NCBI RefSeq assembly: GCF_000368685.1
Contig: NZ_KB849628.1
Span: forward strand, 450,442 to 514,441
From: Acinetobacter baylyi DSM 14961 = CIP 107474
Lineage (GTDB): Bacteria > Pseudomonadota > Gammaproteobacteria > Pseudomonadales > Moraxellaceae
Length of the DNA: 64,000 bases
Reading direction: 5' to 3'
The position numbers and the translations under genes were made by a program. Every line of letters starts with the position of its first letter. The first letter of the stretch is position 1. Of this stretch, positions 1 to 64,000 are shown piece after piece. The notes below the pieces were generated by a model. That model searched no databases. It saw only the letters and a program-made list of their open reading frames with translations, and had not been told where the DNA came from.

Positions 1-442
1 TAACAATCTGATTGAAAAGTGAAGTAAATCTTTCATGTCTCTGGATCAATCTATGATTTTCTTTCCTATGCATATCGAGCAATAGCGTTCTATCCCATAA
101 CCAATCTTGAGGAAGGTCTAGCACAACCTGATCAAGTGACCATGATAAAGACACTTGATTTATCAACGCACCGTACCAATACGGATAAAGTAAGGGTACT
201 GCCCAGTACTTTATAAACATTGAACCTGCACAAGTCAGATTTCTTGCCTCTATTCTTGATGCAAAGTCCTGAATAATCTCACGACAGCTTAGTGGATCAA
301 GCAAATCTGAGGCATGATAGCGACCTGCATTTACCTGCTGGATCTGGATCTGGATATCTGATTTCAACGTATTTTGAAACACCAAGAAATCAGAATCATT
401 GTCGTCGTTATCAAAATGTTTGACTGGAATAGAGACAAGCAT
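1..442 (-). CDS. Probable ferric-siderophore reductase (FhuF-like), N-terminal part
   Basis: The open frame starts at an ATG at 442 and runs off the left edge without a stop, giving 147 codons. It begins MLVSIPVKHFDND. The stretch SMFIKYWAVPLLYPYWYGAL resembles the N-terminal part of FhuF-type and other siderophore-associated reductases, which release iron by reducing the ferric siderophore in the cytoplasm. The C-terminal cysteines that would bind a 2Fe-2S cluster in that family lie outside the window, so this is a tentative family call. The start lies 12 bases after the stop of the synthetase gene at 455-2380, and AAAGGG stands about 8 bases before it, so the gene is the sixth member of the same leftward operon. 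Confidence 0.5.
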   Translation of the reverse strand, partial: MLVSIPVKHFDNDDNDSDFLVFQNTLKSDIQIQIQQVNAGRYHASDLLDPLSCREIIQDFASRIEARNLTCAGSMFIKYWAVPLLYPYWYGALINQVSLSWSLDQVVLDLPQDWLWDRTLLLDMHRKENHRLIQRHERFTSLFNQIV

Positions 443-454
443 ATCCAGCGCCCT

Positions 455-2380
455 TTATTGTATTTGCAGAGCACGTTTAAGTGGATTACAGGTGCGTCCA
501 AAACTCGACGGCATGCTTCCTATTCGATTATTCTGCTCTAGAAGCGGATGAATCAATTTTTTATAAGGCCATTCTTCTTGCTCGAAAAGTAGATCATGCA
601 GTTGCGTTCGAGCTTGATCTGAAAATGGAACATGATCCAGCGCCTGTTTTAAGGCCTGTGCCAAAACAGTCCACAATTCGGATTCGCTCAAGTCATAATA
701 GCTTGCAATACTCTCTAGAATACTGGATAGATTGACCTGAATGCCTAGCGTTTGTAGATAGGTCATCAGCTCATCAACAGTGTCATAATACAAAGTAATT
801 CTAAAGTCATGTGGACTTAAATACTTCGGATCTGAGAGCCCTGCCTGCTGCATCCACGGTAAATGAATTCGAACAGAGTCATGATCACGAAGTAAGAAGC
901 CACTAAAATGCCCAGCTTTAAGTACAACACAAATATTCTGGCCATGAATTTCCCCCATGAGCCCCATTCGGAAAAGTCTTAAGTTCACCTCAAAAAAATC
1001 ATGACATAAATTGAAAAACACTTCTCGAATACGTTCTGGCGTTGTATCTGCATATTGCCATTTCATGATCAAATCAAAAACAGATAAATTATTATGGGTC
1101 AATTGACCCAGACTTGCCATCGGGATCACTTGGTAAGGCGAATCCATCAATTCGGCAGGAACCTGACGACGTTGAGCAGCTAAATGCATCGGACGTTCAT
1201 CAAACAATGTTAGATTATCTGGATGTAAAAGATCTGGTTGATCAGGTAAATACCCCCACCATTGATTTTCATTACATAACCATAAGCGCTGTGCCAAAAC
1301 GGCGTCATGTATCTTGGCTTGCTCTAATAACTGCTGGTTTTTTTGTCCATTAATCATTTTTACAATGGGCAAATAACGTAATGAACCTAAGGATTTAACC
1401 GCTAAAGGCAATTTCAGATGATCTGGTGAGTGCTTTTGATACACCAAACTTCTCAGTGAAGAACTGGCATAAAAATCATCACTAAGAAACTGCAATGGCA
1501 TAATCGTATGAGCTCTAATTTCGTCTTTAAAATATTTGTGTAATACATGCTCAAATTGCCAGGCATGTATAGGCAATGCCATATAGCTTGAGTCAAGATT
1601 TTTATGCTCTAGTTCCATTTGAAGTGCATCAAACTGAGCGCCATTTAAAAAAATATGAGCGGGCTGTTGTGTGTCACGGTCTAGAATATCTTTCCCATAC
1701 ACCAGTTTATCTTTTTTGATTGCCACCCAGCGAACTTCTATTTTTTGCTGGAACTCAGGACTAAAATTCTGATATTCAGAGTCTGAAAAACCATCTTTCA
1801 GTTTTGCTAATGGATGATAAGGTCTATCACGTAGTGCAGCGTATTGCTCAAACTGTAAAAATAAATCAGATGGACATTGCTCTGGGCAAAGTTGATACGA
1901 AATAGAGCAATTTTGGCTTAATTTAAACTGTTCGATACTTTGTGCAAGATCTTGAGCAAACTGTTGTAATTTCTGCTTGTCACATTTCTCAAATATACCT
2001 AGCGCTTGCAGCACATCAAAAGTTTTCAAAGGTGAAATACTAGTGAGTACAATATTTTGCGAATCCTTTTTAAAATGAAAAACATAATCCTGCATTTGCC
2101 ATGGCTGCTTAATAGCCTTTTTAACAGGAATAATCAGCCCTTCATTTAGAGATTGATCCAGCAAAATCACAAAACTGTTATGCTGCTGATAATTCACCAT
2201 GAACGGATTAAGTACGTCTGGATATTTTTGTACATACTCACATAGCATGTGCTCATGGGTCAGAATCGTAGCATCCGAAATATAACCTTCCGCTAGCAGG
2301 CTGTTGATGAAATCAATCAGTATCACCTGCTGAATTTGAGTTTGCGGTCGTAACATGGTGTTCATCAGACATTCTCCCAA
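455..2380 (-). CDS. NRPS-independent siderophore synthetase (IucA/IucC family), third in operon
   Basis: This 641-residue protein is an ATP-dependent synthetase that would condense a carboxylate such as citrate with an amine or hydroxylamine in cytoplasmic siderophore assembly. Family landmarks are visible in order: YHPLAKLKDGF (the HPxxKxRxGF site, with Lys in place of the usual Arg), LPIHAWQFEHVL, and EIHGQNICVVL followed by LLRDHDSVRIH. A C-terminal FhuF-like iron-transport fold is usual in this family. The start overlaps the end of the preceding synthetase gene by 16 bases, which suggests translational coupling. Three synthetases in one operon fit a citrate-hydroxamate product of the acinetoferrin/baumannoferrin type; which amide bond this enzyme makes cannot be told from sequence. 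Confidence 0.88.
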   Translation of the reverse strand: MGECLMNTMLRPQTQIQQVILIDFINSLLAEGYISDATILTHEHMLCEYVQKYPDVLNPFMVNYQQHNSFVILLDQSLNEGLIIPVKKAIKQPWQMQDYVFHFKKDSQNIVLTSISPLKTFDVLQALGIFEKCDKQKLQQFAQDLAQSIEQFKLSQNCSISYQLCPEQCPSDLFLQFEQYAALRDRPYHPLAKLKDGFSDSEYQNFSPEFQQKIEVRWVAIKKDKLVYGKDILDRDTQQPAHIFLNGAQFDALQMELEHKNLDSSYMALPIHAWQFEHVLHKYFKDEIRAHTIMPLQFLSDDFYASSSLRSLVYQKHSPDHLKLPLAVKSLGSLRYLPIVKMINGQKNQQLLEQAKIHDAVLAQRLWLCNENQWWGYLPDQPDLLHPDNLTLFDERPMHLAAQRRQVPAELMDSPYQVIPMASLGQLTHNNLSVFDLIMKWQYADTTPERIREVFFNLCHDFFEVNLRLFRMGLMGEIHGQNICVVLKAGHFSGFLLRDHDSVRIHLPWMQQAGLSDPKYLSPHDFRITLYYDTVDELMTYLQTLGIQVNLSSILESIASYYDLSESELWTVLAQALKQALDHVPFSDQARTQLHDLLFEQEEWPYKKLIHPLLEQNNRIGSMPSSFGRTCNPLKRALQIQ

Positions 2381-4215
2381 GATTCAACACGACGAAATGG
2401 GTAAAGTGGATTTGCTATCTGTTTGAACTGCGCTTGCGAATCTCCGAACAAACGGCGTTTGGTAAGTGATTCGACGCAATACTCGGCTGCAAAGACATTA
2501 AATTTGGCAAAACGCTGACTGTACTCTGGATAAGTGTCCTGAAAATCGTAAATAACCCCAGCCGTTTTTTTCCAAAATAATGCTTCATCAAAATCAATGT
2601 TTTGTTGCAAACCAATCGCAATATCACTCAGCGCCACAAAGAACAAACATACACAACTCATATCACGAACTGCATTTAGGTCATTCGTCAGAATAAATGA
2701 CATGCGGTTTGCTTTGGCATGTTCAGCAGGAAGTTGATGTAATTGGGGTAACTGCTCTGGATGAGTTAAATGTTCGGGACTAAAGCGCACGCCATCATGA
2801 AAATCTTTTAAGATAATGCGCGTCGGCCAACCATTGCGGTGCACCAAGATAATATTTTGTCCATGCGATTCCGATCCAATCCCTTCGCCATATAATAGAA
2901 ATAAAATAGGTTGAATCACCACTTTAAGTAATTGTTCGACCCATGCCTCTGCACCATATTCATTAAGCCAAGGCTGAATCAGCAAGCTGTTATCCGACTG
3001 CACATGGCCAATACCATTCAGCGGAATAGCCTGCTCCTGTGGTTTAAGATACTGATGAACGCTTTCACGCCATAAACTACCAATCGTTCCATAAGCCTGT
3101 TTCGCATGGGAAGAAGGTAATTTGGTAAAATCTACAGCCGAAGCATGTACCTCACGTAAAATTGCGAAATCTAGTACCTGAGCAATCTCACTGGTATTGA
3201 TCAAACGCTGTAACCAGTCCGTTATTAAAGGACCATTCATGGCGGTATGAGTCGCGAGAATACGCGAGCTAGACGTATTGATCATACTCATGGACAGTTT
3301 AATGTACGGTTTTTCAGGATGCTTTAAATTGGTTAGAGTTCTTAATGACTGCTGTGCAACATAAGACTGATCATCCCTTCCCAAATAAATAATCTGCTGG
3401 GACGAAATTTCCTCAAAGAATACTCGAACAAGAGTATTTTCCCATTGCCAGGGATGTACAGGTATCCAGACATAATCATGCTGATTCACTTTGTGCTCAT
3501 TCAGAACGTGACTAAATCTAAGATGATCCTGTTGAGAAAGTTGATGGTTTAAATAGTCATCTGCCTGAATGTCTATAGAGGAATTGACCGTTGAAATTGA
3601 ACGATGTACCGCCAACCACACCAGATGTATAGGCTGTGCAAACTCAACACCATATCTAAGATTATCCTGCAAACTAAAGCCGACGCGTGATTTGTAACAC
3701 GGATGGTAAGGGTGCCCCTCCATCAAATATGTTTCTAACTCCTCATAACTATACTGACTTGCGGGAAGTGAATAGGCTCTCTGACAAATTTGAGACTGAA
3801 GATCATGGATAAATGTACGCTTCATCTCATAAATAAAATCATCACGTTTTTCTGCGTGTTCTATGCCATGCACCAGTTCATCCAGAACCAGATTCAAACT
3901 GGCACGGCTTTGCTGTCCTGCATCATTTTGACGTATGACATCCTGTTGATCTAAGCGAACTAAACCAAAACTTAAATAGTATTGTCCAAAGGCATGATAT
4001 TCAACTGGACGTTGTTCATGATCATAAGCATAGATCGTGAATACGCCATCTTTATGATCACTTGAAACAATATTTTCAAAAATTAAAGCCTGTAAAAGCT
4101 GTTTGATCACACGTTGTTCGACTCGATGTACCGTTTTGGCATCGGGTTGTTGCCATGCAACGTATGGAGAAAGTGTAAAATCATCTTTGCCTAATAAAGT
4201 TTGTAAGTTTCCCAT
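2365..4215 (-). CDS. NRPS-independent siderophore synthetase (IucA/IucC family), second in operon
   Basis: This 616-residue paralogue of the two neighbouring synthetases carries the most complete set of family motifs: GHPYHPCYKSRVGF (ATP/carboxylate site), VWIPVHPWQWENTL, KLSMSMINTSSSR and ESHGQNIILV, then LKDFHDGVRF. The catalytic His, Lys and Arg positions are all present, so it should be active. It would act in the cytoplasm on citrate or a citryl half-amide. The gene follows the MFS exporter after 17 bases and overlaps the next synthetase by 16 bases. Length and domain order are normal for the family. Subtype A, B or C was not assigned. Confidence 0.9.
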   Translation of the reverse strand: MGNLQTLLGKDDFTLSPYVAWQQPDAKTVHRVEQRVIKQLLQALIFENIVSSDHKDGVFTIYAYDHEQRPVEYHAFGQYYLSFGLVRLDQQDVIRQNDAGQQSRASLNLVLDELVHGIEHAEKRDDFIYEMKRTFIHDLQSQICQRAYSLPASQYSYEELETYLMEGHPYHPCYKSRVGFSLQDNLRYGVEFAQPIHLVWLAVHRSISTVNSSIDIQADDYLNHQLSQQDHLRFSHVLNEHKVNQHDYVWIPVHPWQWENTLVRVFFEEISSQQIIYLGRDDQSYVAQQSLRTLTNLKHPEKPYIKLSMSMINTSSSRILATHTAMNGPLITDWLQRLINTSEIAQVLDFAILREVHASAVDFTKLPSSHAKQAYGTIGSLWRESVHQYLKPQEQAIPLNGIGHVQSDNSLLIQPWLNEYGAEAWVEQLLKVVIQPILFLLYGEGIGSESHGQNIILVHRNGWPTRIILKDFHDGVRFSPEHLTHPEQLPQLHQLPAEHAKANRMSFILTNDLNAVRDMSCVCLFFVALSDIAIGLQQNIDFDEALFWKKTAGVIYDFQDTYPEYSQRFAKFNVFAAEYCVESLTKRRLFGDSQAQFKQIANPLYPFRRVESWENV

Positions 4216-4232
4216 ATCTTTTCCTTAATTTT

Positions 4233-5687
4233 TTAAATCTTTGATGAACGATGAGCATCCAATGGTTTGGAATACGGAAATTTCCACGCGTAAGGCAATG
4301 CCAGCAGGAGTAGCGCTGCACATATCAAAAATAATTCGCGAATTGAGGTCAGTTGTGCTCTATCCAAATCGTAGGATGCTAAAAGTGAATGTGTCCGGAT
4401 TTGTAAGTAAAGTGCTGCGATTACAACCGCGACAGCAGAACAAGTGCGTCTAAGCAGATTGTTGATGGCTGCACCCTGTGTCACCAATTCCTGATCGGAT
4501 AAGCTATTAAGCCCTGCTGTAGTTGCAGGCATATACGACAGACCAAAACCCAAACCATGTAGAGCCATACATACGATCAGATAGGTCAGAGGTAAATGAC
4601 CACCCAAAGCCAGTCCTATAAATGCCAAAGCAGTAAGAATGATGCCAAATGAAATCAGAAATTTTGCACCATGTTGGTCGAGAAACTCTCCCGCCCACTT
4701 ACTACATAAACTGGTGGTAAGGGCACTTGTCATCAGTAAAATACCCGTCCAGATAGGACTGAGTTTCAAGGTGTTTTGTATAAATAACGGAATGACCAAT
4801 AAGCTAATAAATAATCCAGTTGTATGCATGACCGAAATGAACAAACTATAATTAAAGCCTTGACTGTTAAATATTTGCCACTTGATCAGAGAAGACTGCT
4901 GTTTACGGGTTATTATCCAAAACCATAGACCTGAAAGTATGCTTATGAGTATTAGGAGAAAGAACTTGAAGCTTTCCAGATCAGACAAGGTTTTGACCTG
5001 ACTCAGCGCCAGTAGCAAACTGATGATCGATGCAGACAATAGTGAATAAGCAAACCAGTCGAACCTCTCAGAGCGATTTTTAGTCTGCTTTGGCAAATGT
5101 ATCCAGCCCAGCACCAAAGCAAGCACACCAAAGGGAATATTCACTAGAAACAAAGCAGGCCAATCCCACCAGATTAAAAGCACTGCACCCAACATAGGAC
5201 CGCAGGCCAGCGTCAACATGATCATGGCTCCCCATAATCCAGTTGCTGCTCCGCGTTTTTGTTGTGAGGTGACTGAAAAAATAATACCCAGTGATAGTGG
5301 GATCATGAGTCCACTTGCAAAACCTTGCACTGCCCGCACGGCCAGTACCGTTTCATAATGTTTTGCACAACCGCCAATCGCTGATGCCAATACAAATAAT
5401 GCAAGTGCGCCAAGATAAACTTCACGTTTACCAAATCGCTGACTCAAGAAACCAGTAAGCAGCAGACTTAAACTCATGGCCAGTAAAAAACTGACCATGA
5501 ACCAGCTCACAGCCGCTTCACCAATATTAAAATCATGCATCAGTTGTACAAGTGCAGGATTAAAACTACTATTGTTAAGACTTACTGTCCCAGTTCCCAA
5601 CATCACGCATAGCATCACCCACCGAGATATCATTGATTTTTCATCACATGAATGTTGAGTAGCGTGTACTCTGGATATATCAGTCAT
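4233..5687 (-). CDS. MFS transporter, DHA2-like; probable siderophore exporter
   Basis: This 484-residue inner-membrane protein has many hydrophobic spans, about 14, as in the EmrB/QacA (DHA2) drug:H+ antiporter family. It starts with a polar leader of about 20 residues and then WVMLCVMLGTGTVSLNNSSF, where related pumps have a motif around the first helix. GFLSQRFGKREVYLGAL matches the MFS loop 2-3 signature. Its place between the N-hydroxylase (3-base gap) and a synthetase argues that it exports the finished siderophore rather than a drug. Uptake would need a TonB-dependent receptor, which is not in the window. Confidence 0.85.
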   Translation of the reverse strand: MTDISRVHATQHSCDEKSMISRWVMLCVMLGTGTVSLNNSSFNPALVQLMHDFNIGEAAVSWFMVSFLLAMSLSLLLTGFLSQRFGKREVYLGALALFVLASAIGGCAKHYETVLAVRAVQGFASGLMIPLSLGIIFSVTSQQKRGAATGLWGAMIMLTLACGPMLGAVLLIWWDWPALFLVNIPFGVLALVLGWIHLPKQTKNRSERFDWFAYSLLSASIISLLLALSQVKTLSDLESFKFFLLILISILSGLWFWIITRKQQSSLIKWQIFNSQGFNYSLFISVMHTTGLFISLLVIPLFIQNTLKLSPIWTGILLMTSALTTSLCSKWAGEFLDQHGAKFLISFGIILTALAFIGLALGGHLPLTYLIVCMALHGLGFGLSYMPATTAGLNSLSDQELVTQGAAINNLLRRTCSAVAVVIAALYLQIRTHSLLASYDLDRAQLTSIRELFLICAALLLLALPYAWKFPYSKPLDAHRSSKI

Positions 5688-5690
5688 GAT

Positions 5691-7103
5691 TTATCCTTCA
5701 CGACTGGTCGTGCATTTAGAAGCAGCTAAAGACTGTTTCCCAGAAAAGTGCAAGAACATGTCCTCAGACTGAGAGCTTTTTGTATGACGTACATGAGTTT
5801 GCGTAGATTGATGTTGGTTAAGCTGAAATTCCTGAAAAGTTTGTCGCGCTTCTAATTGAAAATAATTTTCCTCTAAAATCTGGTTGGCGATATGGGCAGA
5901 ACGAAAAGCACCTAACCCCAGATCTGGTGTTCCTACACCATGATGATGCAAGTGCGTATTTTGAATATATATTTGTCCATGTGCCTCATAGTTTAATCTG
6001 TGAGACTGGTCTATCTGCCAATGACCTTGTGCATCTAAAGGAATTAAATGCTGCAACTTATTCAAGAAGTTACAGGTTGGATAACGATAACCTGTAGCCG
6101 CGATCACTGTATTTGCATTGAGGTTTAATGCGTACTGCTTTTGTGTCTGAAAAAACTTTAACTTAATCTGATTTTTATCTACTAATTCGGCATTTTCAAG
6201 CTGATGATGACCTGCCAGTGTGACATGTGTTTCGGTTTGACCAATACTACGATGATATAGTCGCTCATAAATATCACGGATGGTTTTGCTACTGATCCCT
6301 TTATATAAATGTGCCTGTTCATTTGGCAATTTATCTTTTAACCCTTTGGGAAGCTGGTGAAAATACGCCATGTAATCGGGGCTAAAGTTTTCTAGACCGA
6401 GCGGTGTATTTTCCATCGGGAAAAATCCAGGAGATCGTGTTAACCAATAAATATGAAATTTAGGTAATCCTGTTTCAGTCGATAGCTGTTGATCAAATAG
6501 ATCGATAAATATTTCTGCGGCAGATTGACCAGAGCCAATCAACACCACATTTCCTGTTAGATTTTTTTCAGATTTATTCAAATATTGAGATGAATGTAGA
6601 CAATTTTCACTTTGTTCAGCAATGAGTTGTAAGGGTTGCGGTAGTCTTGGAATAGTACCGACACCAAGCACTAATTTTCGGCATTGATGAACAGAAAGGC
6701 GTCCATGATGCTCTGTAATCAACTGAAAACCTTTTGAAATGGGTGCAATGTCCATCACACAATTACCAAATTCGATATTCCGAAGCTGTTTGATTACCCA
6801 TTGGCAATAATGATTGTATTCCTTACGTGGAATATAAAGATTCTCACGAAAGTAAAACTTATAAAGACGCTGCTGATCTTTCAGATAATTTAAAAAACTA
6901 AATGGATTAGTGGGTTCAACCAAGCTCACCAAATCGGCCATAAATGGAACCTGCAACATGGCATTTGGCAATTGCAAACCCGAATGCCAGTCAAATCCTG
7001 CACGTTTATCAAAAAACCGATAATTGAGCTTCTCATGTTGATGAAGAAGTGCTGCAAGACTCAAGTTAAATGGCCCTAATCCCACACCAATAAAGTCAAG
7101 CAT
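5691..7103 (-). CDS. Flavin-dependent amine N-hydroxylase for siderophore synthesis
   Basis: This 470-residue enzyme belongs to the L-lysine N6 / L-ornithine N5 monooxygenase family (IucD, PvdA, SidA). The FAD-binding start is DFIGVGLGPFNLSLAALL, the NADPH-binding motif is VLIGSGQSAAEIF, and the family's ATGYRYP motif lies near residue 340. It oxidises a primary amine to a hydroxylamine with NADPH and O2, giving the hydroxamate iron ligand. In an acinetoferrin- or baumannoferrin-like pathway the substrate would be 1,3-diaminopropane or diaminobutyrate; that is inference from the operon. Its start overlaps the end of the first synthetase by 8 bases. No separate N-acyltransferase is seen in the window. 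Confidence 0.9.
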   Translation of the reverse strand: MLDFIGVGLGPFNLSLAALLHQHEKLNYRFFDKRAGFDWHSGLQLPNAMLQVPFMADLVSLVEPTNPFSFLNYLKDQQRLYKFYFRENLYIPRKEYNHYCQWVIKQLRNIEFGNCVMDIAPISKGFQLITEHHGRLSVHQCRKLVLGVGTIPRLPQPLQLIAEQSENCLHSSQYLNKSEKNLTGNVVLIGSGQSAAEIFIDLFDQQLSTETGLPKFHIYWLTRSPGFFPMENTPLGLENFSPDYMAYFHQLPKGLKDKLPNEQAHLYKGISSKTIRDIYERLYHRSIGQTETHVTLAGHHQLENAELVDKNQIKLKFFQTQKQYALNLNANTVIAATGYRYPTCNFLNKLQHLIPLDAQGHWQIDQSHRLNYEAHGQIYIQNTHLHHHGVGTPDLGLGAFRSAHIANQILEENYFQLEARQTFQEFQLNQHQSTQTHVRHTKSSQSEDMFLHFSGKQSLAASKCTTSREG

Positions 7104-8886
7104 GTTCTGCCTCCAGTTCGCTTTGTTTAACGAATAATGGATTCTTTAAATCAACATAGATTGACTGTTGTGAGATATGTGCTTGTAATTCATCCAGCTC
7201 ATACAGTCGAGTCATTAAGTTACCTTTATATGGGAAAGTTTCCTCATATAACAGCGTGTATAACAGTGGACTGTCTGGATATTTTTGGAATGCCTGCAAT
7301 AAATAGGATTGCAATATTTCGATTAATTGATGCTCTGAAACCGCTCCAGATGCTCCAATGGCATTGATCAGGCCAAATAAGGTATTACCTATAAAGTAAT
7401 AACGGAAACGCTCATCGACCAGAACCTGAGGACATACAGCCTGCCCGTCCGATTCTAATTTTGGGAAGCGTTGTAAAATCGAATCTGCACGCTCGCGAAT
7501 ATAATAAAAACCTTGGTTGTCTCTAAACCAAACTGTTTTGGGCCAATCCTCTTCAAGTTCAATTAATGTATTTTGCTGATGCGCTTCAAATGCCATACCA
7601 AACTCATGATACAACTCCATCAGTGGTAAAAAAGTTATTTCTAAAAATTGATCAAACCAGTTTAATGCAATGTCTGTTTCAGATTGGCCTGTTCGAGCAG
7701 AAATCGAGGCAAAAATCTCGTTAAAACGATTCTTCTCCTGCATAGGATGATCTTGACATAATGAGGCAATACAGGTGACATCGTCTTGTGTTCTAAAAGG
7801 ATTTTCCCTTAAAATACAGATACTCTCATCAATAACGTCCCCGTTGATACTGATCGCAATCCATGCAGGATCACTCAGGGTTTGTAATCTTGAATGACGT
7901 TTTCTAAAGTCGGCAAGATAGTCATCATTCCATAATTGATAACTGAGCAACCCACGATGACATTCTTTATGAAGATTGACACGAACAGAATTGGTCACAG
8001 CAACACTCATAGATGTCTTAAACATCCAGGGTGCCTTTTCACTGTAGAGGGTACGAACCGATGTCGTTGCTTTAACTTCCCATCCTAAAGCGCCAAAATC
8101 AATCAATTTATGTTGATGTAAAAGCTGTTGATACCAGGTTTTATCTTTTAGATAACGTGCTTGCCAAGGATGCAAAGGAAGTAACGCGTACTCAGGAAAC
8201 TCTTTAATTTTTGCGCGATGATAGTCATTAAAATAAGGTTGCAGATCATGATGGAATTGCACAGGAACTGGAATATTGTGTGCATTATCATGAGCGATAT
8301 AATCAGGATGCACATATAAAAAATGCATTTTAAACGTACTTTGAGTTTCTGGTGAAAAAACCTTCCAGTCCTGCTGTACGAATCCTTGACGGCTTTTTGG
8401 AGAAGGATGCATGCTATGCCCAAGCACCAGCGCCTGTTCGCTATCAATAAAATTTTGCTTTAATGCAGTGATCCGATCCAGATCAGATTGTCTAAAATCC
8501 AGAAATTGAAATAAAGCACGACGGCTTTGTATCCAACATTCCAAAAGAGAGGACGCATCCAACGAAGGTTTTGACGGTTGATGAACGAGATTTTCCAGCA
8601 AATTTGCGGCTAAACTCGTGGCACTTATACTTATTTCTTTGCCATCACGTTCAACCCAAGGTAGATCAGCAAGTCGATGTCGCCCGACTTGGCTCCAGTA
8701 AGAAAGAGGCGCATAAATATGTGCTTCTAGTGCTTTTAAGTAAATACATATAAGTGGAGCATTCTTGCTTTTATACTGCTGTGAAGGTGTTTGTTTCGCA
8801 GAAGGAATATATAAGCCTTCACCTGTTTCTTGGAGATAGGCATTTAATAAATGCTGTAAGGCAATCTTATCTGTGATTAATTTCAT
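7096..8886 (-). CDS. NRPS-independent siderophore synthetase (IucA/IucC family), first in operon
   Basis: This synthetase of about 596 residues opens the iron operon. Motifs in order are GHSMHPSPKSRQGF, LLPLHPWQARYL, KTSMSVAVTNSVRVNL and FEAHQQNTLIEL, then a C-terminal segment with DERFRYYFIGNTLFGLINAI that resembles the iron-transporter-like domain of the family. Two ATGs lie at 8892 and 8886; AAAGAG is properly spaced only for the second (8 bases), so 8886 is chosen. A Fur-box-like site lies about 60 bases upstream, so expression should rise in iron starvation. It overlaps the hydroxylase gene by 8 bases. Confidence 0.9.
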   Translation of the reverse strand: MKLITDKIALQHLLNAYLQETGEGLYIPSAKQTPSQQYKSKNAPLICIYLKALEAHIYAPLSYWSQVGRHRLADLPWVERDGKEISISATSLAANLLENLVHQPSKPSLDASSLLECWIQSRRALFQFLDFRQSDLDRITALKQNFIDSEQALVLGHSMHPSPKSRQGFVQQDWKVFSPETQSTFKMHFLYVHPDYIAHDNAHNIPVPVQFHHDLQPYFNDYHRAKIKEFPEYALLPLHPWQARYLKDKTWYQQLLHQHKLIDFGALGWEVKATTSVRTLYSEKAPWMFKTSMSVAVTNSVRVNLHKECHRGLLSYQLWNDDYLADFRKRHSRLQTLSDPAWIAISINGDVIDESICILRENPFRTQDDVTCIASLCQDHPMQEKNRFNEIFASISARTGQSETDIALNWFDQFLEITFLPLMELYHEFGMAFEAHQQNTLIELEEDWPKTVWFRDNQGFYYIRERADSILQRFPKLESDGQAVCPQVLVDERFRYYFIGNTLFGLINAIGASGAVSEHQLIEILQSYLLQAFQKYPDSPLLYTLLYEETFPYKGNLMTRLYELDELQAHISQQSIYVDLKNPLFVKQSELEAEHA

Positions 8887-8943
8887 CAACATTACTCTTT
8901 AAGAGAAAGTGCGAAAAGAATAATCACGGCAAAATACAAATGC

Positions 8944-8965
8944 AAATGATATTAATTATCATTAA
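8944..8965 (-). promoter_or_regulatory. Fur-box-like operator of the siderophore operon
   Basis: The site reads AATGATATTAATTATCATT, an almost perfect inverted repeat matching the GATAATGATAATCATTATC Fur consensus over most positions. It lies about 60 bases before the first synthetase start, where it would cover the promoter of the leftward operon. Iron repression is therefore expected. Confidence 0.8.
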
Positions 8966-9601
8966 CAATAAAAAATAATTCTACGTACTCTACTTTACAT
9001 TTTTCATTAAAAATTTGATGCTCTTCAAAAAAAACTTTAAAAAATTATCTTTTTTGTAACCTAAATTCCAGATTTACGCAGTTATTTGTAAATTTCTCTA
9101 AAAACTACCCACATCTTTGTTCTATCGATACCGTTCACATTCTTGAATCGTATTATGTTGGGTACGGGAAAGTCATTTAATAGTGTATTAAAAATTGAAG
9201 ATACTCAACATCACCATGTCTGATTATTTTATTAGCCTCATTGTTGTCCAGCTTTATTGGCTTAAACTATTGATTATTGATGCAATTTACTATTAATTGA
9301 ATCGAAATCACAAAATTCAGGCAATATCATTTGACTTTACTGTAACCTTATATCAAGCTGAGCTATATAACTAGCAGAAAATTAAATCTAAATTATCTAT
9401 GAAACTAATTTTAACGATTACAACCAAATGTGATTATTCTAAATAAAAACAGAAAGTTAAAAAATTCTTTACACATATGAAAGATACATAAAATAAAGTG
9501 TGGCTTGAATGGATGGTACTTGAAGTGAGTAATGAATAAAAATTTTTCCTTAAATATAAAGCCCTTAACAAAGAGCTATATATTAAACAGGTACATCAAT
9601 T
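8966..9601. other. Gene-free spacer
   Basis: About 640 AT-rich bases between the siderophore promoter and the first BLUF gene. I see no credible coding frame on either strand and no strong terminator. Confidence 0.6.
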
Positions 9602-10069
9602 CTAATGCATATCAGCTTGCTGATTAGAATTTTGATATTCATTTACTTTAAGATTGGGTTGATCGGCAAGTAATTTAATGAACGCAGGAATAGAGTCTGT
9701 AGTAAGCAGATATGGATTAAATTCATCCACATGATGCTGCTTAAAAAAATCTTTGATCTTCATGTTGATTGGTGCAAACTTCATGCTCCAACGTTCAAAG
9801 GATCGATTTTCCGATGGTTTCGAGAAAATAATTTCACAGTTATGATGTCTTTGATCTTTCAAAATCATATGATGAAATAATGACTCGACTTGATGTTTCT
9901 CACCTTCAAGATATTGTAAGAAGTAGCCATTGCCATAGTAAAGCACCCCTGTAATGTCATTAAGGGAATTAAAGTTAATGGCCTCTGTGAGAATATCCAT
10001 TAAATCTTGTTTAATTTGACTATGTTCACTATTTGTCTTACTTGCATACATCAAGCCTATTAAGCTCAT
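9602..10069 (-). CDS. BLUF-domain blue-light sensor protein 1
   Basis: This protein of about 155 residues is a short BLUF photoreceptor: one FAD-binding BLUF domain plus a C-terminal tail, the size class of Acinetobacter BlsA. Key features are GLMYAS (the flavin-contacting Tyr), LTEAINFNSLNDITGVLYY (the Asn), GYFLQYLEGE (the Gln) and RWSMKFAP (Trp/Met). Light would change the hydrogen bonding around the flavin and alter partner binding. An upstream ATG at 10111 would add 14 residues without a ribosome site; the start at 10069 matches where the family begins. A paralogue lies at 12491-12937. No output domain is fused. Confidence 0.88.
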   Translation of the reverse strand: MSLIGLMYASKTNSEHSQIKQDLMDILTEAINFNSLNDITGVLYYGNGYFLQYLEGEKHQVESLFHHMILKDQRHHNCEIIFSKPSENRSFERWSMKFAPINMKIKDFFKQHHVDEFNPYLLTTDSIPAFIKLLADQPNLKVNEYQNSNQQADMH

Positions 10070-10259
10070 AGCAGTAACTCGAAAATCGATTTTGATTGTA
10101 TATTTTGACATCCGAGTACAATTGTTACAACCACACTTTTATGAAAAACTGTGTGTTTTGTTAGAATGACTAAATTTTTACTTTCTGTGATCCAGGCAAG
10201 TAGCCAAAAAATATTTAATTTTGTAAAATTATAGCTTGTCGTTAAAGTATGACTGTTTA

Positions 10260-10523
10260 ATGCAGAACCATGAAATTACTCTTCGAGACGAACATAGTAA
10301 AGAGTTTAAGATTATCAAAGTTCTAGATGTTCGCTTTGATGAAACTACAATTACAAACACCCACCAATGGTTATGGGTCTATGATCTTAGTGCCGAGTTT
10401 TTTCCATTTGAGTTATGGGATCAACTTGATCATGCAATTATTCATCAAAACATAAAATTAGATAATCAAGTTTTTGAAATTGTTAAAATTCTGAAGAAGA
10501 AAACAAAAGTTAGATATTCTTAA
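10260..10523 (+). CDS. Small conserved protein of unknown function, copy 1
   Basis: This 87-residue protein starts MQNHEITLRDEH and contains QWLWVYDLSAEFFPFELWDQ. It is a close paralogue of the product of 21240-21503, which has exactly the same length. The shared start point of the homology supports the ATG at 10260 rather than a TTG 24 bases upstream. In both places the gene is followed by endolysin sequence, here only a decayed fragment, so this copy is probably the surviving part of an older related prophage. No known domain is recognised. It is soluble, acidic and aromatic-rich. Confidence 0.6.
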   Translation: MQNHEITLRDEHSKEFKIIKVLDVRFDETTITNTHQWLWVYDLSAEFFPFELWDQLDHAIIHQNIKLDNQVFEIVKILKKKTKVRYS

Positions 10524-10585
10524 TTAAATGGCCAGAGTAATTTGTTGCGTATCAAGTAAAGAATCCTCGACTGAAGGTATGCTTA

Positions 10586-10698
10586 GGCTTCACCTCATTT
10601 AATGAATGTCATATCAAAGACAACTGGCAAATCATAATGATAAGCGACAGCCAGAGCAATTTGGTCATACCCTATAAACACTTCAAACTCAGATTTAA
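10586..10698 (-). pseudogene. Decayed fragment of a prophage endolysin gene (3' end)
   Basis: The bases here align by eye with the last ~110 bases of the endolysin gene at 22496-23008: GCTTCAC at the stop end, then GGCAAATCATAATGAT against GGCAGATCATAACGAT, then TTTGGTCATACC against TTTGGCCATACC. The rest of the gene is lost. It shows that a relative of the resident prophage once occupied this spot. Confidence 0.6.
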
Positions 10699-11030
10699 CA
10701 TATTAAGGTAAAACAAAGAAATAAACCTAAGCATCACTTTGCTCAGTGTTTACTGTGACCATTGGTAAACAGACTTTTTAAATATGACCATGACACACAT
10801 TACAATAATTTGAAGAGAATAAATGTACCTCAATAATATGTCGAAATTTAAACAATAGATGCTGAGGATGGCGAAAAATCAATTTGGTTCATTTTCACCA
10901 TTCTGAGGAGTACAAAATTTAGTCTATCGAGAACAAGAGTTTCGTGCACAACCTAGTTTTTGGTTGAGACTTTAATGATGCTTCTTTTACTATAGTTTAA
11001 CAAAAAGAAATTTCTATTATTAATCTAAAC
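10699..11030. other. Gene-free stretch in decayed prophage
   Basis: About 330 bases with stops in all frames. It probably derives from the old prophage but no further match to the resident one was clear. Confidence 0.4.
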
Positions 11031-11033
11031 TTA

Positions 11034-11056
11034 AAAAACCGTCATTTAGACGGCCT
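11034..11056 (-). terminator. Rho-independent terminator-like hairpin
   Basis: CCGTC-ATTTA-GACGG with A/T runs on both sides, just after the small membrane protein gene. A near-identical hairpin stands in the same relation to the paralogue, at 49575-49599. Confidence 0.55.
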
Positions 11057-11084
11057 TTGTTTCACATCAAAAATTAGAATGTAG

Positions 11085-11267
11085 TCATGTTTTTTTCCAA
11101 AAGCATACTCTAAGTTTGAATTCAGACTTAAATAAAAATGCAATAATAACTAGGATAAGTCCAACTACAATAAAAATTAGATCAAATCGGTAAAATAACA
11201 AAGAAAATGAAGATAATGCAAACAATATCAACAAGTAAAATATAAACACGCCTAGAGTCTCATCCAT
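11085..11267 (-). CDS. Small two-span membrane protein, copy 1
   Basis: This 60-residue protein starts MDETLGVFIFYLLILFAL, has two hydrophobic spans (residues about 6-24 and 28-46) and ends in a basic FWKK tail. A paralogue of exactly the same length lies in the prophage at 49629-49811, and the flanking bases (terminator and about 100 upstream bases) are also similar. The start is fixed by the G-rich ribosome site (GGGGGG, 3 bases) and by the equal lengths. Function unknown; it could be a phage membrane protein such as an exclusion factor, but nothing shows this. Confidence 0.55.
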   Translation of the reverse strand: MDETLGVFIFYLLILFALSSFSLLFYRFDLIFIVVGLILVIIAFLFKSEFKLRVCFWKKT

Positions 11268-11884
11268 GTTCCCCCCAAAAAACACTTTTAGAATCAGGCT
11301 CATAAATTACGCTCTGTTTGAAGCTAAAACAAGATAACGAGATCATTGTATTTTGCGAATGATTTACAAATGTTAAACTAAAATTATGCTCATCACTATT
11401 AAGGAATTATTAAGACTGTTATATTCCTAAAAATCATTATTTTTTTATATACCTGTGGCATGGTTCTCTTTCAATCACCTAAGTGCCTCACTAATTAAAC
11501 AATTGCTCATTGGGTTGAGTGATATCTGTGTTCGCGGGTTGCTCTTGGAGCATAACTATAAAAACTTCAATACTTGTTTTTCTTTATGAATGTTTTTAAC
11601 AATATTCATATGATTCATGATATCTGTAAAAATAGAAAAGTAGATCGGCTCAAGTGCTTCTTATTAGTTACAGCATTAATATCTTTGAGCAAAGATTCTC
11701 GTATACTCACACTATATATTAGCTTAGTATTTAATCTTATTAAGTCTATAAACTGCTAAAGATATATTTCTAATACAGCGATTGAGATAGGTTATTTCAT
11801 GATAATATTGATTTAGCTGCTCCTTTTAGTTAAGTCGCGCCAGATAGACCTTAACTGCACTTTTGTCTATTCTGCGAGTTTCAA
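11268..11884. other. Gene-free stretch in decayed prophage
   Basis: The first ~110 bases match the region upstream of the paralogous membrane-protein gene at 49812-49925. The rest shows no credible gene; a 61-codon frame at 11574-11759 lacks a ribosome site and relatives in the window. Confidence 0.5.
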
Positions 11885-12105
11885 TATATGTTTGAGACAC
11901 TCAACACCATTAGCTAAACAAACGAACAAGTTAAGAAACACTTCTTCTGCATCTTGTTCACTTTGAAGTATAATTCCCATAACTCATCAAATGTTTTCAT
12001 GAGTATCGTCAATACCAAACGGTATATTGTTTCGATATCCTGAGTTTCATATTGCTGGACTTCTTAAAAGTTTAATACAGTCATAAAATTGATATTACTA
12101 CACGT
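11885..12105 (-). pseudogene. Decayed copy of the small phage gene found at 16487-16807
   Basis: The order of short matching blocks is the same as in the intact gene: GAGACACTCAACACCATTAG against GAGATACTCAACACAATTGG, CTTGTTCACTTTG against CTTGCTCACTTTG, ACTCATCAAATG against GTTCATCAAATG, and GTTTCATAT against the same. Stops and indels break every frame. It is a remnant of a Mnt/Arc/Ant-type module from an earlier prophage. Confidence 0.65.
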
Positions 12106-12353
12106 TGCTAAGCGTCCAGAATTAGCAGAAACGATAATCGCATGTATTGAAAACTTATTTCGGTTGCACTGCCTTCATTGTAGATCATGAAGAATCATAA
12201 CCAACCAGAGTCAGTTTTAGGTAAAAACAGCGTTGTAATGATGATCGTTTTTTAGACCTATTCACATAAAAATAGGACTAAGTCTTTTCAAAATAGTACT
12301 AAAAAAACTAGGGTATCAAGCTAGCTCTTCGCTGCTGATTTAAGATTATGTAC

Positions 12354-12398
12354 TGGTAGAAATTTCCAGACTCAAGCTGCGGACTTTCATGATGTCAA
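12354..12398 (-). repeat. Degenerate displaced tRNA-Val 3' half (old attachment site)
   Basis: About 36 of 46 positions match the 3' half of the intact tRNA-Val at 63327-63403, beginning at the CCA end (TGGTAG) and ending near the anticodon (GATGTCAA). The flanking bases, including CTGATTTAA-ATTAT on its left, also resemble those of the copy at 13973. It marks an older integration into the same tRNA gene. Confidence 0.7.
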
Positions 12399-12490
12399 AA
12401 AGGTATTAAAAAATAAAAGTGGAAAACTAATTTTCCACTTTCAAATTAAATATAAAGGATTATATTTAACCTATATTTTAGTACTTAAGT

Positions 12491-12937
12491 TTAAACATTA
12501 TTTGGTTTAAGCGTATAAAAGCTATCCTTTTGTTTAGAAAGTAAATTAATAAATTCAGGAATATTATCAATTGACAACGTATATGGATTAAATTCATCAA
12601 TATTATATTCAGAGAAAAAATTAACTATATCCTTGTGGAAAATAGCATATTTCATATGCCATTTAGAAAATAATTTATCTGTGATGTCTTCACAGTACAT
12701 TAATTCACAATTTTCATGACGAGGATCACTTAAGATTTTGTTATGAAAAAGATCATTAATTTTGATTTTGTTACCTTCAAGACACTGAACGAAATAGCCA
12801 TTTCCATAATAGAGTGCACCACAAATAGAATTTGGGGTATTAAAGTTTAATGCTTCAGTTAAAATATTAAATAATTCATTCATTGGATTATCGCATTCTT
12901 TTAACTTACTCACATACAGCATTCTTGCATCGCTCAT
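12491..12937 (-). CDS. BLUF-domain blue-light sensor protein 2
   Basis: This protein of 148 residues is a second short BLUF photoreceptor, clearly paralogous to the one at 9602-10069: both end in DEFNPY-L followed by IP-FI-LL. The flavin-site residues are kept: RMLYVSKL (Tyr), LNFNTPNSICGALYY (Asn), GYFVQCLEG (Gln), KWHMKYA (Trp, Met). The start at 12937 is chosen because GAG lies about 8 bases upstream and the domain begins there; an ATG 45 bases earlier adds only a low-complexity leader. Remnants of an old prophage and a broken tRNA copy separate the two BLUF genes. Confidence 0.87.
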   Translation of the reverse strand: MSDARMLYVSKLKECDNPMNELFNILTEALNFNTPNSICGALYYGNGYFVQCLEGNKIKINDLFHNKILSDPRHENCELMYCEDITDKLFSKWHMKYAIFHKDIVNFFSEYNIDEFNPYTLSIDNIPEFINLLSKQKDSFYTLKPNNV

Positions 12938-13519
12938 ACTTGTCTCGATATATAATAATTTAAAAAAATTAAAACAATACAAATACTTGCTGAAGGGATT
13001 TGCAATTTTAATCCATTAAAGAATACTCTAAACATCTTTTATAGGTAATGACTTAAATGGAAAATTTTCTTTTTTTTAATAAATTTAACAAATATTGATT
13101 TAGGGTTTCCCGTAGCAAGTTTAATAATATTTTAAATAAAATCAAATACTTGATAATTTATTTTTATGTTTATTAACTGTTTTTATAAGTTATTGATTAT
13201 CATTTAAAAAATACAAGGTGAAAGCCAACCAACATTTCTATTGCAAATTGATACATATTTTCTCTATTTGAGTGAGTACATATCTGTCCGTTTTACATTC
13301 ATTTCTAATCATTGAATTTGAACTGTAAAAACCTTCTTTAAAAAGGGCTCTTTGCTGTAAACCATATTTTTAATTTAATCTGGAATGATTTTATTGCGTA
13401 AAGTTGTACGTAAGTCCTTATTCAGCCATCATAAAAAAAGTATTGATGGACTTCAAATGAAACATTTATTCCCTAAACTTCTATACAATAAAGCTGTATT
13501 GAAAGCTGATTTCGCCCGC
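12938..13519. other. Gene-free spacer
   Basis: Very AT-rich, with no supported gene. It holds the promoter region of the second BLUF gene and then unrecognised decayed sequence leading into the broken integrase. Confidence 0.5.
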
Positions 13520-13838
13520 GCTGCTCTCACCTCATCGCCACCCGTTCGGAGCTAATCACAGAGCATAACCGAATTGCCAAGTTACATCCTTTTGCAGTCA
13601 CCGAAAATCACTTAACCCAGCAATTCCAAAAGTATCGGGATTTGTCTGAAGTGTATGAGCATCTTGAACCAAGACAGCGACCATCATTTCATGATTTGCG
13701 AGCACAGAGTGTTTACAACATTACCCAAAAATATGGCAAGGCATATGCGCAGGCATTGGCTGGCCATGTAACCGTAAAATGACAGATCATTATATTTCTG
13801 TCTATGAAGAACCGAAGCCAACTAGGGTGAGTTTTAGG
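13520..13838 (+). pseudogene. Tyrosine recombinase (integrase) C-terminal remnant
   Basis: A frame from about 13520 reads through RSELITEHNRIAKLHPF, HDLRAQSVYNITQKYG and ALAGHV, then stops and resumes one frame over with MTDHYISVYEEPKP. HDLR, GH and the Tyr in DHYIS are the catalytic-domain signature of phage integrases, but the N-terminal half is missing and a frameshift separates GH from Tyr. It lies on the opposite strand to the resident integrase and differs from it, so it came from another element using the same tRNA site. Confidence 0.8.
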
Positions 13839-13972
13839 TAATAACAGCGTCTTACAACTGATGTTTTTTTAGACTTATCCACTTTAAGACAAGACTGAGT
13901 TCCTCAAAGTACCTACTAAAACAAAAAACCCACCTGATGAGGGGAGGTTTAAGTTACTGATTTAACATTATC

Positions 13973-14023
13973 TTGGTAGGCATATCCAGACTCGAACTGG
14001 AAACCTCTACGATGTCAACGTAG
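13973..14023 (-). repeat. Prophage attachment site, left copy (displaced tRNA-Val 3' half)
   Basis: A 51-base stretch is identical, but for one base, to 63326-63376, the 3' half of the intact tRNA-Val from the CCA end through the anticodon stem. It is the copy expected at the far end of an element integrated into the tRNA gene. Together the two copies set the prophage length at about 49.4 kb. Confidence 0.9.
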
Positions 14024-14291
14024 TGTTTAAGCTTATAATTCAGCTATTTAAGAAGTATGGGTGTCAAATTGGTGTCGATAAATTTATGTAAGGAGAAGTT
14101 TCATATCTAAAAGGTAGAGAGAATAATGATCTAATTGTTATTGAGCTATATTTATACCTGTTTTAAAAAATAATTAAAAGCTTAATTTAAAGTTGATGAT
14201 TTTTTAATAGATTAAATAAAAAACCACCCGAAGGTGGTTTGTGGTTTGTGGTTTGAGTATTACATACAAAGAATAAATTACTGCATTTTAA
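14024..14291. other. Spacer with terminator-like hairpin
   Basis: No gene is seen. At 14221-14240 lies AAACCACC-CGAA-GGTGGTTT, a stable GNRA-like-loop hairpin that would end the leftward three-gene operon upstream of it; a twofold TTTGTGGTTTG repeat follows it. Confidence 0.6.
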
Positions 14292-14924
14292 TCAATAGCA
14301 TATATTTTCATCTCGATCAACTTTGTCATGGAAACGACAAAAATGAAGAGAAAGTTTAAATGTGAATAAGTAAGAAAAAAATTGATTTAACGACTTAATA
14401 TGTCGTTCAATACTAATAAGTTTTCTTGGTATTGAAAAAGTTTTATCTAATGAAACAACATAACCTTTTTCGTCGGGAGCATAACTGCCTTTTGAATCTA
14501 TAGGTAGATAGAAAAGATTAGTAACTCTGTATTTTTTAATGTCCTCAGTAAGATTTTTTATTTTTTCTTCAGATGCACCACTGGATAGTAGTATATTCTC
14601 AATTTTTTGCATATCAAATAGAGGAGCTAATAAACAGTCCATTGGTAAATCTCTGGGATTATTAACATCAATATCACAAGTATTACTTAAAATTATGCAT
14701 CTTGGAACAACGTGAGTGGTGTATTTATTATCACTAAAGTATGGAAAGGGAATATCACTAACAATATCCCCTTGTAAAAAAAAATCATTTTTAAATGAAC
14801 TAAATGGATCTTGAGTTATTTTTCCATTTTTAATAAAATTTTTTAATGCTACTTCTAATTTTTTTCGAGTTTCATCAGTTAAATAACCTGGCAGTAGTTG
14901 AGAAAAATCATCAGTAGCATCCAC
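14292..14924 (-). CDS. Unknown protein, third gene of TIGR04255-type operon
   Basis: This 210-residue protein is not recognised. It is soluble and charged, with CIILSNTCDIDVNNP near residue 75, a motif in which a conserved Cys-Asp pair follows a buried strand, and two aromatic segments near the C terminus. The start is a GTG at 14924 with AGGA seven bases upstream. It follows the 108-residue gene by 17 bases and ends before a strong terminator, so it closes an AT-rich operon. Its place just inside the attachment site is typical of prophage cargo, and an anti-phage role is possible but unproven. Confidence 0.6.
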   Translation of the reverse strand: MDATDDFSQLLPGYLTDETRKKLEVALKNFIKNGKITQDPFSSFKNDFFLQGDIVSDIPFPYFSDNKYTTHVVPRCIILSNTCDIDVNNPRDLPMDCLLAPLFDMQKIENILLSSGASEEKIKNLTEDIKKYRVTNLFYLPIDSKGSYAPDEKGYVVSLDKTFSIPRKLISIERHIKSLNQFFSYLFTFKLSLHFCRFHDKVDRDENICY

Positions 14925-14941
14925 ATTTTTTTCCTGTAAAT

Positions 14942-15268
14942 TTAAAATAACTCTAAAATATTGTCAGATAAAATCTTAGCAAACTCGGGATCAAGTGGCT
15001 TTGACTCATAGGACAGTTTTTCAAAAAAATCCATCATTAAGTCATCCAATAAAGCTTCCCCGTGGTTTGTGGCATAAGATACCGCAGAAAAAGTTTCTGG
15101 CGTTTTACTCAAATCCACGTAATGTGTTTTTGGAAATATCTCAGATGAATCCTTAAAACTCAAGTGGTTAGACTGACTAATTACAGATGAGCTGCTTAGA
15201 AAAGCGGTCACCAACATAACTCCAGTTAGAGTAGGTGGAATAGATTTTTGTATATTCAAATTAGTCAT
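14942..15268 (-). CDS. Small unknown protein, middle gene of TIGR04255-type operon
   Basis: This protein of 108 residues has a hydrophobic N-terminal stretch (TLTGVMLVTAFLSSSSVIS, about residues 13-31) that could be a membrane anchor or signal peptide, then an acidic tail ending KILSDNILELF. The second of two close ATGs (15268) has AAGGGG six bases before it and shares one base with the stop of the preceding gene, so the pair is translationally coupled. No domain is recognised. Confidence 0.55.
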   Translation of the reverse strand: MTNLNIQKSIPPTLTGVMLVTAFLSSSSVISQSNHLSFKDSSEIFPKTHYVDLSKTPETFSAVSYATNHGEALLDDLMMDFFEKLSYESKPLDPEFAKILSDNILELF

Positions 15269-15981
15269 TAGCATCCCCTTTTATTATAAATAGTTCTATA
15301 TATTGAATCTACTTTATCGTGAATAATATCAAGAACACGAATAAATTCATGCTCTGCATCATTTGGATTCTGTATTCCGCTATTATTAATTACATCAATA
15401 ATAAGCAAAGTTCCATTTAAGTCTGTTATTTTTCCAGTAACATCACTGATATTCCTAAGTTCTACATGAGAAGCAATATCTGTCATGATTATAAAATTAT
15501 CTTCGTGCAATTCTGTTTTTAATGCTAGTTTTGCATCGTCTTGCAACGCAGTTTCACCAATTTTCAGAGTAAAATTTAAATCATTCAACGACAAATCATT
15601 TCTAATCAAATTAGTGTATTTTAAAGAATACCTCTGTATTTGATCCAAAGGATTTTTAGACTTTAAAATATTTAAAATTTGTAAAGGTAGTTCTTTAAAG
15701 ATATTCCATCCTTCATATTGACCATCCAGAGCATTCTTCAATATTACAATAGATCCATCTGCAACTAACAATGAAAATGAAGAATAGTTAATTTTGTAAG
15801 AAGGTGTGTAATAAAAATCATTTTGCTGTAATTTTAAATCGTTAGGAATCTGCAATCCATCAGCATGAATGATACTTAAGTGATCGGAAAATACTTGATT
15901 AATAGCTATCAATAATTCTGTTGCAAAATTGAGTTTAGGTAAAAACCTAACTTCAAAGATGGCTTCAATTAATGGATTCAA
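15268..15981 (-). CDS. TIGR04255-family protein, first gene of three-gene operon
   Basis: This 237-residue protein begins NPLIEAIFEVRFLPKL, the characteristic opening of the sporadically distributed TIGR04255 family, and has the usual length. The family's function is unknown to me; it is found scattered in mobile and accessory DNA. The start is a TTG at 15981 with AAGGAA at proper spacing; no ATG fits the family start. It overlaps the next gene by one base. The three genes are AT-rich compared with phage structural genes, which suggests separate acquisition. Confidence 0.7.
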   Translation of the reverse strand: MNPLIEAIFEVRFLPKLNFATELLIAINQVFSDHLSIIHADGLQIPNDLKLQQNDFYYTPSYKINYSSFSLLVADGSIVILKNALDGQYEGWNIFKELPLQILNILKSKNPLDQIQRYSLKYTNLIRNDLSLNDLNFTLKIGETALQDDAKLALKTELHEDNFIIMTDIASHVELRNISDVTGKITDLNGTLLIIDVINNSGIQNPNDAEHEFIRVLDIIHDKVDSIYRTIYNKRGC

Positions 15982-16215
15982 CAGTAATTTCCTTACAATT
16001 CAATAACATTTGCGCTGAATATAGTCAAATTCATAACCAACAAGACTCGAAATTTAAATCAATACATACAATAACACCCAGTAGGTATGTATCTGGGTGT
16101 ATTGTTATAATATCGCTTAGTATACTTATGTGCAATATCTCAAATATTTTTTAATTTTAAAAAATGTCAAGACTTGTAATTCTCAACTGCGTTAAATATT
16201 GTCGCTTAATGATAA

Positions 16216-16236
16216 AAACCACCCGAAGGTGGTAAA
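16216..16236 (-). terminator. Terminator-like hairpin
   Basis: AACCACC-CGAA-GGTGGT right after the leftward small genes of the first Mnt/Arc/Ant module; nearly the same hairpin as at 14221-14240. The 16000-16210 stretch between it and the TIGR04255 gene holds that operon's promoter region and no gene. Confidence 0.6.
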
Positions 16237-16238
16237 TA

Positions 16239-16490
16239 TCACTTTTTAGGAAAATATTTGTTCTGATATTCCTCACGGTCCACATCAAAAACATTTGCCC
16301 AGTTTTCTGCATGGCAACGCGCTACATGAGCCAGTTTCTTAATATCTCCATGTTTATCCGCCTTTTCCTCTATGATTTTGCACATCACATTCAACTGCTC
16401 GGCAACGTCACTGGCGTAGGACATTATCTCAATCATGTGCTTGAGATCAGCTTCTAGCACGGCGATAGGTTCTTTCATGACGATATTCAT
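16239..16490 (-). CDS. Small helical phage protein of the first immunity module
   Basis: This 83-residue protein appears mostly helical (IAVLEADLKHMIEIMSYASD, then CHAENWANVFDVDREEYQ). It overlaps the preceding gene by four bases (ATGA), so they are co-translated. A similar type of protein (short, helical, with a Glu-Lys-rich middle) follows the second module at 42858-43154 and opens the other early operon at 60100-60390, suggesting one loose family. Function unknown. Confidence 0.55.
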   Translation of the reverse strand: MNIVMKEPIAVLEADLKHMIEIMSYASDVAEQLNVMCKIIEEKADKHGDIKKLAHVARCHAENWANVFDVDREEYQNKYFPKK

Positions 16491-16807
16491 TTGGATGCTC
16501 CTTGTTGTTGCTCAAGGTACGCATGTCCAACAACTCCTAACCGTTCTTTTGCCTGTTCTGCCAGTTGCAGCATTTCTTTGAGATACTCAACACAATTGGC
16601 TGAGCAATCGAGTAAGTTTAAAAATACCTCGGCCTCTTGCTCACTTTGTAATGTAGATTCCAAGAGTTCATCAAATGATCTTGTGAGTGTCGCCAATGTC
16701 ATACGGCGCATTATGCCGACCTCATCGGTTTCATATGCCTGGATTTCTTCAAAGCTTAATAATGCAGTGAAGTTGATATTGTTCTGTAGTTGAGTCATAC
16801 TATTCAT
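16487..16807 (-). CDS. Small phage protein of the first immunity module
   Basis: This 106-residue protein reads as helices, starts MNSMTQLQNN and contains MTLATLTRSFDELLES. AAGGA lies about nine bases before the ATG. It lies downstream of the Arc/antirepressor pair after a hairpin. A decayed copy at 11885-12105 shows that this gene also occurred in the earlier prophage. The start MNSM and the leader before it are shared with the gene at 42858-43154. No known domain. Confidence 0.6.
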   Translation of the reverse strand: MNSMTQLQNNINFTALLSFEEIQAYETDEVGIMRRMTLATLTRSFDELLESTLQSEQEAEVFLNLLDCSANCVEYLKEMLQLAEQAKERLGVVGHAYLEQQQGASK

Positions 16808-16834
16808 CGTTGATATTCCTTAATGTTGACAATC

Positions 16835-16872
16835 CAAAGCCCTTTGTTTTCGACGACTCAAGGGCTTTTTTA
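16835..16872. terminator. Hairpin shared by the two immunity modules
   Basis: AAAGCCCT and AGGGCTTTTTT enclose a loop containing TTGTTTTCGACGAC. The same hairpin with the same flank (TTATTGCCTGAATTAA) recurs at 43176-43216. The T-run is on the plus strand; on the minus strand it could act as an attenuator between antirepressor and downstream genes. Confidence 0.55.
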
Positions 16873-16881
16873 TTGCCTGAA

Positions 16882-17607
16882 TTAAACATGGTTGTTACCT
16901 AATAGTTTGGAAAGTCGGGTTAAGCCTTTTGGGGTGACTCTCACCTGCTCTGTGATTTTGTTTGAACCATCACCACGCGTTACTTCTGTCACTTTATGTT
17001 CTAAAAAGCCCGCCTGTACTTTGTCTTGATAACCGACATAGTGAGCTGAACCAGTACGCTTATAGATCCACTGCTTTTGAGACAGAAAAGAAATAAAATC
17101 TTTAGGACGCATTTGTAAGGCTTTAGCTGCATCAGTTAAACATAGACTTCCATTTGCAGTTGCAATTCGATCAAAAGCATCAATAGTCGGCTGCATGACT
17201 TCAACTTTATGCTCCAGTTCAACCATTTTTTCGGAGTACCCAAGTAATAACCCACGTAAAATATTTGGGTCAGACAGTGCCTGCATAGGATCAACAGGTT
17301 TTGCAACTTGGGCTTCAAGCTCTTGCCAACGGTCTACCAAACGAGCCGTGAATTCAGGGCAAAGTTGAGCAACTACGATAATGCTGTCTCGTTTGCCTTG
17401 TTCGCCAGTGAATTTGTATACAGTAGTGTTCTGCTTACGCCCGATTGAGTTTAAAAATGACGTTTCCACCATTGGGGGAAGCGTTATAACCCCTTTTTCT
17501 GCAAGACGTTCAATAGATTGTTTTACTTTATCAGGACGTGATTGAACCAATTCGGAAATTTCTAAACTATTGATAGATTGTGTTTGCAAAGGTGCAATTG
17601 CATTCAT
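16882..17607 (-). CDS. Rha/KilA-C-type phage antirepressor
   Basis: This 241-residue protein has an N-terminal region resembling phage Rha-type regulators (ISELVQSRPDKVKQSIERL, about residues 18-36, with NTTVYKFTGEQGKRDS further on) and a C-terminal KilA-C/ANT-type DNA-binding domain (LCLTDAAKALQMRPKDFISF and KQWIYKRTGSAHYVGYQ). Such proteins antagonise phage repressors and favour lytic growth. The start overlaps the stop of the Arc-like gene by four bases (ATGA), giving the arc-ant arrangement of phage P22 immI, with a Mnt-like gene divergent to it. It should normally be silenced by the Arc/Mnt-like proteins. Confidence 0.8.
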   Translation of the reverse strand: MNAIAPLQTQSINSLEISELVQSRPDKVKQSIERLAEKGVITLPPMVETSFLNSIGRKQNTTVYKFTGEQGKRDSIIVVAQLCPEFTARLVDRWQELEAQVAKPVDPMQALSDPNILRGLLLGYSEKMVELEHKVEVMQPTIDAFDRIATANGSLCLTDAAKALQMRPKDFISFLSQKQWIYKRTGSAHYVGYQDKVQAGFLEHKVTEVTRGDGSNKITEQVRVTPKGLTRLSKLLGNNHV

Positions 17608-17762
17608 GTTCTTACTTCCTTACTTTGATTAACCAGTAACTCAACTGCTTTATTTATTAAATAATTCATTGAGCGTTCTTCTTGTTGCCCTTTCGCTTTT
17701 AACTTTTGATGTAGCTCAATGTTGAGGCGAACTTTTACGTCTACTGTCTTTACTTTTTTCAT
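17604..17762 (-). CDS. Arc-like ribbon-helix-helix repressor, first module
   Basis: This 52-residue protein reads MKKVKTVDVKVRLNIELHQK, then a helix with KAKGQQEERSMNYLINKAVE. The beta strand followed by two helices and the 'RSMNYLINKA' segment are typical of Arc/Mnt/CopG dimers, which bind DNA with the strand. The gene lies directly upstream of the antirepressor, overlapping it by four bases, and directly downstream of three repeated palindromes, its probable operators. Confidence 0.8.
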   Translation of the reverse strand: MKKVKTVDVKVRLNIELHQKLKAKGQQEERSMNYLINKAVELLVNQSKEVRT

Positions 17763-17777
17763 TATTGCTCCAATTTA

Positions 17778-17845
17778 GAACCACCGTGGTTCATATGAAT
17801 TAAATTTAAACCACCGTGGTTCTATTGTCAATACCACCGTGATCT
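17778..17845. promoter_or_regulatory. Three palindromic operators of the first Mnt/Arc module
   Basis: GAACCACCGTGGTTC (17778-17792) is a near-perfect palindrome; AAACCACCGTGGTTCT (17808-17823) repeats it and TACCACCGTGATCT (17832-17845) is a weaker copy. They fill the gap between the divergent Arc-like and Mnt-like genes and so can control both promoters. Confidence 0.8.
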
Positions 17846-17879
17846 ATAAAATAAGATTAATTTTTTATGGTTTATCCCT

Positions 17880-18293
17880 ATGAGCAGAGAAGATCCACAG
17901 TTAAAAGTACGCCTTCCCCAAGAGCTAAAAGACAAAATTACTGAATCTGCTTCGAATTTAGGTAGATCCATTAACGCTGATGTGGTTGCTAGACTCGAAG
18001 AATCATTTCAAAGTTTTACATCAAATAAAATTGATTTTGCACATGGATATCTAATTGCTTTTCTACGTGCTCAAGCCGCTATTTATCACGCTGCAATTAT
18101 GGACTTAGGCAACGCATTTCAAAAAGAACCATTCCCAGATCTACTGCATGAACAGACTAGATATAAAATTCTATTCAATGAGATCAATAAATTAATAAAA
18201 AGCCTTGAAGAAAAATTGTTGCCTTTTGATAGTGCAGATAATAAAGATGCGATTTTAGAATTATTAAATAATCCTAAAAATCTAGAAGAATAA
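17880..18293 (+). CDS. Mnt/Arc-family repressor, first module
   Basis: This 137-residue protein starts MSREDPQLKVRLPQELKDKI and has GRSINADVVARLEES, the standard Arc/Mnt ribbon-helix-helix domain (residues about 6-45), followed by a long helical tail that could form a tetramer interface as in Mnt. It is divergent from the arc-antirepressor pair, as mnt is in P22. It likely keeps the antirepressor off during lysogeny. A paralogue is at 44068-44331. Confidence 0.82.
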   Translation: MSREDPQLKVRLPQELKDKITESASNLGRSINADVVARLEESFQSFTSNKIDFAHGYLIAFLRAQAAIYHAAIMDLGNAFQKEPFPDLLHEQTRYKILFNEINKLIKSLEEKLLPFDSADNKDAILELLNNPKNLEE

Positions 18294-18307
18294 GTTACAT
18301 TCATAGA

Positions 18308-18333
18308 AAAAGCCTCATCGTGGGTGATGAGGC
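18308..18333. terminator. Bidirectional terminator
   Basis: AGCCTCATC-GTGGGT-GATGAGGCT, a nine-base-pair stem. Read on the minus strand it is followed by TTTTT, so it ends the leftward gene at 18429-19343; it also lies just after the rightward Mnt-like gene. Confidence 0.75.
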
Positions 18334-18428
18334 TAGTATGGGTTTGTTTTTCAAAGCTTAAAAGGAAATTGAACTATTTCTTAAATTCCGAAGTAATTAA
18401 TAACCAAAATTTTCCGGAAATATTTTAC

Positions 18429-19343
18429 TTAACTTTTTTCCATATTTTTTACATCTTCATAAGCTAAATAGCTTAGAGCATCTATAATACTAAGCTCGGT
18501 AACATCATCCGCACCATCAAACACCATTTGATCTAATATCTTTCTTCTGATGGGTTCTACGCTTTTTCTTAATGTATCCTCACCATACTCACCTTTCTTA
18601 TATAAAACTGAGCAGATTATGGCATTTGTTATTTTTATATTTTCAGCTAACTCAAGAATTTTTAAATCCATATATGGCAATAGCTTATATGATGCCCAAT
18701 TTAATAAATCTTTTTTAGATAAAGATTTGTTTTTTTCATTAAATCCGAGTTTTTCTCTAATTTGAGCCAATATTTTTTTAAACTCTCCAAATATAACGTG
18801 ATCTGGATAATAAGGATTTATAGTAATTGGATAATCATATTGTTTCACATGAAATTTAAAGTGAGACTTCAAAATATCCATAACTGGGGAAAATGGCTTA
18901 TCTTCTCCTGTATATTTTAATTTTATTCCACTATTTTTAATCATTAGTTGGATACTTTCAAACTCATCTTCATACAATTCATTCACAGGTAAATGCTTGT
19001 ACATAAAATTATAATGATCAGAACTTGAAATCTCTAAATCTATTATTTCATTATTATCTTTTTTATATTTTACAAACAAATCCAAACTCAAAGGCTTTTC
19101 TAAATGAGATGCAACTATTAAGGTCATTGCTTCTTGTTCTTCTGTATCTGTTAATTTATTCGTCCCGATCCAATTAGAAAGACCATTTTCTAAAATATCA
19201 TGTAATAAGAATCTAGACTGTATCAAGAAAAACCACTCAAAAGCAGATAGCTTGTCCATATCATTGTACTTATTGATATCGAAAACTTTTGGTAAATCAT
19301 CCGTATTTTTTATTAGCTTTCTCAAAGTGATTGAACTCGACAA
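18429..19343 (-). CDS. Unknown protein, DUF6387-like
   Basis: This 304-residue soluble protein starts near MSSSITLRKLIKNTDDLPKV and continues FDINKYNDMDKLSAFEWFFL, an opening (LPK-F-l-Y then a helix with an aromatic-rich core) that I associate with DUF6387; I hold that lightly. The start is probably the TTG at 19343, with only a weak GAG site, so it is uncertain. It is a single-gene unit between two terminators in the cargo arm of the prophage and is AT-rich. Lone genes of this kind in prophages are often exclusion or defence factors, but no catalytic motif is seen here. Confidence 0.6.
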   Translation of the reverse strand: MSSSITLRKLIKNTDDLPKVFDINKYNDMDKLSAFEWFFLIQSRFLLHDILENGLSNWIGTNKLTDTEEQEAMTLIVASHLEKPLSLDLFVKYKKDNNEIIDLEISSSDHYNFMYKHLPVNELYEDEFESIQLMIKNSGIKLKYTGEDKPFSPVMDILKSHFKFHVKQYDYPITINPYYPDHVIFGEFKKILAQIREKLGFNEKNKSLSKKDLLNWASYKLLPYMDLKILELAENIKITNAIICSVLYKKGEYGEDTLRKSVEPIRRKILDQMVFDGADDVTELSIIDALSYLAYEDVKNMEKS

Positions 19344-19436
19344 TATGACTCGTAAAACTATACCCCAACTTGCCCGACTTGTGGGGTAGAATTTAAGGGT
19401 AAGGTGTTGTATTGTTTGGGGGATTTTCTAGGTAAA

Positions 19437-19456
19437 AGAAAACCCACCGAAGTGGG
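19437..19456 (-). terminator. Terminator of the lipoprotein gene
   Basis: On the minus strand ACCCAC-TTCG-GTGGGT followed by TTTTCTTTT, a UUCG-capped intrinsic terminator, 130 bases past the hydrolase lipoprotein gene. Confidence 0.7.
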
Positions 19457-19591
19457 TCTAACCAAAATACTAAGACTTAATGAACAAACGTATAACAGCG
19501 ACCATCTACCATGTAAAAATTGTCATAATAATATCTCTCAAAACCCTGATACCAGCTTGAATTTCATGAGATATCTATAGATCCAAAATTT

Positions 19592-20965
19592 TTAATTCAT
19601 CTCTTGATTCTCGCATTTAGTATCAATTAACTGATCTAAAGGAACAAGACCGCATTTTTCGTTACCAACCCAGTAAGCATGTTTCCAAAAATGATATTCA
19701 TCAAATTCACCATGCTTTTGAGGACCAGCGCCAAAACCAAACTTTGTTAAATGAACCTGATTTTTCACCGAATCAGGGAATATGGTATCAGCTGCTCTTA
19801 CCATATTAAACCATCCACCAGACGTTCGATCTGTAAAAGATTTAATCGTAGTTAAATACGTGTCAATCCAAATAAGCAGGCTACCTCTTGGTACTGAATC
19901 GAATGCAGTTGATTCAGAAAGTTCTCTATATGGATCTAAAGACAAGTTATAAAATTGTACGCTTTGATTTTTTCTTAAAATAGGTACTACATTACTCTCA
20001 ACATCTTTAAGTGATGCTGCAGCCCCCATGTAAACAATATTTTTATAGTTTAAGTTTGGTTTCCTCATCAGAATATTATTCGCTACCATAGTACCCATAC
20101 TATGCCCAATAAGGGTAACTTCAGGTTTAGATGAATCTCTATCGACTTTATCCAAAAATTTTTCTAAAGCAGTTTTTGCATCTCGCTTTCTGATAAAAGC
20201 AGAGTCTTTAGTAATTAATAATTCAGTTCTACGAGAGAGTGAATCCCATGTGCCATGACCAAAGCCATCAACCAAAGGTGCCGTTACAAACTTAATCGGG
20301 TTCGCAAGGGATGATATATTTTTAAAATTCAATCCTCTTGTTTCACCCGTTGTATGAATATGTAGTTTTTCACTTTCGGGCATCATCTCAAGATTTGCCC
20401 TATTAGTGTAATACGCTTTTTCTTCTTTACTCTCAATGCGAATAGGTACTGAGGATTGAGCTAAAAGAGCTTCTGTCGTTGCTCTTGGCGCATGTGCTAC
20501 GCTACGAGCTGTATCCTCTATAAAAATAAATGGAGATGTTAAAGGCCCTAATACAGGTCTTCTTTCTCCACCTCTTATAAAAAATAAGTGATCAAGATAA
20601 TTAGTATAAGGACCTGCCTGCCACCCGACTAAGACGATGTAATTTTCTTCATCATCATAATTACTCAAAATTTGGTTCGCTTTTCCAGTAGCATTTTGAA
20701 AAGTATTTAATCCTCCATGAATGAACATCGTGATTTTAGGTTTACCTGATTTTTGATAATCTTCAAATATATTGTTAACATATAAATTGACATCTTTGAT
20801 CACTTTTTTTGAATATGGATCAATTAAATCTCCATTTTTATTAATATATATCAAGTGGCTTTTAAGCTTATCCTTATCAACTTTAGAGTATTTATTTTTA
20901 TCAATCGGGATAGACGAACAAGCACCCAACAATAAAAATAATGTGAATAGTAAAATAATTTTCAT
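19592..20965 (-). CDS. Alpha/beta-hydrolase lipoprotein (prophage cargo)
   Basis: This 457-residue protein starts with a lipoprotein signal peptide: MKIILLFTLFLLLGACSS, with cleavage before the Cys at residue 16. The mature part has ITMFIHGGLN near residue 80 (oxyanion-hole strand) and LIGHSMGTMVANN near residue 287, the GHSMG nucleophile elbow of a serine hydrolase; possible catalytic His residues follow in the C terminus (KHGEFDEYHFWKHAY). It should be membrane-anchored, facing the periplasm or surface. Possible substrates are lipids or esters. GGGGGAG lies properly before the ATG. It has its own terminator and no operon partner, as expected of a lysogenic-conversion gene. Confidence 0.8.
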   Translation of the reverse strand: MKIILLFTLFLLLGACSSIPIDKNKYSKVDKDKLKSHLIYINKNGDLIDPYSKKVIKDVNLYVNNIFEDYQKSGKPKITMFIHGGLNTFQNATGKANQILSNYDDEENYIVLVGWQAGPYTNYLDHLFFIRGGERRPVLGPLTSPFIFIEDTARSVAHAPRATTEALLAQSSVPIRIESKEEKAYYTNRANLEMMPESEKLHIHTTGETRGLNFKNISSLANPIKFVTAPLVDGFGHGTWDSLSRRTELLITKDSAFIRKRDAKTALEKFLDKVDRDSSKPEVTLIGHSMGTMVANNILMRKPNLNYKNIVYMGAAASLKDVESNVVPILRKNQSVQFYNLSLDPYRELSESTAFDSVPRGSLLIWIDTYLTTIKSFTDRTSGGWFNMVRAADTIFPDSVKNQVHLTKFGFGAGPQKHGEFDEYHFWKHAYWVGNEKCGLVPLDQLIDTKCENQEMN

Positions 20966-21239
20966 ATTTCTCCCCCGATTATAAATGTTATTTAATAGTA
21001 GCCTTGCTTCTAATATCTAAAATATTCATATATTAAAGAAGGGTAAAAGGCATAACTTATAAATTATGCTTAAATATTTATATTGTCTATAGCTATGATT
21101 TTATTTATTAAATCTTACCTAATATCTATATTTATCTAACCTCATATTCGGGCCAATTATTTATCAATTTCTATATAATTGGGTAAACAATGTCAAATCT
21201 AGTAAACTTAATCCTTGGATTTAAGTCGTGGGGGATAAA
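20966..21239. other. Intergenic promoter region
   Basis: AT-rich spacer between divergent genes (hydrolase lipoprotein leftward, small conserved gene rightward). It must hold both promoters; I assign no specific boxes. Confidence 0.4.
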
Positions 21240-21503
21240 GTGGAGAATCATGAAATTATTCTTCAAGATGAACATCACCAACAGTTTAAGATTGTCAAGG
21301 TTCAAGATGTTCGTTTTGATGAGGTAACAATCGCGAATACCCACCAATGGTTATGGGTATATGACCATAGTGCCGAGTTTTTCCCGTTCGAGTTATGGGA
21401 TCAGCTTGATAATGCAAGTGTTCATCAAAAGATCAAATTGGGTAATCAAGTTTTTAAAGTTATTAAGATTTTAACCAAAAAAACTAAAATTAGGTATTCA
21501 TGA
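21240..21503 (+). CDS. Small conserved protein of unknown function, copy 2
   Basis: This 87-residue protein starts at GTG 21240 (VENHEIILQDEH) after GGGGAT; an earlier in-frame GTG at 21228 lies on top of that ribosome site. It is roughly 80% identical by eye to the product of 10260-10523 and of the same length, sharing HQWLWVYD-SAEFFPFELWDQ. No domain recognised. The pair shows that this gene belongs to the phage family's left arm rather than to the host. Confidence 0.6.
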   Translation: MENHEIILQDEHHQQFKIVKVQDVRFDEVTIANTHQWLWVYDHSAEFFPFELWDQLDNASVHQKIKLGNQVFKVIKILTKKTKIRYS

Positions 21504-21829
21504 ACTGACTAGGTGAGTGTGTGAATTGTTTGATACATTTTTAAAATATGAATGATTAAAAACACTTCATTATTTAAATTCAGCCTACTAATCTTGATTG
21601 TATAGATGTAAGAAAAATTTTATCAAAATTGCCAATCACATCTAATTCCAACCCATTAGAATAAAGTTTTCCTTCACAACTTGTTCACATTACAATCAAC
21701 GTATAATTCATAAATATTTGAATAAAATCATCTTATATTATTCTGCACACTTCTTCTTACATCTAAAAGATCGACAACTCAACACTTTTACATGAACATC
21801 TTACCAATTCTAAATAAGAAGGAATTTAT
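21504..21829. other. Spacer without gene
   Basis: About 330 bases; only the ribosome site AAGGA for the following transporter gene is evident near its end. Confidence 0.5.
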
Positions 21830-22423
21830 ATGATTTCATGGCTATTTGTTAGTTTAGTGATCACAATTTTGTTAACGCCAGGGCCTACTAATACGCTCCT
21901 AGCCTCTTCAGGTATTGAATCTGGAATTCGTAAATCTCTTAAACTGATTCCAGCCGAAGCATTCGGTTATCTTATTGCAATCTCAGTTTGGGGATTTTTA
22001 ATTGATTCGATTGCAGATAAGTTCCCAGTGATTCCGCCAATCATGAAATTACTGAGTGCAACTTACATTATTTTTTTAGCTCTCAAGCTTTGGAAGACAT
22101 CTACCATTGATGCAGACTTAAATCAGCCGTCTATCACTGTTAAGGCTTTATTCTGTGCAACTTTACTTAATCCTAAAGCATTGCTATTTGCTTCAGCTAT
22201 CTTCCCTGCAGCAAGTTGGACATCATCACATAGTTATTTGATGCACATGGGTACATTTCTAAGCCTAATTCTCCCTATTGCAACTTTCTGGATTTTCATT
22301 GGTTCGGTTTTAGTTTCTAATCGTATTTCTTGGCTAAATCAGAAAAACCTTAAACGTACTGCTTCAATTGTACTCATTAGTTTCTCGATGCCATTAAGCT
22401 ATTCAGCTCTTACTTCATTTTAA
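21830..22423 (+). CDS. LysE/RhtB-family exporter (prophage cargo)
   Basis: This 197-residue inner-membrane protein has about six hydrophobic spans. The N-terminal VITILLTPGPTNTLLASSG carries the family's TPGP signature, and ATLLNPKALLFASAIFP carries the second conserved motif (LNPKA). LysE/RhtB proteins export amino acids or related small molecules. It is the only metabolic-type gene in the prophage. An IS end lies immediately downstream, hinting at how it was picked up. AAGGA precedes the ATG by 7 bases. Confidence 0.85.
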   Translation: MISWLFVSLVITILLTPGPTNTLLASSGIESGIRKSLKLIPAEAFGYLIAISVWGFLIDSIADKFPVIPPIMKLLSATYIIFLALKLWKTSTIDADLNQPSITVKALFCATLLNPKALLFASAIFPAASWTSSHSYLMHMGTFLSLILPIATFWIFIGSVLVSNRISWLNQKNLKRTASIVLISFSMPLSYSALTSF

Positions 22424-22442
22424 AATTTATAAGCCCTCACTA

Positions 22443-22490
22443 TGAACTGCACCCCGAAAGTTGGACACTTAGTCTAATTTAAAGGGTGCT
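22443..22490. mobile_element. IS3-family-like terminal remnant
   Basis: TGAACTGCACCCCGAAAGTT followed by GGACA resembles the terminal inverted repeat of IS3-family (IS150-like) elements (TGxACTGxCCCC-AAAGTT-GACA). No transposase and no second end are present in the vicinity, so this would be a solitary end left by deletion. It lies between the exporter gene and the endolysin gene. Confidence 0.5.
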
Positions 22491-22495
22491 TTTCC

Positions 22496-23008
22496 TTAAG
22501 CTTCACTCACTTTAACTGCAGTCACACCAGAAAGTACAGGCAGATCATAACGATGCTGTGCAGGCTGAGAAGTTTGGCCATACCACATAAATGCCTCAAA
22601 ATCTGACTCGGCATAGAGCGCAAAGCAAACCATGTCTGACTGGTTCCCTCCCAGACATACCAGTTTACCTGTTCTTTGATCACGCCCCACCACAAAACAA
22701 ACATGACCACCGCCCTGTCTGGTTTTTACTGCTACACAACCATAGGCAGGTTTTTTAAGTTTGGTACCATACGCGATATCGATATAAGCAAGTGCTCGGA
22801 ACCAGTTTTTTGGGTATTTCACACCAGCGGTCTGTAAACAATGCGCGACAAATGTGCCACACCACGGCGTTTCATCGTCTGTCCACCATGCCTTCAATGC
22901 TTTCAGCCAACCCACGATCGTTAAGTTATGTTTTGGGCCTTTGATTTCTCTCAGACCAATATGCTTGCGAGCTTCCGCAATCCAGCCTAATTCAGGAAAT
23001 TGACTCAT
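22496..23008 (-). CDS. Phage endolysin, TIGR02594/CHAP-like
   Basis: This 170-residue cysteine peptidase/amidase-type lysin contains TPWCGTFVAHCLQTAG (nucleophile Cys near residue 50), GGGHVCFVVG (His near residue 101) and CLGGNQSD (third catalytic position), the layout of TIGR02594-type proteins in the NlpC/CHAP superfamily. It would cut peptidoglycan at the end of infection. There is no signal peptide, so it needs the holin encoded just upstream at 23068-23454. It is the last gene of the leftward late operon. A decayed copy of its 3' end is at 10586-10698. Confidence 0.85.
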   Translation of the reverse strand: MSQFPELGWIAEARKHIGLREIKGPKHNLTIVGWLKALKAWWTDDETPWCGTFVAHCLQTAGVKYPKNWFRALAYIDIAYGTKLKKPAYGCVAVKTRQGGGHVCFVVGRDQRTGKLVCLGGNQSDMVCFALYAESDFEAFMWYGQTSQPAQHRYDLPVLSGVTAVKVSEA

Positions 23009-23067
23009 TTTACTTTTCTCCAGATAAAAAAAAGCCCACAGAAAGTGAGCACGAGATAATTTTGTGA

Positions 23068-23454
23068 TTATTTGAAGATCGACCTGAATGTTTCCCTGAC
23101 TTCGAGAACAATTTCAGCAAGTGATTTACCCTTCATTAACTGCACGGCTTGATAAACAATACCGATACAGAGCATGCCGAATACCGCAAAGATCAGCATG
23201 ACAAAGCCTTGGGCCATATGGGAGTACATGCCCAGCTCGTAGTATTCGATGAAAGCAGATCCACCGTACAGACTGATTGAAACGCTAAAGGCGAACTTCA
23301 TAATCACACCTGGTGTAATCTTGATTCTTCCTTGTGTATCAATATCGCCAGAAAGGGTTAATGCAAAAATGGCCCCAACGATTGCAGCAAGAATTTTTAA
23401 AAGCCATGGTAGGCTTTTAAGTGAAATCGGATCATTCATATAATTTGTTCCCAT
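23068..23454 (-). CDS. Probable holin
   Basis: This 128-residue protein starts MGTNYMNDPISLKS and has three hydrophobic spans (about 16-33, 48-65 with polar breaks, and 77-97) and a charged C-terminal tail. Size, topology and position before the endolysin fit a phage holin that permeabilises the inner membrane. AAGGAG stands six bases before the ATG at 23454, which decides the start against a TTG 18 bases upstream. Confidence 0.75.
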   Translation of the reverse strand: MGTNYMNDPISLKSLPWLLKILAAIVGAIFALTLSGDIDTQGRIKITPGVIMKFAFSVSISLYGGSAFIEYYELGMYSHMAQGFVMLIFAVFGMLCIGIVYQAVQLMKGKSLAEIVLEVRETFRSIFK

Positions 23455-23481
23455 GTTTATCTCCTTTTTCAAGGCAATAAA

Positions 23482-23503
23482 AAACCGCCAGTATTGGCGG
23501 CTT
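23482..23503 (-). terminator. Terminator between tail-tip gene and lysis genes
   Basis: On the minus strand CCGCCA-ATAC-TGGCGG followed by TTTTTTATTG. Confidence 0.75.
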
Positions 23504-23519
23504 CGTTGTTGAAGTACTG

Positions 23520-26009
23520 CTAATCGCTTGTTGTAACGTTAATCTGATTTGAATAGTTCCACGTTGCCTGTTTCCATTTGTCACGTGCAGCCACACGAAT
23601 ATAGTAGTTGGTCGTTGTATCCAGTCCTGTAATCGTCGTTGCTGTTTCAGCTCCAGACCATTTTGGCTGAATAGTCTCAGGATTAAAGCCAGCAGTCTTA
23701 CTCAGCCAGATTGCGTAATCTTTCAGATCAGGTGCATCCGAAGGATCCCAATTTACTGTGATTGAATTTGCTCCTGCAGAAGCATGGACATTGCTAAGTT
23801 GTGCTGGTACGGGATTACTAATATTTAATTCAGTGAAGCTACTCATCTTATCGTTGGCATAAGAAGCCACTCGAATGGTATAAGCGCGTTGAATGCCATC
23901 AATGTTAGCCTCTTCAATTGAATATGAATAATCTACGTTCATGGTTTCAACTTCACGAAGCTTCACACCGTTGGACCAGACTTGAACAATGTATTTTGCA
24001 GCACCCTGTACCTGCTGCCACTGTATCTTAAATGATGTGCCAATAAATGGAGATTGAAGTGATAAACCTAATACACTCGCCGGTAGTCCACCATTAAGCG
24101 TGTATGTATACGCTGCTACTTCATCCAGTCCCTGCTCTTTGGCTTGTAGTCCATTAAAGCTGGTGAATTTTAAGTAGATCGGTTTACCAATTAAGTTTTT
24201 ATTCAATGTATACCGAAAAATTGCTTTGTCGAGTCGCACAAAGTTTTCACCTGCAGCATGTGCTATCGGATCCTGAAAGCGTCCACGGATTACATTAGAT
24301 AACTCATACAAATCAGAGCCAAGCAATGTTGCATCAACATAGTTGGCATATTCATCGCCGATCCTGAAAAGTGTTGCATCTGCCTGTGCATCCAGCACTG
24401 TGCCTGAGAACATCTGATTATTAGATGTATTCAACTGTACTTTGAGTGCTGTTGAATTAGCATTAATCCCATCTACCAAATTGCCGTATCGTGCTGATCC
24501 ATAGATTGTGCCAATGCTTTCATAAGTCGCATTATCAAAACTAGCCCATACATTACAACCACCCCAATCCGAACCGCCTGCTACGGCAATCCAAAGCTGA
24601 TTATCACCATTGGTCAAATCGAGTGGTGGCTCAAATACAACTGGTGCAAACACATCGCCTGGTTCTTCACTCCCCCCTTGATAGCCATCGGCAGACTGTA
24701 AGTCATATTCGATTGCTGAGCGTGTACCTACGGCCAACTCTTCTGCAGACACATCCAGATAGCCGTCCGCATCTTCCTCGATTGCAGTGATACGAACAGG
24801 AAACTGATTCAATCCCAATGAATGATCAGTCAAAGTCACTATATCCATCGGCTCTAAGCGACAATGATTCCAACCAAGCCGAAATTGATAGGTATTACGA
24901 ACATACAATAAGCGTTGTAAACGTAGCTGAGCAGCATGACGCGCTATTTTTGGTACGCAAAAGAAATTGAGCTTTACGCTGTCTTCAGTACGTAAGCCAA
25001 ACATCTCAATATTCGCTTGATCCTTTGCTTCAACCGTTTCTGTATTGTATTGATTATGACGATTCACATACTCGAGCTGAACATGATTAAAAGCATCAGT
25101 ATCACGACTTCGTTGTACGCGAACAGGTTCATTATCATCCATAAAATCATCATCAGTTAGATGCGCGACGGGCGTTAGATCTGGCATAAAAGTCACGCCA
25201 TTACCCGTAATTGCAGCATCACCATAGGTTTTGATTTTAAGGCCTTCAACGCTCGGAACGATTGCACAATTCACCGCTTCCACAATCTCATTAATGATTT
25301 CATGTGCGGGACGCTGCTCTGTGATTGCAGGGCTAATTAAAAGATTGGCAGCTGCACAGTAAGTTCTGAACTCGGCTAGATTATCAATTTCTATGTCAGG
25401 TGCAGCACCATATAATGGATTAGTAATTAGGTCCTGAATGACATCCGCAGGATTCGCATCATGCACCGTTTCTGATAACGTGATATCTGAAACAACTTCA
25501 AAGCTATGATTGGCAAGGCTTGCGCTATCACCCATATCATAATTTGAAGCAGCCACAAAAGCGGTAAATGGATAGTTTAATGCTTGATCTGGATGATAGG
25601 TCTGTAAATATCCCCATTTGGGATTATTGTCACCGTCAAAGAATTCAAACCCGAGTTGATCAATCGGTGAGAAAGTTATACCGCTTTCAATTTTATCGAT
25701 AATCTGTTCTTTATCTTTCCAGATTAAACCGATCTTTCTGACTTTATTGGCACACAAACCAAGCATGAGCGATGCAGAGTAGGTATAAGTTGTATTCTGG
25801 GTTTTGACTTTGCCGCCTTTACCACCTGACTTGGTTGTCGTTGTATGTGCATTTGCTTTGAAATCTGCATACCAAAACATATTTGCAGAGATACGGTTTT
25901 TTCCATATACCAAGTATTGCGGCACGCCATACGCCGAGGTTTGAACACGCATCGAATTGATACGTGTATCTGAAGTGCTGATTGTCGGACTTTTAAATAA
26001 TCCACTCAT
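23520..26009 (-). CDS. Tail tip / host-specificity protein (gpJ-like)
   Basis: This 829-residue protein is the central tail-tip protein. The N-terminal part (STSDTRINSMRVQTSAYGVP, YLVYGKNRISANMFWY) and the middle with DDFMDDNEPVRVQRSRDTDA match the tail-tip proteins shared by gene transfer agents and many siphoviruses, and the C terminus (about residues 735-829) is a fibronectin type III domain (SITVNWDPSDAPDLKDYAIW, YYIRVAARDKW). Such proteins close the tail tube and contact the host receptor. It follows the NlpC/P60 gene by two bases. Size is below that of lambda J (1132). Confidence 0.85.
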   Translation of the reverse strand: MSGLFKSPTISTSDTRINSMRVQTSAYGVPQYLVYGKNRISANMFWYADFKANAHTTTTKSGGKGGKVKTQNTTYTYSASLMLGLCANKVRKIGLIWKDKEQIIDKIESGITFSPIDQLGFEFFDGDNNPKWGYLQTYHPDQALNYPFTAFVAASNYDMGDSASLANHSFEVVSDITLSETVHDANPADVIQDLITNPLYGAAPDIEIDNLAEFRTYCAAANLLISPAITEQRPAHEIINEIVEAVNCAIVPSVEGLKIKTYGDAAITGNGVTFMPDLTPVAHLTDDDFMDDNEPVRVQRSRDTDAFNHVQLEYVNRHNQYNTETVEAKDQANIEMFGLRTEDSVKLNFFCVPKIARHAAQLRLQRLLYVRNTYQFRLGWNHCRLEPMDIVTLTDHSLGLNQFPVRITAIEEDADGYLDVSAEELAVGTRSAIEYDLQSADGYQGGSEEPGDVFAPVVFEPPLDLTNGDNQLWIAVAGGSDWGGCNVWASFDNATYESIGTIYGSARYGNLVDGINANSTALKVQLNTSNNQMFSGTVLDAQADATLFRIGDEYANYVDATLLGSDLYELSNVIRGRFQDPIAHAAGENFVRLDKAIFRYTLNKNLIGKPIYLKFTSFNGLQAKEQGLDEVAAYTYTLNGGLPASVLGLSLQSPFIGTSFKIQWQQVQGAAKYIVQVWSNGVKLREVETMNVDYSYSIEEANIDGIQRAYTIRVASYANDKMSSFTELNISNPVPAQLSNVHASAGANSITVNWDPSDAPDLKDYAIWLSKTAGFNPETIQPKWSGAETATTITGLDTTTNYYIRVAARDKWKQATWNYSNQINVTTSD

Positions 26010-26011
26010 TT

Positions 26012-26431
26012 TTACAGCCCCTTAATACGATAAAACCCGACGATTCGCTGGGCTAAACTTCCTTTTGTGCCATCCGAGAGAATGACACCTTGCTTTAAAT
26101 AAGCATGCACCATCATGGGCCACTCGGTGATAATGCCCGCATGACTGATACATTTTCCAAAATGATAGAGCACGATATCGCCTGGTTGCGGCTCATCAAC
26201 TTTGTAGAAGAATTGCTCTACCCAATAGAGATATCGTTGCTCCATCTGGTGAAGGTGCCAATCAGGCGGATAAGGCCGTGGATCGACATAAGGCATCATT
26301 CCAAGCTTATGAAACACTTCGAGAATGATCATACCGCAGTCTGTGCCGACACCTTTGACACGACCTTGATGGTGGTATGGTGTACCGAGCCATGTCAGAG
26401 CTTCTTGAACAGCAAGTTGATTTTTTTGCAT
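26012..26431 (-). CDS. NlpC/P60 tail-assembly peptidase
   Basis: This protein of 139 residues has VKGVGTDCGMIILEVF (Cys nucleophile), CISHAGIITEW (His) and MVHAYL, the NlpC/P60 catalytic set. In gene order (after the DUF2163 protein and fibres, before the gpJ-like protein) it corresponds to lambda gpK, a tail-tip peptidase thought to help cross peptidoglycan. AAGGTG lies five bases before the ATG at 26431, which fixes the start. Confidence 0.85.
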   Translation of the reverse strand: MQKNQLAVQEALTWLGTPYHHQGRVKGVGTDCGMIILEVFHKLGMMPYVDPRPYPPDWHLHQMEQRYLYWVEQFFYKVDEPQPGDIVLYHFGKCISHAGIITEWPMMVHAYLKQGVILSDGTKGSLAQRIVGFYRIKGL

Positions 26432-26495
26432 TGAATCACCTTGTTTTGGCAATAAAAAAGCCCAAACTGCGGCTTATGATTAAACAAATGTATGT

Positions 26496-26687
26496 CTATT
26501 CGATTTGATCAAGCTCAGTTTCTTTTGAAGTCACATAGATTAAATATTCTTCTTCACTTACAGTTTCGACTGTATGAATGGTTGATAGCACATTACCGTC
26601 TGACACTTCAAAAATACCAATTAAATCACCAGTGTCTTTGTCAGTGACTTTAAGATATTGACCGTTTTCTATTGTGTAATCGCTCAT
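26496..26687 (-). CDS. Small protein coupled to the BspA-repeat fibre
   Basis: This 63-residue acidic protein (MSDYTIENGQYLKVTDKDTG, then a run of Glu/Ser/Thr) overlaps the end of the fibre gene by four bases (ATGA). It is likely co-translated with the fibre and could be a fibre-assembly helper or tip subunit, but no domain is recognised. Confidence 0.6.
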   Translation of the reverse strand: MSDYTIENGQYLKVTDKDTGDLIGIFEVSDGNVLSTIHTVETVSEEEYLIYVTSKETELDQIE

Positions 26688-28315
26688 GCCGCTAACCCTC
26701 CATCAGTAATTGTCCAGCCATTCGCGATCAAACTTGCACGAGCCGTTGTCGCAGTTGAATTGTATTTTAAATTCGCTGCACCTAAAATTTTTGCAGTTGC
26801 ACGTGCAGCCCATGCGCTTTGACGAGTTGTACCAACATCAGTCCATAATGCGTTTAAAAATGCACTGTAGTTCGCTGCTGAGATCCCACTGTTATCTAAG
26901 AAGTTTGCTAAATTTACGTTGATATTAAACTTCGCGCACCAAACAGATAAGTCTTGATTATATGAAGTCGCGCCATTGAACATATTGCTCATATCCGTGA
27001 CTTTAGATATGTTCCAGTTGCTAATGTCTTGATTGAACGCTGTCGCCTGCTGAAACATATAAGGCATATTAGTAGCAGATGATACATTCCACATCGATAA
27101 TGGTTGGTTAAACTTGGAGTTTAACCAGAACACCCCACCGAACTCAGTTCCCTTAGAAACATCCCAATTCGACAATGATTTATTGAATGAGGTCTCTCTG
27201 AACACAGACCCGAACGATGTACAGCTTGATAGATTCCAGGTATTCACATCTTGATCAAATAGTGTTGCACCGTAGAATATTCCGTTAATCGATGTCGCTT
27301 TAGACATATTCCAGTTTGAAACGGGTTTATTAAATGATTTAGCATTTTTGAACATGCCTGTGAAATCATTCACATTACTAACATTCCAATTGTTTAAGTC
27401 TTGATTAAATACCAATGCACTATCGAACATATTTGTCATATTCGAAACGTTAGAAACATTCCAAGACCCAATATCTTGATTGAACGATGTGGCGCCTCTA
27501 AACATATTTGTCGTCAAAAAAGCCTTGGACATATTCCAGTTCGACAGCGGTTTATTGAAAGATGTCGCATTCATAAACATCGCAGTAAAATCTGTAGCTG
27601 TTGCAACATTCCAAGACCCAATATCTTGATTAAACGATGTGGAACCCGCAAACATTCCATAAAAACTAATAGATTTTGAAACATTCCAATTCAATAGTGG
27701 TTTATTAAATGAAGTTGCACCTGAAAAACATTGTCTAAACACGTTTGTGTTCGATACATCCCAGCTACCGATTTCTTGATTGAACTTAATATTATTAAAG
27801 AACGTAGCTTGCATATTTGTGACGGGATTAACATTCCATTTCGTCAAATCATATCTAATCTTGCGATTATTTGAGAACATCCCGTTTAGACTGCCCACAA
27901 AATATGGCCGACTTGAATAATCGATTAATGCTTCGGTGTCTTCGGTACCGCCTGCAACACAAATATCTCCTACAAAGTATTCCATCGTAATAAATGCGAA
28001 TGGCTTATTATCATCAACTGTGACTTCTAGATAGATCCATGTTGAATTTGGTAACGTCACTGTTGTTGAATCGATAACTGGAATGACATTCGGTACAGTA
28101 TTCTGGATTACGCCAGCACTTAATAACCCTGTGAATTTACCCCCCACTATTTTCAAAGGATGACTAGCAATAACAGTAGTTCCATGCATCCAGAACCCAG
28201 TTTTGCGATAATCACCGTTTTTGATAACTTTCAGATTAGAGACACCAGCTTGCGGGAATACTCGTTTTGTTGTATCGACACTGTCGGGTGTCGTGATGAT
28301 AAAGGTTTGGCTCAT
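26684..28315 (-). CDS. BspA-like (DUF285) repeat protein, probable tail fibre/adhesin
   Basis: This 543-residue protein has an N-terminal region of about 155 residues and then about twelve copies of a 25-residue repeat with the pattern FNQDIGSWNVSNVTNM-MF-GAT (residues about 170-470), alternating FNQ and FNK types, followed by a C-terminal cap (RQSAWAARATAKILGAANLK). These are DUF285/BspA-type leucine-rich-like repeats, better known from bacterial surface proteins. It sits between the CotH-like fibre and the NlpC/P60 gene, so it is probably a receptor-binding part of the tail. The repeats give a 75-base periodicity in the DNA at 26.9-27.8 kb. Confidence 0.82.
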   Translation of the reverse strand: MSQTFIITTPDSVDTTKRVFPQAGVSNLKVIKNGDYRKTGFWMHGTTVIASHPLKIVGGKFTGLLSAGVIQNTVPNVIPVIDSTTVTLPNSTWIYLEVTVDDNKPFAFITMEYFVGDICVAGGTEDTEALIDYSSRPYFVGSLNGMFSNNRKIRYDLTKWNVNPVTNMQATFFNNIKFNQEIGSWDVSNTNVFRQCFSGATSFNKPLLNWNVSKSISFYGMFAGSTSFNQDIGSWNVATATDFTAMFMNATSFNKPLSNWNMSKAFLTTNMFRGATSFNQDIGSWNVSNVSNMTNMFDSALVFNQDLNNWNVSNVNDFTGMFKNAKSFNKPVSNWNMSKATSINGIFYGATLFDQDVNTWNLSSCTSFGSVFRETSFNKSLSNWDVSKGTEFGGVFWLNSKFNQPLSMWNVSSATNMPYMFQQATAFNQDISNWNISKVTDMSNMFNGATSYNQDLSVWCAKFNINVNLANFLDNSGISAANYSAFLNALWTDVGTTRQSAWAARATAKILGAANLKYNSTATTARASLIANGWTITDGGLAA

Positions 28316-28326
28316 TTAATTTACTC

Positions 28327-30477
28327 CTATGCTAACCATTGCGAATCTAGATACGCTATACGTGCAGTGATATATCGATAAATCTGCTCGATGTTCGGGT
28401 AATCATTCCCAGTGAAATCTGTAGCTAGGCCCCATTTCGCTTTATCTGCGACATAAACCTCTCGCGGTATATCCTTTGCGACATTTCTATAGGTATTAAC
28501 CACTTTTTCTGTGGTTAAACTTTTCTCATTTCTGAATTTAGTCCACATGGCTTTGATTTCATTTGAGTAAACTGTTCTAAACGTCTGCCAAATATCTACA
28601 TTAATTAAAAAACCAGTTTGCGTGGCTCCAGAATTCCTATACCAGTTCAACGTCAGATCCATGTCATACGGTAAGATTGACCAATGCACACCATCCCAGG
28701 TAAAGATATTGTAGTTATTACCATCGATATCCCAGTGTCCTGTGAGTTCAGCGAGGATATAGAAAAGCACCCAGTGAGGCAGATTTAAAACAGTTGCATG
28801 ATTGGCATAATTTGCGGATAAACCTTTGGTGAAATTAAAAAGATTATCTATCGCTGCTTGAACCGTGGGAAATGTCGCTGGAATAGGACCCTGGTCACTA
28901 TAACCTTTCATCTTCGGAGATTTGATTTCCCATTGCGCATAATTAAATGATGTATTTAATCTCGCTCTATATTCAGCGTTATCTAAAAAAATGTGGTTTA
29001 AATCGGCATTATTTAAAGTATAGTTTTCACGTGTTTTTTTCAAACGAAGTGTATATAGACCGTGAAAAGTATCATTCAAATAAATTTCAACGGGAAAGCC
29101 ATGGGGATAATATTTCGCATCAAAAGTAAATTCTGCTTTATCGCTACGAGTCGTTGATTGCGCATAAACAGAATTATTTATTTTGCAGTACGGATAATCC
29201 AGTGTTTCAGCTAAGCTTTTCCAAAATCGGTAACCCGCTTGATCTCGCGTATGTGTCGGATCTCGATAAAACGCTTTCAGATGAAAACTACTTGAAGAGA
29301 TCATGTCCCCAAACTTGACACCTAATTCCTCGCCATTTGAATTATATAAATCAAATGTATAACCCTTTTTAAAGTCATTTGCAGAGCTTGCCCCTTGCAC
29401 AAACATCTCTACGTTACATTTGAGATATTGCTCAGTCTCAGTGGGGTTGCAAAATAATACGGTTCCTTTGGTTCCTATTTGCCCAGTGATATCTGTTGGA
29501 AAATTCAAAGCTTCGACTTTGAGACGCATATATCCCTGACGCGTAACGTTTACTTTAGTCTTTGTTGTCAATTTAGCTGAGGCATTCTGCTCTAATACAC
29601 TCAATACCGAGTTGATAGTGTCTACTTGGAGATTTGAACTTGATAAATATGGAATATCAACAGTCCCATCTTTAAAAATCGCAAATAAAATATTCCCTGA
29701 TAAATCAGAAATTTTTAACAGATACGGATTTGAAATGCCGCTTGAATCTTCTAAACCGAGCTGTAAAGGTGCTTGCGGTGTATTTAATAAATCACTATAG
29801 CCTATATTAAAATTACCACTGATCATGCCATCACGACCGATTTTGAGTAGCGTATTTTTAGAAGCATCGGATACGATAAATAGGTTTTCAGGATCTGTAG
29901 TAACGTTACCCAACAAGCTCAAGAGAGAAACTAAACTATGATAAGTGGTGTCGGATGGTTTAACAGTATCAGTATATTCTTGTGTTAAATTTAAATGCGT
30001 ATAGCCCGATCGATCAATTGCTAATAATCGATTGCCAGCATTATCAGTAACAACTAATAAAAATTCTGGATCATTGGTAACGACATTAAAGTATTTTTTA
30101 AATAACTGATCTGTGTAGTCTTTTGATTGCTTTACTGAGTCATAAGGACTCTTAGTCAAGCTCGTCGCATCTGCAGTAGCCTTGTAATAATCACCACCAT
30201 CAGTTTCACTCAAAACTGAAACTTTGGTATTTAAAGCAATATTGGCAATATCTGCATTTGCTGTTGCTAAAGTCGGATAAGTTTTGATGGCACCATTTTG
30301 AAAAGATGAAAGTGCATTTTCGACATACACCTGATCAGCTTTAGGCGCTACGGCTTCAACCACTTCTGTTTTTGCAGCAAGCGTCTTGATATGGTCAATT
30401 AACTGAGCTTGTGCTTCTTTGTATTGATTTTCAGTCACAGTTGGTGAATTGAACTGACTTGCATCTGGTAAAGTCAT
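28327..30477 (-). CDS. Tail fibre with CotH-like domain
   Basis: This 716-residue protein has an N terminus typical of Acinetobacter phage fibres (TLPDASQFNSPTVTENQYKE, then a coil and VYVENALSSFQNGAIKTYPT), a middle with repeated 'DPE-L-V-D-A-N-LL-I-R-G' blocks (residues about 140-270), and a C-terminal half resembling CotH: WEIKSPKMKGY, GHWDIDGNNYNIFTWDGVHW and SILPYDMDLTLNW. The N-Y then PYDMDL pattern matches the active-site region of the CotH atypical kinases. Whether it is a kinase here or only a fold is open. It lies just after the distal-tail genes. Confidence 0.78.
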   Translation of the reverse strand: MTLPDASQFNSPTVTENQYKEAQAQLIDHIKTLAAKTEVVEAVAPKADQVYVENALSSFQNGAIKTYPTLATANADIANIALNTKVSVLSETDGGDYYKATADATSLTKSPYDSVKQSKDYTDQLFKKYFNVVTNDPEFLLVVTDNAGNRLLAIDRSGYTHLNLTQEYTDTVKPSDTTYHSLVSLLSLLGNVTTDPENLFIVSDASKNTLLKIGRDGMISGNFNIGYSDLLNTPQAPLQLGLEDSSGISNPYLLKISDLSGNILFAIFKDGTVDIPYLSSSNLQVDTINSVLSVLEQNASAKLTTKTKVNVTRQGYMRLKVEALNFPTDITGQIGTKGTVLFCNPTETEQYLKCNVEMFVQGASSANDFKKGYTFDLYNSNGEELGVKFGDMISSSSFHLKAFYRDPTHTRDQAGYRFWKSLAETLDYPYCKINNSVYAQSTTRSDKAEFTFDAKYYPHGFPVEIYLNDTFHGLYTLRLKKTRENYTLNNADLNHIFLDNAEYRARLNTSFNYAQWEIKSPKMKGYSDQGPIPATFPTVQAAIDNLFNFTKGLSANYANHATVLNLPHWVLFYILAELTGHWDIDGNNYNIFTWDGVHWSILPYDMDLTLNWYRNSGATQTGFLINVDIWQTFRTVYSNEIKAMWTKFRNEKSLTTEKVVNTYRNVAKDIPREVYVADKAKWGLATDFTGNDYPNIEQIYRYITARIAYLDSQWLA

Positions 30478-30494
30478 TTATCTTATCCTCAAAA

Positions 30495-30511
30495 CAAAAA
30501 ACCTCGCAAAT
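30495..30511 (-). terminator. Hairpin between distal-tail and fibre genes
   Basis: CCTCGC-AAAT-GCGAGG with TTTTTTG on the minus-strand 3' side. It would partially separate fibre expression from upstream tail genes. Confidence 0.6.
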
Positions 30512-30540
30512 GCGAGGCTTGGATTCAAAAATATAATTAA

Positions 30541-31398
30541 TTAAACGGCGGTTTCAGGCACTGGCACGAAAGGCTCCCCACGAAACCGTTCAAGATTATT
30601 AAAGCGGATACTGCAGGTATCCATGGTCTTATCACAACCAGGATAAACCTTGATGGCTTCACCTATTTCAGGCATTTGTGTCAATGGCAAGGTCAAAAGC
30701 AATGATCCATTTTCATGAAGTCGAATCGTACGTTTGAGGCTTGCATTTAAGCCAGCAGTAAATTCCACCACCCCTTGTGTAAAATAGCCTTGAGGTTTGG
30801 CAATGGTGCATACAATACGGCTCAAAGTTGAATCATCTTCAACAGTTGCAAATACAGCATGTTCTTCACGATTCAAACTACAGCGTATATCAAACAAAGT
30901 GTTTTTACATGAAGGTTGATACAAGTCGCGCGGCATTTGTACGCTCAAAACATCAAGATCAGGCTTGACTGAAAACTGCAACGCTGTACGAGTAAAATCA
31001 GGCTCAACAATCAATCCATCAAACAACTTAATCGTACCAGCACTGGTATCAAACGGATGTTCAGGATCCATAAAGACTCTTTCGAGTTTAAATCTTGCGC
31101 CATCCAACTGACCGTTGTGAACAGCTTGAAGAAACGGCAAAGAATCGAGCATCACATCATCATTGATACTCACTGTTACGCTTAAGCTATCTAGCTCGAT
31201 GCCAATTTTATAGCTTAAGCTGTCTCGCTCAATAATAGGCCCGTTGAACAAATATGCTTTTCCATCAACGATTAATGAATAATCATAATTGGTATAGCGA
31301 TATTCATTACCCTGTATCGTGGTTATTGTATAAAGTTCTGCAATGACAAACTGATTAGATTCAAGCAATGCAGCCATTTTGTCTGATACTTGTCTCAT
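30541..31398 (-). CDS. Tail-tip protein, DUF2163/BR0599 family (gpL-like)
   Basis: This 285-residue protein has an N-terminal DUF2163 domain (AELYTITTIQGNEYRYTNYD; RDSLSYKIGIELDSLSVTV) and a C-terminal BR0599-type domain with YQPSCKNTLFDIRC and YPGCDKTMDTCSIRFNN. The four cysteines (about residues 160, 169, 260, 266) are arranged as in lambda gpL and GTA hub proteins, where an iron-sulfur cluster is bound. It forms part of the distal tail. The start overlaps the DUF2460 gene by four bases. Confidence 0.82.
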   Translation of the reverse strand: MRQVSDKMAALLESNQFVIAELYTITTIQGNEYRYTNYDYSLIVDGKAYLFNGPIIERDSLSYKIGIELDSLSVTVSINDDVMLDSLPFLQAVHNGQLDGARFKLERVFMDPEHPFDTSAGTIKLFDGLIVEPDFTRTALQFSVKPDLDVLSVQMPRDLYQPSCKNTLFDIRCSLNREEHAVFATVEDDSTLSRIVCTIAKPQGYFTQGVVEFTAGLNASLKRTIRLHENGSLLLTLPLTQMPEIGEAIKVYPGCDKTMDTCSIRFNNLERFRGEPFVPVPETAV

Positions 31399-32036
31399 AT
31401 CTTATTTCCTAGCGAACCAATCATTTCAACTTTAGATGCTTTCCAAAGCTTAGCCATAAAGTGCGTATACTCCTGAGCATCATCTTTAAAACGACATCGA
31501 TAATAGAATGTACCTGAAATAGTAATTGATTCACCCATTGCTAAAAGCCTATTAAAAACAACACGACCATCATTCGTGATTTGATAAAAGTCGTTTGACC
31601 ACATCAATCTTTGATCATCGGTGCTCCACATCAGTGTTTGGTCATTTGCATTCCACATCAACACTTTGCCAAGTGATTCTGTATGCAAAATAGGGATCTT
31701 TAAATTATAGGCTTGTTTATAAAGCTGGAATGTTGTTGTAGCTCCATCACCTACAAACGTACATTCAAAATTGTGATCTTCAGGCATCTTAAAAAGAAAA
31801 GAATCAAATGAACCACGACGCTCAAGAAAGAAACTTTCCAGACGTTGTAACTCTTGTCGTCCTTTACTCTCTCTTAAGAAAGCAAAGGACATGCTGATTT
31901 CATATTTTGGTATAGCTTGAAAACTAGCACGAAGTTCTCGGCCGTTTATTGATTGCATAATCTTAGTATTAAATACAGGAGTTTTTCTAAGATCCCACTC
32001 TAATCCTGGCAATTCAGGAAACAATACATCTGACAT
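31395..32036 (-). CDS. Distal tail protein, DUF2460 family
   Basis: This 213-residue protein matches DUF2460 (TIGR02217): FPELPGLEWDLRKTPVFNT at the N terminus and FFLERRGSFDSFLFKMPED in the middle. Such proteins sit between tape measure and tail hub. Near residue 130 it carries three imperfect copies of a nine-residue unit (VLMWNANDQ, TLMWSTDDQ, RLMWSNDFY), a small internal tandem repeat. It is coupled to the DUF2163 gene by a four-base overlap. Confidence 0.82.
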   Translation of the reverse strand: MSDVLFPELPGLEWDLRKTPVFNTKIMQSINGRELRASFQAIPKYEISMSFAFLRESKGRQELQRLESFFLERRGSFDSFLFKMPEDHNFECTFVGDGATTTFQLYKQAYNLKIPILHTESLGKVLMWNANDQTLMWSTDDQRLMWSNDFYQITNDGRVVFNRLLAMGESITISGTFYYRCRFKDDAQEYTHFMAKLWKASKVEMIGSLGNKI

Positions 32037-32045
32037 GGTTCCTCC

Positions 32046-35000
32046 TTATTTACCAAAATTGCGGTTATAACCCTTAAGACTGCCAGCCAATTCACTACCA
32101 TGTTTTTTTAGGAACCTTTTTACATCTTTAGAATCCCAAGCTTGAATATTGATTTGAGTGATGCCACCATCTCCACTTGCTGCTGCATCGCCACCTACTC
32201 CACCGTTGGCCATAGATTTACCCAACGCGCGAATCGTATTGGCATGCTGTTTAGGCAATACCATTTCTTCTTCGTGTAATTGAGTCACTGGATTCATACC
32301 TGCAGGAATATCATAACCACCACGGGCAGATTTTACTTTTCCTGCTATTCCTCCCACCAATGCTAATGCAGCAGCGCCCGCACCTACAGCAAGTATTGGA
32401 CCGATATAAGGAATTGAGACCATGGCTTTAAAGGCACCAGCCATTGCCTCCCATGCATACATCATGATTGTTTTAATAGTCTCACTAGCTTTAATAGCCA
32501 AACGAGCTAAAGCACCTGTACTGGTTGCCATGGTTTTTGTAGTTTCCCCCGCGACAACTGCACCTGTTTGAGCTGCTTGGCCTGTTACTTCTGCTGCAGT
32601 CTCGGTTTTAATAAAACCTAGTCGTACAGCTAAACGGCGAGCTAAACCAACCATATATTGACGCAAAGGCTCAGTCACCATCTTCTGAATGAAATAGCCC
32701 GCCATATCAGTCATGACTGCATTGGTTGCATTTTGCCAAGTGAGGGTGCCATTCATCATCGACTGTATGCCTTTATCCCATAGGCTTGAAATACGGTCAG
32801 TAAGTCCACCAAACTTTTTCTCGAAGTCTTTCATCTGGGCTTCAGACATAAGATTAAACGATTGCGTATTGGCAACCTTCTGATCAGTATCCAGATTGGC
32901 AATATCATTAGTGATCCGGCTCTGATTACCACTTTTACCAGAGATTGATGAGTATTGCTCCTCAAGTTTTAAACGCTCTTCCAGACCATTACGCTTGATT
33001 GCCCGAAGCTGATCTTCAAGCTGCTTCTCCATTTGAACTTTTTGAGCGTTCGAGATTTTATTTGCATCGAACTGCGCTTGAATACTGGCTTTTTCGATAT
33101 CAAAAATACGTTGAGCCTGTTCAATTGCGTTTGCAATTTCCTGTTCACGGATCTCTTTAATTTTTTCGAACTGTTCTGCACGCAAAGCCTTGATTTTATC
33201 GCTGGCCACTTTCTCAGCCTTAACCTTTAACTGAGCCTTTTCAGCATCAGAAATTTTGGCTTTCTCGATATCCTCCAAAGCCTTCTTTAGATCTAGCTGA
33301 ATTTTTTCCTCTTCAGTGGCGTATTTATAACGAATGTCCGCAATTGCCTTGGCTTCCCGCTCGGCTTCACGTTCTGCATCTGATTTACCTTTCTTCGGTT
33401 TTTTCTCCTTTTCGTCTTTTTTACCAGTGCCTATGCCACGATTTGGATTGAAGGTTGGTAAAGGGCTAGGTTTTGGGCTTTCATCTGTTGCATTTGGATC
33501 TTTAAGAAAAAGTAACTGAAACTTTTTCCCACCCTTTTCAGACGCACCTGATATATTTTCCCAAGCAGTCTTCCAGGATGTTCCAGCTTTTGATGCAGCA
33601 TCATTCCATGTTGTTTTAACATCATTGGCACGATTCTTCATTTTATTGGTGTACTGGTCTGTGATCGATCCAATTTTTGCAAGACCATTATTCCAATTGG
33701 CTGATGCACCAGAGAAATCAAAGCTCAAGATACTTTTAACTACACTCCCAAATGTCTGAAACTTAATACTTAAAATATCAAGACCATACTGAATGGTATC
33801 TCTAAAACCACCGAAGGTATTTAAAGCAGCATTGATTGCAACTGCAATTGCCTGGCATACAGTCGATATCACAGCACGAATTCCTTCAAATGCTATTTTA
33901 ATTCCAACCTGTAAGCCGACTGCAGTGGCACCGAAACCTTTAAGTACCCCTGATACCAAATCCATAAAACCAATCTGTTTCAGACTGCCGTCACCGATAT
34001 CAGAAGTTAAATCACTCCAGATATCACCAATCGTGGAAAAAATATCTTTCGCAATTCCAAAAAAACTCTCAAAAATCGTGATAATTGCTGAAAATGATCC
34101 ATCAACACCATCTTTAGACTTTACTGCAGAGGATAGAAAGTTATCTGCCATGGTCTTAAGACCAGGTGCGAGCTCGGCAATCATTCGACCGACCAAGCCT
34201 CTAATTGTGGCGCTGATTAGCCCTAATGACGAATCAAAATCCTTGGTGGCTTGAATGGCTTTATCATCCAGAATCACACCCAGATCATGCGCCTGCTTTG
34301 AATACTCCTTCAGCTTTTGGGCGTTGTTTTCAAGTAGTGGCGAAAGAAGCATTGCATCATTCGCAATAGATTCCATATAGAATGTCATCTCAGCTTGCGA
34401 TACGTTAGCTTTTTTCAGCGTCTCATAATATTTACCGAGAATCTGAGGACCAGATAAGCCCTGAAATTCTTTTGCAGTCACACCAACCTTAGGTGCAATC
34501 TTTTCGAAGAAATCTTTCATTTCTCCGCCACCGGTCTGCATGAAGTCACCGAACTTGTCGTTGACATCTTTCATGATATCGCCAAGCTTTTCTTGACTGA
34601 TACCTACAGATTTCGATGCAAAAGCCCACTCTTGAAATTCAAGTGTTGTTGAATTGGCTAGGCGTGACATATTTTCAAGTTCACGCGCGTTTCTGATTAA
34701 TTCTCCAGTTAAGGAGCTGATCTGTAAAACCAGTTCACTACCAATATTGGCAAGAAAATTGCCGAGAAAACTTGTGCCTACTCCACTGCCAGAGCCACCA
34801 CCAGATCCACTGCCTCCTCCACCTCCACCGCCTGAACCCAGTCGATTACGCAAATGATCAACACTTGTTTTTAAGCGGTCCAAAGAGCTGCGCAACATTG
34901 TGCTGGTTGCATCAATATTGATAACTGTATTCAGATTAATATTTGAACCATTTAATTGACTCAAGGCACGATTGATCATGGCTTTTGCCTGACTTAACTG

Positions 35001-35570
35001 CGCTGCCAGCAATGGTAAATTGACTGTAATTCTGATTGCACTTGATAGCGTGGATTGCAACATTGTTGTAATGGTGTTCTTGGCTTGATGCAATTGAGCT
35101 TGCAGTGTTGACGTATCAAGACCTAGCTTAATTTTAACTTGCTGACCTGTAATCAAATTCAATCGTCGTTGAATCTCATGAATATCGATATCAAGTTTTA
35201 CATTTTGAATAGGTAAAGATGACAAGCGAGATCTGATTAGATTCTCTGCATGCTCTATTTCAGAACTCAAAGACGTCGTGTCGATTTTTAACTTGATTGA
35301 TGCATCATCTACAATATTATTAATTTGGGTTTTAATTGTATTTGCAGCACTGCTCAATCGCTGTTGAACGGCACTCATGTCGATATTTAGACTAACATCG
35401 ATATTTTTAAGAGAATCACGTACCCCATCAAATGCCGTTTTAATGCTATCTGCAATGCGATTGATGTCATTAGCAGCAGATTGAACGTTATTAGTTGCCT
35501 GATTCATACCTTCGGAAAGTGAATCTGTTGAGGCTGTGATCTTTACTTCAACTTCATTTTGGTTAGCCAT
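32046..35570 (-). CDS. Tail tape measure protein
   Basis: This 1174-residue protein is the largest product in the window. It has a long helical N-terminal part with repeated VQSAANDINRIADSIK-like segments (1-240), a Gly/Ser linker (about 245-262), a domain with NDKFGDFMQTGGGEMKDFFE, hydrophobic stretches near 550-600, a Lys/Glu-rich coiled coil (about 700-860) and a C-terminal region with a long apolar segment (SIPYIGPILAVGAGAAALAL) and QLHEEEMVLPKQ. It sets tail length; by the usual 0.15 nm per residue rule the tail would be about 170-180 nm, assuming the whole chain counts. Confidence 0.9.
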   Translation of the reverse strand: MANQNEVEVKITASTDSLSEGMNQATNNVQSAANDINRIADSIKTAFDGVRDSLKNIDVSLNIDMSAVQQRLSSAANTIKTQINNIVDDASIKLKIDTTSLSSEIEHAENLIRSRLSSLPIQNVKLDIDIHEIQRRLNLITGQQVKIKLGLDTSTLQAQLHQAKNTITTMLQSTLSSAIRITVNLPLLAAQLSQAKAMINRALSQLNGSNINLNTVINIDATSTMLRSSLDRLKTSVDHLRNRLGSGGGGGGGSGSGGGSGSGVGTSFLGNFLANIGSELVLQISSLTGELIRNARELENMSRLANSTTLEFQEWAFASKSVGISQEKLGDIMKDVNDKFGDFMQTGGGEMKDFFEKIAPKVGVTAKEFQGLSGPQILGKYYETLKKANVSQAEMTFYMESIANDAMLLSPLLENNAQKLKEYSKQAHDLGVILDDKAIQATKDFDSSLGLISATIRGLVGRMIAELAPGLKTMADNFLSSAVKSKDGVDGSFSAIITIFESFFGIAKDIFSTIGDIWSDLTSDIGDGSLKQIGFMDLVSGVLKGFGATAVGLQVGIKIAFEGIRAVISTVCQAIAVAINAALNTFGGFRDTIQYGLDILSIKFQTFGSVVKSILSFDFSGASANWNNGLAKIGSITDQYTNKMKNRANDVKTTWNDAASKAGTSWKTAWENISGASEKGGKKFQLLFLKDPNATDESPKPSPLPTFNPNRGIGTGKKDEKEKKPKKGKSDAEREAEREAKAIADIRYKYATEEEKIQLDLKKALEDIEKAKISDAEKAQLKVKAEKVASDKIKALRAEQFEKIKEIREQEIANAIEQAQRIFDIEKASIQAQFDANKISNAQKVQMEKQLEDQLRAIKRNGLEERLKLEEQYSSISGKSGNQSRITNDIANLDTDQKVANTQSFNLMSEAQMKDFEKKFGGLTDRISSLWDKGIQSMMNGTLTWQNATNAVMTDMAGYFIQKMVTEPLRQYMVGLARRLAVRLGFIKTETAAEVTGQAAQTGAVVAGETTKTMATSTGALARLAIKASETIKTIMMYAWEAMAGAFKAMVSIPYIGPILAVGAGAAALALVGGIAGKVKSARGGYDIPAGMNPVTQLHEEEMVLPKQHANTIRALGKSMANGGVGGDAAASGDGGITQINIQAWDSKDVKRFLKKHGSELAGSLKGYNRNFGK

Positions 35571-35591
35571 TAAACTTTTCCTTAGGCATAA

Positions 35592-35673
35592 AAAAATCGA
35601 CTATTGAAAGGTCGATTTATTTCAAAGACGGAGTGAATTTTTTATTAAAAAAACCCGCTCATGAGCGGGTTTA
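35592..35673 (-). terminator. Two terminators after the tail-operon lipoprotein gene
   Basis: At 35647-35673 AAACCCGCTC-ATGA-GCGGGTTT and at 35592-35618 AAATCGAC-TATTGAAAG-GTCGATTT. They close the lipoprotein gene and stand just before the tape-measure gene. Confidence 0.75.
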
Positions 35674-35692
35674 TTTAGATCAATAATTTGCC

Positions 35693-36739
35693 TTAATCCT
35701 GAGTACTTTGATTAATCAACTTTTGAATTGAATTTGCTGCAATATCATTATAGTAGGTACACTCAGTGTTAATTTCTTGAATGGCAGCATTAAAAGATAC
35801 TTTATCTTCCTGACCTACATTCGATTCGCTAAGCAAATCCTCATAAACTTTCAACCTTTTTTCGATGGTTATATCTGGATTTTTACTCCAGTAACCTTCC
35901 GCGAGTTTATTGTTTATATTGGTATATATGGTAGCTGCTGAATATCTGGAATCATCGTATTGTTTAGGATAAGACCATGGTGTGCCACCCCAGTTACCTG
36001 AAATATTATTTGAACCAGCTACACTTAAATACTGGTCAAATGTACTTACTAACTGATTATTAACATATACCTTGGCATCTTGGTTCGTAATCACATAAAA
36101 AGGCTGAGAATACGTTATCTTTTCTGATTTAAAACATTTTGAGCCTGAAGGAAATTTTGTTGCTCTGCTTAATGATAAAAAGTCTTTAAATTGCTGGCCG
36201 AGCTTTCCTGATTTAAACCAGACGCTATCTGGATATTGCGTAGCTAATAAATTCCAGTAGACAGCAGTTCTCTCGCTGATCAAAACATTATCGAGTGATA
36301 TCCACTTACCACTTTCCTGAATCTTGAACTGGTTAAGTCCCTTTATAGTATAAGGAGTTTTATTAAATGTGTTTCCATCCTTAGAAACGTAGTTCACTTT
36401 ATATGTTCTATATCCCAGAGGATAGTTGGTCTGATCATATTCGTATAAACCATCTTTGCTCAATATTGGTCTTTTATACAATTCGACATTATCAGGCTCC
36501 AATTTTGCATAATTTGTATACAAAATATCTGAATTTCTTATGTTTTTGATTACTTCAACAAAACCGGTATCAAATTGCACAGATGCCCAGTTGAATTGTG
36601 TATAACTATCAAAACTTGAATTATTTATACCTGTTTCAGATGTTGCTACTTGACCACCTGTTTGATCTGATCCTCCGCCCCCACCTCCACAAGCAGTCAA
36701 TAAACATGCTAAAAATGAAGTCCCCAATGATTTTTTCAT
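35693..36739 (-). CDS. Lipoprotein of unknown function inside the tail operon
   Basis: This 348-residue protein starts MKKSLGTSFLACLLTACGGG, a lipoprotein signal with cleavage before Cys17, then a six-glycine run. The mature protein is polar and aromatic-rich, with no recognised domain. It is flanked by double terminators and sits between the tail chaperone and tape-measure genes, where no lipoprotein is needed for assembly. That setting is typical of a separately transcribed moron; a role in blocking superinfecting phage at the envelope is possible but is inference. Confidence 0.7.
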   Translation of the reverse strand: MKKSLGTSFLACLLTACGGGGGGSDQTGGQVATSETGINNSSFDSYTQFNWASVQFDTGFVEVIKNIRNSDILYTNYAKLEPDNVELYKRPILSKDGLYEYDQTNYPLGYRTYKVNYVSKDGNTFNKTPYTIKGLNQFKIQESGKWISLDNVLISERTAVYWNLLATQYPDSVWFKSGKLGQQFKDFLSLSRATKFPSGSKCFKSEKITYSQPFYVITNQDAKVYVNNQLVSTFDQYLSVAGSNNISGNWGGTPWSYPKQYDDSRYSAATIYTNINNKLAEGYWSKNPDITIEKRLKVYEDLLSESNVGQEDKVSFNAAIQEINTECTYYNDIAANSIQKLINQSTQD

Positions 36740-36812
36740 AGTTGTATCCGATTTATTTTAAGTTGCTGCTGGACTTTACCCAACTTACAATTTTTTATCA
36801 ATCAGGGCAGCC

Positions 36813-37384
36813 TTAACCACCCTGAGGAAAATTCATAAGATCATCCATCATATTGTCATCATCGGATTCAATATCATCAAAACTCGGGCTATCTTCAATC
36901 CCCATAAATGCTTCAAGAATCCGGCATAGACGCTGGATACCGACTTCGGCGGGAGGATACTGTTTTTGATAGGCATTCAAGGCGCTTACTCTTGGAAAAT
37001 CCAATTCGTTAAGAACATAGTCATAGTCTTTACCGAGTGTAAGCACTAAATGCGTATACAGCTCCTCCCAGTTTATTCCCCCGATGACTCACCAGCATCA
37101 GCTTTACCGGTAAGGCCCGATACAGACATGACTGCGCCCATCACCTCTTCTAGCTGGTCCATATAGATCATATCGGCTACATCGTCACGAGTAATGTCAG
37201 AATAATTGCGCTTAAGAGACTTATGTGCCACATCAATCACTGTACCGACATCATTTGGCTGAAAGCCCTGTAATGCCGGTAAGAGTTTTTCGACTGCACC
37301 AAGCGACAACGGCGCGAAAACAAAAGCCTGGCTGTCAATGATAATGGTTGTACCACGCGGGTTTTCTACTTGTTTAAATTGCAT
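36813..37384 (-). CDS. Tail assembly chaperone, extended form made by -1 frameshift (gpGT-like)
   Basis: The short frame (37073-37384) ends GESSGE-stop; a -1 slip on the five-G run at 37078-37082 just before that stop continues as GINWEELYTHLVLTLGKDYD and on to 36813. The extension has no proper start of its own (only a GTG at 37046 lacking a ribosome site) and the open frame begins well upstream of that GTG, right at the G-run. Lambda-type tail phages make their tail chaperones G and GT in exactly this way, and the position between tail tube and tape measure is right. The coordinates given include the slip. Confidence 0.78.
37073..37384 (-). CDS. Tail assembly chaperone, short form (gpG-like)
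   Basis: This 103-residue protein starts MQFKQVENPRGTTIIIDSQA and has VEKLLPALQGFQPNDVGTVI, features of phage tail assembly chaperones. It would keep the tape measure soluble while the tube grows. The ATG at 37384 is chosen because GGAG lies nine bases upstream and it begins right after the tail-tube gene. It is also the N-terminal part of the frameshifted long form. Confidence 0.8.
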   Translation of the reverse strand: MQFKQVENPRGTTIIIDSQAFVFAPLSLGAVEKLLPALQGFQPNDVGTVIDVAHKSLKRNYSDITRDDVADMIYMDQLEEVMGAVMSVSGLTGKADAGESSGE

Positions 37385-37389
37385 GTGTG

Positions 37390-38157
37390 TTACTCCGAAG
37401 TGGTCCATTTAAATACTCGGTTTAGGTCATCGGCCATTGGCTGAAATTCAAATTCAGGTAGATCGTAGTCATCCTGCTTCGAGCTAAATGCCAGCTTGTT
37501 GCTCACGCAGCGGAAGAACTCCATCCCAAAGAACTTGCCCTTGTAATCGCGCATCAGATCGACAGCAAACTCTGGCGTATACCCCATATCCAGATTTGTC
37601 ACAGTTCCAGACTTGGCACCCGCCACACTAGTTGAGTACTTAAAGCTGATAAATACCGTTTTGTTGGCATCGGCAGTGGCAAACGTATATACGCCAGTTA
37701 TTTCATTGACGCTGTACTGACCTGCTACCGGTGCGCTGGCCACACGCTTGAGCGGGATTGCCTTACCGTCGGTGACGCCCAGATCTTTTTTAAATGTGCC
37801 GCTGTTAGGAACAGTAGGCGTTACAGATCCACCAGAAGGAATGACTTCACCATTAATCGTTTGCGTAACGACATCCAGACCACCTTCGGCAATAATCCCA
37901 CCAAAGAAGATTGAGTTAAGTAACGCACCATTGATACGGCCAAAGGTGGCTTTGCACTTGATAGAGCCTTTACCGCGTGCAGCATCAACCGCAAACTGGC
38001 CACGGCCATAAAGCTCTTTTAAATCGTAACTGATATCAACCGATACAGACTGCATTACACCGACTTCAACCGGGGTGGCATTACTGATCGGCTGCCCATA
38101 GACATCCTGAATTGGTGTAGCAAAGACTTTGCCTGCACCAAATAAATATTGAGCCAT
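37390..38157 (-). CDS. Major tail tube protein
   Basis: This 255-residue protein has the composition of a tail tube subunit: beta-rich, with VGVMQSVSVDISYDLKELYG and GYTPEFAVDLMRDYKGKFFG, and a Gly/Ser/Thr-rich insert near residues 100-125 (GEVIPSGGSVTPTVPNSGTF) that may be a surface domain. It lies after the head-tail joining genes and before the chaperones, as in lambda-like phages. A hairpin at 38176-38196 precedes it. Confidence 0.75.
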   Translation of the reverse strand: MAQYLFGAGKVFATPIQDVYGQPISNATPVEVGVMQSVSVDISYDLKELYGRGQFAVDAARGKGSIKCKATFGRINGALLNSIFFGGIIAEGGLDVVTQTINGEVIPSGGSVTPTVPNSGTFKKDLGVTDGKAIPLKRVASAPVAGQYSVNEITGVYTFATADANKTVFISFKYSTSVAGAKSGTVTNLDMGYTPEFAVDLMRDYKGKFFGMEFFRCVSNKLAFSSKQDDYDLPEFEFQPMADDLNRVFKWTTSE

Positions 38158-38175
38158 AACGACCTCTTAAAAATG

Positions 38176-38196
38176 AGAAAACCGCCATGAAAGGCG
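38176..38196 (-). terminator. Hairpin before the tail tube gene
   Basis: CCGCC-ATGAAA-GGCGG, followed on the minus strand by TTTTCTC. It may reduce read-through or stabilise the tube mRNA. Confidence 0.5.
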
Positions 38197-38216
38197 GCCA
38201 TAAAGTATTTTAGAAA

Positions 38217-38660
38217 CTATTGGGTGGTTAATATCCGGATTGGGATAATGGCAATGCCTTGGTCATCCAGCATATTTTCAACTGCCTCGTAAACTTCAAT
38301 CGTTCCATCGATCCAGCAATGCTCAACCAGACCACCAAGCGTCTGGTATTCACATATCTCAGGGAACTCTGACTTGATTGCTAAGCGCAATTTATCAATG
38401 TAAAGATTGAGCTGAGTTGAAGGCGGTACGGTGCTATCAGATTCACTGATGTAAAGATAAACCTCGGCAGCCAGTTCAACTTTTGCATTCAGTCCGTGCA
38501 CAGCCATTTCTTGCTGATTGCCCTGAGTAATAAAGAGCGCTGGACGTTGTTCTGCAGGTACGTTGTTAAAATGCCGTAAACGGCGGCTGATCGTAACCAC
38601 CCCATTCATCTTGGACTTAAGATGCTCAAATAAAGCGGCATATATTGCTTCACTGTCCAT
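38217..38660 (-). CDS. Tail terminator-like protein
   Basis: This 147-residue protein has RPALFITQGNQQEMAVHGLN and a helix-strand pattern (IYAALFEHLKSKMNG at the N terminus) like the gpU/tail terminator proteins that cap the tube. It overlaps the preceding gene by 11 bases and comes just before the tube gene. The call rests on position, length and fold-like pattern. Confidence 0.6.
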   Translation of the reverse strand: MDSEAIYAALFEHLKSKMNGVVTISRRLRHFNNVPAEQRPALFITQGNQQEMAVHGLNAKVELAAEVYLYISESDSTVPPSTQLNLYIDKLRLAIKSEFPEICEYQTLGGLVEHCWIDGTIEVYEAVENMLDDQGIAIIPIRILTTQ

Positions 38661-39132
38661 TTAGACCTCGCTCAATTGCTGCATCGATATTTCTTGGAAC
38701 AATTTTGGCAATCAGATCCAGCGAATCGCGCATGTAGCGCCGTTCTCTTAGATTGACCTTACGTGAATGAGCCTTCACATTGACCTGTGTCGGTGTAATT
38801 GATTTGCCAAAGGCCTGCTTGATCATTCTCAGATGAGCCTTGATCTCCACGGAACCGGTTAATCCAAACTCATGCACAAATGCATACGGAACCAAGGCAC
38901 CGCCCGCGCCAACAGTGCCCTCGATCCAGTCCTTACCCTCTTCAACTCTGGATGAGATTGAGCCACGTAACCGACCTGATTGAACGTTGAGCCGCTGACC
39001 AGTCAGCATATCTTCCTGAACAGTGCGCTGTAACTTTAACGTCAAGGCATTAATCGTGCGTCTGATTTCAAACCGGATACGATCATTCATATCGTTAAAA
39101 TTGACGTTTACATCAACTCGGGTATCGCTCAT
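38650..39132 (-). CDS. Head-tail joining protein, HK97 gp10-like
   Basis: This 160-residue basic protein has SGRLRGSISSRVEEGKDWIE and VPYAFVHEFG, the pattern of HK97 gp10-type tail completion proteins. Such proteins act at the neck when heads and tails are joined. It overlaps the tail-terminator-like gene. Confidence 0.72.
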   Translation of the reverse strand: MSDTRVDVNVNFNDMNDRIRFEIRRTINALTLKLQRTVQEDMLTGQRLNVQSGRLRGSISSRVEEGKDWIEGTVGAGGALVPYAFVHEFGLTGSVEIKAHLRMIKQAFGKSITPTQVNVKAHSRKVNLRERRYMRDSLDLIAKIVPRNIDAAIERGLNGQ

Positions 39133-39139
39133 GGCTCAC

Positions 39140-39334
39140 CTATTCGGCTGTTGCTTTGGTCGTGGACTTCTTTGTTTCTGACTGCTCGATGAAACGCTCG
39201 AAACCCAGTGGCTTAAGCATATGAATAATGTCTGTATCGGTCGTGATTAAACCGTTAGATATCTCGAAAGTCTGCCCACCGATTTCAATGGAGGTGGCTT
39301 TGTAGCCAGCCGGTGCCTGATATTTAAAAAGCAT
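39140..39334 (-). CDS. Small phage structural-region protein
   Basis: This 64-residue protein (MLFKYQAPAGYKATSIEIGG, ending in a Lys/Thr-rich tail) is packed 7 bases from its downstream and 9 from its upstream neighbour in the head-tail connector block. It resembles in plan the N-terminal part of the protein at 39732-40112. No domain is recognised. Confidence 0.6.
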   Translation of the reverse strand: MLFKYQAPAGYKATSIEIGGQTFEISNGLITTDTDIIHMLKPLGFERFIEQSETKKSTTKATAE

Positions 39335-39343
39335 ACGTTTCTC

Positions 39344-39724
39344 CTAAACCACAAATGCACCAACACTCAATGAATTAGGGTTGGTACCATCTGCAGTGGG
39401 AATTGAATTTTTTAGCGCCAGATAACGCTGGCCATAAATGCTCTGGTTATAAAACGTTTCAGTGTTAGAGCGCGAATAACTCACGCTCTGACCTGCAATC
39501 GTCATAATTGAAGCATCTGAAAAGCCGTTACCTGACTTGGCTTTGAGTGCAACTTTTAGGATATGTGCTGCATATAGACCCGCAGCACGCTCTTTCAGCT
39601 CACCAAATTCAACCGAACTCACCACCAGATCTGCTTCTTCGAGTGCATCTGCAATCTCTGCATCTGGCAAATTTAGCAGTGCTGTGTCGTATTTAAATTT
39701 TTGTTTAAATGCTTGCGGGTCCAT
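39344..39724 (-). CDS. Head-tail adaptor, DUF4054 family
   Basis: This 126-residue protein has FKYDTALLNLPDAEIADALE and a following helix, then AAHILKVALKAK and IAGQSVSYS, matching DUF4054 head-tail connectors. It lies between the capsid genes and the neck genes and should attach to the portal. Confidence 0.75.
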   Translation of the reverse strand: MDPQAFKQKFKYDTALLNLPDAEIADALEEADLVVSSVEFGELKERAAGLYAAHILKVALKAKSGNGFSDASIMTIAGQSVSYSRSNTETFYNQSIYGQRYLALKNSIPTADGTNPNSLSVGAFVV

Positions 39725-39731
39725 ACATCAC

Positions 39732-40112
39732 CTATTCTTTTGCCTGAGATAGTTTTGCCTGTAATTGCTCCAGGCTTTCATCGTAGCTAAAGGTGATACC
39801 TAAACCAGTCAATTCAGACTTTACGGCGGCCAGAGCTGTTTCACCGGCTGCTTTGGCTGCATCCGTTGCAGCATCGTTTTGTTTACCACCTTTACCACCA
39901 CGGCCAGATTTAGGCGCTGCTTTAGGCTCATCATCGGCGATCTCCTCGACTTCAAGCTCACCGGTTTCAAGCAGATGCTTGGCAAACTTGTTCTTTTGAA
40001 GTTGCTTGTGCACATCTTCATCCACCAGTGCCGCAACACCGTTGGAAAAAGTGGCAAGGCCAGAAAAAACAAAAGCGGCATTAGAGCCGCTATAGAGATA
40101 AGAATATTTCAT
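39732..40112 (-). CDS. Small head-region protein with Ala/Lys-rich linker
   Basis: This 126-residue protein has a short N-terminal domain (MKYSYLYSGSNAAFVFSGLA), an acidic/basic Ala-Gly-Lys-rich linker (residues about 55-85) and a C-terminal HeH/LEM-like helical segment (LTGLGITFSYDESLEQLQAK). Such a helical end occurs in phage structural-region proteins. It follows the major capsid gene by 13 bases. Role unknown. Confidence 0.6.
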   Translation of the reverse strand: MKYSYLYSGSNAAFVFSGLATFSNGVAALVDEDVHKQLQKNKFAKHLLETGELEVEEIADDEPKAAPKSGRGGKGGKQNDAATDAAKAAGETALAAVKSELTGLGITFSYDESLEQLQAKLSQAKE

Positions 40113-40125
40113 GATGATTCAAGCC

Positions 40126-41100
40126 TTATACATGATCCAGATAACGAAGCGAATCGACACGCTTCAACCAAACACCCTGATACTTGTAGTGACCAGGTAC
40201 TTTCACATCCAGCCCATCTGGCTGTGCCGCAAGGAAAGACACATCGTCACACTTCATCTGGATACATGAAGGATCACGGCGATAAATAATCGAGCGGTCT
40301 GCACCTGCAGTGCCCTTACCATTTGAACGGCCTAAACCACGAATGGTGAGCGGCTTGGACTGTGTGGCAAAGATATTGTTTTCTTCAATAAATTTCAGGA
40401 AAGTTTTACCGCCTGAATCTGGTACCACTCGATTCGATAAGCTCGAGTACTGATTCGAAGCCATCAGATATGTATCAGGCTGTACCGAGATATCGCCGTC
40501 AAATAGATCTTCTGAATCGGACAAACTGGCATTAAAGTCAGACAGGATCTGTTCAATGGTTGCCGTGGCCCAGTCGTGCTGTGCTGTGACCACCGTGACA
40601 CCGGTCTGGTTCAGAAAGCCTTTCACTCCCGTCAAGCTGTTGCCATACCATGCAATCTGGCTTAGGTGCTTTTCAGCAGCCAGTCGTGCTGCCTGCACCT
40701 TGTCACCTTCGAGCTGAATTCCCATTTGCTGGGCTGCTGCAACTTCCATAATCGAATACTGGTACGAGATGACACCCACCTTAATTGGCAACGAAACCGT
40801 ATCGTATTCAACTTCAGCGAGCGGTAGATCACCACCTGTACCCGAATAGTCTTTACCAATGCCCACGCCCCATTTACGTGATAGCACTTCACCGCCACCA
40901 AATACGCCGTTCACATTGGTGACCGGAATATATTTGGCATAGTCCATGACCTGTTCTAGCTGAGGTGTCATGTTGTTGGTTTCTTCGATTTTAACGAAGA
41001 GCTTTGCCAGTGAATCGAGGTTGAATGCATCCCCGATTGTGGCCTGAATCACCTGAGCTACGGGGGTTAAGCGTAGCTTCATTTGTGCAAGTTTACTCAT
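40126..41100 (-). CDS. Major capsid protein, DUF2184 family
   Basis: This 324-residue protein has the DUF2184 pattern: PVTNVNGVFGGGEVLSRKWG, ISYQYSIMEVAAAQQMG and a C-terminal region with GADRSIIYRRDPSCIQMKC. It should form the capsid shell. Position downstream of the DUF2213 protease/scaffold and decoration genes supports this, as does the gene length. Confidence 0.85.
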   Translation of the reverse strand: MSKLAQMKLRLTPVAQVIQATIGDAFNLDSLAKLFVKIEETNNMTPQLEQVMDYAKYIPVTNVNGVFGGGEVLSRKWGVGIGKDYSGTGGDLPLAEVEYDTVSLPIKVGVISYQYSIMEVAAAQQMGIQLEGDKVQAARLAAEKHLSQIAWYGNSLTGVKGFLNQTGVTVVTAQHDWATATIEQILSDFNASLSDSEDLFDGDISVQPDTYLMASNQYSSLSNRVVPDSGGKTFLKFIEENNIFATQSKPLTIRGLGRSNGKGTAGADRSIIYRRDPSCIQMKCDDVSFLAAQPDGLDVKVPGHYKYQGVWLKRVDSLRYLDHV

Positions 41101-41106
41101 AGCGTG

Positions 41107-41580
41107 TTATGCCCCACGTAAGCGAACAATGGCATGGCCCTGTTCATTAGAAATTGATTCCCAAGATGCATTGGGTAACTCGGTACCATCGGTCGCACTG
41201 GATGAAAGTGAACCTAACGGCGCGTTGGTGGTGCCATTGGACGTTTTTACATAGACCTTGGCATTGATATTGGTAACCGGTGCTGTTGTTTTCACCCAGA
41301 TCGCACCAATGGTCATGACCGGCGCGACATCAGTGGCTTGGTATGCTTCATTGCCCGCAGATGTTTTACCTGATTTACCCACTCCATGACGCACGATAAC
41401 GCCAAATCGGGTATTGCTTGCACCTGCAACTGCTGAAACCGTTTTGCCATCGGTGTTGATCACCACGACATCACCGTCATTGACCAGTGTTGCACCAGAG
41501 ACCGGGATGGAAAGAATGTCCTCAGGACTAACTAGCCGGGCTCGAACGCCTGGCAATGTGTCATATTGTTTGACTGACAT
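41107..41580 (-). CDS. Capsid decoration/cement-like protein
   Basis: This 157-residue protein (YDTLPGVRARLVSPEDILSI, then NTRFGVIVRHGVGKSGKTSA) is Gly/Thr/Val-rich and beta-type, resembling structural cement proteins encoded directly before the capsid gene in related phages. It sits 6 bases from the capsid gene. Confidence 0.65.
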   Translation of the reverse strand: MSVKQYDTLPGVRARLVSPEDILSIPVSGATLVNDGDVVVINTDGKTVSAVAGASNTRFGVIVRHGVGKSGKTSAGNEAYQATDVAPVMTIGAIWVKTTAPVTNINAKVYVKTSNGTTNAPLGSLSSSATDGTELPNASWESISNEQGHAIVRLRGA

Positions 41581-41591
41581 GATTCACCGCC

Positions 41592-42803
41592 TTAAATGGT
41601 TTTGTATGCATCGGCTTTGCTATAAGCCTGCTGCTGTTGATTGTTATTACCCTGACCACCTTGACCGTCCTGATCGCCAATATTTTGGCGCTGCTGATGG
41701 TCCAGCTCGTCGCCTACAGGATTACTGGCAATCTTGCCTTTTACGGCTGATAACGCACGGAATACGGTATCGATCTGCTCAGGCTTGGCATCACCCACAC
41801 TGACGCTGCCCAGAACCGCACCCACCAGTGCATCACCGGCTTTGGCTGCAATCACATCACGTTTGATCTGCTCACAACTGCAACCATCCGTTTTAACTGT
41901 TGGTACCAAGGCTTTGGCATCGGCAATCACTGTTGCGCGTTCCGCTGCGGCCTGTTCCATTTTTTCAGGGGTCATCTGATTCTTTTCCAGATCACCGACT
42001 TTCTGCTTAAGCTGTGCATTTTCCGTCTGCAGGGTGTCTACTACTGCTTGAACCGCTGGCAATTCGTCACCGATGGCAAACTGTTTGTCACCGACTTTTA
42101 GTTTTGCGGCTTTCAGGTTTTCAAGCTGCTGTTGTTGTAGCTTTAGGGCATCCGCAAGTGGCTTGTTATCGCCAATATCAAAACGAATCCCGTTTACAAT
42201 GACTTCCATTGTGTTTTCCTCTTGTGGAGTTGGTTTTTGGTCACCGATGCGGCAATCACCACCGCAGCGACCGTATTTCAACAGCGCGACATGATTGCCA
42301 TAAAAATTAATAAATTTGGCCTGATACGGCGTGCCATCTTCTGCGACACCAGGTTCAAGCACCAGATTGGCCGCATACCCCAGCGACATTTCGACACGCT
42401 CATTGCTCTGGATCAGATCAATACTGGTCTTATCTTTAATCAGCAGATCACCGATTAGATACTCACCTTCCTGCCGGACGTTCTCACAATAGCCAATGTG
42501 ATACTCCTTCCAGTTAGAGGCGTTAATCTCGTTTTTTGGTGGGTGATAGTCGGTAAGATCCACATCCTGAAAGCTGCTGATGCTTTCGGGTTTAAATAGC
42601 TCATCCGCTGGGGTGTAAACGTTAATGACCTGATCTGGCGTATATCCTTCGAGTGAAGGAAACTCATATGCATAGTACTGGCGTACCTGAGGTGCCTTGG
42701 CCAGACGTACATTTACACACTTTAAATACCCTTCTTGTGTAAATGAGCGGGATGACTCGCTGGGTGCAAAGTCACCAATCTTGATGTGATAGATAATTTT
42801 CAT
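41592..42803 (-). CDS. DUF2213 protein: probable head maturation protease with scaffold
   Basis: This 403-residue protein has a DUF2213 N-terminal domain (SFTQEGYLKCVNVRLAKAPQ; SLGYAANLVLEPGV; FINFYGNHVALLKYGRCGGD) followed by a long helical, Gln/Lys/Glu-rich region (about 215-300) and a Gln/Asn/Gly-rich tail. A protease domain joined to a scaffold-like coiled coil is the usual make-up of this family. His in GNHVAL may be catalytic. It precedes the cement and capsid genes. Confidence 0.78.
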   Translation of the reverse strand: MKIIYHIKIGDFAPSESSRSFTQEGYLKCVNVRLAKAPQVRQYYAYEFPSLEGYTPDQVINVYTPADELFKPESISSFQDVDLTDYHPPKNEINASNWKEYHIGYCENVRQEGEYLIGDLLIKDKTSIDLIQSNERVEMSLGYAANLVLEPGVAEDGTPYQAKFINFYGNHVALLKYGRCGGDCRIGDQKPTPQEENTMEVIVNGIRFDIGDNKPLADALKLQQQQLENLKAAKLKVGDKQFAIGDELPAVQAVVDTLQTENAQLKQKVGDLEKNQMTPEKMEQAAAERATVIADAKALVPTVKTDGCSCEQIKRDVIAAKAGDALVGAVLGSVSVGDAKPEQIDTVFRALSAVKGKIASNPVGDELDHQQRQNIGDQDGQGGQGNNNQQQQAYSKADAYKTI

Positions 42804-42818
42804 AAATTGGGCTCAATA

Positions 42819-42842
42819 AAAAACCCACCGTGTGGTGGGTTT
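42819..42842 (-). terminator. Terminator at the end of the second immunity module
   Basis: AAACCCACC-GTGT-GGTGGGTTT, perfect 9-bp stem with T-rich flanks on both strands. It lies directly in the path of late transcription from the head morphogenesis gene to the DUF2213 gene. Confidence 0.8.
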
Positions 42843-42857
42843 TATAGATTTTTGATT

Positions 42858-43154
42858 TTAAGATATGGACTCATATCTTTTTTGATACGCATCTTCTTGA
42901 GATTTTGAAAACTCCAAATTATCTGAAACAAGACCTTCTATAATTGCAAATAGTCTTTTCATATCGCTAAATACTGTGTCGGGCACGTTGTAGACCTTCT
43001 TTACATACTCGGCCGTTTTTTCATGATTATTGCGGATAGCATCAATCATGACGGATAGATCTGCCACTTGCTCGTACGCCAAGGCGTAGCCTTCGGATAC
43101 ATCACTGGCGTCGTAAGATTTGACTTGTTCTTTTGGTTGTACCATACTATTCAT
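42858..43154 (-). CDS. Small helical protein of the second immunity module
   Basis: This 98-residue protein starts MNSMVQPKEQVKSYD and is helical (YALAYEQVADLSVMIDAIRN; MKRLFAIIEGLVSDNLEFSK). Its leader and first four residues match those of the gene at 16487-16807, and it follows the same hairpin. It closes the Arc-antirepressor operon before the terminator at 42819. Function unknown. Confidence 0.58.
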   Translation of the reverse strand: MNSMVQPKEQVKSYDASDVSEGYALAYEQVADLSVMIDAIRNNHEKTAEYVKKVYNVPDTVFSDMKRLFAIIEGLVSDNLEFSKSQEDAYQKRYESIS

Positions 43155-43175
43155 CGTTAATATTCCTATATTAGC

Positions 43176-43216
43176 AACTGAAAGCCCTTTGTTTTCGACG
43201 ACGAGAGGGCTTTTTT
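43176..43216. terminator. Hairpin shared by the two immunity modules (second copy)
   Basis: AAAGCCCT-TTGTTTTCGACGACGAG-AGGGCTTTTTT; nearly the same bases as at 16835-16872, including TTATTGCCTGAATTAA after it. Located between the antirepressor and the small gene. Confidence 0.55.
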
Positions 43217-43226
43217 ATTGCCTGAA

Positions 43227-43778
43227 TTAATCATTATGTAATTCCAAATGAGTTAAATGTGGTTGAACTTTCGTTTTTAGTTCTTCCACTTTCTGTTTTG
43301 CTTGTGGCTTATATTGCTTACCAACAATACTCAATGTCCGCCCTGCACTAGATGCAATTTCACTAAACTTATCAAATTCAATAGATGCCTTATTAAATTG
43401 ATCCATTAATCCAAACACTGCCTGACGCAAAACTTTTTCGCAGTTGATAAAGTAACGGCGAGCTATGCGACCTTGTTCGTTGTTTTCAACCATTGAAAGT
43501 TCTTTTGCAACATCAAGAGTTAGCAAATAATCCACACTACGGCGATTACCACCACGCCCTTTTTTGATTTTGGTATTTTCCAAAATCAAAGCAAAGTCTT
43601 CATTCTCAATAAATCCATAAGTTTTAATTCGTGACTTAATCCAATTGGCAAACATGTCACCATTTTTAAGCCATTTATGTAGAGTACGAGCATCAACACA
43701 AGGTTGAACCTCTCCTCCTATATCTCCATCAATCACAGGGATTAACCCAGAACTTCCTATATCGATAAGTGTGTTCAT
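43227..43778 (-). CDS. AntA/AntB-type phage antirepressor
   Basis: This 183-residue protein starts MNTLIDIGSSGLIPVIDG and has an AntA/AntB domain: VDARTLHKWLKNGDMFANWI, EDFALILENTKIKKGRGGN and VDYLLTLDVAKELSMVENN. Such proteins inactivate the repressor of their own or a co-resident phage. GGAG lies 7 bases before the ATG at 43778 and the Arc-like gene's stop lies one base upstream, so the two are coupled as arc-ant are in P22. Its type differs from the Rha/KilA-C antirepressor of the first module. Confidence 0.85.
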   Translation of the reverse strand: MNTLIDIGSSGLIPVIDGDIGGEVQPCVDARTLHKWLKNGDMFANWIKSRIKTYGFIENEDFALILENTKIKKGRGGNRRSVDYLLTLDVAKELSMVENNEQGRIARRYFINCEKVLRQAVFGLMDQFNKASIEFDKFSEIASSAGRTLSIVGKQYKPQAKQKVEELKTKVQPHLTHLELHND

Positions 43779-43779
43779 C

Positions 43780-43941
43780 TCAAATCTCCTGTTCTTTTTT
43801 AAGCTGCTTAATCGCACGGTTCACGATATAAGCCATAGGACGGTCATTTTCTTGGGCTGTCTTTTTAACCCACTCATATAAATCATCAGGAATACGCAAT
43901 TTGAATTGCTGTCCCTGACGTTTTTTTAACTCTGATTCCAT
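43780..43941 (-). CDS. Arc-like ribbon-helix-helix repressor, second module
   Basis: This 53-residue protein starts MESELKKRQGQQFKLRIPDD and has WVKKTAQENDRPMAYIVNRA, a compact Arc-type DNA-binding fold. It ends one base before the antirepressor start. Upstream lie three GTACCTCTT-type operators that it probably binds to shut down its own operon. Confidence 0.82.
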   Translation of the reverse strand: MESELKKRQGQQFKLRIPDDLYEWVKKTAQENDRPMAYIVNRAIKQLKKEQEI

Positions 43942-43963
43942 AGTTACCTCATTGGTTTTTAAA

Positions 43964-44030
43964 AGTACCTCTTAGGTACATTTTATATACTGTACCTCTT
44001 GGTGACCATTGTCAAGCACCCAAGAGGTAC
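43964..44030. promoter_or_regulatory. Three operators of the second Mnt/Arc module
   Basis: GTACCTCTTAGGTAC is a perfect palindrome with a 3-base centre (within 43964-43980). TGTACCTCTTGGTGACC (43991-44007) and GCACCCAAGAGGTAC (44016-44030) are weaker copies, the last in reverse. They occupy the gap between the divergent Arc-like and Mnt-like genes and differ from the ACCACCGTGGT operators of the first module. Confidence 0.8.
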
Positions 44031-44067
44031 TTTATTATGTATTTTTAAACTTCTGTGGTATTTAACT

Positions 44068-44331
44068 GTGAGCGTGAATCAAAGAGACCCCCAATACAAA
44101 CTACGATGGTCAGAAGAACTACGGGATAAAATTGCTCAATCAGCCAAAGAACACAACCGCTCAATGAATGCGGATATTGTCGCTCGTCTCGAGCAAAGCT
44201 TTGATGCTCAAAATCACGATGAAATAATAGGAAAAATTCCAACAGAAAATCTAATGATGGAATTAAGCTATCGCTTTAAAGGTTTCACAATTGCAGTCAT
44301 GGAAAAACAAGATGATAAAAAATCGCCGTAA
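44068..44331 (+). CDS. Mnt/Arc-family repressor, second module
   Basis: This protein of about 87 residues starts at GTG 44068 (or 44074) and reads NQRDPQYKLRWSEELRDKIA with HNRSMNADIVARLEQSF, a standard Arc/Mnt domain closely related to that of 17880-18293 (NADVVARLEESF). It lacks the long helical tail of that paralogue. It is convergent with the head morphogenesis gene, whose end is 8 bases away, so the module is inserted tightly between late genes. Confidence 0.8.
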   Translation: MSVNQRDPQYKLRWSEELRDKIAQSAKEHNRSMNADIVARLEQSFDAQNHDEIIGKIPTENLMMELSYRFKGFTIAVMEKQDDKKSP

Positions 44332-44339
44332 GGTGGTGC

Positions 44340-45152
44340 TTAATCAACCAAAATATCCTCATAATTTGGCAATGCAGTACAACGGCATCGAATGGGTTCA
44401 CCTGGATGTCCACCTGTAGGTGGATCATCCCATCGAAAGGTTTTACCTTGCTTATGCTGATGATCTTTACGTACCCGTTCATCTTTTGCAGTTTGCCAGA
44501 CATACGTTTCAACACCCATGGAGAGCTGACGCGCTTTATTGATCTGGCCATTCACCTTACCCATCTGATCAGCAGCAATCAGCCGAGCACGTGAATCTGT
44601 GCTTTGTCCTAATTGGGCAATTGCCTTGGCTAGATCTTCATTGGTCTGCCCTGTTTGAAAGGCATTCATCACCAGTGCTTCAAGCTTGTCCACATACTGA
44701 TTTGGAATAGACTTGATCAGGGCCACGTTTGCCGCAATGTTAGTATCCACAACGTCCTGAATGTCAGAAGCCCGATAAAACGGCGTAAGATCCACACCAA
44801 TGATCGATTTGGTATGCTCTGCAATCTGGGCATCTACTTCCTTTTGTGAATCTTGCACCACTTTAGTTGCCAGTGGTCGAGAAACCTGCGTGGTGTACTT
44901 CACCAGCTTCTCACGAAGTTTGACAAAGATATCTGTAATCCAGCTATCCCCGATATTCTGACCAACAGTGGGCAGTACGATTTCCTTGGTTTGATCCTGA
45001 CAGTATTTTGAAATAACCAGAAGCTGGCGCGTGTAGTACAGCTCAAGACGGCGATTCACTTTTACAGATCTTGGCTTGGTTGCGTTACGGCCCCGCTTAC
45101 GCTTATTCGCTTCCTGCAGGTGGGGTTTTAACATCTGGATTATTGTTGTCAT
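44340..45152 (-). CDS. Head morphogenesis protein (Mu gpF / SPP1 gp7-like)
   Basis: This protein of 270 residues has the C-terminal signature of this family: RARLIAADQMGKVNGQINKA, TAKDERVRKDHQHKQGKTF and GGHPGEPIRCRCTALP. It is a minor head protein bound to the portal and used in early capsid assembly. The ATG at 45152 has GGTGAG five bases upstream and lies 50 bases inside the end of the portal gene, an unusually long overlap. The N terminus is very basic (NKRKRGRNATKPR). Confidence 0.83.
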   Translation of the reverse strand: MTTIIQMLKPHLQEANKRKRGRNATKPRSVKVNRRLELYYTRQLLVISKYCQDQTKEIVLPTVGQNIGDSWITDIFVKLREKLVKYTTQVSRPLATKVVQDSQKEVDAQIAEHTKSIIGVDLTPFYRASDIQDVVDTNIAANVALIKSIPNQYVDKLEALVMNAFQTGQTNEDLAKAIAQLGQSTDSRARLIAADQMGKVNGQINKARQLSMGVETYVWQTAKDERVRKDHQHKQGKTFRWDDPPTGGHPGEPIRCRCTALPNYEDILVD

Positions 45153-46434
45153 CAATACTCACCATAAGTTCCAGTTCCTTGATGTGCTGGTCATCAATCA
45201 CCGAGTAAACGCCATCAATCACAAGCTGTTTGGCAATCTGAGGCTCAGTCAAAATACCCATATTGAGATACTTCTCATCACGCTCAGCATTAAATTTCTC
45301 AACCTCAGCCCGTATCTTTCCATTAAGTTGCCAGAGCGGATTAAAGACCACGTTCAGATCGGGAAACTGGCGACCAAATGTAACCTGACAGATCACGGCG
45401 AGAAACTTCATTAAAATAGGTTTAAGGTGCCATTCCTGCTTTGTGGCAATACTGTCGTAATAGTTACGTGTATCGTGCTCACCGGTGGCATTCATACCGG
45501 CTGGCGACTGACCAAACAGAATCGTGTAAGGAATTTCAGCAGCACCCGCCGTTTGAATTGAAAACTCACTCATCAAGTCAGGTAGTCCGGCAAAGTTATA
45601 CGTCTTCGAGTCGTATTCTTCATCTTTGTCGAGTACCAGCATGCCGTTCAGGCTTTTGAGTAAACCCACGCTTAGAAAACGCTCAGCAACTGCCTTCATA
45701 TCTTCTTTGATTTTATCGACCAGATTTGGCGTCCTGATCACATCAATCTTGGATTCATGGACCAGACTGGCAGAACCTTTTTTCACCGCTGCATGATCAA
45801 GCAGATCCTCATAAATTTCCTGTAAAATGCTTTGCGGTTCTTCATTCACCACATCGGCATAGCGGAATGCAATCAGGCGCGTGTAGTGAATCTTCTTCGC
45901 TGCTTTCCCGTCATTTAACCGCAGATCATAAAACTCAGGCTGCTTAAGCAATCCATTCGACTCAGATAAAGGTAGATAAGTATTTTTATCTGCTCTCAGA
46001 TATTTCTTTTTGAGCACAGTGAAGAATTCAAGCCGTCCAGTTCCGAGCTTAGTGATATCCAAGGGTTGATTCAGATTATTACCATCAGTGGTACCCAGCA
46101 AAACGTAAGCTTCACCGTATAACCGGGATAGAATCAAACCAGACAGCAAGATGTCATTAAGACGGAATTTCTTGCACGCCTCCTGAAGCTTCTTTAAATC
46201 ACCATCCTGAATGCCTTCATAAAACCAGCCGGCACGCAGCATGTCGCTTGCTGGGCGGTTCACAATACGTTTTGCCAGCCAGTGCTGATACACGGCTTCA
46301 AGCTGATCATCGGGTATATCACGGCGAACAAAGTGCCCATGGGCCGCTTTATCTCTCGATGTGCCAATATTTGACACAAAATTGGTATATGCCCCTGCGT
46401 CGCCGATTGCATCGGGCTTTTGAGTCTCAGCCAT
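45103..46434 (-). CDS. Phage portal protein, DUF1073-type
   Basis: This 443-residue protein matches the DUF1073/HI1409-like portal family: YQHWLAKRIVNRPASDMLRA near the N terminus, RLYGEAYVLLGTTDG, and IPYTILFGQSPAGMNATGEH in the C-terminal half. It forms the ring through which DNA enters the capsid. Gene order terminase-portal-head protein is standard. AGGA precedes the ATG by 8 bases. Confidence 0.88.
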   Translation of the reverse strand: MAETQKPDAIGDAGAYTNFVSNIGTSRDKAAHGHFVRRDIPDDQLEAVYQHWLAKRIVNRPASDMLRAGWFYEGIQDGDLKKLQEACKKFRLNDILLSGLILSRLYGEAYVLLGTTDGNNLNQPLDITKLGTGRLEFFTVLKKKYLRADKNTYLPLSESNGLLKQPEFYDLRLNDGKAAKKIHYTRLIAFRYADVVNEEPQSILQEIYEDLLDHAAVKKGSASLVHESKIDVIRTPNLVDKIKEDMKAVAERFLSVGLLKSLNGMLVLDKDEEYDSKTYNFAGLPDLMSEFSIQTAGAAEIPYTILFGQSPAGMNATGEHDTRNYYDSIATKQEWHLKPILMKFLAVICQVTFGRQFPDLNVVFNPLWQLNGKIRAEVEKFNAERDEKYLNMGILTEPQIAKQLVIDGVYSVIDDQHIKELELMVSIDDNNNPDVKTPPAGSE

Positions 46435-46442
46435 AATTTTTC

Positions 46443-47969
46443 CTAATCAAATACAGTCGGCTTTTTGGCCACAGTGTCATTGATTGCGTCAATTGTTGGG
46501 TCCCACTGGTCGTCATGATCATGTGTCATATCTGCGGTGATTCCTTCAATTTCTTCAATGTAGTTCAGTAGCCACGGCGCTTCTGCTGGTAGCATGACCA
46601 TTTGGTCTTCGACATAAAACACCACATCCATGGTCCGCGTAAGCTTGTCAGTGCTTCGCTGGATTGCACGAATCGGTAAGGTGGTTTGTCTGGAAATGGT
46701 CTGGATCAGCGTGGTACCTGAGGACTTATCCTCAATGGCCATATAACGCAGCTTGCCGATTTCGGTATTGCTTTCCTTGTGCCTGTTAATAAATAACTTG
46801 GCTTGCTTGATCAGTTCCGGTGCTTCCCACTTACCACGCTTCACTTCGATGATGTAAAGCTTGCCGTCATACCCCAAACCACCACACAGGAATACAGAGT
46901 AATCGTTATGTTCTTTAGTCTTTTGCGCGGTATCGACCCAGATTGCACGCCATTTGAGTACCGGTAGTTTAATGTATCGTCCGAACCACTCAGCCTTGAC
47001 CAGATCACCGCCCAGCTTTTTCGGTGCCTGTTGGTACTGACTGCTAAATGTATAACGTGAGACCGTAGCGCCGTCTTTGTCCTGACCACCCTTCTCTAAC
47101 TGTAGTAAGGATTGAAGTGATTCCTTCAATGGCCAGTAACTTTGACGTCCTTTCTCGTCTCGCTCTACATCTCGCGGTACCTTACGACGTATATGCTCAG
47201 GCAGTGTATTGATATAAGCATCATCAATCAGTGCTGGTATCGAGATCTGATGCCAGTTCCCTGGTACATTACCGGTCATCACAAAGTTGGTCGGATCTTC
47301 AACGTGTAAACGCTGCATGATCAGGATGATCGGTGTAGATGACTTGGCTTTACGGGAGTTGACCGTATTTAGTATCTTTCGGTTTGCCTTGTTACGTGCC
47401 GTTTTACTAAATGCATCCTCAGGCTTGAGCGGATCGTCCAGGATAATCGCACCGGTAAATCCGGTATCAGCCAGTGTGCCAGCACGGCGGCCCGTAACCT
47501 GACCACCCATCGAGGCACTGTATACATGCCCCGCTTCATATCCATCTACAGTGGTTTTCCAGCTTGCCTTTGCATCAGTACTGGTCGATATCTTCACAGG
47601 CCATAAGCCCTGAAAATCCTCTGACTTTACGATGTTCCGCGCCGTGGATGACACATCCTCAACGAGCGATTGAGAAAATGACAAATACAGAAATCTTGAG
47701 CGCTGGTTCCGCGCAATGCCACGTGCAATCAGATTAGTCAGTAACTCGGTTTTACCGCTACCAGGTGGAACGTTAATAACCAGATTATCAATCCGGCCTG
47801 CAATCACCTCATCAATCGCCCAGGCGATGTATTCATGATGCCAATTGACTGAAAACTTAAAACCCATGCGGGGCATAAAAAAACGCCGTGTAAAGAACAA
47901 ATGTTCTTGCTCACATTTCTCACGTTCCAACTGTATTTCAAGCAGGCTAGTACTTACCTTCGAGTTCAT
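46443..47969 (-). CDS. Terminase large subunit
   Basis: This 508-residue packaging motor has the ATPase P-loop NVPPGSGKTELL near residue 65, Walker B FTGAIILDDP near 170, and a C-terminal nuclease domain starting RAIWVDTAQKTKEHNDYSVF near 340 with further acidic residues (YMAIEDKSSG). It cuts and pumps phage DNA into the prohead. It overlaps the small-subunit gene by 23 bases. Confidence 0.92.
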   Translation of the reverse strand: MNSKVSTSLLEIQLEREKCEQEHLFFTRRFFMPRMGFKFSVNWHHEYIAWAIDEVIAGRIDNLVINVPPGSGKTELLTNLIARGIARNQRSRFLYLSFSQSLVEDVSSTARNIVKSEDFQGLWPVKISTSTDAKASWKTTVDGYEAGHVYSASMGGQVTGRRAGTLADTGFTGAIILDDPLKPEDAFSKTARNKANRKILNTVNSRKAKSSTPIILIMQRLHVEDPTNFVMTGNVPGNWHQISIPALIDDAYINTLPEHIRRKVPRDVERDEKGRQSYWPLKESLQSLLQLEKGGQDKDGATVSRYTFSSQYQQAPKKLGGDLVKAEWFGRYIKLPVLKWRAIWVDTAQKTKEHNDYSVFLCGGLGYDGKLYIIEVKRGKWEAPELIKQAKLFINRHKESNTEIGKLRYMAIEDKSSGTTLIQTISRQTTLPIRAIQRSTDKLTRTMDVVFYVEDQMVMLPAEAPWLLNYIEEIEGITADMTHDHDDQWDPTIDAINDTVAKKPTVFD

Positions 47970-48423
47970 TTAACACCTGCCTTATCTGCTCAGGCGTTGC
48001 AACAACATGGGTGACTGGTTCGGGATTGAGTGGATCTCCCCCTGCGCCAGTAAGTTGAGTTTTGTTTGTATACTTCCCGCCTACATCCTCTGCCGCTTGC
48101 CGCAAAATATTTAAAGCGGCTACCCTGTTTTTACTGTGCTTCTGGTATTGATTTTCTAAGCGCTGTAACCGCACAGCTAAATTTGCGATTGGGATTGTTT
48201 CTGGTTTTGCCAGAAAATCTTTACGTGTGGCTTCAAATTCCGCTTTAAATTCAGCGCTCAAATCCTTACCAGCTCGTTTTGTTGGATCATAAGTCTCAAC
48301 TTGTTGTCTTGTTACATCAGTATTAAATTCTTCCTTGACGAGCACCACTGTTTCTTGAGGTGTGTTAAAGACAGCAAGTGACCGAACAATAAAGAGTTTT
48401 TGCTTTTTATTTAGTGTTGCCAT
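47947..48423 (-). CDS. Terminase small subunit, DUF2280 type
   Basis: This 158-residue protein has NKKQKLFIVRSLAVFNTPQE then VVLVKEEFNTDVTRQQVETY, a helix-turn-helix DUF2280 domain common in Acinetobacter phages, then a coil (RLQRLENQYQKHSKNR). It recognises the packaging start site. It lies directly upstream of, and overlaps, the large subunit. Confidence 0.88.
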   Translation of the reverse strand: MATLNKKQKLFIVRSLAVFNTPQETVVLVKEEFNTDVTRQQVETYDPTKRAGKDLSAEFKAEFEATRKDFLAKPETIPIANLAVRLQRLENQYQKHSKNRVAALNILRQAAEDVGGKYTNKTQLTGAGGDPLNPEPVTHVVATPEQIRQVLNELEGKY

Positions 48424-48482
48424 TTCTCTCTATCCGTCAAGGTACGTCAAGGTAAATGAGCAAAAAAAAGAGCCCGAAGACT

Positions 48483-49124
48483 CTACTTAATCAAACACGT
48501 CCCACAACTTGCAGCTATATTCTTTTCTGATACAAACGGCGCCTGCTTTGCGACTTCAACAAGACGCTTAATGTCATCACTCGCGCCCCAGCGCTTCACA
48601 ACGCCAACGAACTCTTCTACGTCGTGGCCCGCCAAGTAATGCTTAGGCAGACCAGTGTGGTCGCTATAGACAATTTCACCGTCTCCATCACGCTCAACAC
48701 CAATATGATAAAGCTCATGTTCAATCAGAGCACAAAACTCTCGATCAGTCGCTTGCTCGCAAAAGCTGGCATCAATCGTAATGAGATAAACAGGTACAAA
48801 GCCAAACCAATCCCGCATCTGTTGTTCTTGCCGTGCCTTTTTCCACCCACCTTGGTTGAACATGACTTTCTCACATTGCCCCAACACCATGCGCTTAGCC
48901 CGTGTAAATGCAGATGATGCCCAAGCAAAGGCTAGAAATGTTTCGTCATCGTGAAGTAGCTCAGCGATATGGTCATGATCCGGGTTATGTAGCTCACCGC
49001 CCAGCGTTAAGAAATTTGTTATTACCCATTCTTTTAGATCTGGTGCAGCGATCAAACGAATCGCTTCTTCTTCCTCAGCTTGATCAATAAAGTCAGTCTG
49101 GGGAAATGGTCTGATCTGGTCCAT
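48483..49124 (-). CDS. Putative phage metallopeptidase
   Basis: This 213-residue protein has REFCALIEHELYHIGVERDG, a zinc-binding HExxH-like motif (HELYH), and DHTGLPKHYLAGHDVEEF, in which further His/Asp ligands lie. This matches a family of phage-encoded putative metallopeptidases found just before terminase genes. Its role in infection is unknown to me. The start overlaps the nuclease gene by 32 bases. Confidence 0.78.
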   Translation of the reverse strand: MDQIRPFPQTDFIDQAEEEEAIRLIAAPDLKEWVITNFLTLGGELHNPDHDHIAELLHDDETFLAFAWASSAFTRAKRMVLGQCEKVMFNQGGWKKARQEQQMRDWFGFVPVYLITIDASFCEQATDREFCALIEHELYHIGVERDGDGEIVYSDHTGLPKHYLAGHDVEEFVGVVKRWGASDDIKRLVEVAKQAPFVSEKNIAASCGTCLIK

Positions 49125-49560
49125 TGGGCGTCTGCCTTTTTAATCTTTTGAGCCATGAAAAGCCGAAGTTTGATTCGATCTGTAATGGGCCATCTTCATG
49201 AATTTTATATATTGGAGCTGATTCTATTCTCACTACGGTGTAACCCATATCGGCAGCAACATCATAACGATCAATGCTCCAAGCTTTGTTTTTAAGCTTA
49301 CCCTTACGTCCACCAGACCATGGTCCGCCGGATATCTCCACTAAAATCTTGTGTTCAATTAGATGGAAATCAAAACGCCAATGCTTTGTAGATATGAATT
49401 GAAATTTCTTCTCGTATTTGATGCCGAGTATTTGTAAGGATTTTTCAAAGTCTTCTTCGGCTTCCTTGTAGCTAATTTTAGCCTTAGGCAGCGGTCTGGT
49501 TCTTGGCTTAGTTTTTAACGGCGCTTTTTTAGTTTTGGATTTATATGTGTCTATTTCCAT
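49093..49560 (-). CDS. Putative PD-(D/E)XK phage endonuclease
   Basis: This 155-residue basic protein has WRFDFHLIEHKILVEISGGP and then a region RYDVAADMGYTVVRIES, the D-xn-E-x-S pattern and following helix-strand of small Vsr/DUF559/VRR-type nucleases. Phages often carry such an enzyme next to terminase, where it may help packaging or recombination. The N terminus is Lys/Pro-rich and may bind DNA. Confidence 0.68.
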   Translation of the reverse strand: MEIDTYKSKTKKAPLKTKPRTRPLPKAKISYKEAEEDFEKSLQILGIKYEKKFQFISTKHWRFDFHLIEHKILVEISGGPWSGGRKGKLKNKAWSIDRYDVAADMGYTVVRIESAPIYKIHEDGPLQIESNFGFSWLKRLKRQTPNGPDQTISPD

Positions 49561-49574
49561 TATTAACCTAAATT

Positions 49575-49599
49575 TAAAAAACCGTCATTTAGACGGCTT
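49575..49599 (-). terminator. Terminator after the small membrane protein gene
   Basis: CCGTC-ATTTA-GACGG with A- and T-runs on either side; duplicate of the one at 11034-11056. Confidence 0.6.
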
Positions 49600-49628
49600 T
49601 TCATAACAATGAAACAATTAAGCTTTAA

Positions 49629-49811
49629 TCATGGTTTTTTCCAAAAACATACTCTAAGGTTAAATTCAAACTTCAATAAAAATGCAATAACAATCAAGAT
49701 AATTCCTACAATAATAAAAACTATATCAAATCGGTAAAACAACAAAGAAAATGAAGATAATGCAAACAATATCAACAAGTAAAAGACAAATATGCCTAAA
49801 GTCTCATCCAT
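49629..49811 (-). CDS. Small two-span membrane protein, copy 2
   Basis: This 60-residue protein starts MDETLGIFVFYLLILFAL and ends FWKKP, with two membrane spans. It is about 80% identical to the product of 11085-11267. GGGGG stands five bases before the ATG at 49811. It is a separate unit between terminators just upstream of the late genes, with a long AT-rich leader conserved in both copies. Function unknown. Confidence 0.6.
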   Translation of the reverse strand: MDETLGIFVFYLLILFALSSFSLLFYRFDIVFIIVGIILIVIAFLLKFEFNLRVCFWKKP

Positions 49812-50021
49812 GTTTTCCCCCAAAAACACTATTAGAAACAGGGTGATAAACTACGCTCGGATTCATGTTAAAACAAGATATTTAGATTATTGTTTTTTGC
49901 GAATGATTTACATATGTTAAACTGAAATTCCTGTATCTATTATTAAGAAATTTTTAATATTTTTATTTTCCTTTAACATAAAGATTTTAGAAATATTTGC
50001 TACGAAGTCTTCAAGAAAAAA

Positions 50022-50051
50022 CCCCGCTAAATATCGATATTCAGCGGGGTT
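50022..50051. terminator. Strong terminator between early and late blocks
   Basis: ACCCCGCT and AGCGGGGT close a long stem with AT-rich inner pairs; A-run before, T-run after. It works on either strand. A second hairpin (AGCCCATCA-AAT-GATGAGCT) lies at 50126-50143. Confidence 0.75.
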
Positions 50052-50143
50052 TCCTCTGCCGTAATCTGTTCGGCTAGTAACTCAAATGTCCTATTGCGAG
50101 CGGGATTAAAACAAAAAAAGCCCATCAAATGATGAGCTTTTTT

Positions 50144-50437
50144 TCAATCTAGCAACTTGCTTAACTGACTTTTCAAATATGCCAAATAGAGATTTCGATC
50201 TTCATAATTTGGTATTCCAAAAACCCAGAAAGCATAACTCTTAGATCTAAACTTAAATTTAACATTAACAGTTTTGACTTCGATAATTGCCTTTTCTTTG
50301 CGCATCTCCACAAATAGCTTTAAAACTAAGGCAAAAAATTTAAGCTTATTATCTATTTCATATTCCGACGGTTTATATTGCTCCAGTGCTACGGCAAATA
50401 TTAGCTCACACCACTCATAACCATCTTCATCATCCAT
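50144..50437 (-). CDS. Small unknown phage protein
   Basis: This 97-residue protein starts MDDEDGYEWCELIFAVALEQ and has KSYAFWVFGIPNYEDRN. It is not recognised. It lies alone between terminator-like hairpins (50126-50143 and 50551-50571), and the ribosome site is weak, so expression may be low. Confidence 0.5.
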   Translation of the reverse strand: MDDEDGYEWCELIFAVALEQYKPSEYEIDNKLKFFALVLKLFVEMRKEKAIIEVKTVNVKFKFRSKSYAFWVFGIPNYEDRNLYLAYLKSQLSKLLD

Positions 50438-50646
50438 TCAGTCTCATTTGATTATTTAAAATAGATAACGGAATTGACTTATAGCACAGTACATACTCTT
50501 TAAGTGCTTTTTAGGTCAATATAAAAAATAATCCACTAAATAACAATAAAGCCCGCAATTAGCGAGCTTTAATCATTGGTCATTTACTTACACTTCGACC
50601 ACTGTAAGGTAAAAATAACACTTGCCTTGATCAAGGTCAAGAGCTA

Positions 50647-50976
50647 TCAGCGTAAAGCCATCTCTGTACTTTTATGCTTTACGGAACGAACACTCAAAGG
50701 TTGCTGATGAACACGTTCTCTGGCCTTCCAAAGATCATAACTGGTTTGCATACCTAACCAGAGATCAGCACGTCCACCGTTTTCAACGCCTAACCATTCT
50801 TCAATACGTAATGCCATCTCAGGAGAAATTGCGGAAGTCCCATTAAGCACTCGTGACAACGTAACTCTAGATACACCCAATTGATTCGCTGCTTCTGTAA
50901 CAGTCAAATTAAACGCAGGTAATACATCTTCACGTAAAGTTTCACCAGGATGTGGCGGATTAAACATTTGACCCAT
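50647..50976 (-). CDS. higA: HigA-like antitoxin
   Basis: This 109-residue protein starts MGQMFNPPHPGETLREDVLP and has a helix-turn-helix, LTVTEAANQLGVSRVTLSRV with NGTSAISPEMALRIE, the standard HigA/VapI antitoxin fold (XRE type). It neutralises HigB and represses the operon. It follows the toxin gene after 12 bases, the toxin-first order typical of HigBA. AGAGGT lies before the ATG. Confidence 0.88.
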   Translation of the reverse strand: MGQMFNPPHPGETLREDVLPAFNLTVTEAANQLGVSRVTLSRVLNGTSAISPEMALRIEEWLGVENGGRADLWLGMQTSYDLWKARERVHQQPLSVRSVKHKSTEMALR

Positions 50977-50988
50977 GATATACCTCTC

Positions 50989-51285
50989 TTAATGATAGTC
51001 CTGATAGTCAACTAATACAGCATCACCATGATCAAAATAGAACGTTAAACGCCAGTTTCCATTCACTGAAATAGAATAATGACCGTCAACATCCTGCTTT
51101 TTAGGGTTTTTCCCCTGTAATAGATGTAAACCCCAACCTGGCAAATTCATATCATCTGGACAAGATGCAACATTAAGCTGATGTAATTGTCTGGCTAATC
51201 GGTTTTTATGAGCAGGTTGTATTCCTGCTGTAGAACCAGATTCAAAGAATTTTTTTAATCCTTTATGCCGAAACGATTTAATCAT
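50989..51285 (-). CDS. higB: HigB-like mRNA-cleaving toxin
   Basis: This 98-residue protein starts MIKSFRHKGLKKFFESGSTA and ends with the RelE/HigB core SISVNGNWRLTFYFDHGDAV. HigB toxins bind the ribosome and cut mRNA. The Arg and C-terminal Tyr/His residues of the active site are present (NWRLTF; DYQDYH). It is the first gene of a two-gene toxin-antitoxin unit within the early block, which may stabilise the prophage or act against other phages. Confidence 0.88.
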   Translation of the reverse strand: MIKSFRHKGLKKFFESGSTAGIQPAHKNRLARQLHQLNVASCPDDMNLPGWGLHLLQGKNPKKQDVDGHYSISVNGNWRLTFYFDHGDAVLVDYQDYH

Positions 51286-51360
51286 GACTACTTCCTGTCT
51301 TTAATTAATTGTATCGTGTAACGTTACAATTTACAAGTAAGTATGTTTAGGAAAATACCG

Positions 51361-52263
51361 CTACCCAAACCGTGCTGCAAATACTTTCACTTTTCTTAAC
51401 TCATCAGGCTTCTTAAACAATATACCCAACTTCATTAAATTTTCTTGGGTTAATAAGCGATTGCCACGTATACAGAAATTTTTCAACTCTTTAAGATTGT
51501 GCTCATACTCTTTGAGGTCTTTTATTAGTTTCTTAAATAAATCATTTGGCATACCAGCAGGATTTCTTATCTCCCGATGTATACGTTCAAAATAAACCTT
51601 TAACTTTTCTGCCTCATGCCATTGAGCAACTAGATCATATTCATCAATAACAGCGAGTGTAACGGTCTTTGTATCCCGTACATATTGCTTTTTACCCCAG
51701 CCTTGACTAAATTCTTCATCGATTTCCTTTTCTTGCTCAGTTTTAAACTGTTCTTCTGTAATCAGCCCTTTCGATGTAATTTTAGCTTTGATCATTTGAT
51801 TCATCCAATAATCAAAAGCATCATTTTGCAGTGCTTTGATTCCCATTTTAATATCAATAAACGTGAACCTACCTGTCTGCTCCAAGACTTCTTCAAATTG
51901 CTGTTGAAGCTCAGGTAACTTATCAAAAATTTCTTTTAAAGCCTGATACTGCTCTGCATGGATTCTTTGAGTATTAAACTCTCGTTCTTTATTGGTAAAA
52001 TCCACACCAAAATTATTTCTTCCACAAACATGTCCAATAACAATTTCAAATCCATTTGTCAGTTTTACAATATAGCCTTTAAGATGCTTTGTTCCGCACT
52101 GGGCAATTCCGCATTTAATGCGTTCCTTAAACTGATAGTGTCCAACGAGATCTTTGATCCTAACGCCATTCTCATTTTGAGAAATATGAACAGAATCAAT
52201 AAAGTTCGGTCTAGATGTTATTTCTTCAAAATTATGGATTAATTTAAATTGTTGAGCCGACAT
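51361..52263 (-). CDS. Unknown phage protein with a Cys/His cluster
   Basis: This 300-residue protein has near residue 50-85 CGIAQCGTKHLKGYIVKL and then IGHVCGRNNFG, a C-x4-C...H-x-C set that could bind zinc. The rest is helical and charged (LPELQQQFEEVLEQTGRFT). It lies between DnaB-side genes and the toxin-antitoxin pair, where recombination or DNA-handling genes are common. AGAGGG precedes the ATG. No family is recognised. Confidence 0.6.
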   Translation of the reverse strand: MSAQQFKLIHNFEEITSRPNFIDSVHISQNENGVRIKDLVGHYQFKERIKCGIAQCGTKHLKGYIVKLTNGFEIVIGHVCGRNNFGVDFTNKEREFNTQRIHAEQYQALKEIFDKLPELQQQFEEVLEQTGRFTFIDIKMGIKALQNDAFDYWMNQMIKAKITSKGLITEEQFKTEQEKEIDEEFSQGWGKKQYVRDTKTVTLAVIDEYDLVAQWHEAEKLKVYFERIHREIRNPAGMPNDLFKKLIKDLKEYEHNLKELKNFCIRGNRLLTQENLMKLGILFKKPDELRKVKVFAARFG

Positions 52264-52278
52264 TTTATTACCCTCTTA

Positions 52279-52770
52279 TCAAACCGTACCTTTCACATAA
52301 CGAATGAATGAATACCGTACATGGAGTGCGGCCAACCCACAGCGAACATCATATTTCGCATCCATCACCGTACGGTTTTCCGTTTTAAGCTCTGCCCATG
52401 ATCTATCATGGAAATAACGGCTAATGATCACCTGCATCCACTCAAGTGTCGTTTCACTGTCTGTACCATTAATAATATCCAGTACTAAACGTTGTACGGC
52501 ACGAGCTTCATTATCGTTAATCTGACACGACACTTTGTGACGTATAGCTTGTTGTACTCCTTGAGCATCACAAAGGTAATAAGCAATAAGTTTAGCTCGA
52601 TCTTTCTTCTTTACACGTACCTTGGCTTTCTTCATTGCAATAGCAATCGGGCTATCGGAATACTGTCCACCACGACAAGAACGTTGCCACGCTCCACATT
52701 GGCGTAACCAATCTGGCAAATCATACTTGCTCCAATCCACCGTCTGCATAATGTGCACTGCTGTATTCAT
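52279..52770 (-). CDS. Unknown phage protein, possible late regulator
   Basis: This 163-residue basic protein contains LPDWLRQCGAWQRSCRGG near the N terminus and DVRCGLAALHVRYSFIR near the C terminus. Its site at the end of the replication genes is where lambdoid phages keep late regulators of the Q type, and some short antitermination proteins share such Arg/Cys/Trp-rich ends, but the match is too weak to name it. AGGT lies before the ATG. Confidence 0.5.
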   Translation of the reverse strand: MNTAVHIMQTVDWSKYDLPDWLRQCGAWQRSCRGGQYSDSPIAIAMKKAKVRVKKKDRAKLIAYYLCDAQGVQQAIRHKVSCQINDNEARAVQRLVLDIINGTDSETTLEWMQVIISRYFHDRSWAELKTENRTVMDAKYDVRCGLAALHVRYSFIRYVKGTV

Positions 52771-52817
52771 CTCATCACCTAATTTGTTTCAAGTTAAATT
52801 TTATAAGCGTTATTGTT

Positions 52818-54146
52818 TTATGGTTCTGCCTGCTCCTCTACCGATCTAAAACGACAAGTTTCGAGATAATCCAGTACTCGAACTGCACCGCGTTTACCGT
52901 GTCGGTTTTTCACTACAATCAGCTCTGTGATTCCCATCGGTTTGGTTGAGTCTTCTGGATCGGTTAGGGGGTTAACAAGGATGATCTGGTCTGCATCTTG
53001 CTCGATTTGTCCAGATTCTTTGATATCTGATGCTTTAGGACGTTTGCCCTTCTCTGCCTCACGGTTGAGCTGTACCAGTGCAATGACAGGACATTCAAAC
53101 TCTTTCGCCATGGATTTTAATTCACGGCTGATGGAACTGACTTCCTGAAAGCGATCTTTCTTGCTCGGGTCTCTGAGCAGTTGTAAATAATCCACGATGA
53201 TGCAGCCCAATTCCTTGTAACGGCGTTTGGCTCGACGTGCATAGGAACGGACCTCACTCAAGGAGGGTTTCTGTTTCGGTTGTATCCAGATCGGCAGTCG
53301 CTGATAGGCCGCTTTGGCATCGGCGTAATCTTTCATCAAGCCGTTGTAGAGTTCGGCATTGTGGATGTTGTGGTAAGGAATTAGCCCTAATGCGCTGATC
53401 ATACGGTTGGCGAGTGTAGACTGGTCCATCTCGGCTGAAATAAACAATACGCCCTTACCAAACGAACTGGCGGTATCCAATGCCAGCATCTGTGCCAAAG
53501 TGGATTTACCACTTCCTGGTCGTCCACCGACCACACAGAAATGCCCCTTTTGCACGGTACCCAGTAATTCATCCAGATGCTTTAGATTAAACTTCACACC
53601 CGTGAATTGCTGCTTGTCCTTTGCCTCTGCCTTCTCGATCATTTCGGTGAGTGCCATGTCCAGTGCCGCTTCAAAACTCATGCCCTGATCGCTTTGCTCT
53701 TGGTTGTCCACCTGACCCAGTATATTTTCAGCTTCAGCAAACACATCAGGTTGAGTCGTGTCTTGTGCCATGCTCGAAATGCGTTGTCCAAGCCACTCAA
53801 CTTGTCTGTGTGCTTTGAGTTTTTTAAGCTGGGTGATGTAAGGCTCCATGCTATGAAAACTTGATGGTGCTTCAGCCAACATGATTTTGAGATATTGCTC
53901 ACCGCCCAATACGTGCAATAGATTTTTAGATTTCAGACGTTGCTCGACCATGACGACATCGTAAGGCTGGTTTTCATTGGCCAGTTCCACAATTGCGTTG
54001 TAAATCTGCTTGTGTCGTTCAGGGTAAAAACATCCTTCGTCCAGATCTTGTGCAATCAGCTCGTAGGACAGTGCAAAAGTCATCAGTGCCACCAGAACGC
54101 ATTGTTCCATTGGGATGTTGTGAATATGAGATTCTGGCATCACCAT
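52818..54146 (-). CDS. dnaB: Replicative DNA helicase, DnaB type
   Basis: This 442-residue helicase has an N-terminal DnaB domain (MEQCVLVALMTFALSYELIA; AEAPSSFHSMEPYI) and a RecA-like motor with VVGGRPGSGKSTLAQMLALD (P-loop, near residue 205) and CIIVDYLQLLRDPSK (Walker B); IALVQLNREAEKGKRP follows. It unwinds phage DNA as a hexamer loaded by the O-like protein, whose gene it overlaps by seven bases. GGAGG precedes the ATG. It is a phage copy, not the host gene. Confidence 0.92.
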   Translation of the reverse strand: MVMPESHIHNIPMEQCVLVALMTFALSYELIAQDLDEGCFYPERHKQIYNAIVELANENQPYDVVMVEQRLKSKNLLHVLGGEQYLKIMLAEAPSSFHSMEPYITQLKKLKAHRQVEWLGQRISSMAQDTTQPDVFAEAENILGQVDNQEQSDQGMSFEAALDMALTEMIEKAEAKDKQQFTGVKFNLKHLDELLGTVQKGHFCVVGGRPGSGKSTLAQMLALDTASSFGKGVLFISAEMDQSTLANRMISALGLIPYHNIHNAELYNGLMKDYADAKAAYQRLPIWIQPKQKPSLSEVRSYARRAKRRYKELGCIIVDYLQLLRDPSKKDRFQEVSSISRELKSMAKEFECPVIALVQLNREAEKGKRPKASDIKESGQIEQDADQIILVNPLTDPEDSTKPMGITELIVVKNRHGKRGAVRVLDYLETCRFRSVEEQAEP

Positions 54147-55120
54147 ACTCGATCCTCCACGACCTTGTATTTTGAAAGATCAATGCGTTCAGGTTCGGGT
54201 GTCTTTGGTATAAAACGAATCTGTTGTGAATACCCAATAAACCGATCCAGATGTACTGCATCACGACAAATCAATTCGATATCCGTGAACTGTCCTTGAA
54301 CGTGATGATCTGATTTAGAACATCCCATGACTCCGTTCTTGATCTCTTCAACCGAGTAGCCCTCCCTCAGTCGTGTGAGAATTTTTGATTTACGCTTGTT
54401 ATCGAGTTTGGTTCGATCATTTTTTCCAAACGTGGTTTTCCAAAATTCAAAAATCTCTTGAATCTCATTTTTGAAATTTTGATTGGCTTGCTCAGGCACA
54501 GGTTCGTCGTTAGACGGACATATGTTTTTATTTATGGATTCAGGAATCAGATTAAAGGATTCAGGAATCAGGGCGTTTTGGTCTGAGATAGAAACAGTTT
54601 CATAACTGTTATTGTCCTGTTTTAACTGTTCCGATTCGGTATCTGTTATCTGTTCTTGATGGGTTTTAACACCGTTAGTATCAATAGAAATCAAAGACTT
54701 ATTATAAAATTCAGCCAATTGATCTTTATTTAACAGATGTGGCTTACCCACGATAGTTTTGTTTTTAGGGTTACGATCATAGACAGTATAGAGCCCATCC
54801 TGGTCTGGTAACTCGCTATCTTTCTCTAATCCGTGTGGCGTCTGATGTTTTACAAAATTTACAATCTGGATAATATCGATACCATCAATGTTGTATAACT
54901 CGATAAATCCGTACTTGGAAATGTTGGATAACTGTTCCGAAACGTTTATATCATCCGCAGGGAAAAGTGACATTTTGATCTTTTTCGGTCTGTTCTCTAA
55001 ACGACCTTCTCGATCTGCTAATGTCCACAAGCCTATAAATAACAATCTAGCTTCACAGGAAAGTTCGACAATATCCTCATTCATAAAGAATGAAGGTTTG
55101 ATATTACGGGATCTGGCCAT
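54140..55120 (-). CDS. Phage replication initiator (O-like)
   Basis: This 326-residue protein starts MARSRNIKPSFFMNEDIVEL, then SCEARLLFIGLWTLADREGR, a winged-helix start common in phage replisome organisers. The C-terminal quarter (IFEFWKTTFGKNDRTKLDNK; EEIKNGVMGCSKSDHHVQG) resembles the helicase-loader end of such proteins. A polar Asn/Ser/Glu-rich linker lies between. It should bind the origin and load DnaB. The start shares one base with the stop of the gene upstream. Confidence 0.78.
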   Translation of the reverse strand: MARSRNIKPSFFMNEDIVELSCEARLLFIGLWTLADREGRLENRPKKIKMSLFPADDINVSEQLSNISKYGFIELYNIDGIDIIQIVNFVKHQTPHGLEKDSELPDQDGLYTVYDRNPKNKTIVGKPHLLNKDQLAEFYNKSLISIDTNGVKTHQEQITDTESEQLKQDNNSYETVSISDQNALIPESFNLIPESINKNICPSNDEPVPEQANQNFKNEIQEIFEFWKTTFGKNDRTKLDNKRKSKILTRLREGYSVEEIKNGVMGCSKSDHHVQGQFTDIELICRDAVHLDRFIGYSQQIRFIPKTPEPERIDLSKYKVVEDRVW

Positions 55121-55413
55121 TAAAGCTCCCCCTTTGCTTTCATCTTTTTAATCACAGCATCTTCAAAACGCTGAATCAGTCGATATTGGTCATGGTTGCG
55201 TTGTAGGTCTTCTACCGCTTCGGCTGCTGACCAACTGGTTTGTTCAAAGTCTTTTTGTACGCCTAAGGCTTGCTCCAGGGCATTACGGGTTTCACGGTAA
55301 TGATCAATGGCATCACCATAGCGGTCTTCAGCACGTTCTTCTGCTGTACGTTCATATTCGTGATCTTGAAAATTGTACTGTTCATCAAATTCTGTTAAAT
55401 TATGAGTGTTCAT
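55120..55413 (-). CDS. Small coiled-coil phage protein
   Basis: This 97-residue protein starts MNTHNLTEFDEQYNFQDHE and is strongly helical and charged (AEERAEDRYGDAIDHYRETR). GAGGT four bases before the ATG at 55413 fixes the start. It is coupled to the O-like gene by a one-base overlap. No family is recognised. A plus-strand terminator lies directly upstream. Confidence 0.6.
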   Translation of the reverse strand: MNTHNLTEFDEQYNFQDHEYERTAEERAEDRYGDAIDHYRETRNALEQALGVQKDFEQTSWSAAEAVEDLQRNHDQYRLIQRFEDAVIKKMKAKGEL

Positions 55414-55474
55414 ATTGACCTCGCTTAGTGTGGTTAATACGCCGCTTCTTGTTACTGCAAGAGGCGGTTTTTTT
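55408..55474 (+). ncRNA. Possible oop-like antisense RNA against the cII 3' end
   Basis: A textbook plus-strand terminator at 55442-55474 (10-bp stem CCGCTTCTTG/CAAGAGGCGG, six-base loop, then seven T) ends at the stop codon of cII, although every gene for kilobases to its left is on the minus strand. A weak promoter (TTGTAC, 17 bases, TAAATT at 55373-55401) would start a transcript near 55408 of about 67 bases. Lambda has its 77-base oop RNA in the same spot relative to cII and O. The terminator is well supported; the promoter and the RNA are inference. Confidence 0.4.
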
Positions 55475-55922
55475 ATGGGTGTACACATGACTGCACCTGT
55501 TGATTCAGTTCAGATAGTGCTTTGTGCATCTCATGGATGACTCTGGCCATATCCAGTGCTTCGCCTTGGGTAATTCGCCCATCGGCCATCATTTCTTTAA
55601 ACAGTGCTGATATATCGCCCTTCTTGATGCCTATGCATAGGAAGGTATCCATCAGACTGGTATCTCGCTGGCTCTCGGGTATGTCTGGCAGGTCAATTGC
55701 CACCTTTCCGAGTCGTGCACACATTTCCTGCAATATCCGATAGTCCCCTGTAATCTCCATCAGCTTGACTGCCTCGAGCAATGTAATGTGATGGGTATGT
55801 GTGTTTGGGTTGACCTTGCTATTGAGCACCGCAGGGCTTTTGATGCCTAAACGTGATGCAAGTGCAGATGCACCACCCAGAAAGTCGTGAACGGTGTGAT
55901 AGGCAGCATCTAATATGTTCAT
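55473..55922 (-). CDS. CII-like phage regulator
   Basis: This 149-residue protein starts MNILDAAYHTVHDFLGGASA and has LASRLGIKSPAVLNSKVNPN and LLEAVKLMEITGDYRILQEM, the pattern of the phage CII-family regulators (Mu/P2-type CII domain). It probably promotes the lysogenic pathway. It follows the Cro-like gene by 24 bases. A plus-strand terminator abuts its 3' end. Confidence 0.8.
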   Translation of the reverse strand: MNILDAAYHTVHDFLGGASALASRLGIKSPAVLNSKVNPNTHTHHITLLEAVKLMEITGDYRILQEMCARLGKVAIDLPDIPESQRDTSLMDTFLCIGIKKGDISALFKEMMADGRITQGEALDMARVIHEMHKALSELNQQVQSCVHP

Positions 55923-55946
55923 GGCGGGTTCCTTTGAACGTGTTTA

Positions 55947-56192
55947 TTAGATGGGTGCTGACATAAGATTGGATTTATGGTTAGGACGTAATTCAATCCA
56001 AATATCTTCGTAATCATCTGGAAATAAATCTTTGCGAGTGCATAGACCTTTATCTTCAGCAATTACAGCTAAGCGGATTTTGCGATCTCTGGGAATTGCT
56101 TTCCATCCACTTACGGATGCAGCGGTGATACCTAAAAATCTAGCAACAGCAGTTACACCACCTAAAAGCTCAATAAATTGATCATCAGTCAT
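55947..56192 (-). CDS. Cro-like repressor
   Basis: This 81-residue protein starts MTDDQFIELLGGVTAVARFL and has a helix-turn-helix GITAASVSGWKAIPRDRKIR, as in Cro/YdaS-type phage repressors. It is the first gene of the leftward early operon and should bind the same three operators as CI. AGGAG precedes the ATG by 7 bases. Confidence 0.82.
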   Translation of the reverse strand: MTDDQFIELLGGVTAVARFLGITAASVSGWKAIPRDRKIRLAVIAEDKGLCTRKDLFPDDYEDIWIELRPNHKSNLMSAPI

Positions 56193-56221
56193 GTTGATCT
56201 CCTAATTTTATTGCCTCAATT

Positions 56222-56286
56222 ATTAGGTATTCCTTATATTTTATCAATAGGAATACCTTATTTATTTTATGTTAGGATTTCCTAAT
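56222..56286. promoter_or_regulatory. Three-site early operator between cro and cI (OR-like)
   Basis: ATTAGGTATTCCTTAT (56222-56237), AATAGGAATACCTTAT (56246-56261) and GTTAGGATTTCCTAAT (56271-56286) share the palindrome TTAGG-N4/5-CCTAA, with centres 24-25 bases apart. This spacing and number copy lambda OR. They should control the leftward cro promoter and the rightward cI promoter. Confidence 0.85.
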
Positions 56287-56301
56287 AGACTAGGTAAGAT
56301 C

Positions 56302-56712
56302 ATGAAAACATTAGCTGAACGACTTAAATATGCGATGGAAATTTTGCCACCTAAGAAAATCAAGGGTGTCGAACTTGCTCGTGTAGTTGGAGTTAAACCA
56401 CCATCTGTCAGCGATTGGCTTTCAGGTAAATCTAGATCTATGGAAGGTGAAAATTTACTAAGAGCAGCCAAATTTTTAGATGTAAATCCAGTCTGGCTAG
56501 CTACTGGTACAGGTAAACCCAAAACCACAACCGAAGATGGTTCTAATTTATTTTTGATAGAAGAACCTAATTCTGTAGAAATTCCAAATCAGGATATTCG
56601 TCAATTAGTTGATTCATTGCTGCTTTTAGATTCAAAAGGAAGACTTTCTCCAGAATTAATTAAAGCAATAAGAGCTACTATCGATATATCAATAAACTCA
56701 TTAAATAACTGA
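56302..56712 (+). CDS. Short CI-like prophage repressor without cleavage domain
   Basis: This 136-residue protein starts MKTLAERLKYAMEILPPKKI and has a helix-turn-helix VELARVVGVKPPSVSDWLSG, with NPVWLATGTGKP closing the DNA-binding domain. The remaining 60 residues are a short helical end (QLVDSLLLLDSKGRLSPELI), with no S24 (LexA/CI-type) peptidase domain and so no RecA-stimulated self-cleavage. An ATG at 56269 lies on the third operator; the ATG at 56302 fits the family start better. It is divergent from cro, and is followed after 37 bases by the three-gene cassette. Confidence 0.82.
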   Translation: MKTLAERLKYAMEILPPKKIKGVELARVVGVKPPSVSDWLSGKSRSMEGENLLRAAKFLDVNPVWLATGTGKPKTTTEDGSNLFLIEEPNSVEIPNQDIRQLVDSLLLLDSKGRLSPELIKAIRATIDISINSLNN

Positions 56713-56749
56713 AAATGTGCTTTATCTCTTAATATATTTTGGAGGAATT

Positions 56750-57733
56750 ATGTCTGAAACTGAAGCTATAGCAAAAATGTCAGAGATCTTATCAAATGAT
56801 ATCTTTCCTTATTTCCGTTGGAACTCTATCGGTGCAAAAAATCTTAATTGGGACTGTGTAAAACTTACAGAACATAAAAAAGAAAAGACTAAAACACATC
56901 CAGCTGATGTTGTCTTTTGGTATAATGACCCATATACCGACAATACCATTTATATGCATACAGATTTAAAAAGCTACGGGAAAAAAACGATTGCTAGCAA
57001 AGATTTTACTTCAGTTTTAAAAAGTTTAGCCCAACAAATAGAGTGTGCAGAAATTAGTGATTCTTGGAAAGAAAAATATTTAAAGGAAAACTCAAATTAC
57101 ATCATCAACGGATTGCTGTTTGTTTACAATCATGATAATGATGCTGATTTATCTCTCATTAATAAGCTTTCTTCTGTGAAAGCTACATCCATTCAATTAC
57201 CAGTCAGTAAAAATATTTTTGTGTTAGATCCTATTGATATTGGTTGGTTAGTAGATATTGGCAATGGTATAAGTAATTTACTTAGTAAGTCTAAAATAGA
57301 AAAAGATTATTGTTTTTTTTATCCACAAAAAACTTTCCAAGGTGTTGATGGTTTTGAGGAAAGTGCAACTATAGAATTATTAAAATCAAATGTAATAATT
57401 CTTAAATCTTCAAAAGAAACAAGATCACAACAATTGAAAGTATTCTATCGTGGTCGTGGAGAAACAACTGAAGAATTTCAATATTTATTAGATTATTTTA
57501 GACACAATCAATTTCTTGAATATAAAGAAGATACTATAGAAATATTTTTTTCAAAAAATGTTGATAAAAATGCAGCCAACTTATTTGATAAAAGTAGACA
57601 TGAATACATCGAACGATATACAAAAAATCAGGAAACATTAACTTTTTGTATAAATTCTATCTCGCTTAATGGTTTAGATCATATAGATAAAAGTCAGACA
57701 TTTAATGAAAATATTATTGGTATGGGGGATTAA
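56750..57733 (+). CDS. Candidate defence nuclease, first gene of cI-linked cassette
   Basis: This 327-residue protein is not in a family I recognise. Near residues 51-74, PADVVFWYND and YMHTDLKSYG give D53...D72-L-K74, the D-xn-(D/E)-x-K signature of PD-(D/E)XK nucleases, with hydrophobic residues around it as expected of the core strands. The rest is mixed alpha/beta with charged C-terminal helices. GGAGG stands 5 bases before the ATG at 56750. It follows cI in the same direction by 37 bases and is followed by the second gene after 2 bases. It is notably AT-rich. Confidence 0.65.
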   Translation: MSETEAIAKMSEILSNDIFPYFRWNSIGAKNLNWDCVKLTEHKKEKTKTHPADVVFWYNDPYTDNTIYMHTDLKSYGKKTIASKDFTSVLKSLAQQIECAEISDSWKEKYLKENSNYIINGLLFVYNHDNDADLSLINKLSSVKATSIQLPVSKNIFVLDPIDIGWLVDIGNGISNLLSKSKIEKDYCFFYPQKTFQGVDGFEESATIELLKSNVIILKSSKETRSQQLKVFYRGRGETTEEFQYLLDYFRHNQFLEYKEDTIEIFFSKNVDKNAANLFDKSRHEYIERYTKNQETLTFCINSISLNGLDHIDKSQTFNENIIGMGD

Positions 57734-57735
57734 GT

Positions 57736-58881
57736 ATGAAATATTTGAAATTTGATAGTCTAGTTATATCTGATCGCGATATTATAGACCTTCTGGATGC
57801 TCAAAAAGGAAAAATATCTAAAGAAAAGCTATTAGACTTTTTGCAAGAAAGAGGAATTTTCTGTTCAGAAAATGAAACTCGAAATGCATTACATGAAAGA
57901 ATTGCTGCTTTGAGTATAGATTGGTTTTTAATTGAAGATATATTAAGTCTAGCAGCATCAAAAGAAAATTTTCAAAAAGTTACTGCTACGAATTTCACCC
58001 TACCTAAAGCCGATGCTCTTGAAACCACACTTGAAAATTTAAAATCTCAACTTAGTAATAAGGATTTTATTGTTGATAAATTAAAAAACGGCAATTATGA
58101 AATTCAATATAAAGTTGACAAAATTGAAAAAAATAACGCAAGACTAATTCAAAGAACTAGTAAAGATGAAAAAATCTCTATTAACTTGGATGGTGATCAA
58201 GCTACTATTGTTAATACAGTAGGCGAAGGAACAGATACCGTAGTCCAAACTTTTTTTAATGAATTAGAACGTAACTCTAAGACAGAAATAAAAAACACTA
58301 GCATTAATTTTTCATCTATAATTGATAACACTATAATAAATAAATATTTCCTTGATCTAATAAAAATTGATGCCAAAAAATATAAGGTTATTGATGTAAT
58401 AAAATTAAAATTAAATAAATTTAACTCTAATGTAAGTGAAGAACTTGAATTAGAAGATGTCGATATTACTGATGAACTTAATTCCGATCCAGATAAACAA
58501 AAAGATGAATTAGATAAGGAAGATATTAAATCTGCACTTATATCAGGCTCATCACTATTGGCAAGCAATCTATTTAAGGTACTGTCTAATAAAGGCTATT
58601 TTATCAGTAGTATTGCTTGGTTAGTATTAGAAAAGACTGGTGAGAAACGGAAAATTGAGTATAGTTCGGGTTTTACAGATCCAGACAAAAGAGATATTTT
58701 TACATTTGAAAGTAAGGGTTTTTTTGAAATCAACTCGGCAACTCAAGATTACAAAAAAAATAGAACCACATGGAAAAGTAATCAGAGGAAAATGATAGAG
58801 TTTGCTTTTCAAAAGTATGCCTTTAGTCTTTTTCAAACAGTAATAGAAAAAGTTGATAGTAATGAGGGCTCTAATGAATAA
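57736..58881 (+). CDS. Unknown protein, second gene of cI-linked cassette
   Basis: This 381-residue protein has a helical N terminus (DIIDLLDAQKGKISKEKLLD), a middle of mixed strands, a very acidic linker around residues 235-265 (ELELEDVDITDELNSDPDKQ) and a C-terminal region with SGSSLLASNLFKVLSNKGYF. No catalytic motif is seen. GGGGGA lies before the ATG. The two-base gap from the first gene and the eight-base overlap with the third suggest that the three proteins are made together and may form a complex, this one being a plausible sensor or scaffold; that is inference. Confidence 0.6.
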   Translation: MKYLKFDSLVISDRDIIDLLDAQKGKISKEKLLDFLQERGIFCSENETRNALHERIAALSIDWFLIEDILSLAASKENFQKVTATNFTLPKADALETTLENLKSQLSNKDFIVDKLKNGNYEIQYKVDKIEKNNARLIQRTSKDEKISINLDGDQATIVNTVGEGTDTVVQTFFNELERNSKTEIKNTSINFSSIIDNTIINKYFLDLIKIDAKKYKVIDVIKLKLNKFNSNVSEELELEDVDITDELNSDPDKQKDELDKEDIKSALISGSSLLASNLFKVLSNKGYFISSIAWLVLEKTGEKRKIEYSSGFTDPDKRDIFTFESKGFFEINSATQDYKKNRTTWKSNQRKMIEFAFQKYAFSLFQTVIEKVDSNEGSNE

Positions 58882-59542
58882 ATACAAATTATTTAAATTT
58901 GAAAGTTCTTTAAGTTTTCATGAATTAAAAGATCGTCTCGTAGATAATAATAATTATCATGATTCTTCATTTGATTTAAAAACAATCCGCCTTACAGATA
59001 AGGAACTTTGCTTTAATTTCGTAGAAAATAAGCTAATGGAGACATATTTATTAGATGTTTATGGTAATCAACAACTTATCAAATATCTTCAAGTTGATAG
59101 TTTTGAATTTCAAATTATTCTAAAAGATAAGGATATATTCTTATTAATTATTAATGCACCTAGAAGCTTAAAGATTTTTAAACAAACTATTGCTGAAATA
59201 TTAGATTATCAAATTTCTATAACTGATATACAAATTAATCCAATCGAATGGATCGAAAGGTTAGAGTTTTCGTCTGAACACTCATTTGAAATTCACTCAC
59301 TTGAAATTAAAGATATCATTTTTAATTCAAGTACAAATGGTTCTATGACCATAAAAAGTCAAATCGATCTAAGAAAAACCTATGAAAATAATGTTAAATC
59401 TAATAATTATAAAATTTGTAAAGCTCTGATTATAAATGATTCCTACTTTAAAGGGCGATTTATTTTAAGTAAGGATGCATCTTTTCAGTTAGATTGCATG
59501 AATTCAAAAGCATTAATTGACCTATTATTGATAAATTTATAA
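58874..59542 (+). CDS. Unknown protein, third gene of cI-linked cassette
   Basis: This 222-residue protein starts MNKYKLFKFESSLSFHELKD. It is Ile/Leu/Asn-rich with alternating strands and helices, and no recognised domain or membrane span. GAGGG at 58864-58868 decides the start at 58874, which overlaps the second gene by eight bases. It is the last gene before the second operator and early promoter, so the cassette fills the place of lambda rexAB. Confidence 0.6.
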   Translation: MNKYKLFKFESSLSFHELKDRLVDNNNYHDSSFDLKTIRLTDKELCFNFVENKLMETYLLDVYGNQQLIKYLQVDSFEFQIILKDKDIFLLIINAPRSLKIFKQTIAEILDYQISITDIQINPIEWIERLEFSSEHSFEIHSLEIKDIIFNSSTNGSMTIKSQIDLRKTYENNVKSNNYKICKALIINDSYFKGRFILSKDASFQLDCMNSKALIDLLLINL

Positions 59543-59555
59543 ATATTTATTAAAA

Positions 59556-59598
59556 ATTAGGTTTACCTATTGACTTAAATATTAGGTATGCCTAATAT
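59556..59598 (+). promoter_or_regulatory. Second early promoter with two repressor operators (OL/PL-like)
   Basis: TTGACT (59570-59575) and TAATAT (59593-59598) are spaced 17 bases apart. One operator, ATTAGGTATGCCTAAT (59581-59596), lies over the -10 region and another, ATTAGGTTTACCTAT (59556-59570), over the -35. Both match the sites between cro and cI. The promoter fires rightward into the small early genes ending at the possible excisionase gene. Repressor binding here would shut this operon in the lysogen. Confidence 0.85.
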
Positions 59599-59616
59599 TT
59601 ATCTCACAGACAACAA

Positions 59617-59650
59617 AAAGCACCCCTGCCTTCGAACTCATGGGTGCTTT
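59617..59650. terminator. Hairpin in the PL-like leader
   Basis: AAAGCACCC and GGGTGCTTT form a nine-pair stem with a 16-base loop, about ten bases after the expected transcription start. On the minus strand a T-run follows, so it can end transcripts coming from the integrase side; on the plus strand it may be an attenuator or antitermination site. Confidence 0.5.
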
Positions 59651-59669
59651 GCAAAACTGCGAGATAAGT

Positions 59670-60095
59670 ATGAACACAAAATCCAATCGATTCAACTATT
59701 CAGCTGTAACACTGCTTACAGCGTGTACGATTGTCGCAGGCATGACACTAGCCTGTCATCCTGCTGCATCACCAGTCGTACCTAGCCACTACACCACTGC
59801 CCCAAGCGTTTACGGTGTAAAAGACATCAAACTCACCTCTAAAGATACTGGCATCGCCACCATCCGACTAGATGACTTCATCCTAAAAGCAAACTTCCAG
59901 TTTGAAACCCATCCAGACAGCTACGGCGTAGTGGGTTCAGATTTTACAGCGGTCAATATTATCAACCTGTATGACATTGAGATCAGTGACCTCAAAGGTA
60001 ATAAATACCGTGATTTCACCAATTACGAAGACCATCTCAACATCAATAATTTAATTGCGACATACGTCGAAAATAACAAACTTACAGAGGTATAA
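59670..60095 (+). CDS. Small lipoprotein-like early protein
   Basis: This protein of 141 residues starts MNTKSNRFNYSAVTLLTACT and has a hydrophobic stretch ending MTLAC, a plausible lipobox with the Cys near residue 29; the n-region is long. The mature part is polar. It is the first gene of the second early operon. An early envelope protein in this place could act in superinfection exclusion, but nothing in the sequence proves that. GAG lies 6 bases before the ATG. Confidence 0.6.
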   Translation: MNTKSNRFNYSAVTLLTACTIVAGMTLACHPAASPVVPSHYTTAPSVYGVKDIKLTSKDTGIATIRLDDFILKANFQFETHPDSYGVVGSDFTAVNIINLYDIEISDLKGNKYRDFTNYEDHLNINNLIATYVENNKLTEV

Positions 60096-60099
60096 GAAT

Positions 60100-60390
60100 A
60101 TGAACGCGAAATTACCAGTATTGACCATTACAACTGAGCAGCTTAGGAAATTTGAACGAGAGAGAGACAGCATAGTTTTTGATGTTCAAAGTACAAGTGA
60201 CATTCTCGACCAGATGAGCACACTTTTCAGCCTTATTGCTAAGGCATCAGAAGGAGAGAATCCTTCAATTTACCAAATCAAAAATTTGGCTCGTCTCGGA
60301 CACTATACGTGCGATGGTTGGTCAGGCGTAATTGAAAGTATCGAAAGTCATATTAAAGAAATTTCCCCACTCAATTCTACAAATATCTAA
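60100..60390 (+). CDS. Small helical early protein
   Basis: This 96-residue protein starts MNAKLPVLTITTEQLRKFER and has SDILDQMSTLFSLIAKASEG. AGAGGT 8 bases upstream decides the ATG at 60100, four bases after the previous stop. It resembles in length and pattern the helical proteins at 16239-16490 (both with LAR-HYTCDGW/LARCHAENW-like ends) and may belong with them. Function unknown. Confidence 0.6.
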   Translation: MNAKLPVLTITTEQLRKFERERDSIVFDVQSTSDILDQMSTLFSLIAKASEGENPSIYQIKNLARLGHYTCDGWSGVIESIESHIKEISPLNSTNI

Positions 60391-60415
60391 AACAAATATT
60401 AGAAGGAATATCACT

Positions 60416-61126
60416 ATGAACGCTATCGCTAAATTTACTTCAACCAATCCTAATGGTTTGGCTTTATTGAAACAAAATCAGGCATGGCTTGAGGCTTGTT
60501 TAGAAAATGAAAATGTTTGCCACTACTTTGCCATTCAAATTAAAGGCAAAGAAAGCTATCCATTTGGAGCAGAAGATCGACCTTTCTTCGATTTAGAGAA
60601 AGCTCAAATATACTTAGAACATTTGCAAGCAACCAATCCTAATATTAACTATTTTATTAGCTCAGGCGCATTTGATACTGATGCATTTGATTTTGACGAT
60701 GAAAATTTACCAATGTGGCATCGAGTATGGCTCAATAAACATCAGTATCGAATTATCAAATTACAGATACTCAAGATGACAGATTCAGAATTATCCCAAC
60801 TTATTAGCAATTATAATGAAATAAAGATATGGCAAGAAGAGCATAATACGAAAGAAATTTGTCATTGCTATACGGCCCAATCATTTGATGACTCAAATGG
60901 AGATATTTCAATTTCTTCTCAGTTTACCACCAATCTTATGACAGCACTTTCAGCAAAAATTTATTTTGAAAAAACAATGTCTAATAGGAATTTCAGAGTC
61001 ATATGCGGCCTTATGACAACTGAACAAGTAATGGGGATGGATGGTAAAGTGAATGAAGAGTTGCAAGATTTCATCGATCAACACAAGGCCCGCCTGCAAT
61101 CCCTTAGCAAGGAGTCAGCAGCATGA
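60416..61126 (+). CDS. Unknown early protein
   Basis: This 236-residue protein starts MNAIAKFTSTNPNGLALLKQ. It has aromatic/acidic stretches such as GAFDTDAFDFDDENLPMWHR. AAGGA lies about nine bases before the ATG. It overlaps the next gene by four bases. No family is recognised. Its place before the integrase suggests a host-takeover or recombination accessory role, which is inference. Confidence 0.58.
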   Translation: MNAIAKFTSTNPNGLALLKQNQAWLEACLENENVCHYFAIQIKGKESYPFGAEDRPFFDLEKAQIYLEHLQATNPNINYFISSGAFDTDAFDFDDENLPMWHRVWLNKHQYRIIKLQILKMTDSELSQLISNYNEIKIWQEEHNTKEICHCYTAQSFDDSNGDISISSQFTTNLMTALSAKIYFEKTMSNRNFRVICGLMTTEQVMGMDGKVNEELQDFIDQHKARLQSLSKESAA

Positions 61127-61533
61127 GCAACCTAATTGACTTTACCCCGATGAAGAAATCCACGGCGACTGAAAAGTTGCCACGGATTAACCTGAATGAT
61201 CCAGAAGTACGGGCTGAGATTGGTCAGGCAGATCGACTAGTGAGTTATGACATTAACGCCATGAGCATAGAAGAACTACGCGACCATGCACGTTACTTCA
61301 TTGTCATGCGACATAAAGTCTTGCTCAGTCGATCACAGCAAAGTCGGGCCTTTTCTCAAATTATACGTTTGATGAATGCATTTCTGGAACGTCGCCGCAA
61401 GGAAGAACTAGGCAAATACCATACTTCCAACAAACTGGATACTGCAGCGAAAGCAAAATCACAGGTATTTGCAGAGATCATGGACGTGCTGCCTGAAATT
61501 GCAGGCTCAACCATGGCAAGAGAGTTCTCATGA
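61123..61533 (+). CDS. Unknown early protein
   Basis: This 136-residue basic protein starts MSNLIDFTPMKKSTATEKLP and has a helical core (MSIEELRDHARYFIVMRHKV; QIIRLMNAFLERRRKEELG). It is coupled by ATGA overlaps to the genes on both sides. No domain recognised. Confidence 0.58.
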   Translation: MSNLIDFTPMKKSTATEKLPRINLNDPEVRAEIGQADRLVSYDINAMSIEELRDHARYFIVMRHKVLLSRSQQSRAFSQIIRLMNAFLERRRKEELGKYHTSNKLDTAAKAKSQVFAEIMDVLPEIAGSTMAREFS

Positions 61534-61673
61534 GTTTTCGTTACTCATCACGCTACCGCACGCTCATCGTGTTCGGTAGCAAAATGAACCATTGCTTTGA
61601 CAATGTTAATGCATCTGAGATTAACCAGTTAATCTTGGATGCCAAATTTAAAGAAGCGTGCTGGAGAGGGTAA
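61530..61673 (+). CDS. Very small early protein
   Basis: A 47-residue frame (MSFRYSSRYRTLIVFGSKMN, ending KFKEACWRG) starts inside the stop of the previous gene (ATGA). The tight coupling is the main evidence that it is real. Function unknown. About 100 bases without a gene follow. Confidence 0.5.
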   Translation: MSFRYSSRYRTLIVFGSKMNHCFDNVNASEINQLILDAKFKEACWRG

Positions 61674-61779
61674 AACGATCTGGAGCTGCGATATTCTACA
61701 TGAGTGACCATATTGCTGACCCTCTACGGCCACTCTTGAGAACATTGCAGTATTTGGGGAAATTTTGAAAGGTTAGGTT

Positions 61780-62073
61780 ATGGGTAAATATATATTTGTT
61801 GTTGAAGCAGAAAAACCACCTCAGGTGTTTATCAATGAAGTCATTCCAAATATCGGCAAAGTCATTGAAATGAAAGCTGAGGAATTACCCAAGAGAGTTG
61901 ATGCAGCCTGGCTGCAAGAGCGGTTTTCTATTTCGCGCAAGGCCTTAATAGAAAAGTTGCGGATTTTTAACAAAGGGACCGATACCAAACATTTATACGA
62001 CCCCAAAGAAGTCATGCCAATTCTCGAAAACTTGCATGTGACCAATAAGCGTGGTGCAAGACGTAAAAATTAA
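61780..62073 (+). CDS. Possible excisionase-like DNA-binding protein
   Basis: This 97-residue protein has VDAAWLQERFSISRKALIEK followed by RIFNKGTDTKHLYDPKEVMP, a pattern compatible with the winged helix of excisionases (helix, recognition helix, wing ending in a proline-containing strand). It ends 24 bases before, and convergent with, the integrase gene. Position and pattern fit a recombination-directionality factor; the family match is not firm. Confidence 0.5.
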   Translation: MGKYIFVVEAEKPPQVFINEVIPNIGKVIEMKAEELPKRVDAAWLQERFSISRKALIEKLRIFNKGTDTKHLYDPKEVMPILENLHVTNKRGARRKN

Positions 62074-62093
62074 GGGAGCGATTGCTCCCTTTT
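62071..62093. terminator. Bidirectional terminator between early operon and integrase
   Basis: AAGGGAGC-GATT-GCTCCCTT with T-rich flanks, between the convergent xis-like and integrase genes. Confidence 0.75.
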
Positions 62094-62097
62094 CTTA

Positions 62098-63120
62098 TTA
62101 TGAAGCATTCATCATTCTGGCAATATCCGAGGCCGTAGGATTGTAGTATGTATTGATCAGGGTTCTGATATCCCGATGCCCAGTAACCTTGGCCAGAATC
62201 TCGACAGGCAGCTTACGTTTGTTTACGAGTCTGGTGATCGCTTCGTGCCGTGTATCATGGAAATGAACCAGATTGTGCAGCTCTGTTTTTCCAACCGCTC
62301 TTTGCCAGCACAACCGAAAAGAATTACTGGTATGTGGAATTAATTTAACGCGATCGGCATGAGGTAACAGATCCAGCAGTGCTCTGGCTTCTGTCGAAAG
62401 TGGCACATTACGTGAATCACCATTTTTAGTCATTGGCAGATGTATGTAATCGGGGTAAATATTGTTGCAGGTAATGCCGATAATTTCCCCTTTCCTCATG
62501 GCGGTTTCAATCGCAAAAAGAAAGGCCCAGGCAACATACTGTCGGGGTGTTTTGGGCGTGGTACCTGCTTTATAGTTGAGAGCCTCAAGTATGGTCTCGA
62601 TTTCACTCTGACTGATTAATCGATTACGAGCGGGTGGCTTGGCCGGTTTGATCACTTGCGCAAATGGATTCTCTTTGAGCATAAACAGTTCATTTTTTGC
62701 ATAGTTAAAAACCGAAGTATAAAGACACATCTGCCGGTGCACGGTTCCTGCTGCAACTTCCTGTAGTCGCTTATCTCGCCAGTTTCTTACGTCAATCGCT
62801 TCGATGTCATATATTGATTTTTCGGCAAGATCGCCAAAGTACTTTTTAAAGGTTTTGATTTTTAGCTGTTGCTGAATATAAGACTTGCCCCTTTTCTTGC
62901 ATCCCACCTCGTCATAGTATTTCTGAAAAAGTGCATGGAATGAAAAGTAAGCTTTTCTTTCTATCGATTTCTGGGGATCATATTCCGCTTTCATTTCCAA
63001 TAAACGAATGGCTGCCCACTGTTCACATTCCCGAGCGGTATCTCTGGTGGCGGTATCACGAAGATTTTTATAACGAACTTGGATTCGCCAAGCATTGCCG
63101 CGTTTCACTGGTTTTTGCAT
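62098..63120 (-). CDS. int: Phage integrase, tyrosine recombinase
   Basis: This 340-residue enzyme has an N-terminal arm-binding part (KRGNAWRIQVRYKNLRD), a core-binding domain (YDIEAIDVRNWRDKRLQEVA) and a catalytic domain with the six-residue set: Arg in FAIETAMRKGEIIG, HDTRH, GHRDIRTLI and Tyr in NTYYNPT. It integrates and excises the prophage at tRNA-Val. AAGGTG 5 bases before the ATG at 63120 fixes the start; an open frame continues 45 codons upstream without a ribosome site. It lies about 200 bases from the attachment core. Confidence 0.93.
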   Translation of the reverse strand: MQKPVKRGNAWRIQVRYKNLRDTATRDTARECEQWAAIRLLEMKAEYDPQKSIERKAYFSFHALFQKYYDEVGCKKRGKSYIQQQLKIKTFKKYFGDLAEKSIYDIEAIDVRNWRDKRLQEVAAGTVHRQMCLYTSVFNYAKNELFMLKENPFAQVIKPAKPPARNRLISQSEIETILEALNYKAGTTPKTPRQYVAWAFLFAIETAMRKGEIIGITCNNIYPDYIHLPMTKNGDSRNVPLSTEARALLDLLPHADRVKLIPHTSNSFRLCWQRAVGKTELHNLVHFHDTRHEAITRLVNKRKLPVEILAKVTGHRDIRTLINTYYNPTASDIARMMNAS

Positions 63121-63325
63121 AAAATCACCTTGGTGTCGTAGCAGCACCAACGACAAAAACCAAGTAAAAACTTGGTGTCCACTTGGTGCTAAAACGGAAA
63201 TAATAAGGTGTTTTTGACGCAAATTTTGAGGATTTTGCACCCTCAAGCTGACCAATTTGGCATTAAAAACTTAGGTTCTATTCCAATTCTAGCTACTTAA
63301 ACTATTGATATTTAAGTATTAAAAT

Positions 63326-63376
63326 TTGGTAGGCATATCCAGACTCGAACTGGAGACCTCTACGATGTCAACGTAG
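63326..63376 (-). repeat. Prophage attachment site, right copy (inside tRNA-Val)
   Basis: A 51-base match, one mismatch, to 13973-14023; covers the CCA end to the anticodon stem of the intact tRNA gene. Confidence 0.9.
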
Positions 63377-63403
63377 CGCTCTAACCAACTGAGCTATACG
63401 CCT
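63327..63403 (-). tRNA. tRNA-Val (anticodon GAC)
   Basis: A complete 77-base cloverleaf on the minus strand: acceptor AGGCGTA pairs with TATGCCT, D-arm GCTCAGTTGGTTAGAGC, anticodon stem CTACG-TTGACAT-CGTAG (anticodon GAC), T-arm with TTCGAGT, and an encoded CCA end. It is the target gene of the prophage; the integrated phage end restores its 3' half. Confidence 0.95.
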
Positions 63404-63427
63404 AAGTGGTTGCAATAATATTCAGTT

Positions 63428-64000
63428 TTATTTGTGATGACAAGTGTTTTCTACACTATTGAGTTCAAATGAACAGTCTTTAAGCAATTGTTTGAATTTT
63501 ATATAATCTTTGTCTGAATATTGCTCTAAAAAATGAATTTTTGCATACAGTTTTGTCACATCAGTAAAAGGTTGCTTGTTATTTGCATGTGCAGATAAAC
63601 GTAACATCCATACTTTAAATGTTTCTGATTTTTGTTTCTTCATGGATGGCGACATTTTTCTTTGAAAACGACTAATCTGATACTCGATAAAAGAAGATTG
63701 CCCTCTTCTTTTATACGCGACATAAATACCATAAACAATGACCAGACCACAGATACTCAAAAGCATAATTACGATTGCTGAATAAACAGATCGAATTCCT
63801 AGTTTTGAGAAAAAACTTTTTTGTTGATCAACATTATAACCAATAACTTTGCTTTGCCATTGATATTGCAAATAATCACTCCAAACCCTAAAACTTTGAA
63901 TCAAATGAAAATTCTGTTGTTTCCAAAATAAATGTTGCTCACTACCCCAAATTCTTCTGTCTTCCTGAAGATAATATTGCATGCCATGCTCAAGTCGTGC
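63428..64000 (-). CDS. TgpA-like transglutaminase-family protein, C-terminal part
   Basis: The open frame enters from the right edge (ARLEHGMQYYLQEDRRIWGS) and ends at 63428. It has one membrane span (SAIVIMLLSICGLVIVYGIY), a basic segment (KRRGQSSFIEYQISRF) and a helical DUF4129-like end. YQWQSKVIGYNVDQQKSFFS is typical of the region after the transglutaminase domain in TgpA-type inner-membrane proteins. It is host chromosome, just beyond the tRNA gene; about 190 codons are in the window. Confidence 0.72.
   Translation of the reverse strand, partial: ARLEHGMQYYLQEDRRIWGSEQHLFWKQQNFHLIQSFRVWSDYLQYQWQSKVIGYNVDQQKSFFSKLGIRSVYSAIVIMLLSICGLVIVYGIYVAYKRRGQSSFIEYQISRFQRKMSPSMKKQKSETFKVWMLRLSAHANNKQPFTDVTKLYAKIHFLEQYSDKDYIKFKQLLKDCSFELNSVENTCHHK

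What the first reader, a model, noticed from the sequence alone, without database searches (positions are those of the whole stretch)
56750..59542. Three-gene AT-rich cassette in the rexAB position, with a nuclease-like first protein
Seen: three unrecognised genes (327, 381 and 222 residues) follow cI in the same direction with gaps of 37 bases, 2 bases and then an 8-base overlap, and end at the second operator/promoter. They are clearly more AT-rich than phage replication genes. The first protein shows D53-x18-D72-L-K74, a PD-(D/E)XK-like signature. Known: lambda keeps rexAB, a phage-exclusion system, at exactly this place and expresses it from the cI promoter in lysogens. Inference: this is a cI-co-transcribed multi-gene exclusion system (nuclease effector plus two partners) that I cannot match to a named system.
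Basis: partly seen in the sequence, partly recalled or inferred. Interest (0 to 1): 0.85.

Follow-up and report, generated by a model that had tools for sequence, protein, structure and literature searches.

The report
Prophage three-gene antiviral nuclease cassette
A dormant virus in an Acinetobacter genome carries, right behind its own repressor gene, a known three-gene antiviral set of unexplained mechanism, and predicted protein shapes suggest a DNA-cutting enzyme with a partner that resembles a bacterial DNA-gripping ring and proteins of our chromosome-segregation machinery.

Summary
The three genes (56750-57733, 57736-58881, 58874-59542, +) match PADLOC models Hp1, Hp2, Hp3 at E 7e-49, 4e-17, 7e-13, i.e. 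Rst_3HP, a named system; a three-gene system of that origin is reported to protect E. coli against phage P1 (PMC9122126, passages). Of 175 loci, 155 hold all three in order on one strand and the other 20 end too early to tell. Here the set fills the rexAB position: cro-like gene, operators, cI, Hp1-2-3, operators.

What is added is a mechanism lead. Hp1 is predicted (pLDDT 90.7) as a PD-(D/E)XK-type nuclease; H50, D53, D72, K74 are invariant in 132 of 132 sequences. Hp2 (pLDDT 88.7) best matches RdgC, a DNA-encircling recombination protein (Z 10.4), and kinetochore CENP-L/CENP-N. Hp3 shows weak profile similarity to RdgC. I propose a two-part RdgC-like DNA clamp that delivers the nuclease. Of five phages of the published eight-phage panel that I could scan, only P1 encodes an RdgC (HrdC): a cheap test of the trigger. 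Clamp and trigger are inferences.

The parts
55947..56192 (-). Small HTH-type gene in the cro position (81 aa); Cro-like by position and appearance, not scanned against a family library
   Evidence: ORF list; name is inference
56223..56285 (.). First operator cluster: three palindromic sites at 56223, 56247, 56272
56269..56712 (+). cI-type repressor, 147 aa as listed (a start at 56302 is more likely, from relative L005 and the operator at 56272); HTH but no Peptidase_S24 match
   Evidence: Pfam HTH_3 1.6e-07; relatives' repressors of 231-241 aa, one of which (L003) was scanned and has Peptidase_S24 6.4e-20
56750..57733 (+). Hp1: predicted PD-(D/E)XK-type nuclease, 327 aa
   Evidence: PADLOC PDLC03004 7.1e-49; model pLDDT 90.7; fold comparison; 132-sequence conservation
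56906..56971 (+). Codons of D53 (56906-56908), D72 (56963-56965) and K74 (56969-56971)
   Evidence: sequence; D, D and K in 132 of 132
57736..58881 (+). Hp2: helical N-terminal domain (about 13-73) plus RdgC/CENP-L-like double alpha-beta body (about 76-371) with an acidic linker (about 228-263), 381 aa
   Evidence: PADLOC PDLC03005 3.7e-17; model pLDDT 88.7
58874..59542 (+). Hp3: 222 aa, weak profile similarity to RdgC over most of its length; no model made
   Evidence: PADLOC PDLC03006 7.3e-13
59557..59595 (.). Second operator cluster (sites 59557, 59582) with a TTGACT-N17-TAATAT promoter-like match at 59570

Best explanation
The cassette is a member of the Rst_3HP antiphage system in the rexAB position of a lambda-like prophage, most likely read from the cI promoter in the lysogen so that the prophage guards its host. 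Proposed working: Hp2 and Hp3, both built on the RdgC / CENP-L-CENP-N fold, pair into a clamp around DNA; the clamp recognises incoming phage DNA, perhaps its replication or recombination intermediates, and brings or activates Hp1, a PD-(D/E)XK nuclease, which cuts it. Shown by computation: family membership, three-gene linkage, Hp1 fold and invariant motif, Hp2 fold. Weakly supported: Hp3 fold. Inferred: the Hp2-Hp3 pair, DNA as ligand, the target, co-transcription, and whether the cell survives.
For: Hp1/Hp2/Hp3 model matches; homologues labelled Rst_3HP__Hp1/2/3 in PQ189295.1; a Klebsiella P2-like phage holds the set between portal and replication genes, the gpA-gpQ hotspot of PMC9122126, which reports a three-gene system protecting against P1 (passages). 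All three in order on one strand in 155 of 175 loci, 3 of these with a split gene; the other 20 end within 1.5 kb after Hp1 or inside it. In 125 distinct complete loci 123 have a gap of at most 50 at each junction, median -4. Hp1: D53, D72, K74, H50 in 132 of 132, E3 in 131; 41 of 41 sequences that lack the first search pattern keep H50/D53 and 34 of 34 that lack the second keep D72/K74; helix 2-22, strands 49-59 and 66-76, helix 87-102, strand 117-127; EndoMS/NucS Z 8.2, FokI 7.6, Hachiman entries 7.2 and 7.1, McrBC 7.1. Hp2: E. coli RdgC Z 10.4 over 220 residues, Iml3/CENP-L 9.0 over 194; 8 of the 9 PDB matches at E<=1e-3 are CENP-N, by title or chain letter; 4 of 9 BFVD matches at E<=1e-3 are named recombination-associated/RdgC proteins. 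RdgC and Chl4/Iml3 are described as alike in PMC4080450 (passage). Hp3 profile against RdgC: 201 columns, P 0.0079; permuted profiles score as high in 1 of 150 and 4 of 150; Hp2 0 and 2 of 150; Hp1 44 and 34 of 150.
Against: Plain Foldseek gives Hp1 no PDB match at E<=1e-3, and its top rows (acetyl-CoA carboxylase) look spurious; the Hp1 Z-scores are in the range that unrelated folds can reach (note). Hp2-RdgC is 4.5 A rmsd at 9% identity; the CENP-N rows have TM of 0.18-0.33 and rmsd of 8-13 A. At E<=0.01 no Hp2 or Hp3 member matches Pfam RdgC or CENP-N; one Hp3 member touches CENP-L at 0.0074. A first, narrower RdgC profile gave nothing. The Hp3-RdgC signal is near noise, and the Hp2-RdgC profile alignment starts at residue 3 of Hp2 whereas the structural one starts at 76, so its first part is out of register. 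No complex was modelled. Only P1 is reported as restricted, which fits a general DNA clamp poorly.
Confidence: 0.55

Rival explanations
1. Abortive infection: the complex senses a phage protein made after infection (such as a phage RdgC or another recombination protein), and Hp1 then cuts all DNA, so that the infected cell dies before the phage matures.
For: P1 is the phage reported as restricted and the only one of 5 scanned panel phages with an RdgC (3 of the 8 panel phages have no accession and were not scanned). Phage single-stranded DNA-binding proteins trigger several defence systems, Hachiman among them (PMC10732053, passages); Hachiman entries are among the fold matches of Hp1.
Against: E. 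coli has its own RdgC (control), so the sensor would have to tell the two apart. One positive among five phages is a 1 in 5 coincidence.
Confidence: 0.25
2. Hp2 and Hp3 act in protein assembly or allosteric control and do not grip DNA; the RdgC/CENP-L-like body is only a common double alpha-beta arrangement, as parts of it are in RnlA and in kinase KA1 domains.
For: Single halves of Hp2 match KA1 domains (Z 8.0-9.1), AMPK (to 8.4) and RnlA (7.9); Hp3 has no invariant residue and Hp2 only four.
Against: RdgC and CENP-L match over both halves (220 and 194 residues); phage RdgCs lead in an independent library; weak profile similarity as well.
Confidence: 0.15
3. The set serves the prophage itself (lysogeny control, its own recombination or packaging) and is not exclusion.
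For: Sits inside the immunity region; none of 4 phage records that carry the set has an RdgC of its own, though RdgC is rare in phages anyway (290 of 50,697 records by one tblastn query).
Against: The same set occurs in P2-like, filamentous and lambda-like phages and in bacteria of several phyla, and Hp1 relatives on 21 of 72,556 plasmid records (only Hp1 sought); a relative is reported to protect against P1.
Confidence: 0.05

Closest known systems
Rst_3HP (PADLOC/DefenseFinder Hp1-Hp2-Hp3; Rousset et al. 2022)
   Same: All three proteins match, in the same order; prophage setting
   Different: Sits behind cI in a lambda-like immunity region, not in the P2 gpA-gpQ hotspot; Acinetobacter host; activity of this copy untested
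Lambda rexAB
   Same: Same place: genes co-directional with cI between the two operator regions (lambda layout recalled)
   Different: No RexA/RexB family match, three genes and not two, predicted nuclease
RdgC (PF04381) and phage RdgC such as P1 HrdC
   Same: Fold of the Hp2 body over 220 residues; weak profile similarity of Hp2 and Hp3
   Different: No family match at sequence level; extra helical domain and acidic linker in Hp2; two different proteins beside a nuclease, not one homodimer
Inner-kinetochore CENP-N/CENP-L (yeast Chl4/Iml3)
   Same: Fold of Hp2; a helical N-terminal domain before the alpha-beta body, as CENP-N has a PYRIN domain before its CENP-L/N homology domain (PMC5777823, passages)
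   Different: No accepted sequence match; eukaryotic chromatin function; common descent not shown; the Hp2 helical domain was not compared with PYRIN on its own
Hachiman HamA, EndoMS/NucS, McrC, SduA, LmuA nucleases
   Same: PD-(D/E)XK core by fold comparison; nucleases that work with partner proteins or as dimers on DNA (recalled)
   Different: The window's Hp2 and Hp3 have no ATPase or helicase match; own conserved HPxD...DLKSY signature and a second, RPB5-like domain

Membership tests
Rst_3HP | Three adjacent genes matching Hp1, Hp2 and Hp3 in order | tested here: met
   E 7.1e-49, 3.7e-17, 7.3e-13; order in 155 of 175 loci, the rest cut off. The curated system cut-offs of PADLOC/DefenseFinder were not available to me
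Rst_3HP | Protection against phage | not testable with these tools
   Reported for a three-gene P2-hotspot system against P1 (PMC9122126, passage); not assayed for this copy
PD-(D/E)XK nuclease | alpha-beta-beta-beta-alpha-beta core | tested here: met
   Order of elements in a model of pLDDT 90.7; core aligned to EndoMS, FokI, Hachiman and McrBC entries at Z 7-8; plain Foldseek did not show it
PD-(D/E)XK nuclease | Conserved acidic pair and lysine | tested here: met
   D53, D72, K74 in 132 of 132, robust to the search patterns; spatial geometry not measured, no coordinates were at hand
PD-(D/E)XK nuclease | DNA cleavage | not testable with these tools
   needs the bench
RdgC (PF04381) | Match to the family model | tested here: not met
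   No PF04381 match for the window proteins at E<=1 or for 79 Hp2 and 84 Hp3 members at E<=0.01, so Hp2/Hp3 are not filed as RdgC. My own RdgC model reached the window's Hp3 only at E 0.6
RdgC (PF04381) | Fold | tested here: met
   Hp2 only: Z 10.4, 220 residues, 4.5 A, phage RdgCs first in BFVD. Hp3 not modelled
CENP-N / CENP-L | Match to the family model | tested here: not met
   1 of 84 Hp3 members hits CENP-L at 0.0074, about what 84 scans give by chance; no CENP-N among the 10 families listed for 79 Hp2 members at E<=0.01
RexAB | Match to RexA/RexB families | tested here: not met
   No such Pfam match for the three proteins at E<=1; that Pfam holds RexA/RexB models is recalled

The most novel reading that the evidence does not exclude
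Rst_3HP is a nuclease steered by a heterodimeric RdgC / CENP-N-CENP-L-like DNA clamp, a defence architecture without ATPase or nucleotide signal, and it is set off by the recombination machinery of the invading phage, in P1 by the phage's own RdgC (HrdC). The fold shared by a bacterial recombination ring, a phage-defence complex and the inner kinetochore would make this a bacterial model for how that fold grips DNA.
Probability: 0.2. Interest if true: 0.8.

Novelty: new member of a known kind. Interest (0 to 1): 0.5.

Why it matters
The locus itself is one more copy of a named system in a lambda-like rexAB position. What could matter is that two of the three 'hypothetical proteins' now have testable identities: a nuclease, and a partner with the fold of RdgC and of kinetochore CENP-L/N. 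I met no mechanism for 3HP in my searches (open-licence PMC only, mostly seen as listings; of the 4 papers that name Rst_3HP I opened passages of one, and of 484 papers only 25 were listed), so absence from print is not shown. Mutants and one phage-gene deletion could settle the question.

Tried and rejected
Unnamed system: rejected, PADLOC matches all three. PHROGs: all three match families of unknown function (7059, 6531, 5850). Pfam and NCBIfam: no match over a cut-off for the window's three proteins. Among homologues, 13 of 79 Hp2 members hit DUF4518 (best 1.5e-5), in the N-terminal part in the two that I saw; no other family recurs like this, and I could make nothing of it. PDB sequence search with profiles: weak queuine tRNA-ribosyltransferase rows for Hp1 (E 1.5 or more), E 0.28 or more for Hp2, none for Hp3. 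Foldseek on Hp1: no E<=1e-3. Hp2-Hp3 common origin by profile: P 0.03-0.16, no better than reversed controls. Hp2 or Hp3 against a first RdgC profile of 31 sequences: P 0.8 and 0.076; the wider profile of 57 gave the signal reported, so the profile was improved after a negative look. Other defence genes: 10 further window ORFs, none matched PADLOC at E<=0.001. RdgC in the genomes or records of other carriers: 0 of 10, several of them fragments. cI beside 3HP as a general rule: rejected; of 10 chosen upstream neighbours scanned, 2 are S24-type repressors, others a methylase, an AAA+ protein, a PIN protein, an RNA polymerase fragment, and 4 without match; among the closest relatives L003-L006 have cI directly upstream, L007 does not; the Vibrio phage has a LexA-like neighbour.

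Dropped before counts: Hp1 shorter than 290 aa, Hp2 shorter than 320, Hp3 shorter than 195, and identical sequences. The 175 loci contain repeats of one contig fetched in different calls; 125 are distinct and complete. The alignments used for the models were thinned at 85% identity and leave out phage-record and unnamed-genome loci. The RdgC panel check covered 5 of 8 phages.
Full report
1. The observation. Ribosome-binding-like sequences precede each start. The unit lies in a prophage with terminase, portal, head protease, tape-measure, tail, replication-initiation and integrase genes, the last next to a tRNA-Val. Two operator clusters of one palindrome bound it: three sites before cI and two after Hp3, 5 of the 9 best matches in 64 kb. 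With the cro-like gene to the left (label by look only), this is the layout of the lambda immunity region (recalled), with the cassette in the place of rexAB. The host is an Acinetobacter: a genome of the window's genus has an Hp1 identical to that of a locus titled Acinetobacter pragensis. The genome is 3.6 Mb in 10 contigs; two IMG/VR contigs are 100% identical in Hp1, one from IMG genome 637000002, which I recall as A. baylyi ADP1.

2. Identity. PADLOC names all three: Hp1 7.1e-49, Hp2 3.7e-17, Hp3 7.3e-13. A Vibrio phage record carries the labels Rst_3HP__Hp1, Hp2, Hp3 on the homologues. A Klebsiella P2-like phage has the set between portal and replication genes, which corresponds to the gpA-gpQ hotspot of Rousset et al. 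2022 (PMC9122126; I saw the abstract and passages). That paper says that a system of three genes without clear domains protects against P1. The DefenseFinder paper names Rst_3HP among systems encoded mostly on prophages (PMC9090908, passage). The link between the P1 result and the label Rst_3HP rests on name, origin and location; the figure and the supplementary table were not seen.

3. Distribution. Relatives of Hp1 turn up in lambda-like, P2-like and filamentous phages, on 21 of 72,556 plasmid records, and in Pseudomonadota, Acidobacteria, Verrucomicrobia and Cyanobacteria by record title. It is sparse: 3 of 99 genomes of the genus and 4 of 398 of the phylum, the window's own and one weak match with in-frame stops included. 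Of 175 loci, 155 have Hp1-Hp2-Hp3 in order on one strand, 3 of them with a split gene; in 16 others at most 1.5 kb is held after Hp1, and 4 end inside Hp1. In 125 distinct complete loci the median gap is -4 at both junctions; 4 loci have one gap above 50, three of them the split ones. This looks like an obligate, translationally coupled trio.

4. Hp1. In 132 distinct sequences H50, P51, D53, D72, K74 and S75 never vary, nor do W24, C36, Y58, P61, C99, F124, N127 and P192; E3 is missing once. The search patterns contained parts of the motif, so I checked for bias: 41 of 41 sequences without the first pattern keep H50/D53, 34 of 34 without the second keep D72/K74, and 4 of 5 new loci found by a profile search of whole genomes show HPxD and DLKS, the fifth being the weak partial match. 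The model (pLDDT 90.7, 74 sequences) has helix 2-22, strands 49-59 and 66-76, helix 87-102 and strand 117-127, the PD-(D/E)XK order. The second-look aligner puts EndoMS/NucS (8.2), FokI (7.6), Hachiman (7.2, 7.1), McrBC (7.1), SduA (6.9), Can2 and Card1 (6.6, 6.4) on the N-terminal half, and RNA-polymerase chains E (RPB5 by chain letter, recalled; best 8.6) on 164-312. Plain Foldseek alone would not have shown this. I take the nuclease assignment as likely because motif and topology agree; a catalytic geometry was not measured.

5. Hp2. The model (pLDDT 88.7, 79 sequences) has four helices (13-73) and then a double alpha-beta body. The body matches E. coli RdgC over 220 residues (Z 10.4) and Iml3/CENP-L over 194 (Z 9.0); Foldseek's best PDB rows are CENP-N (8 of 9 at E<=1e-3, at low TM; the ninth is spermine synthase); in the viral library four of nine rows at E<=1e-3, ranks 1, 2, 4 and 8, are named recombination-associated/RdgC proteins, the others an exonuclease and four uncharacterised ones. 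The likeness of Chl4/Iml3 to RdgC and TBP is in print (PMC4080450, passage), so these matches form one fold group. Between the halves lies a loop of low confidence that is acidic in nearly all relatives: net acid of 3 or more in 119 of 125. An acidic gate that keeps the clamp closed is a guess.

6. Hp3. No model could be made (jobs spent). Evidence for an RdgC-like fold is weak but points one way: the depositors of a Pseudomonas filamentous phage call its Hp3 'RdgC-like exonuclease', though those of a second one call it hypothetical; its profile aligns with a 57-sequence RdgC profile over 201 columns from residue 1, P 0.0079; permutations reach the score in 1 of 150 and 4 of 150 (the trimmed profile used there gave P 0.029), Hp2 in 0 and 2, Hp1 in 44 and 34. 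With one side reversed P was 0.44-0.70 for Hp3 and 0.31-0.34 for Hp2. The Hp2 profile alignment (P 0.021) is out of register with the structural one at its start.

7. How it may work. RdgC is a ring-shaped dimer on DNA (recalled; a PDB title says 'toroidal architecture for DNA binding'); CENP-N has a domain that binds CENP-L, and it grips DNA (PMC5777823, passages). Two RdgC-like proteins beside a nuclease would suggest a heterodimeric clamp that places Hp1 on DNA. What is recognised is open. P1, the phage reported as restricted, encodes an RdgC, HrdC; lambda, T4, 186 and T7 gave no match. E. coli has RdgC too, while the window's genome has none, so host RdgC cannot be a general trigger. One positive among five phages may be coincidence, but P1 without hrdC is a simple test.

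8. Verdict. A known, named system in a setting that repeats the lambda rexAB theme; the new part is a fold-level account of two of its three proteins and a testable trigger.

Noticed in passing
56269-56712: The window's cI (147 aa) has the HTH of its relatives (L003, L005; 231-241 aa) but not the C-terminal self-cleaving Peptidase_S24 part that the scanned relative L003 has; induction by RecA-driven self-cleavage would then be lost.
   Followed up: partly
L210 (P1), L234 (ICP1), L236 (qdvp001): In three different phages rdgC lies behind a gene annotated as nucleotide pyrophosphohydrolase, directly in two and after one small gene in the third.
   Followed up: no
genomes: RdgC is nearly absent from the family of the host: 1 of 41 genomes, against 47 of 143 drawn from the class.
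   Followed up: no
Hp1 residues 164-312 (57239-57685): The second domain of Hp1 matches chain E (RPB5, recalled) of RNA polymerases (Z 8.6); possibly a second, inactive nuclease-like fold.
   Followed up: no
L017 5001-6003; L088 5992-6989; L077 6996-8109: Hp1 (L017, L088) or Hp2 (L077) is split into two frames: broken copies or sequencing errors.
   Followed up: no
L145, between Hp2 and Hp3: 1320 bases separate Hp2 from Hp3 in this one phage contig: an insertion inside the set.
   Followed up: no
window 9000-22000: A further AT-rich stretch (GC 0.28-0.33 in 11 of 13 kilobases); five of its proteins have no PADLOC match.
   Followed up: partly
L107 4359-5978: A DNA methylase with an Mrr-type nuclease domain lies 22 bases before Hp1 in one phage contig, so 3HP can sit next to a restriction-type gene.
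   Followed up: no
Hp2 N-terminal part: 13 of 79 Hp2 homologues hit DUF4518 (best 1.5e-5), in the N-terminal helices in the two seen.
   Followed up: partly
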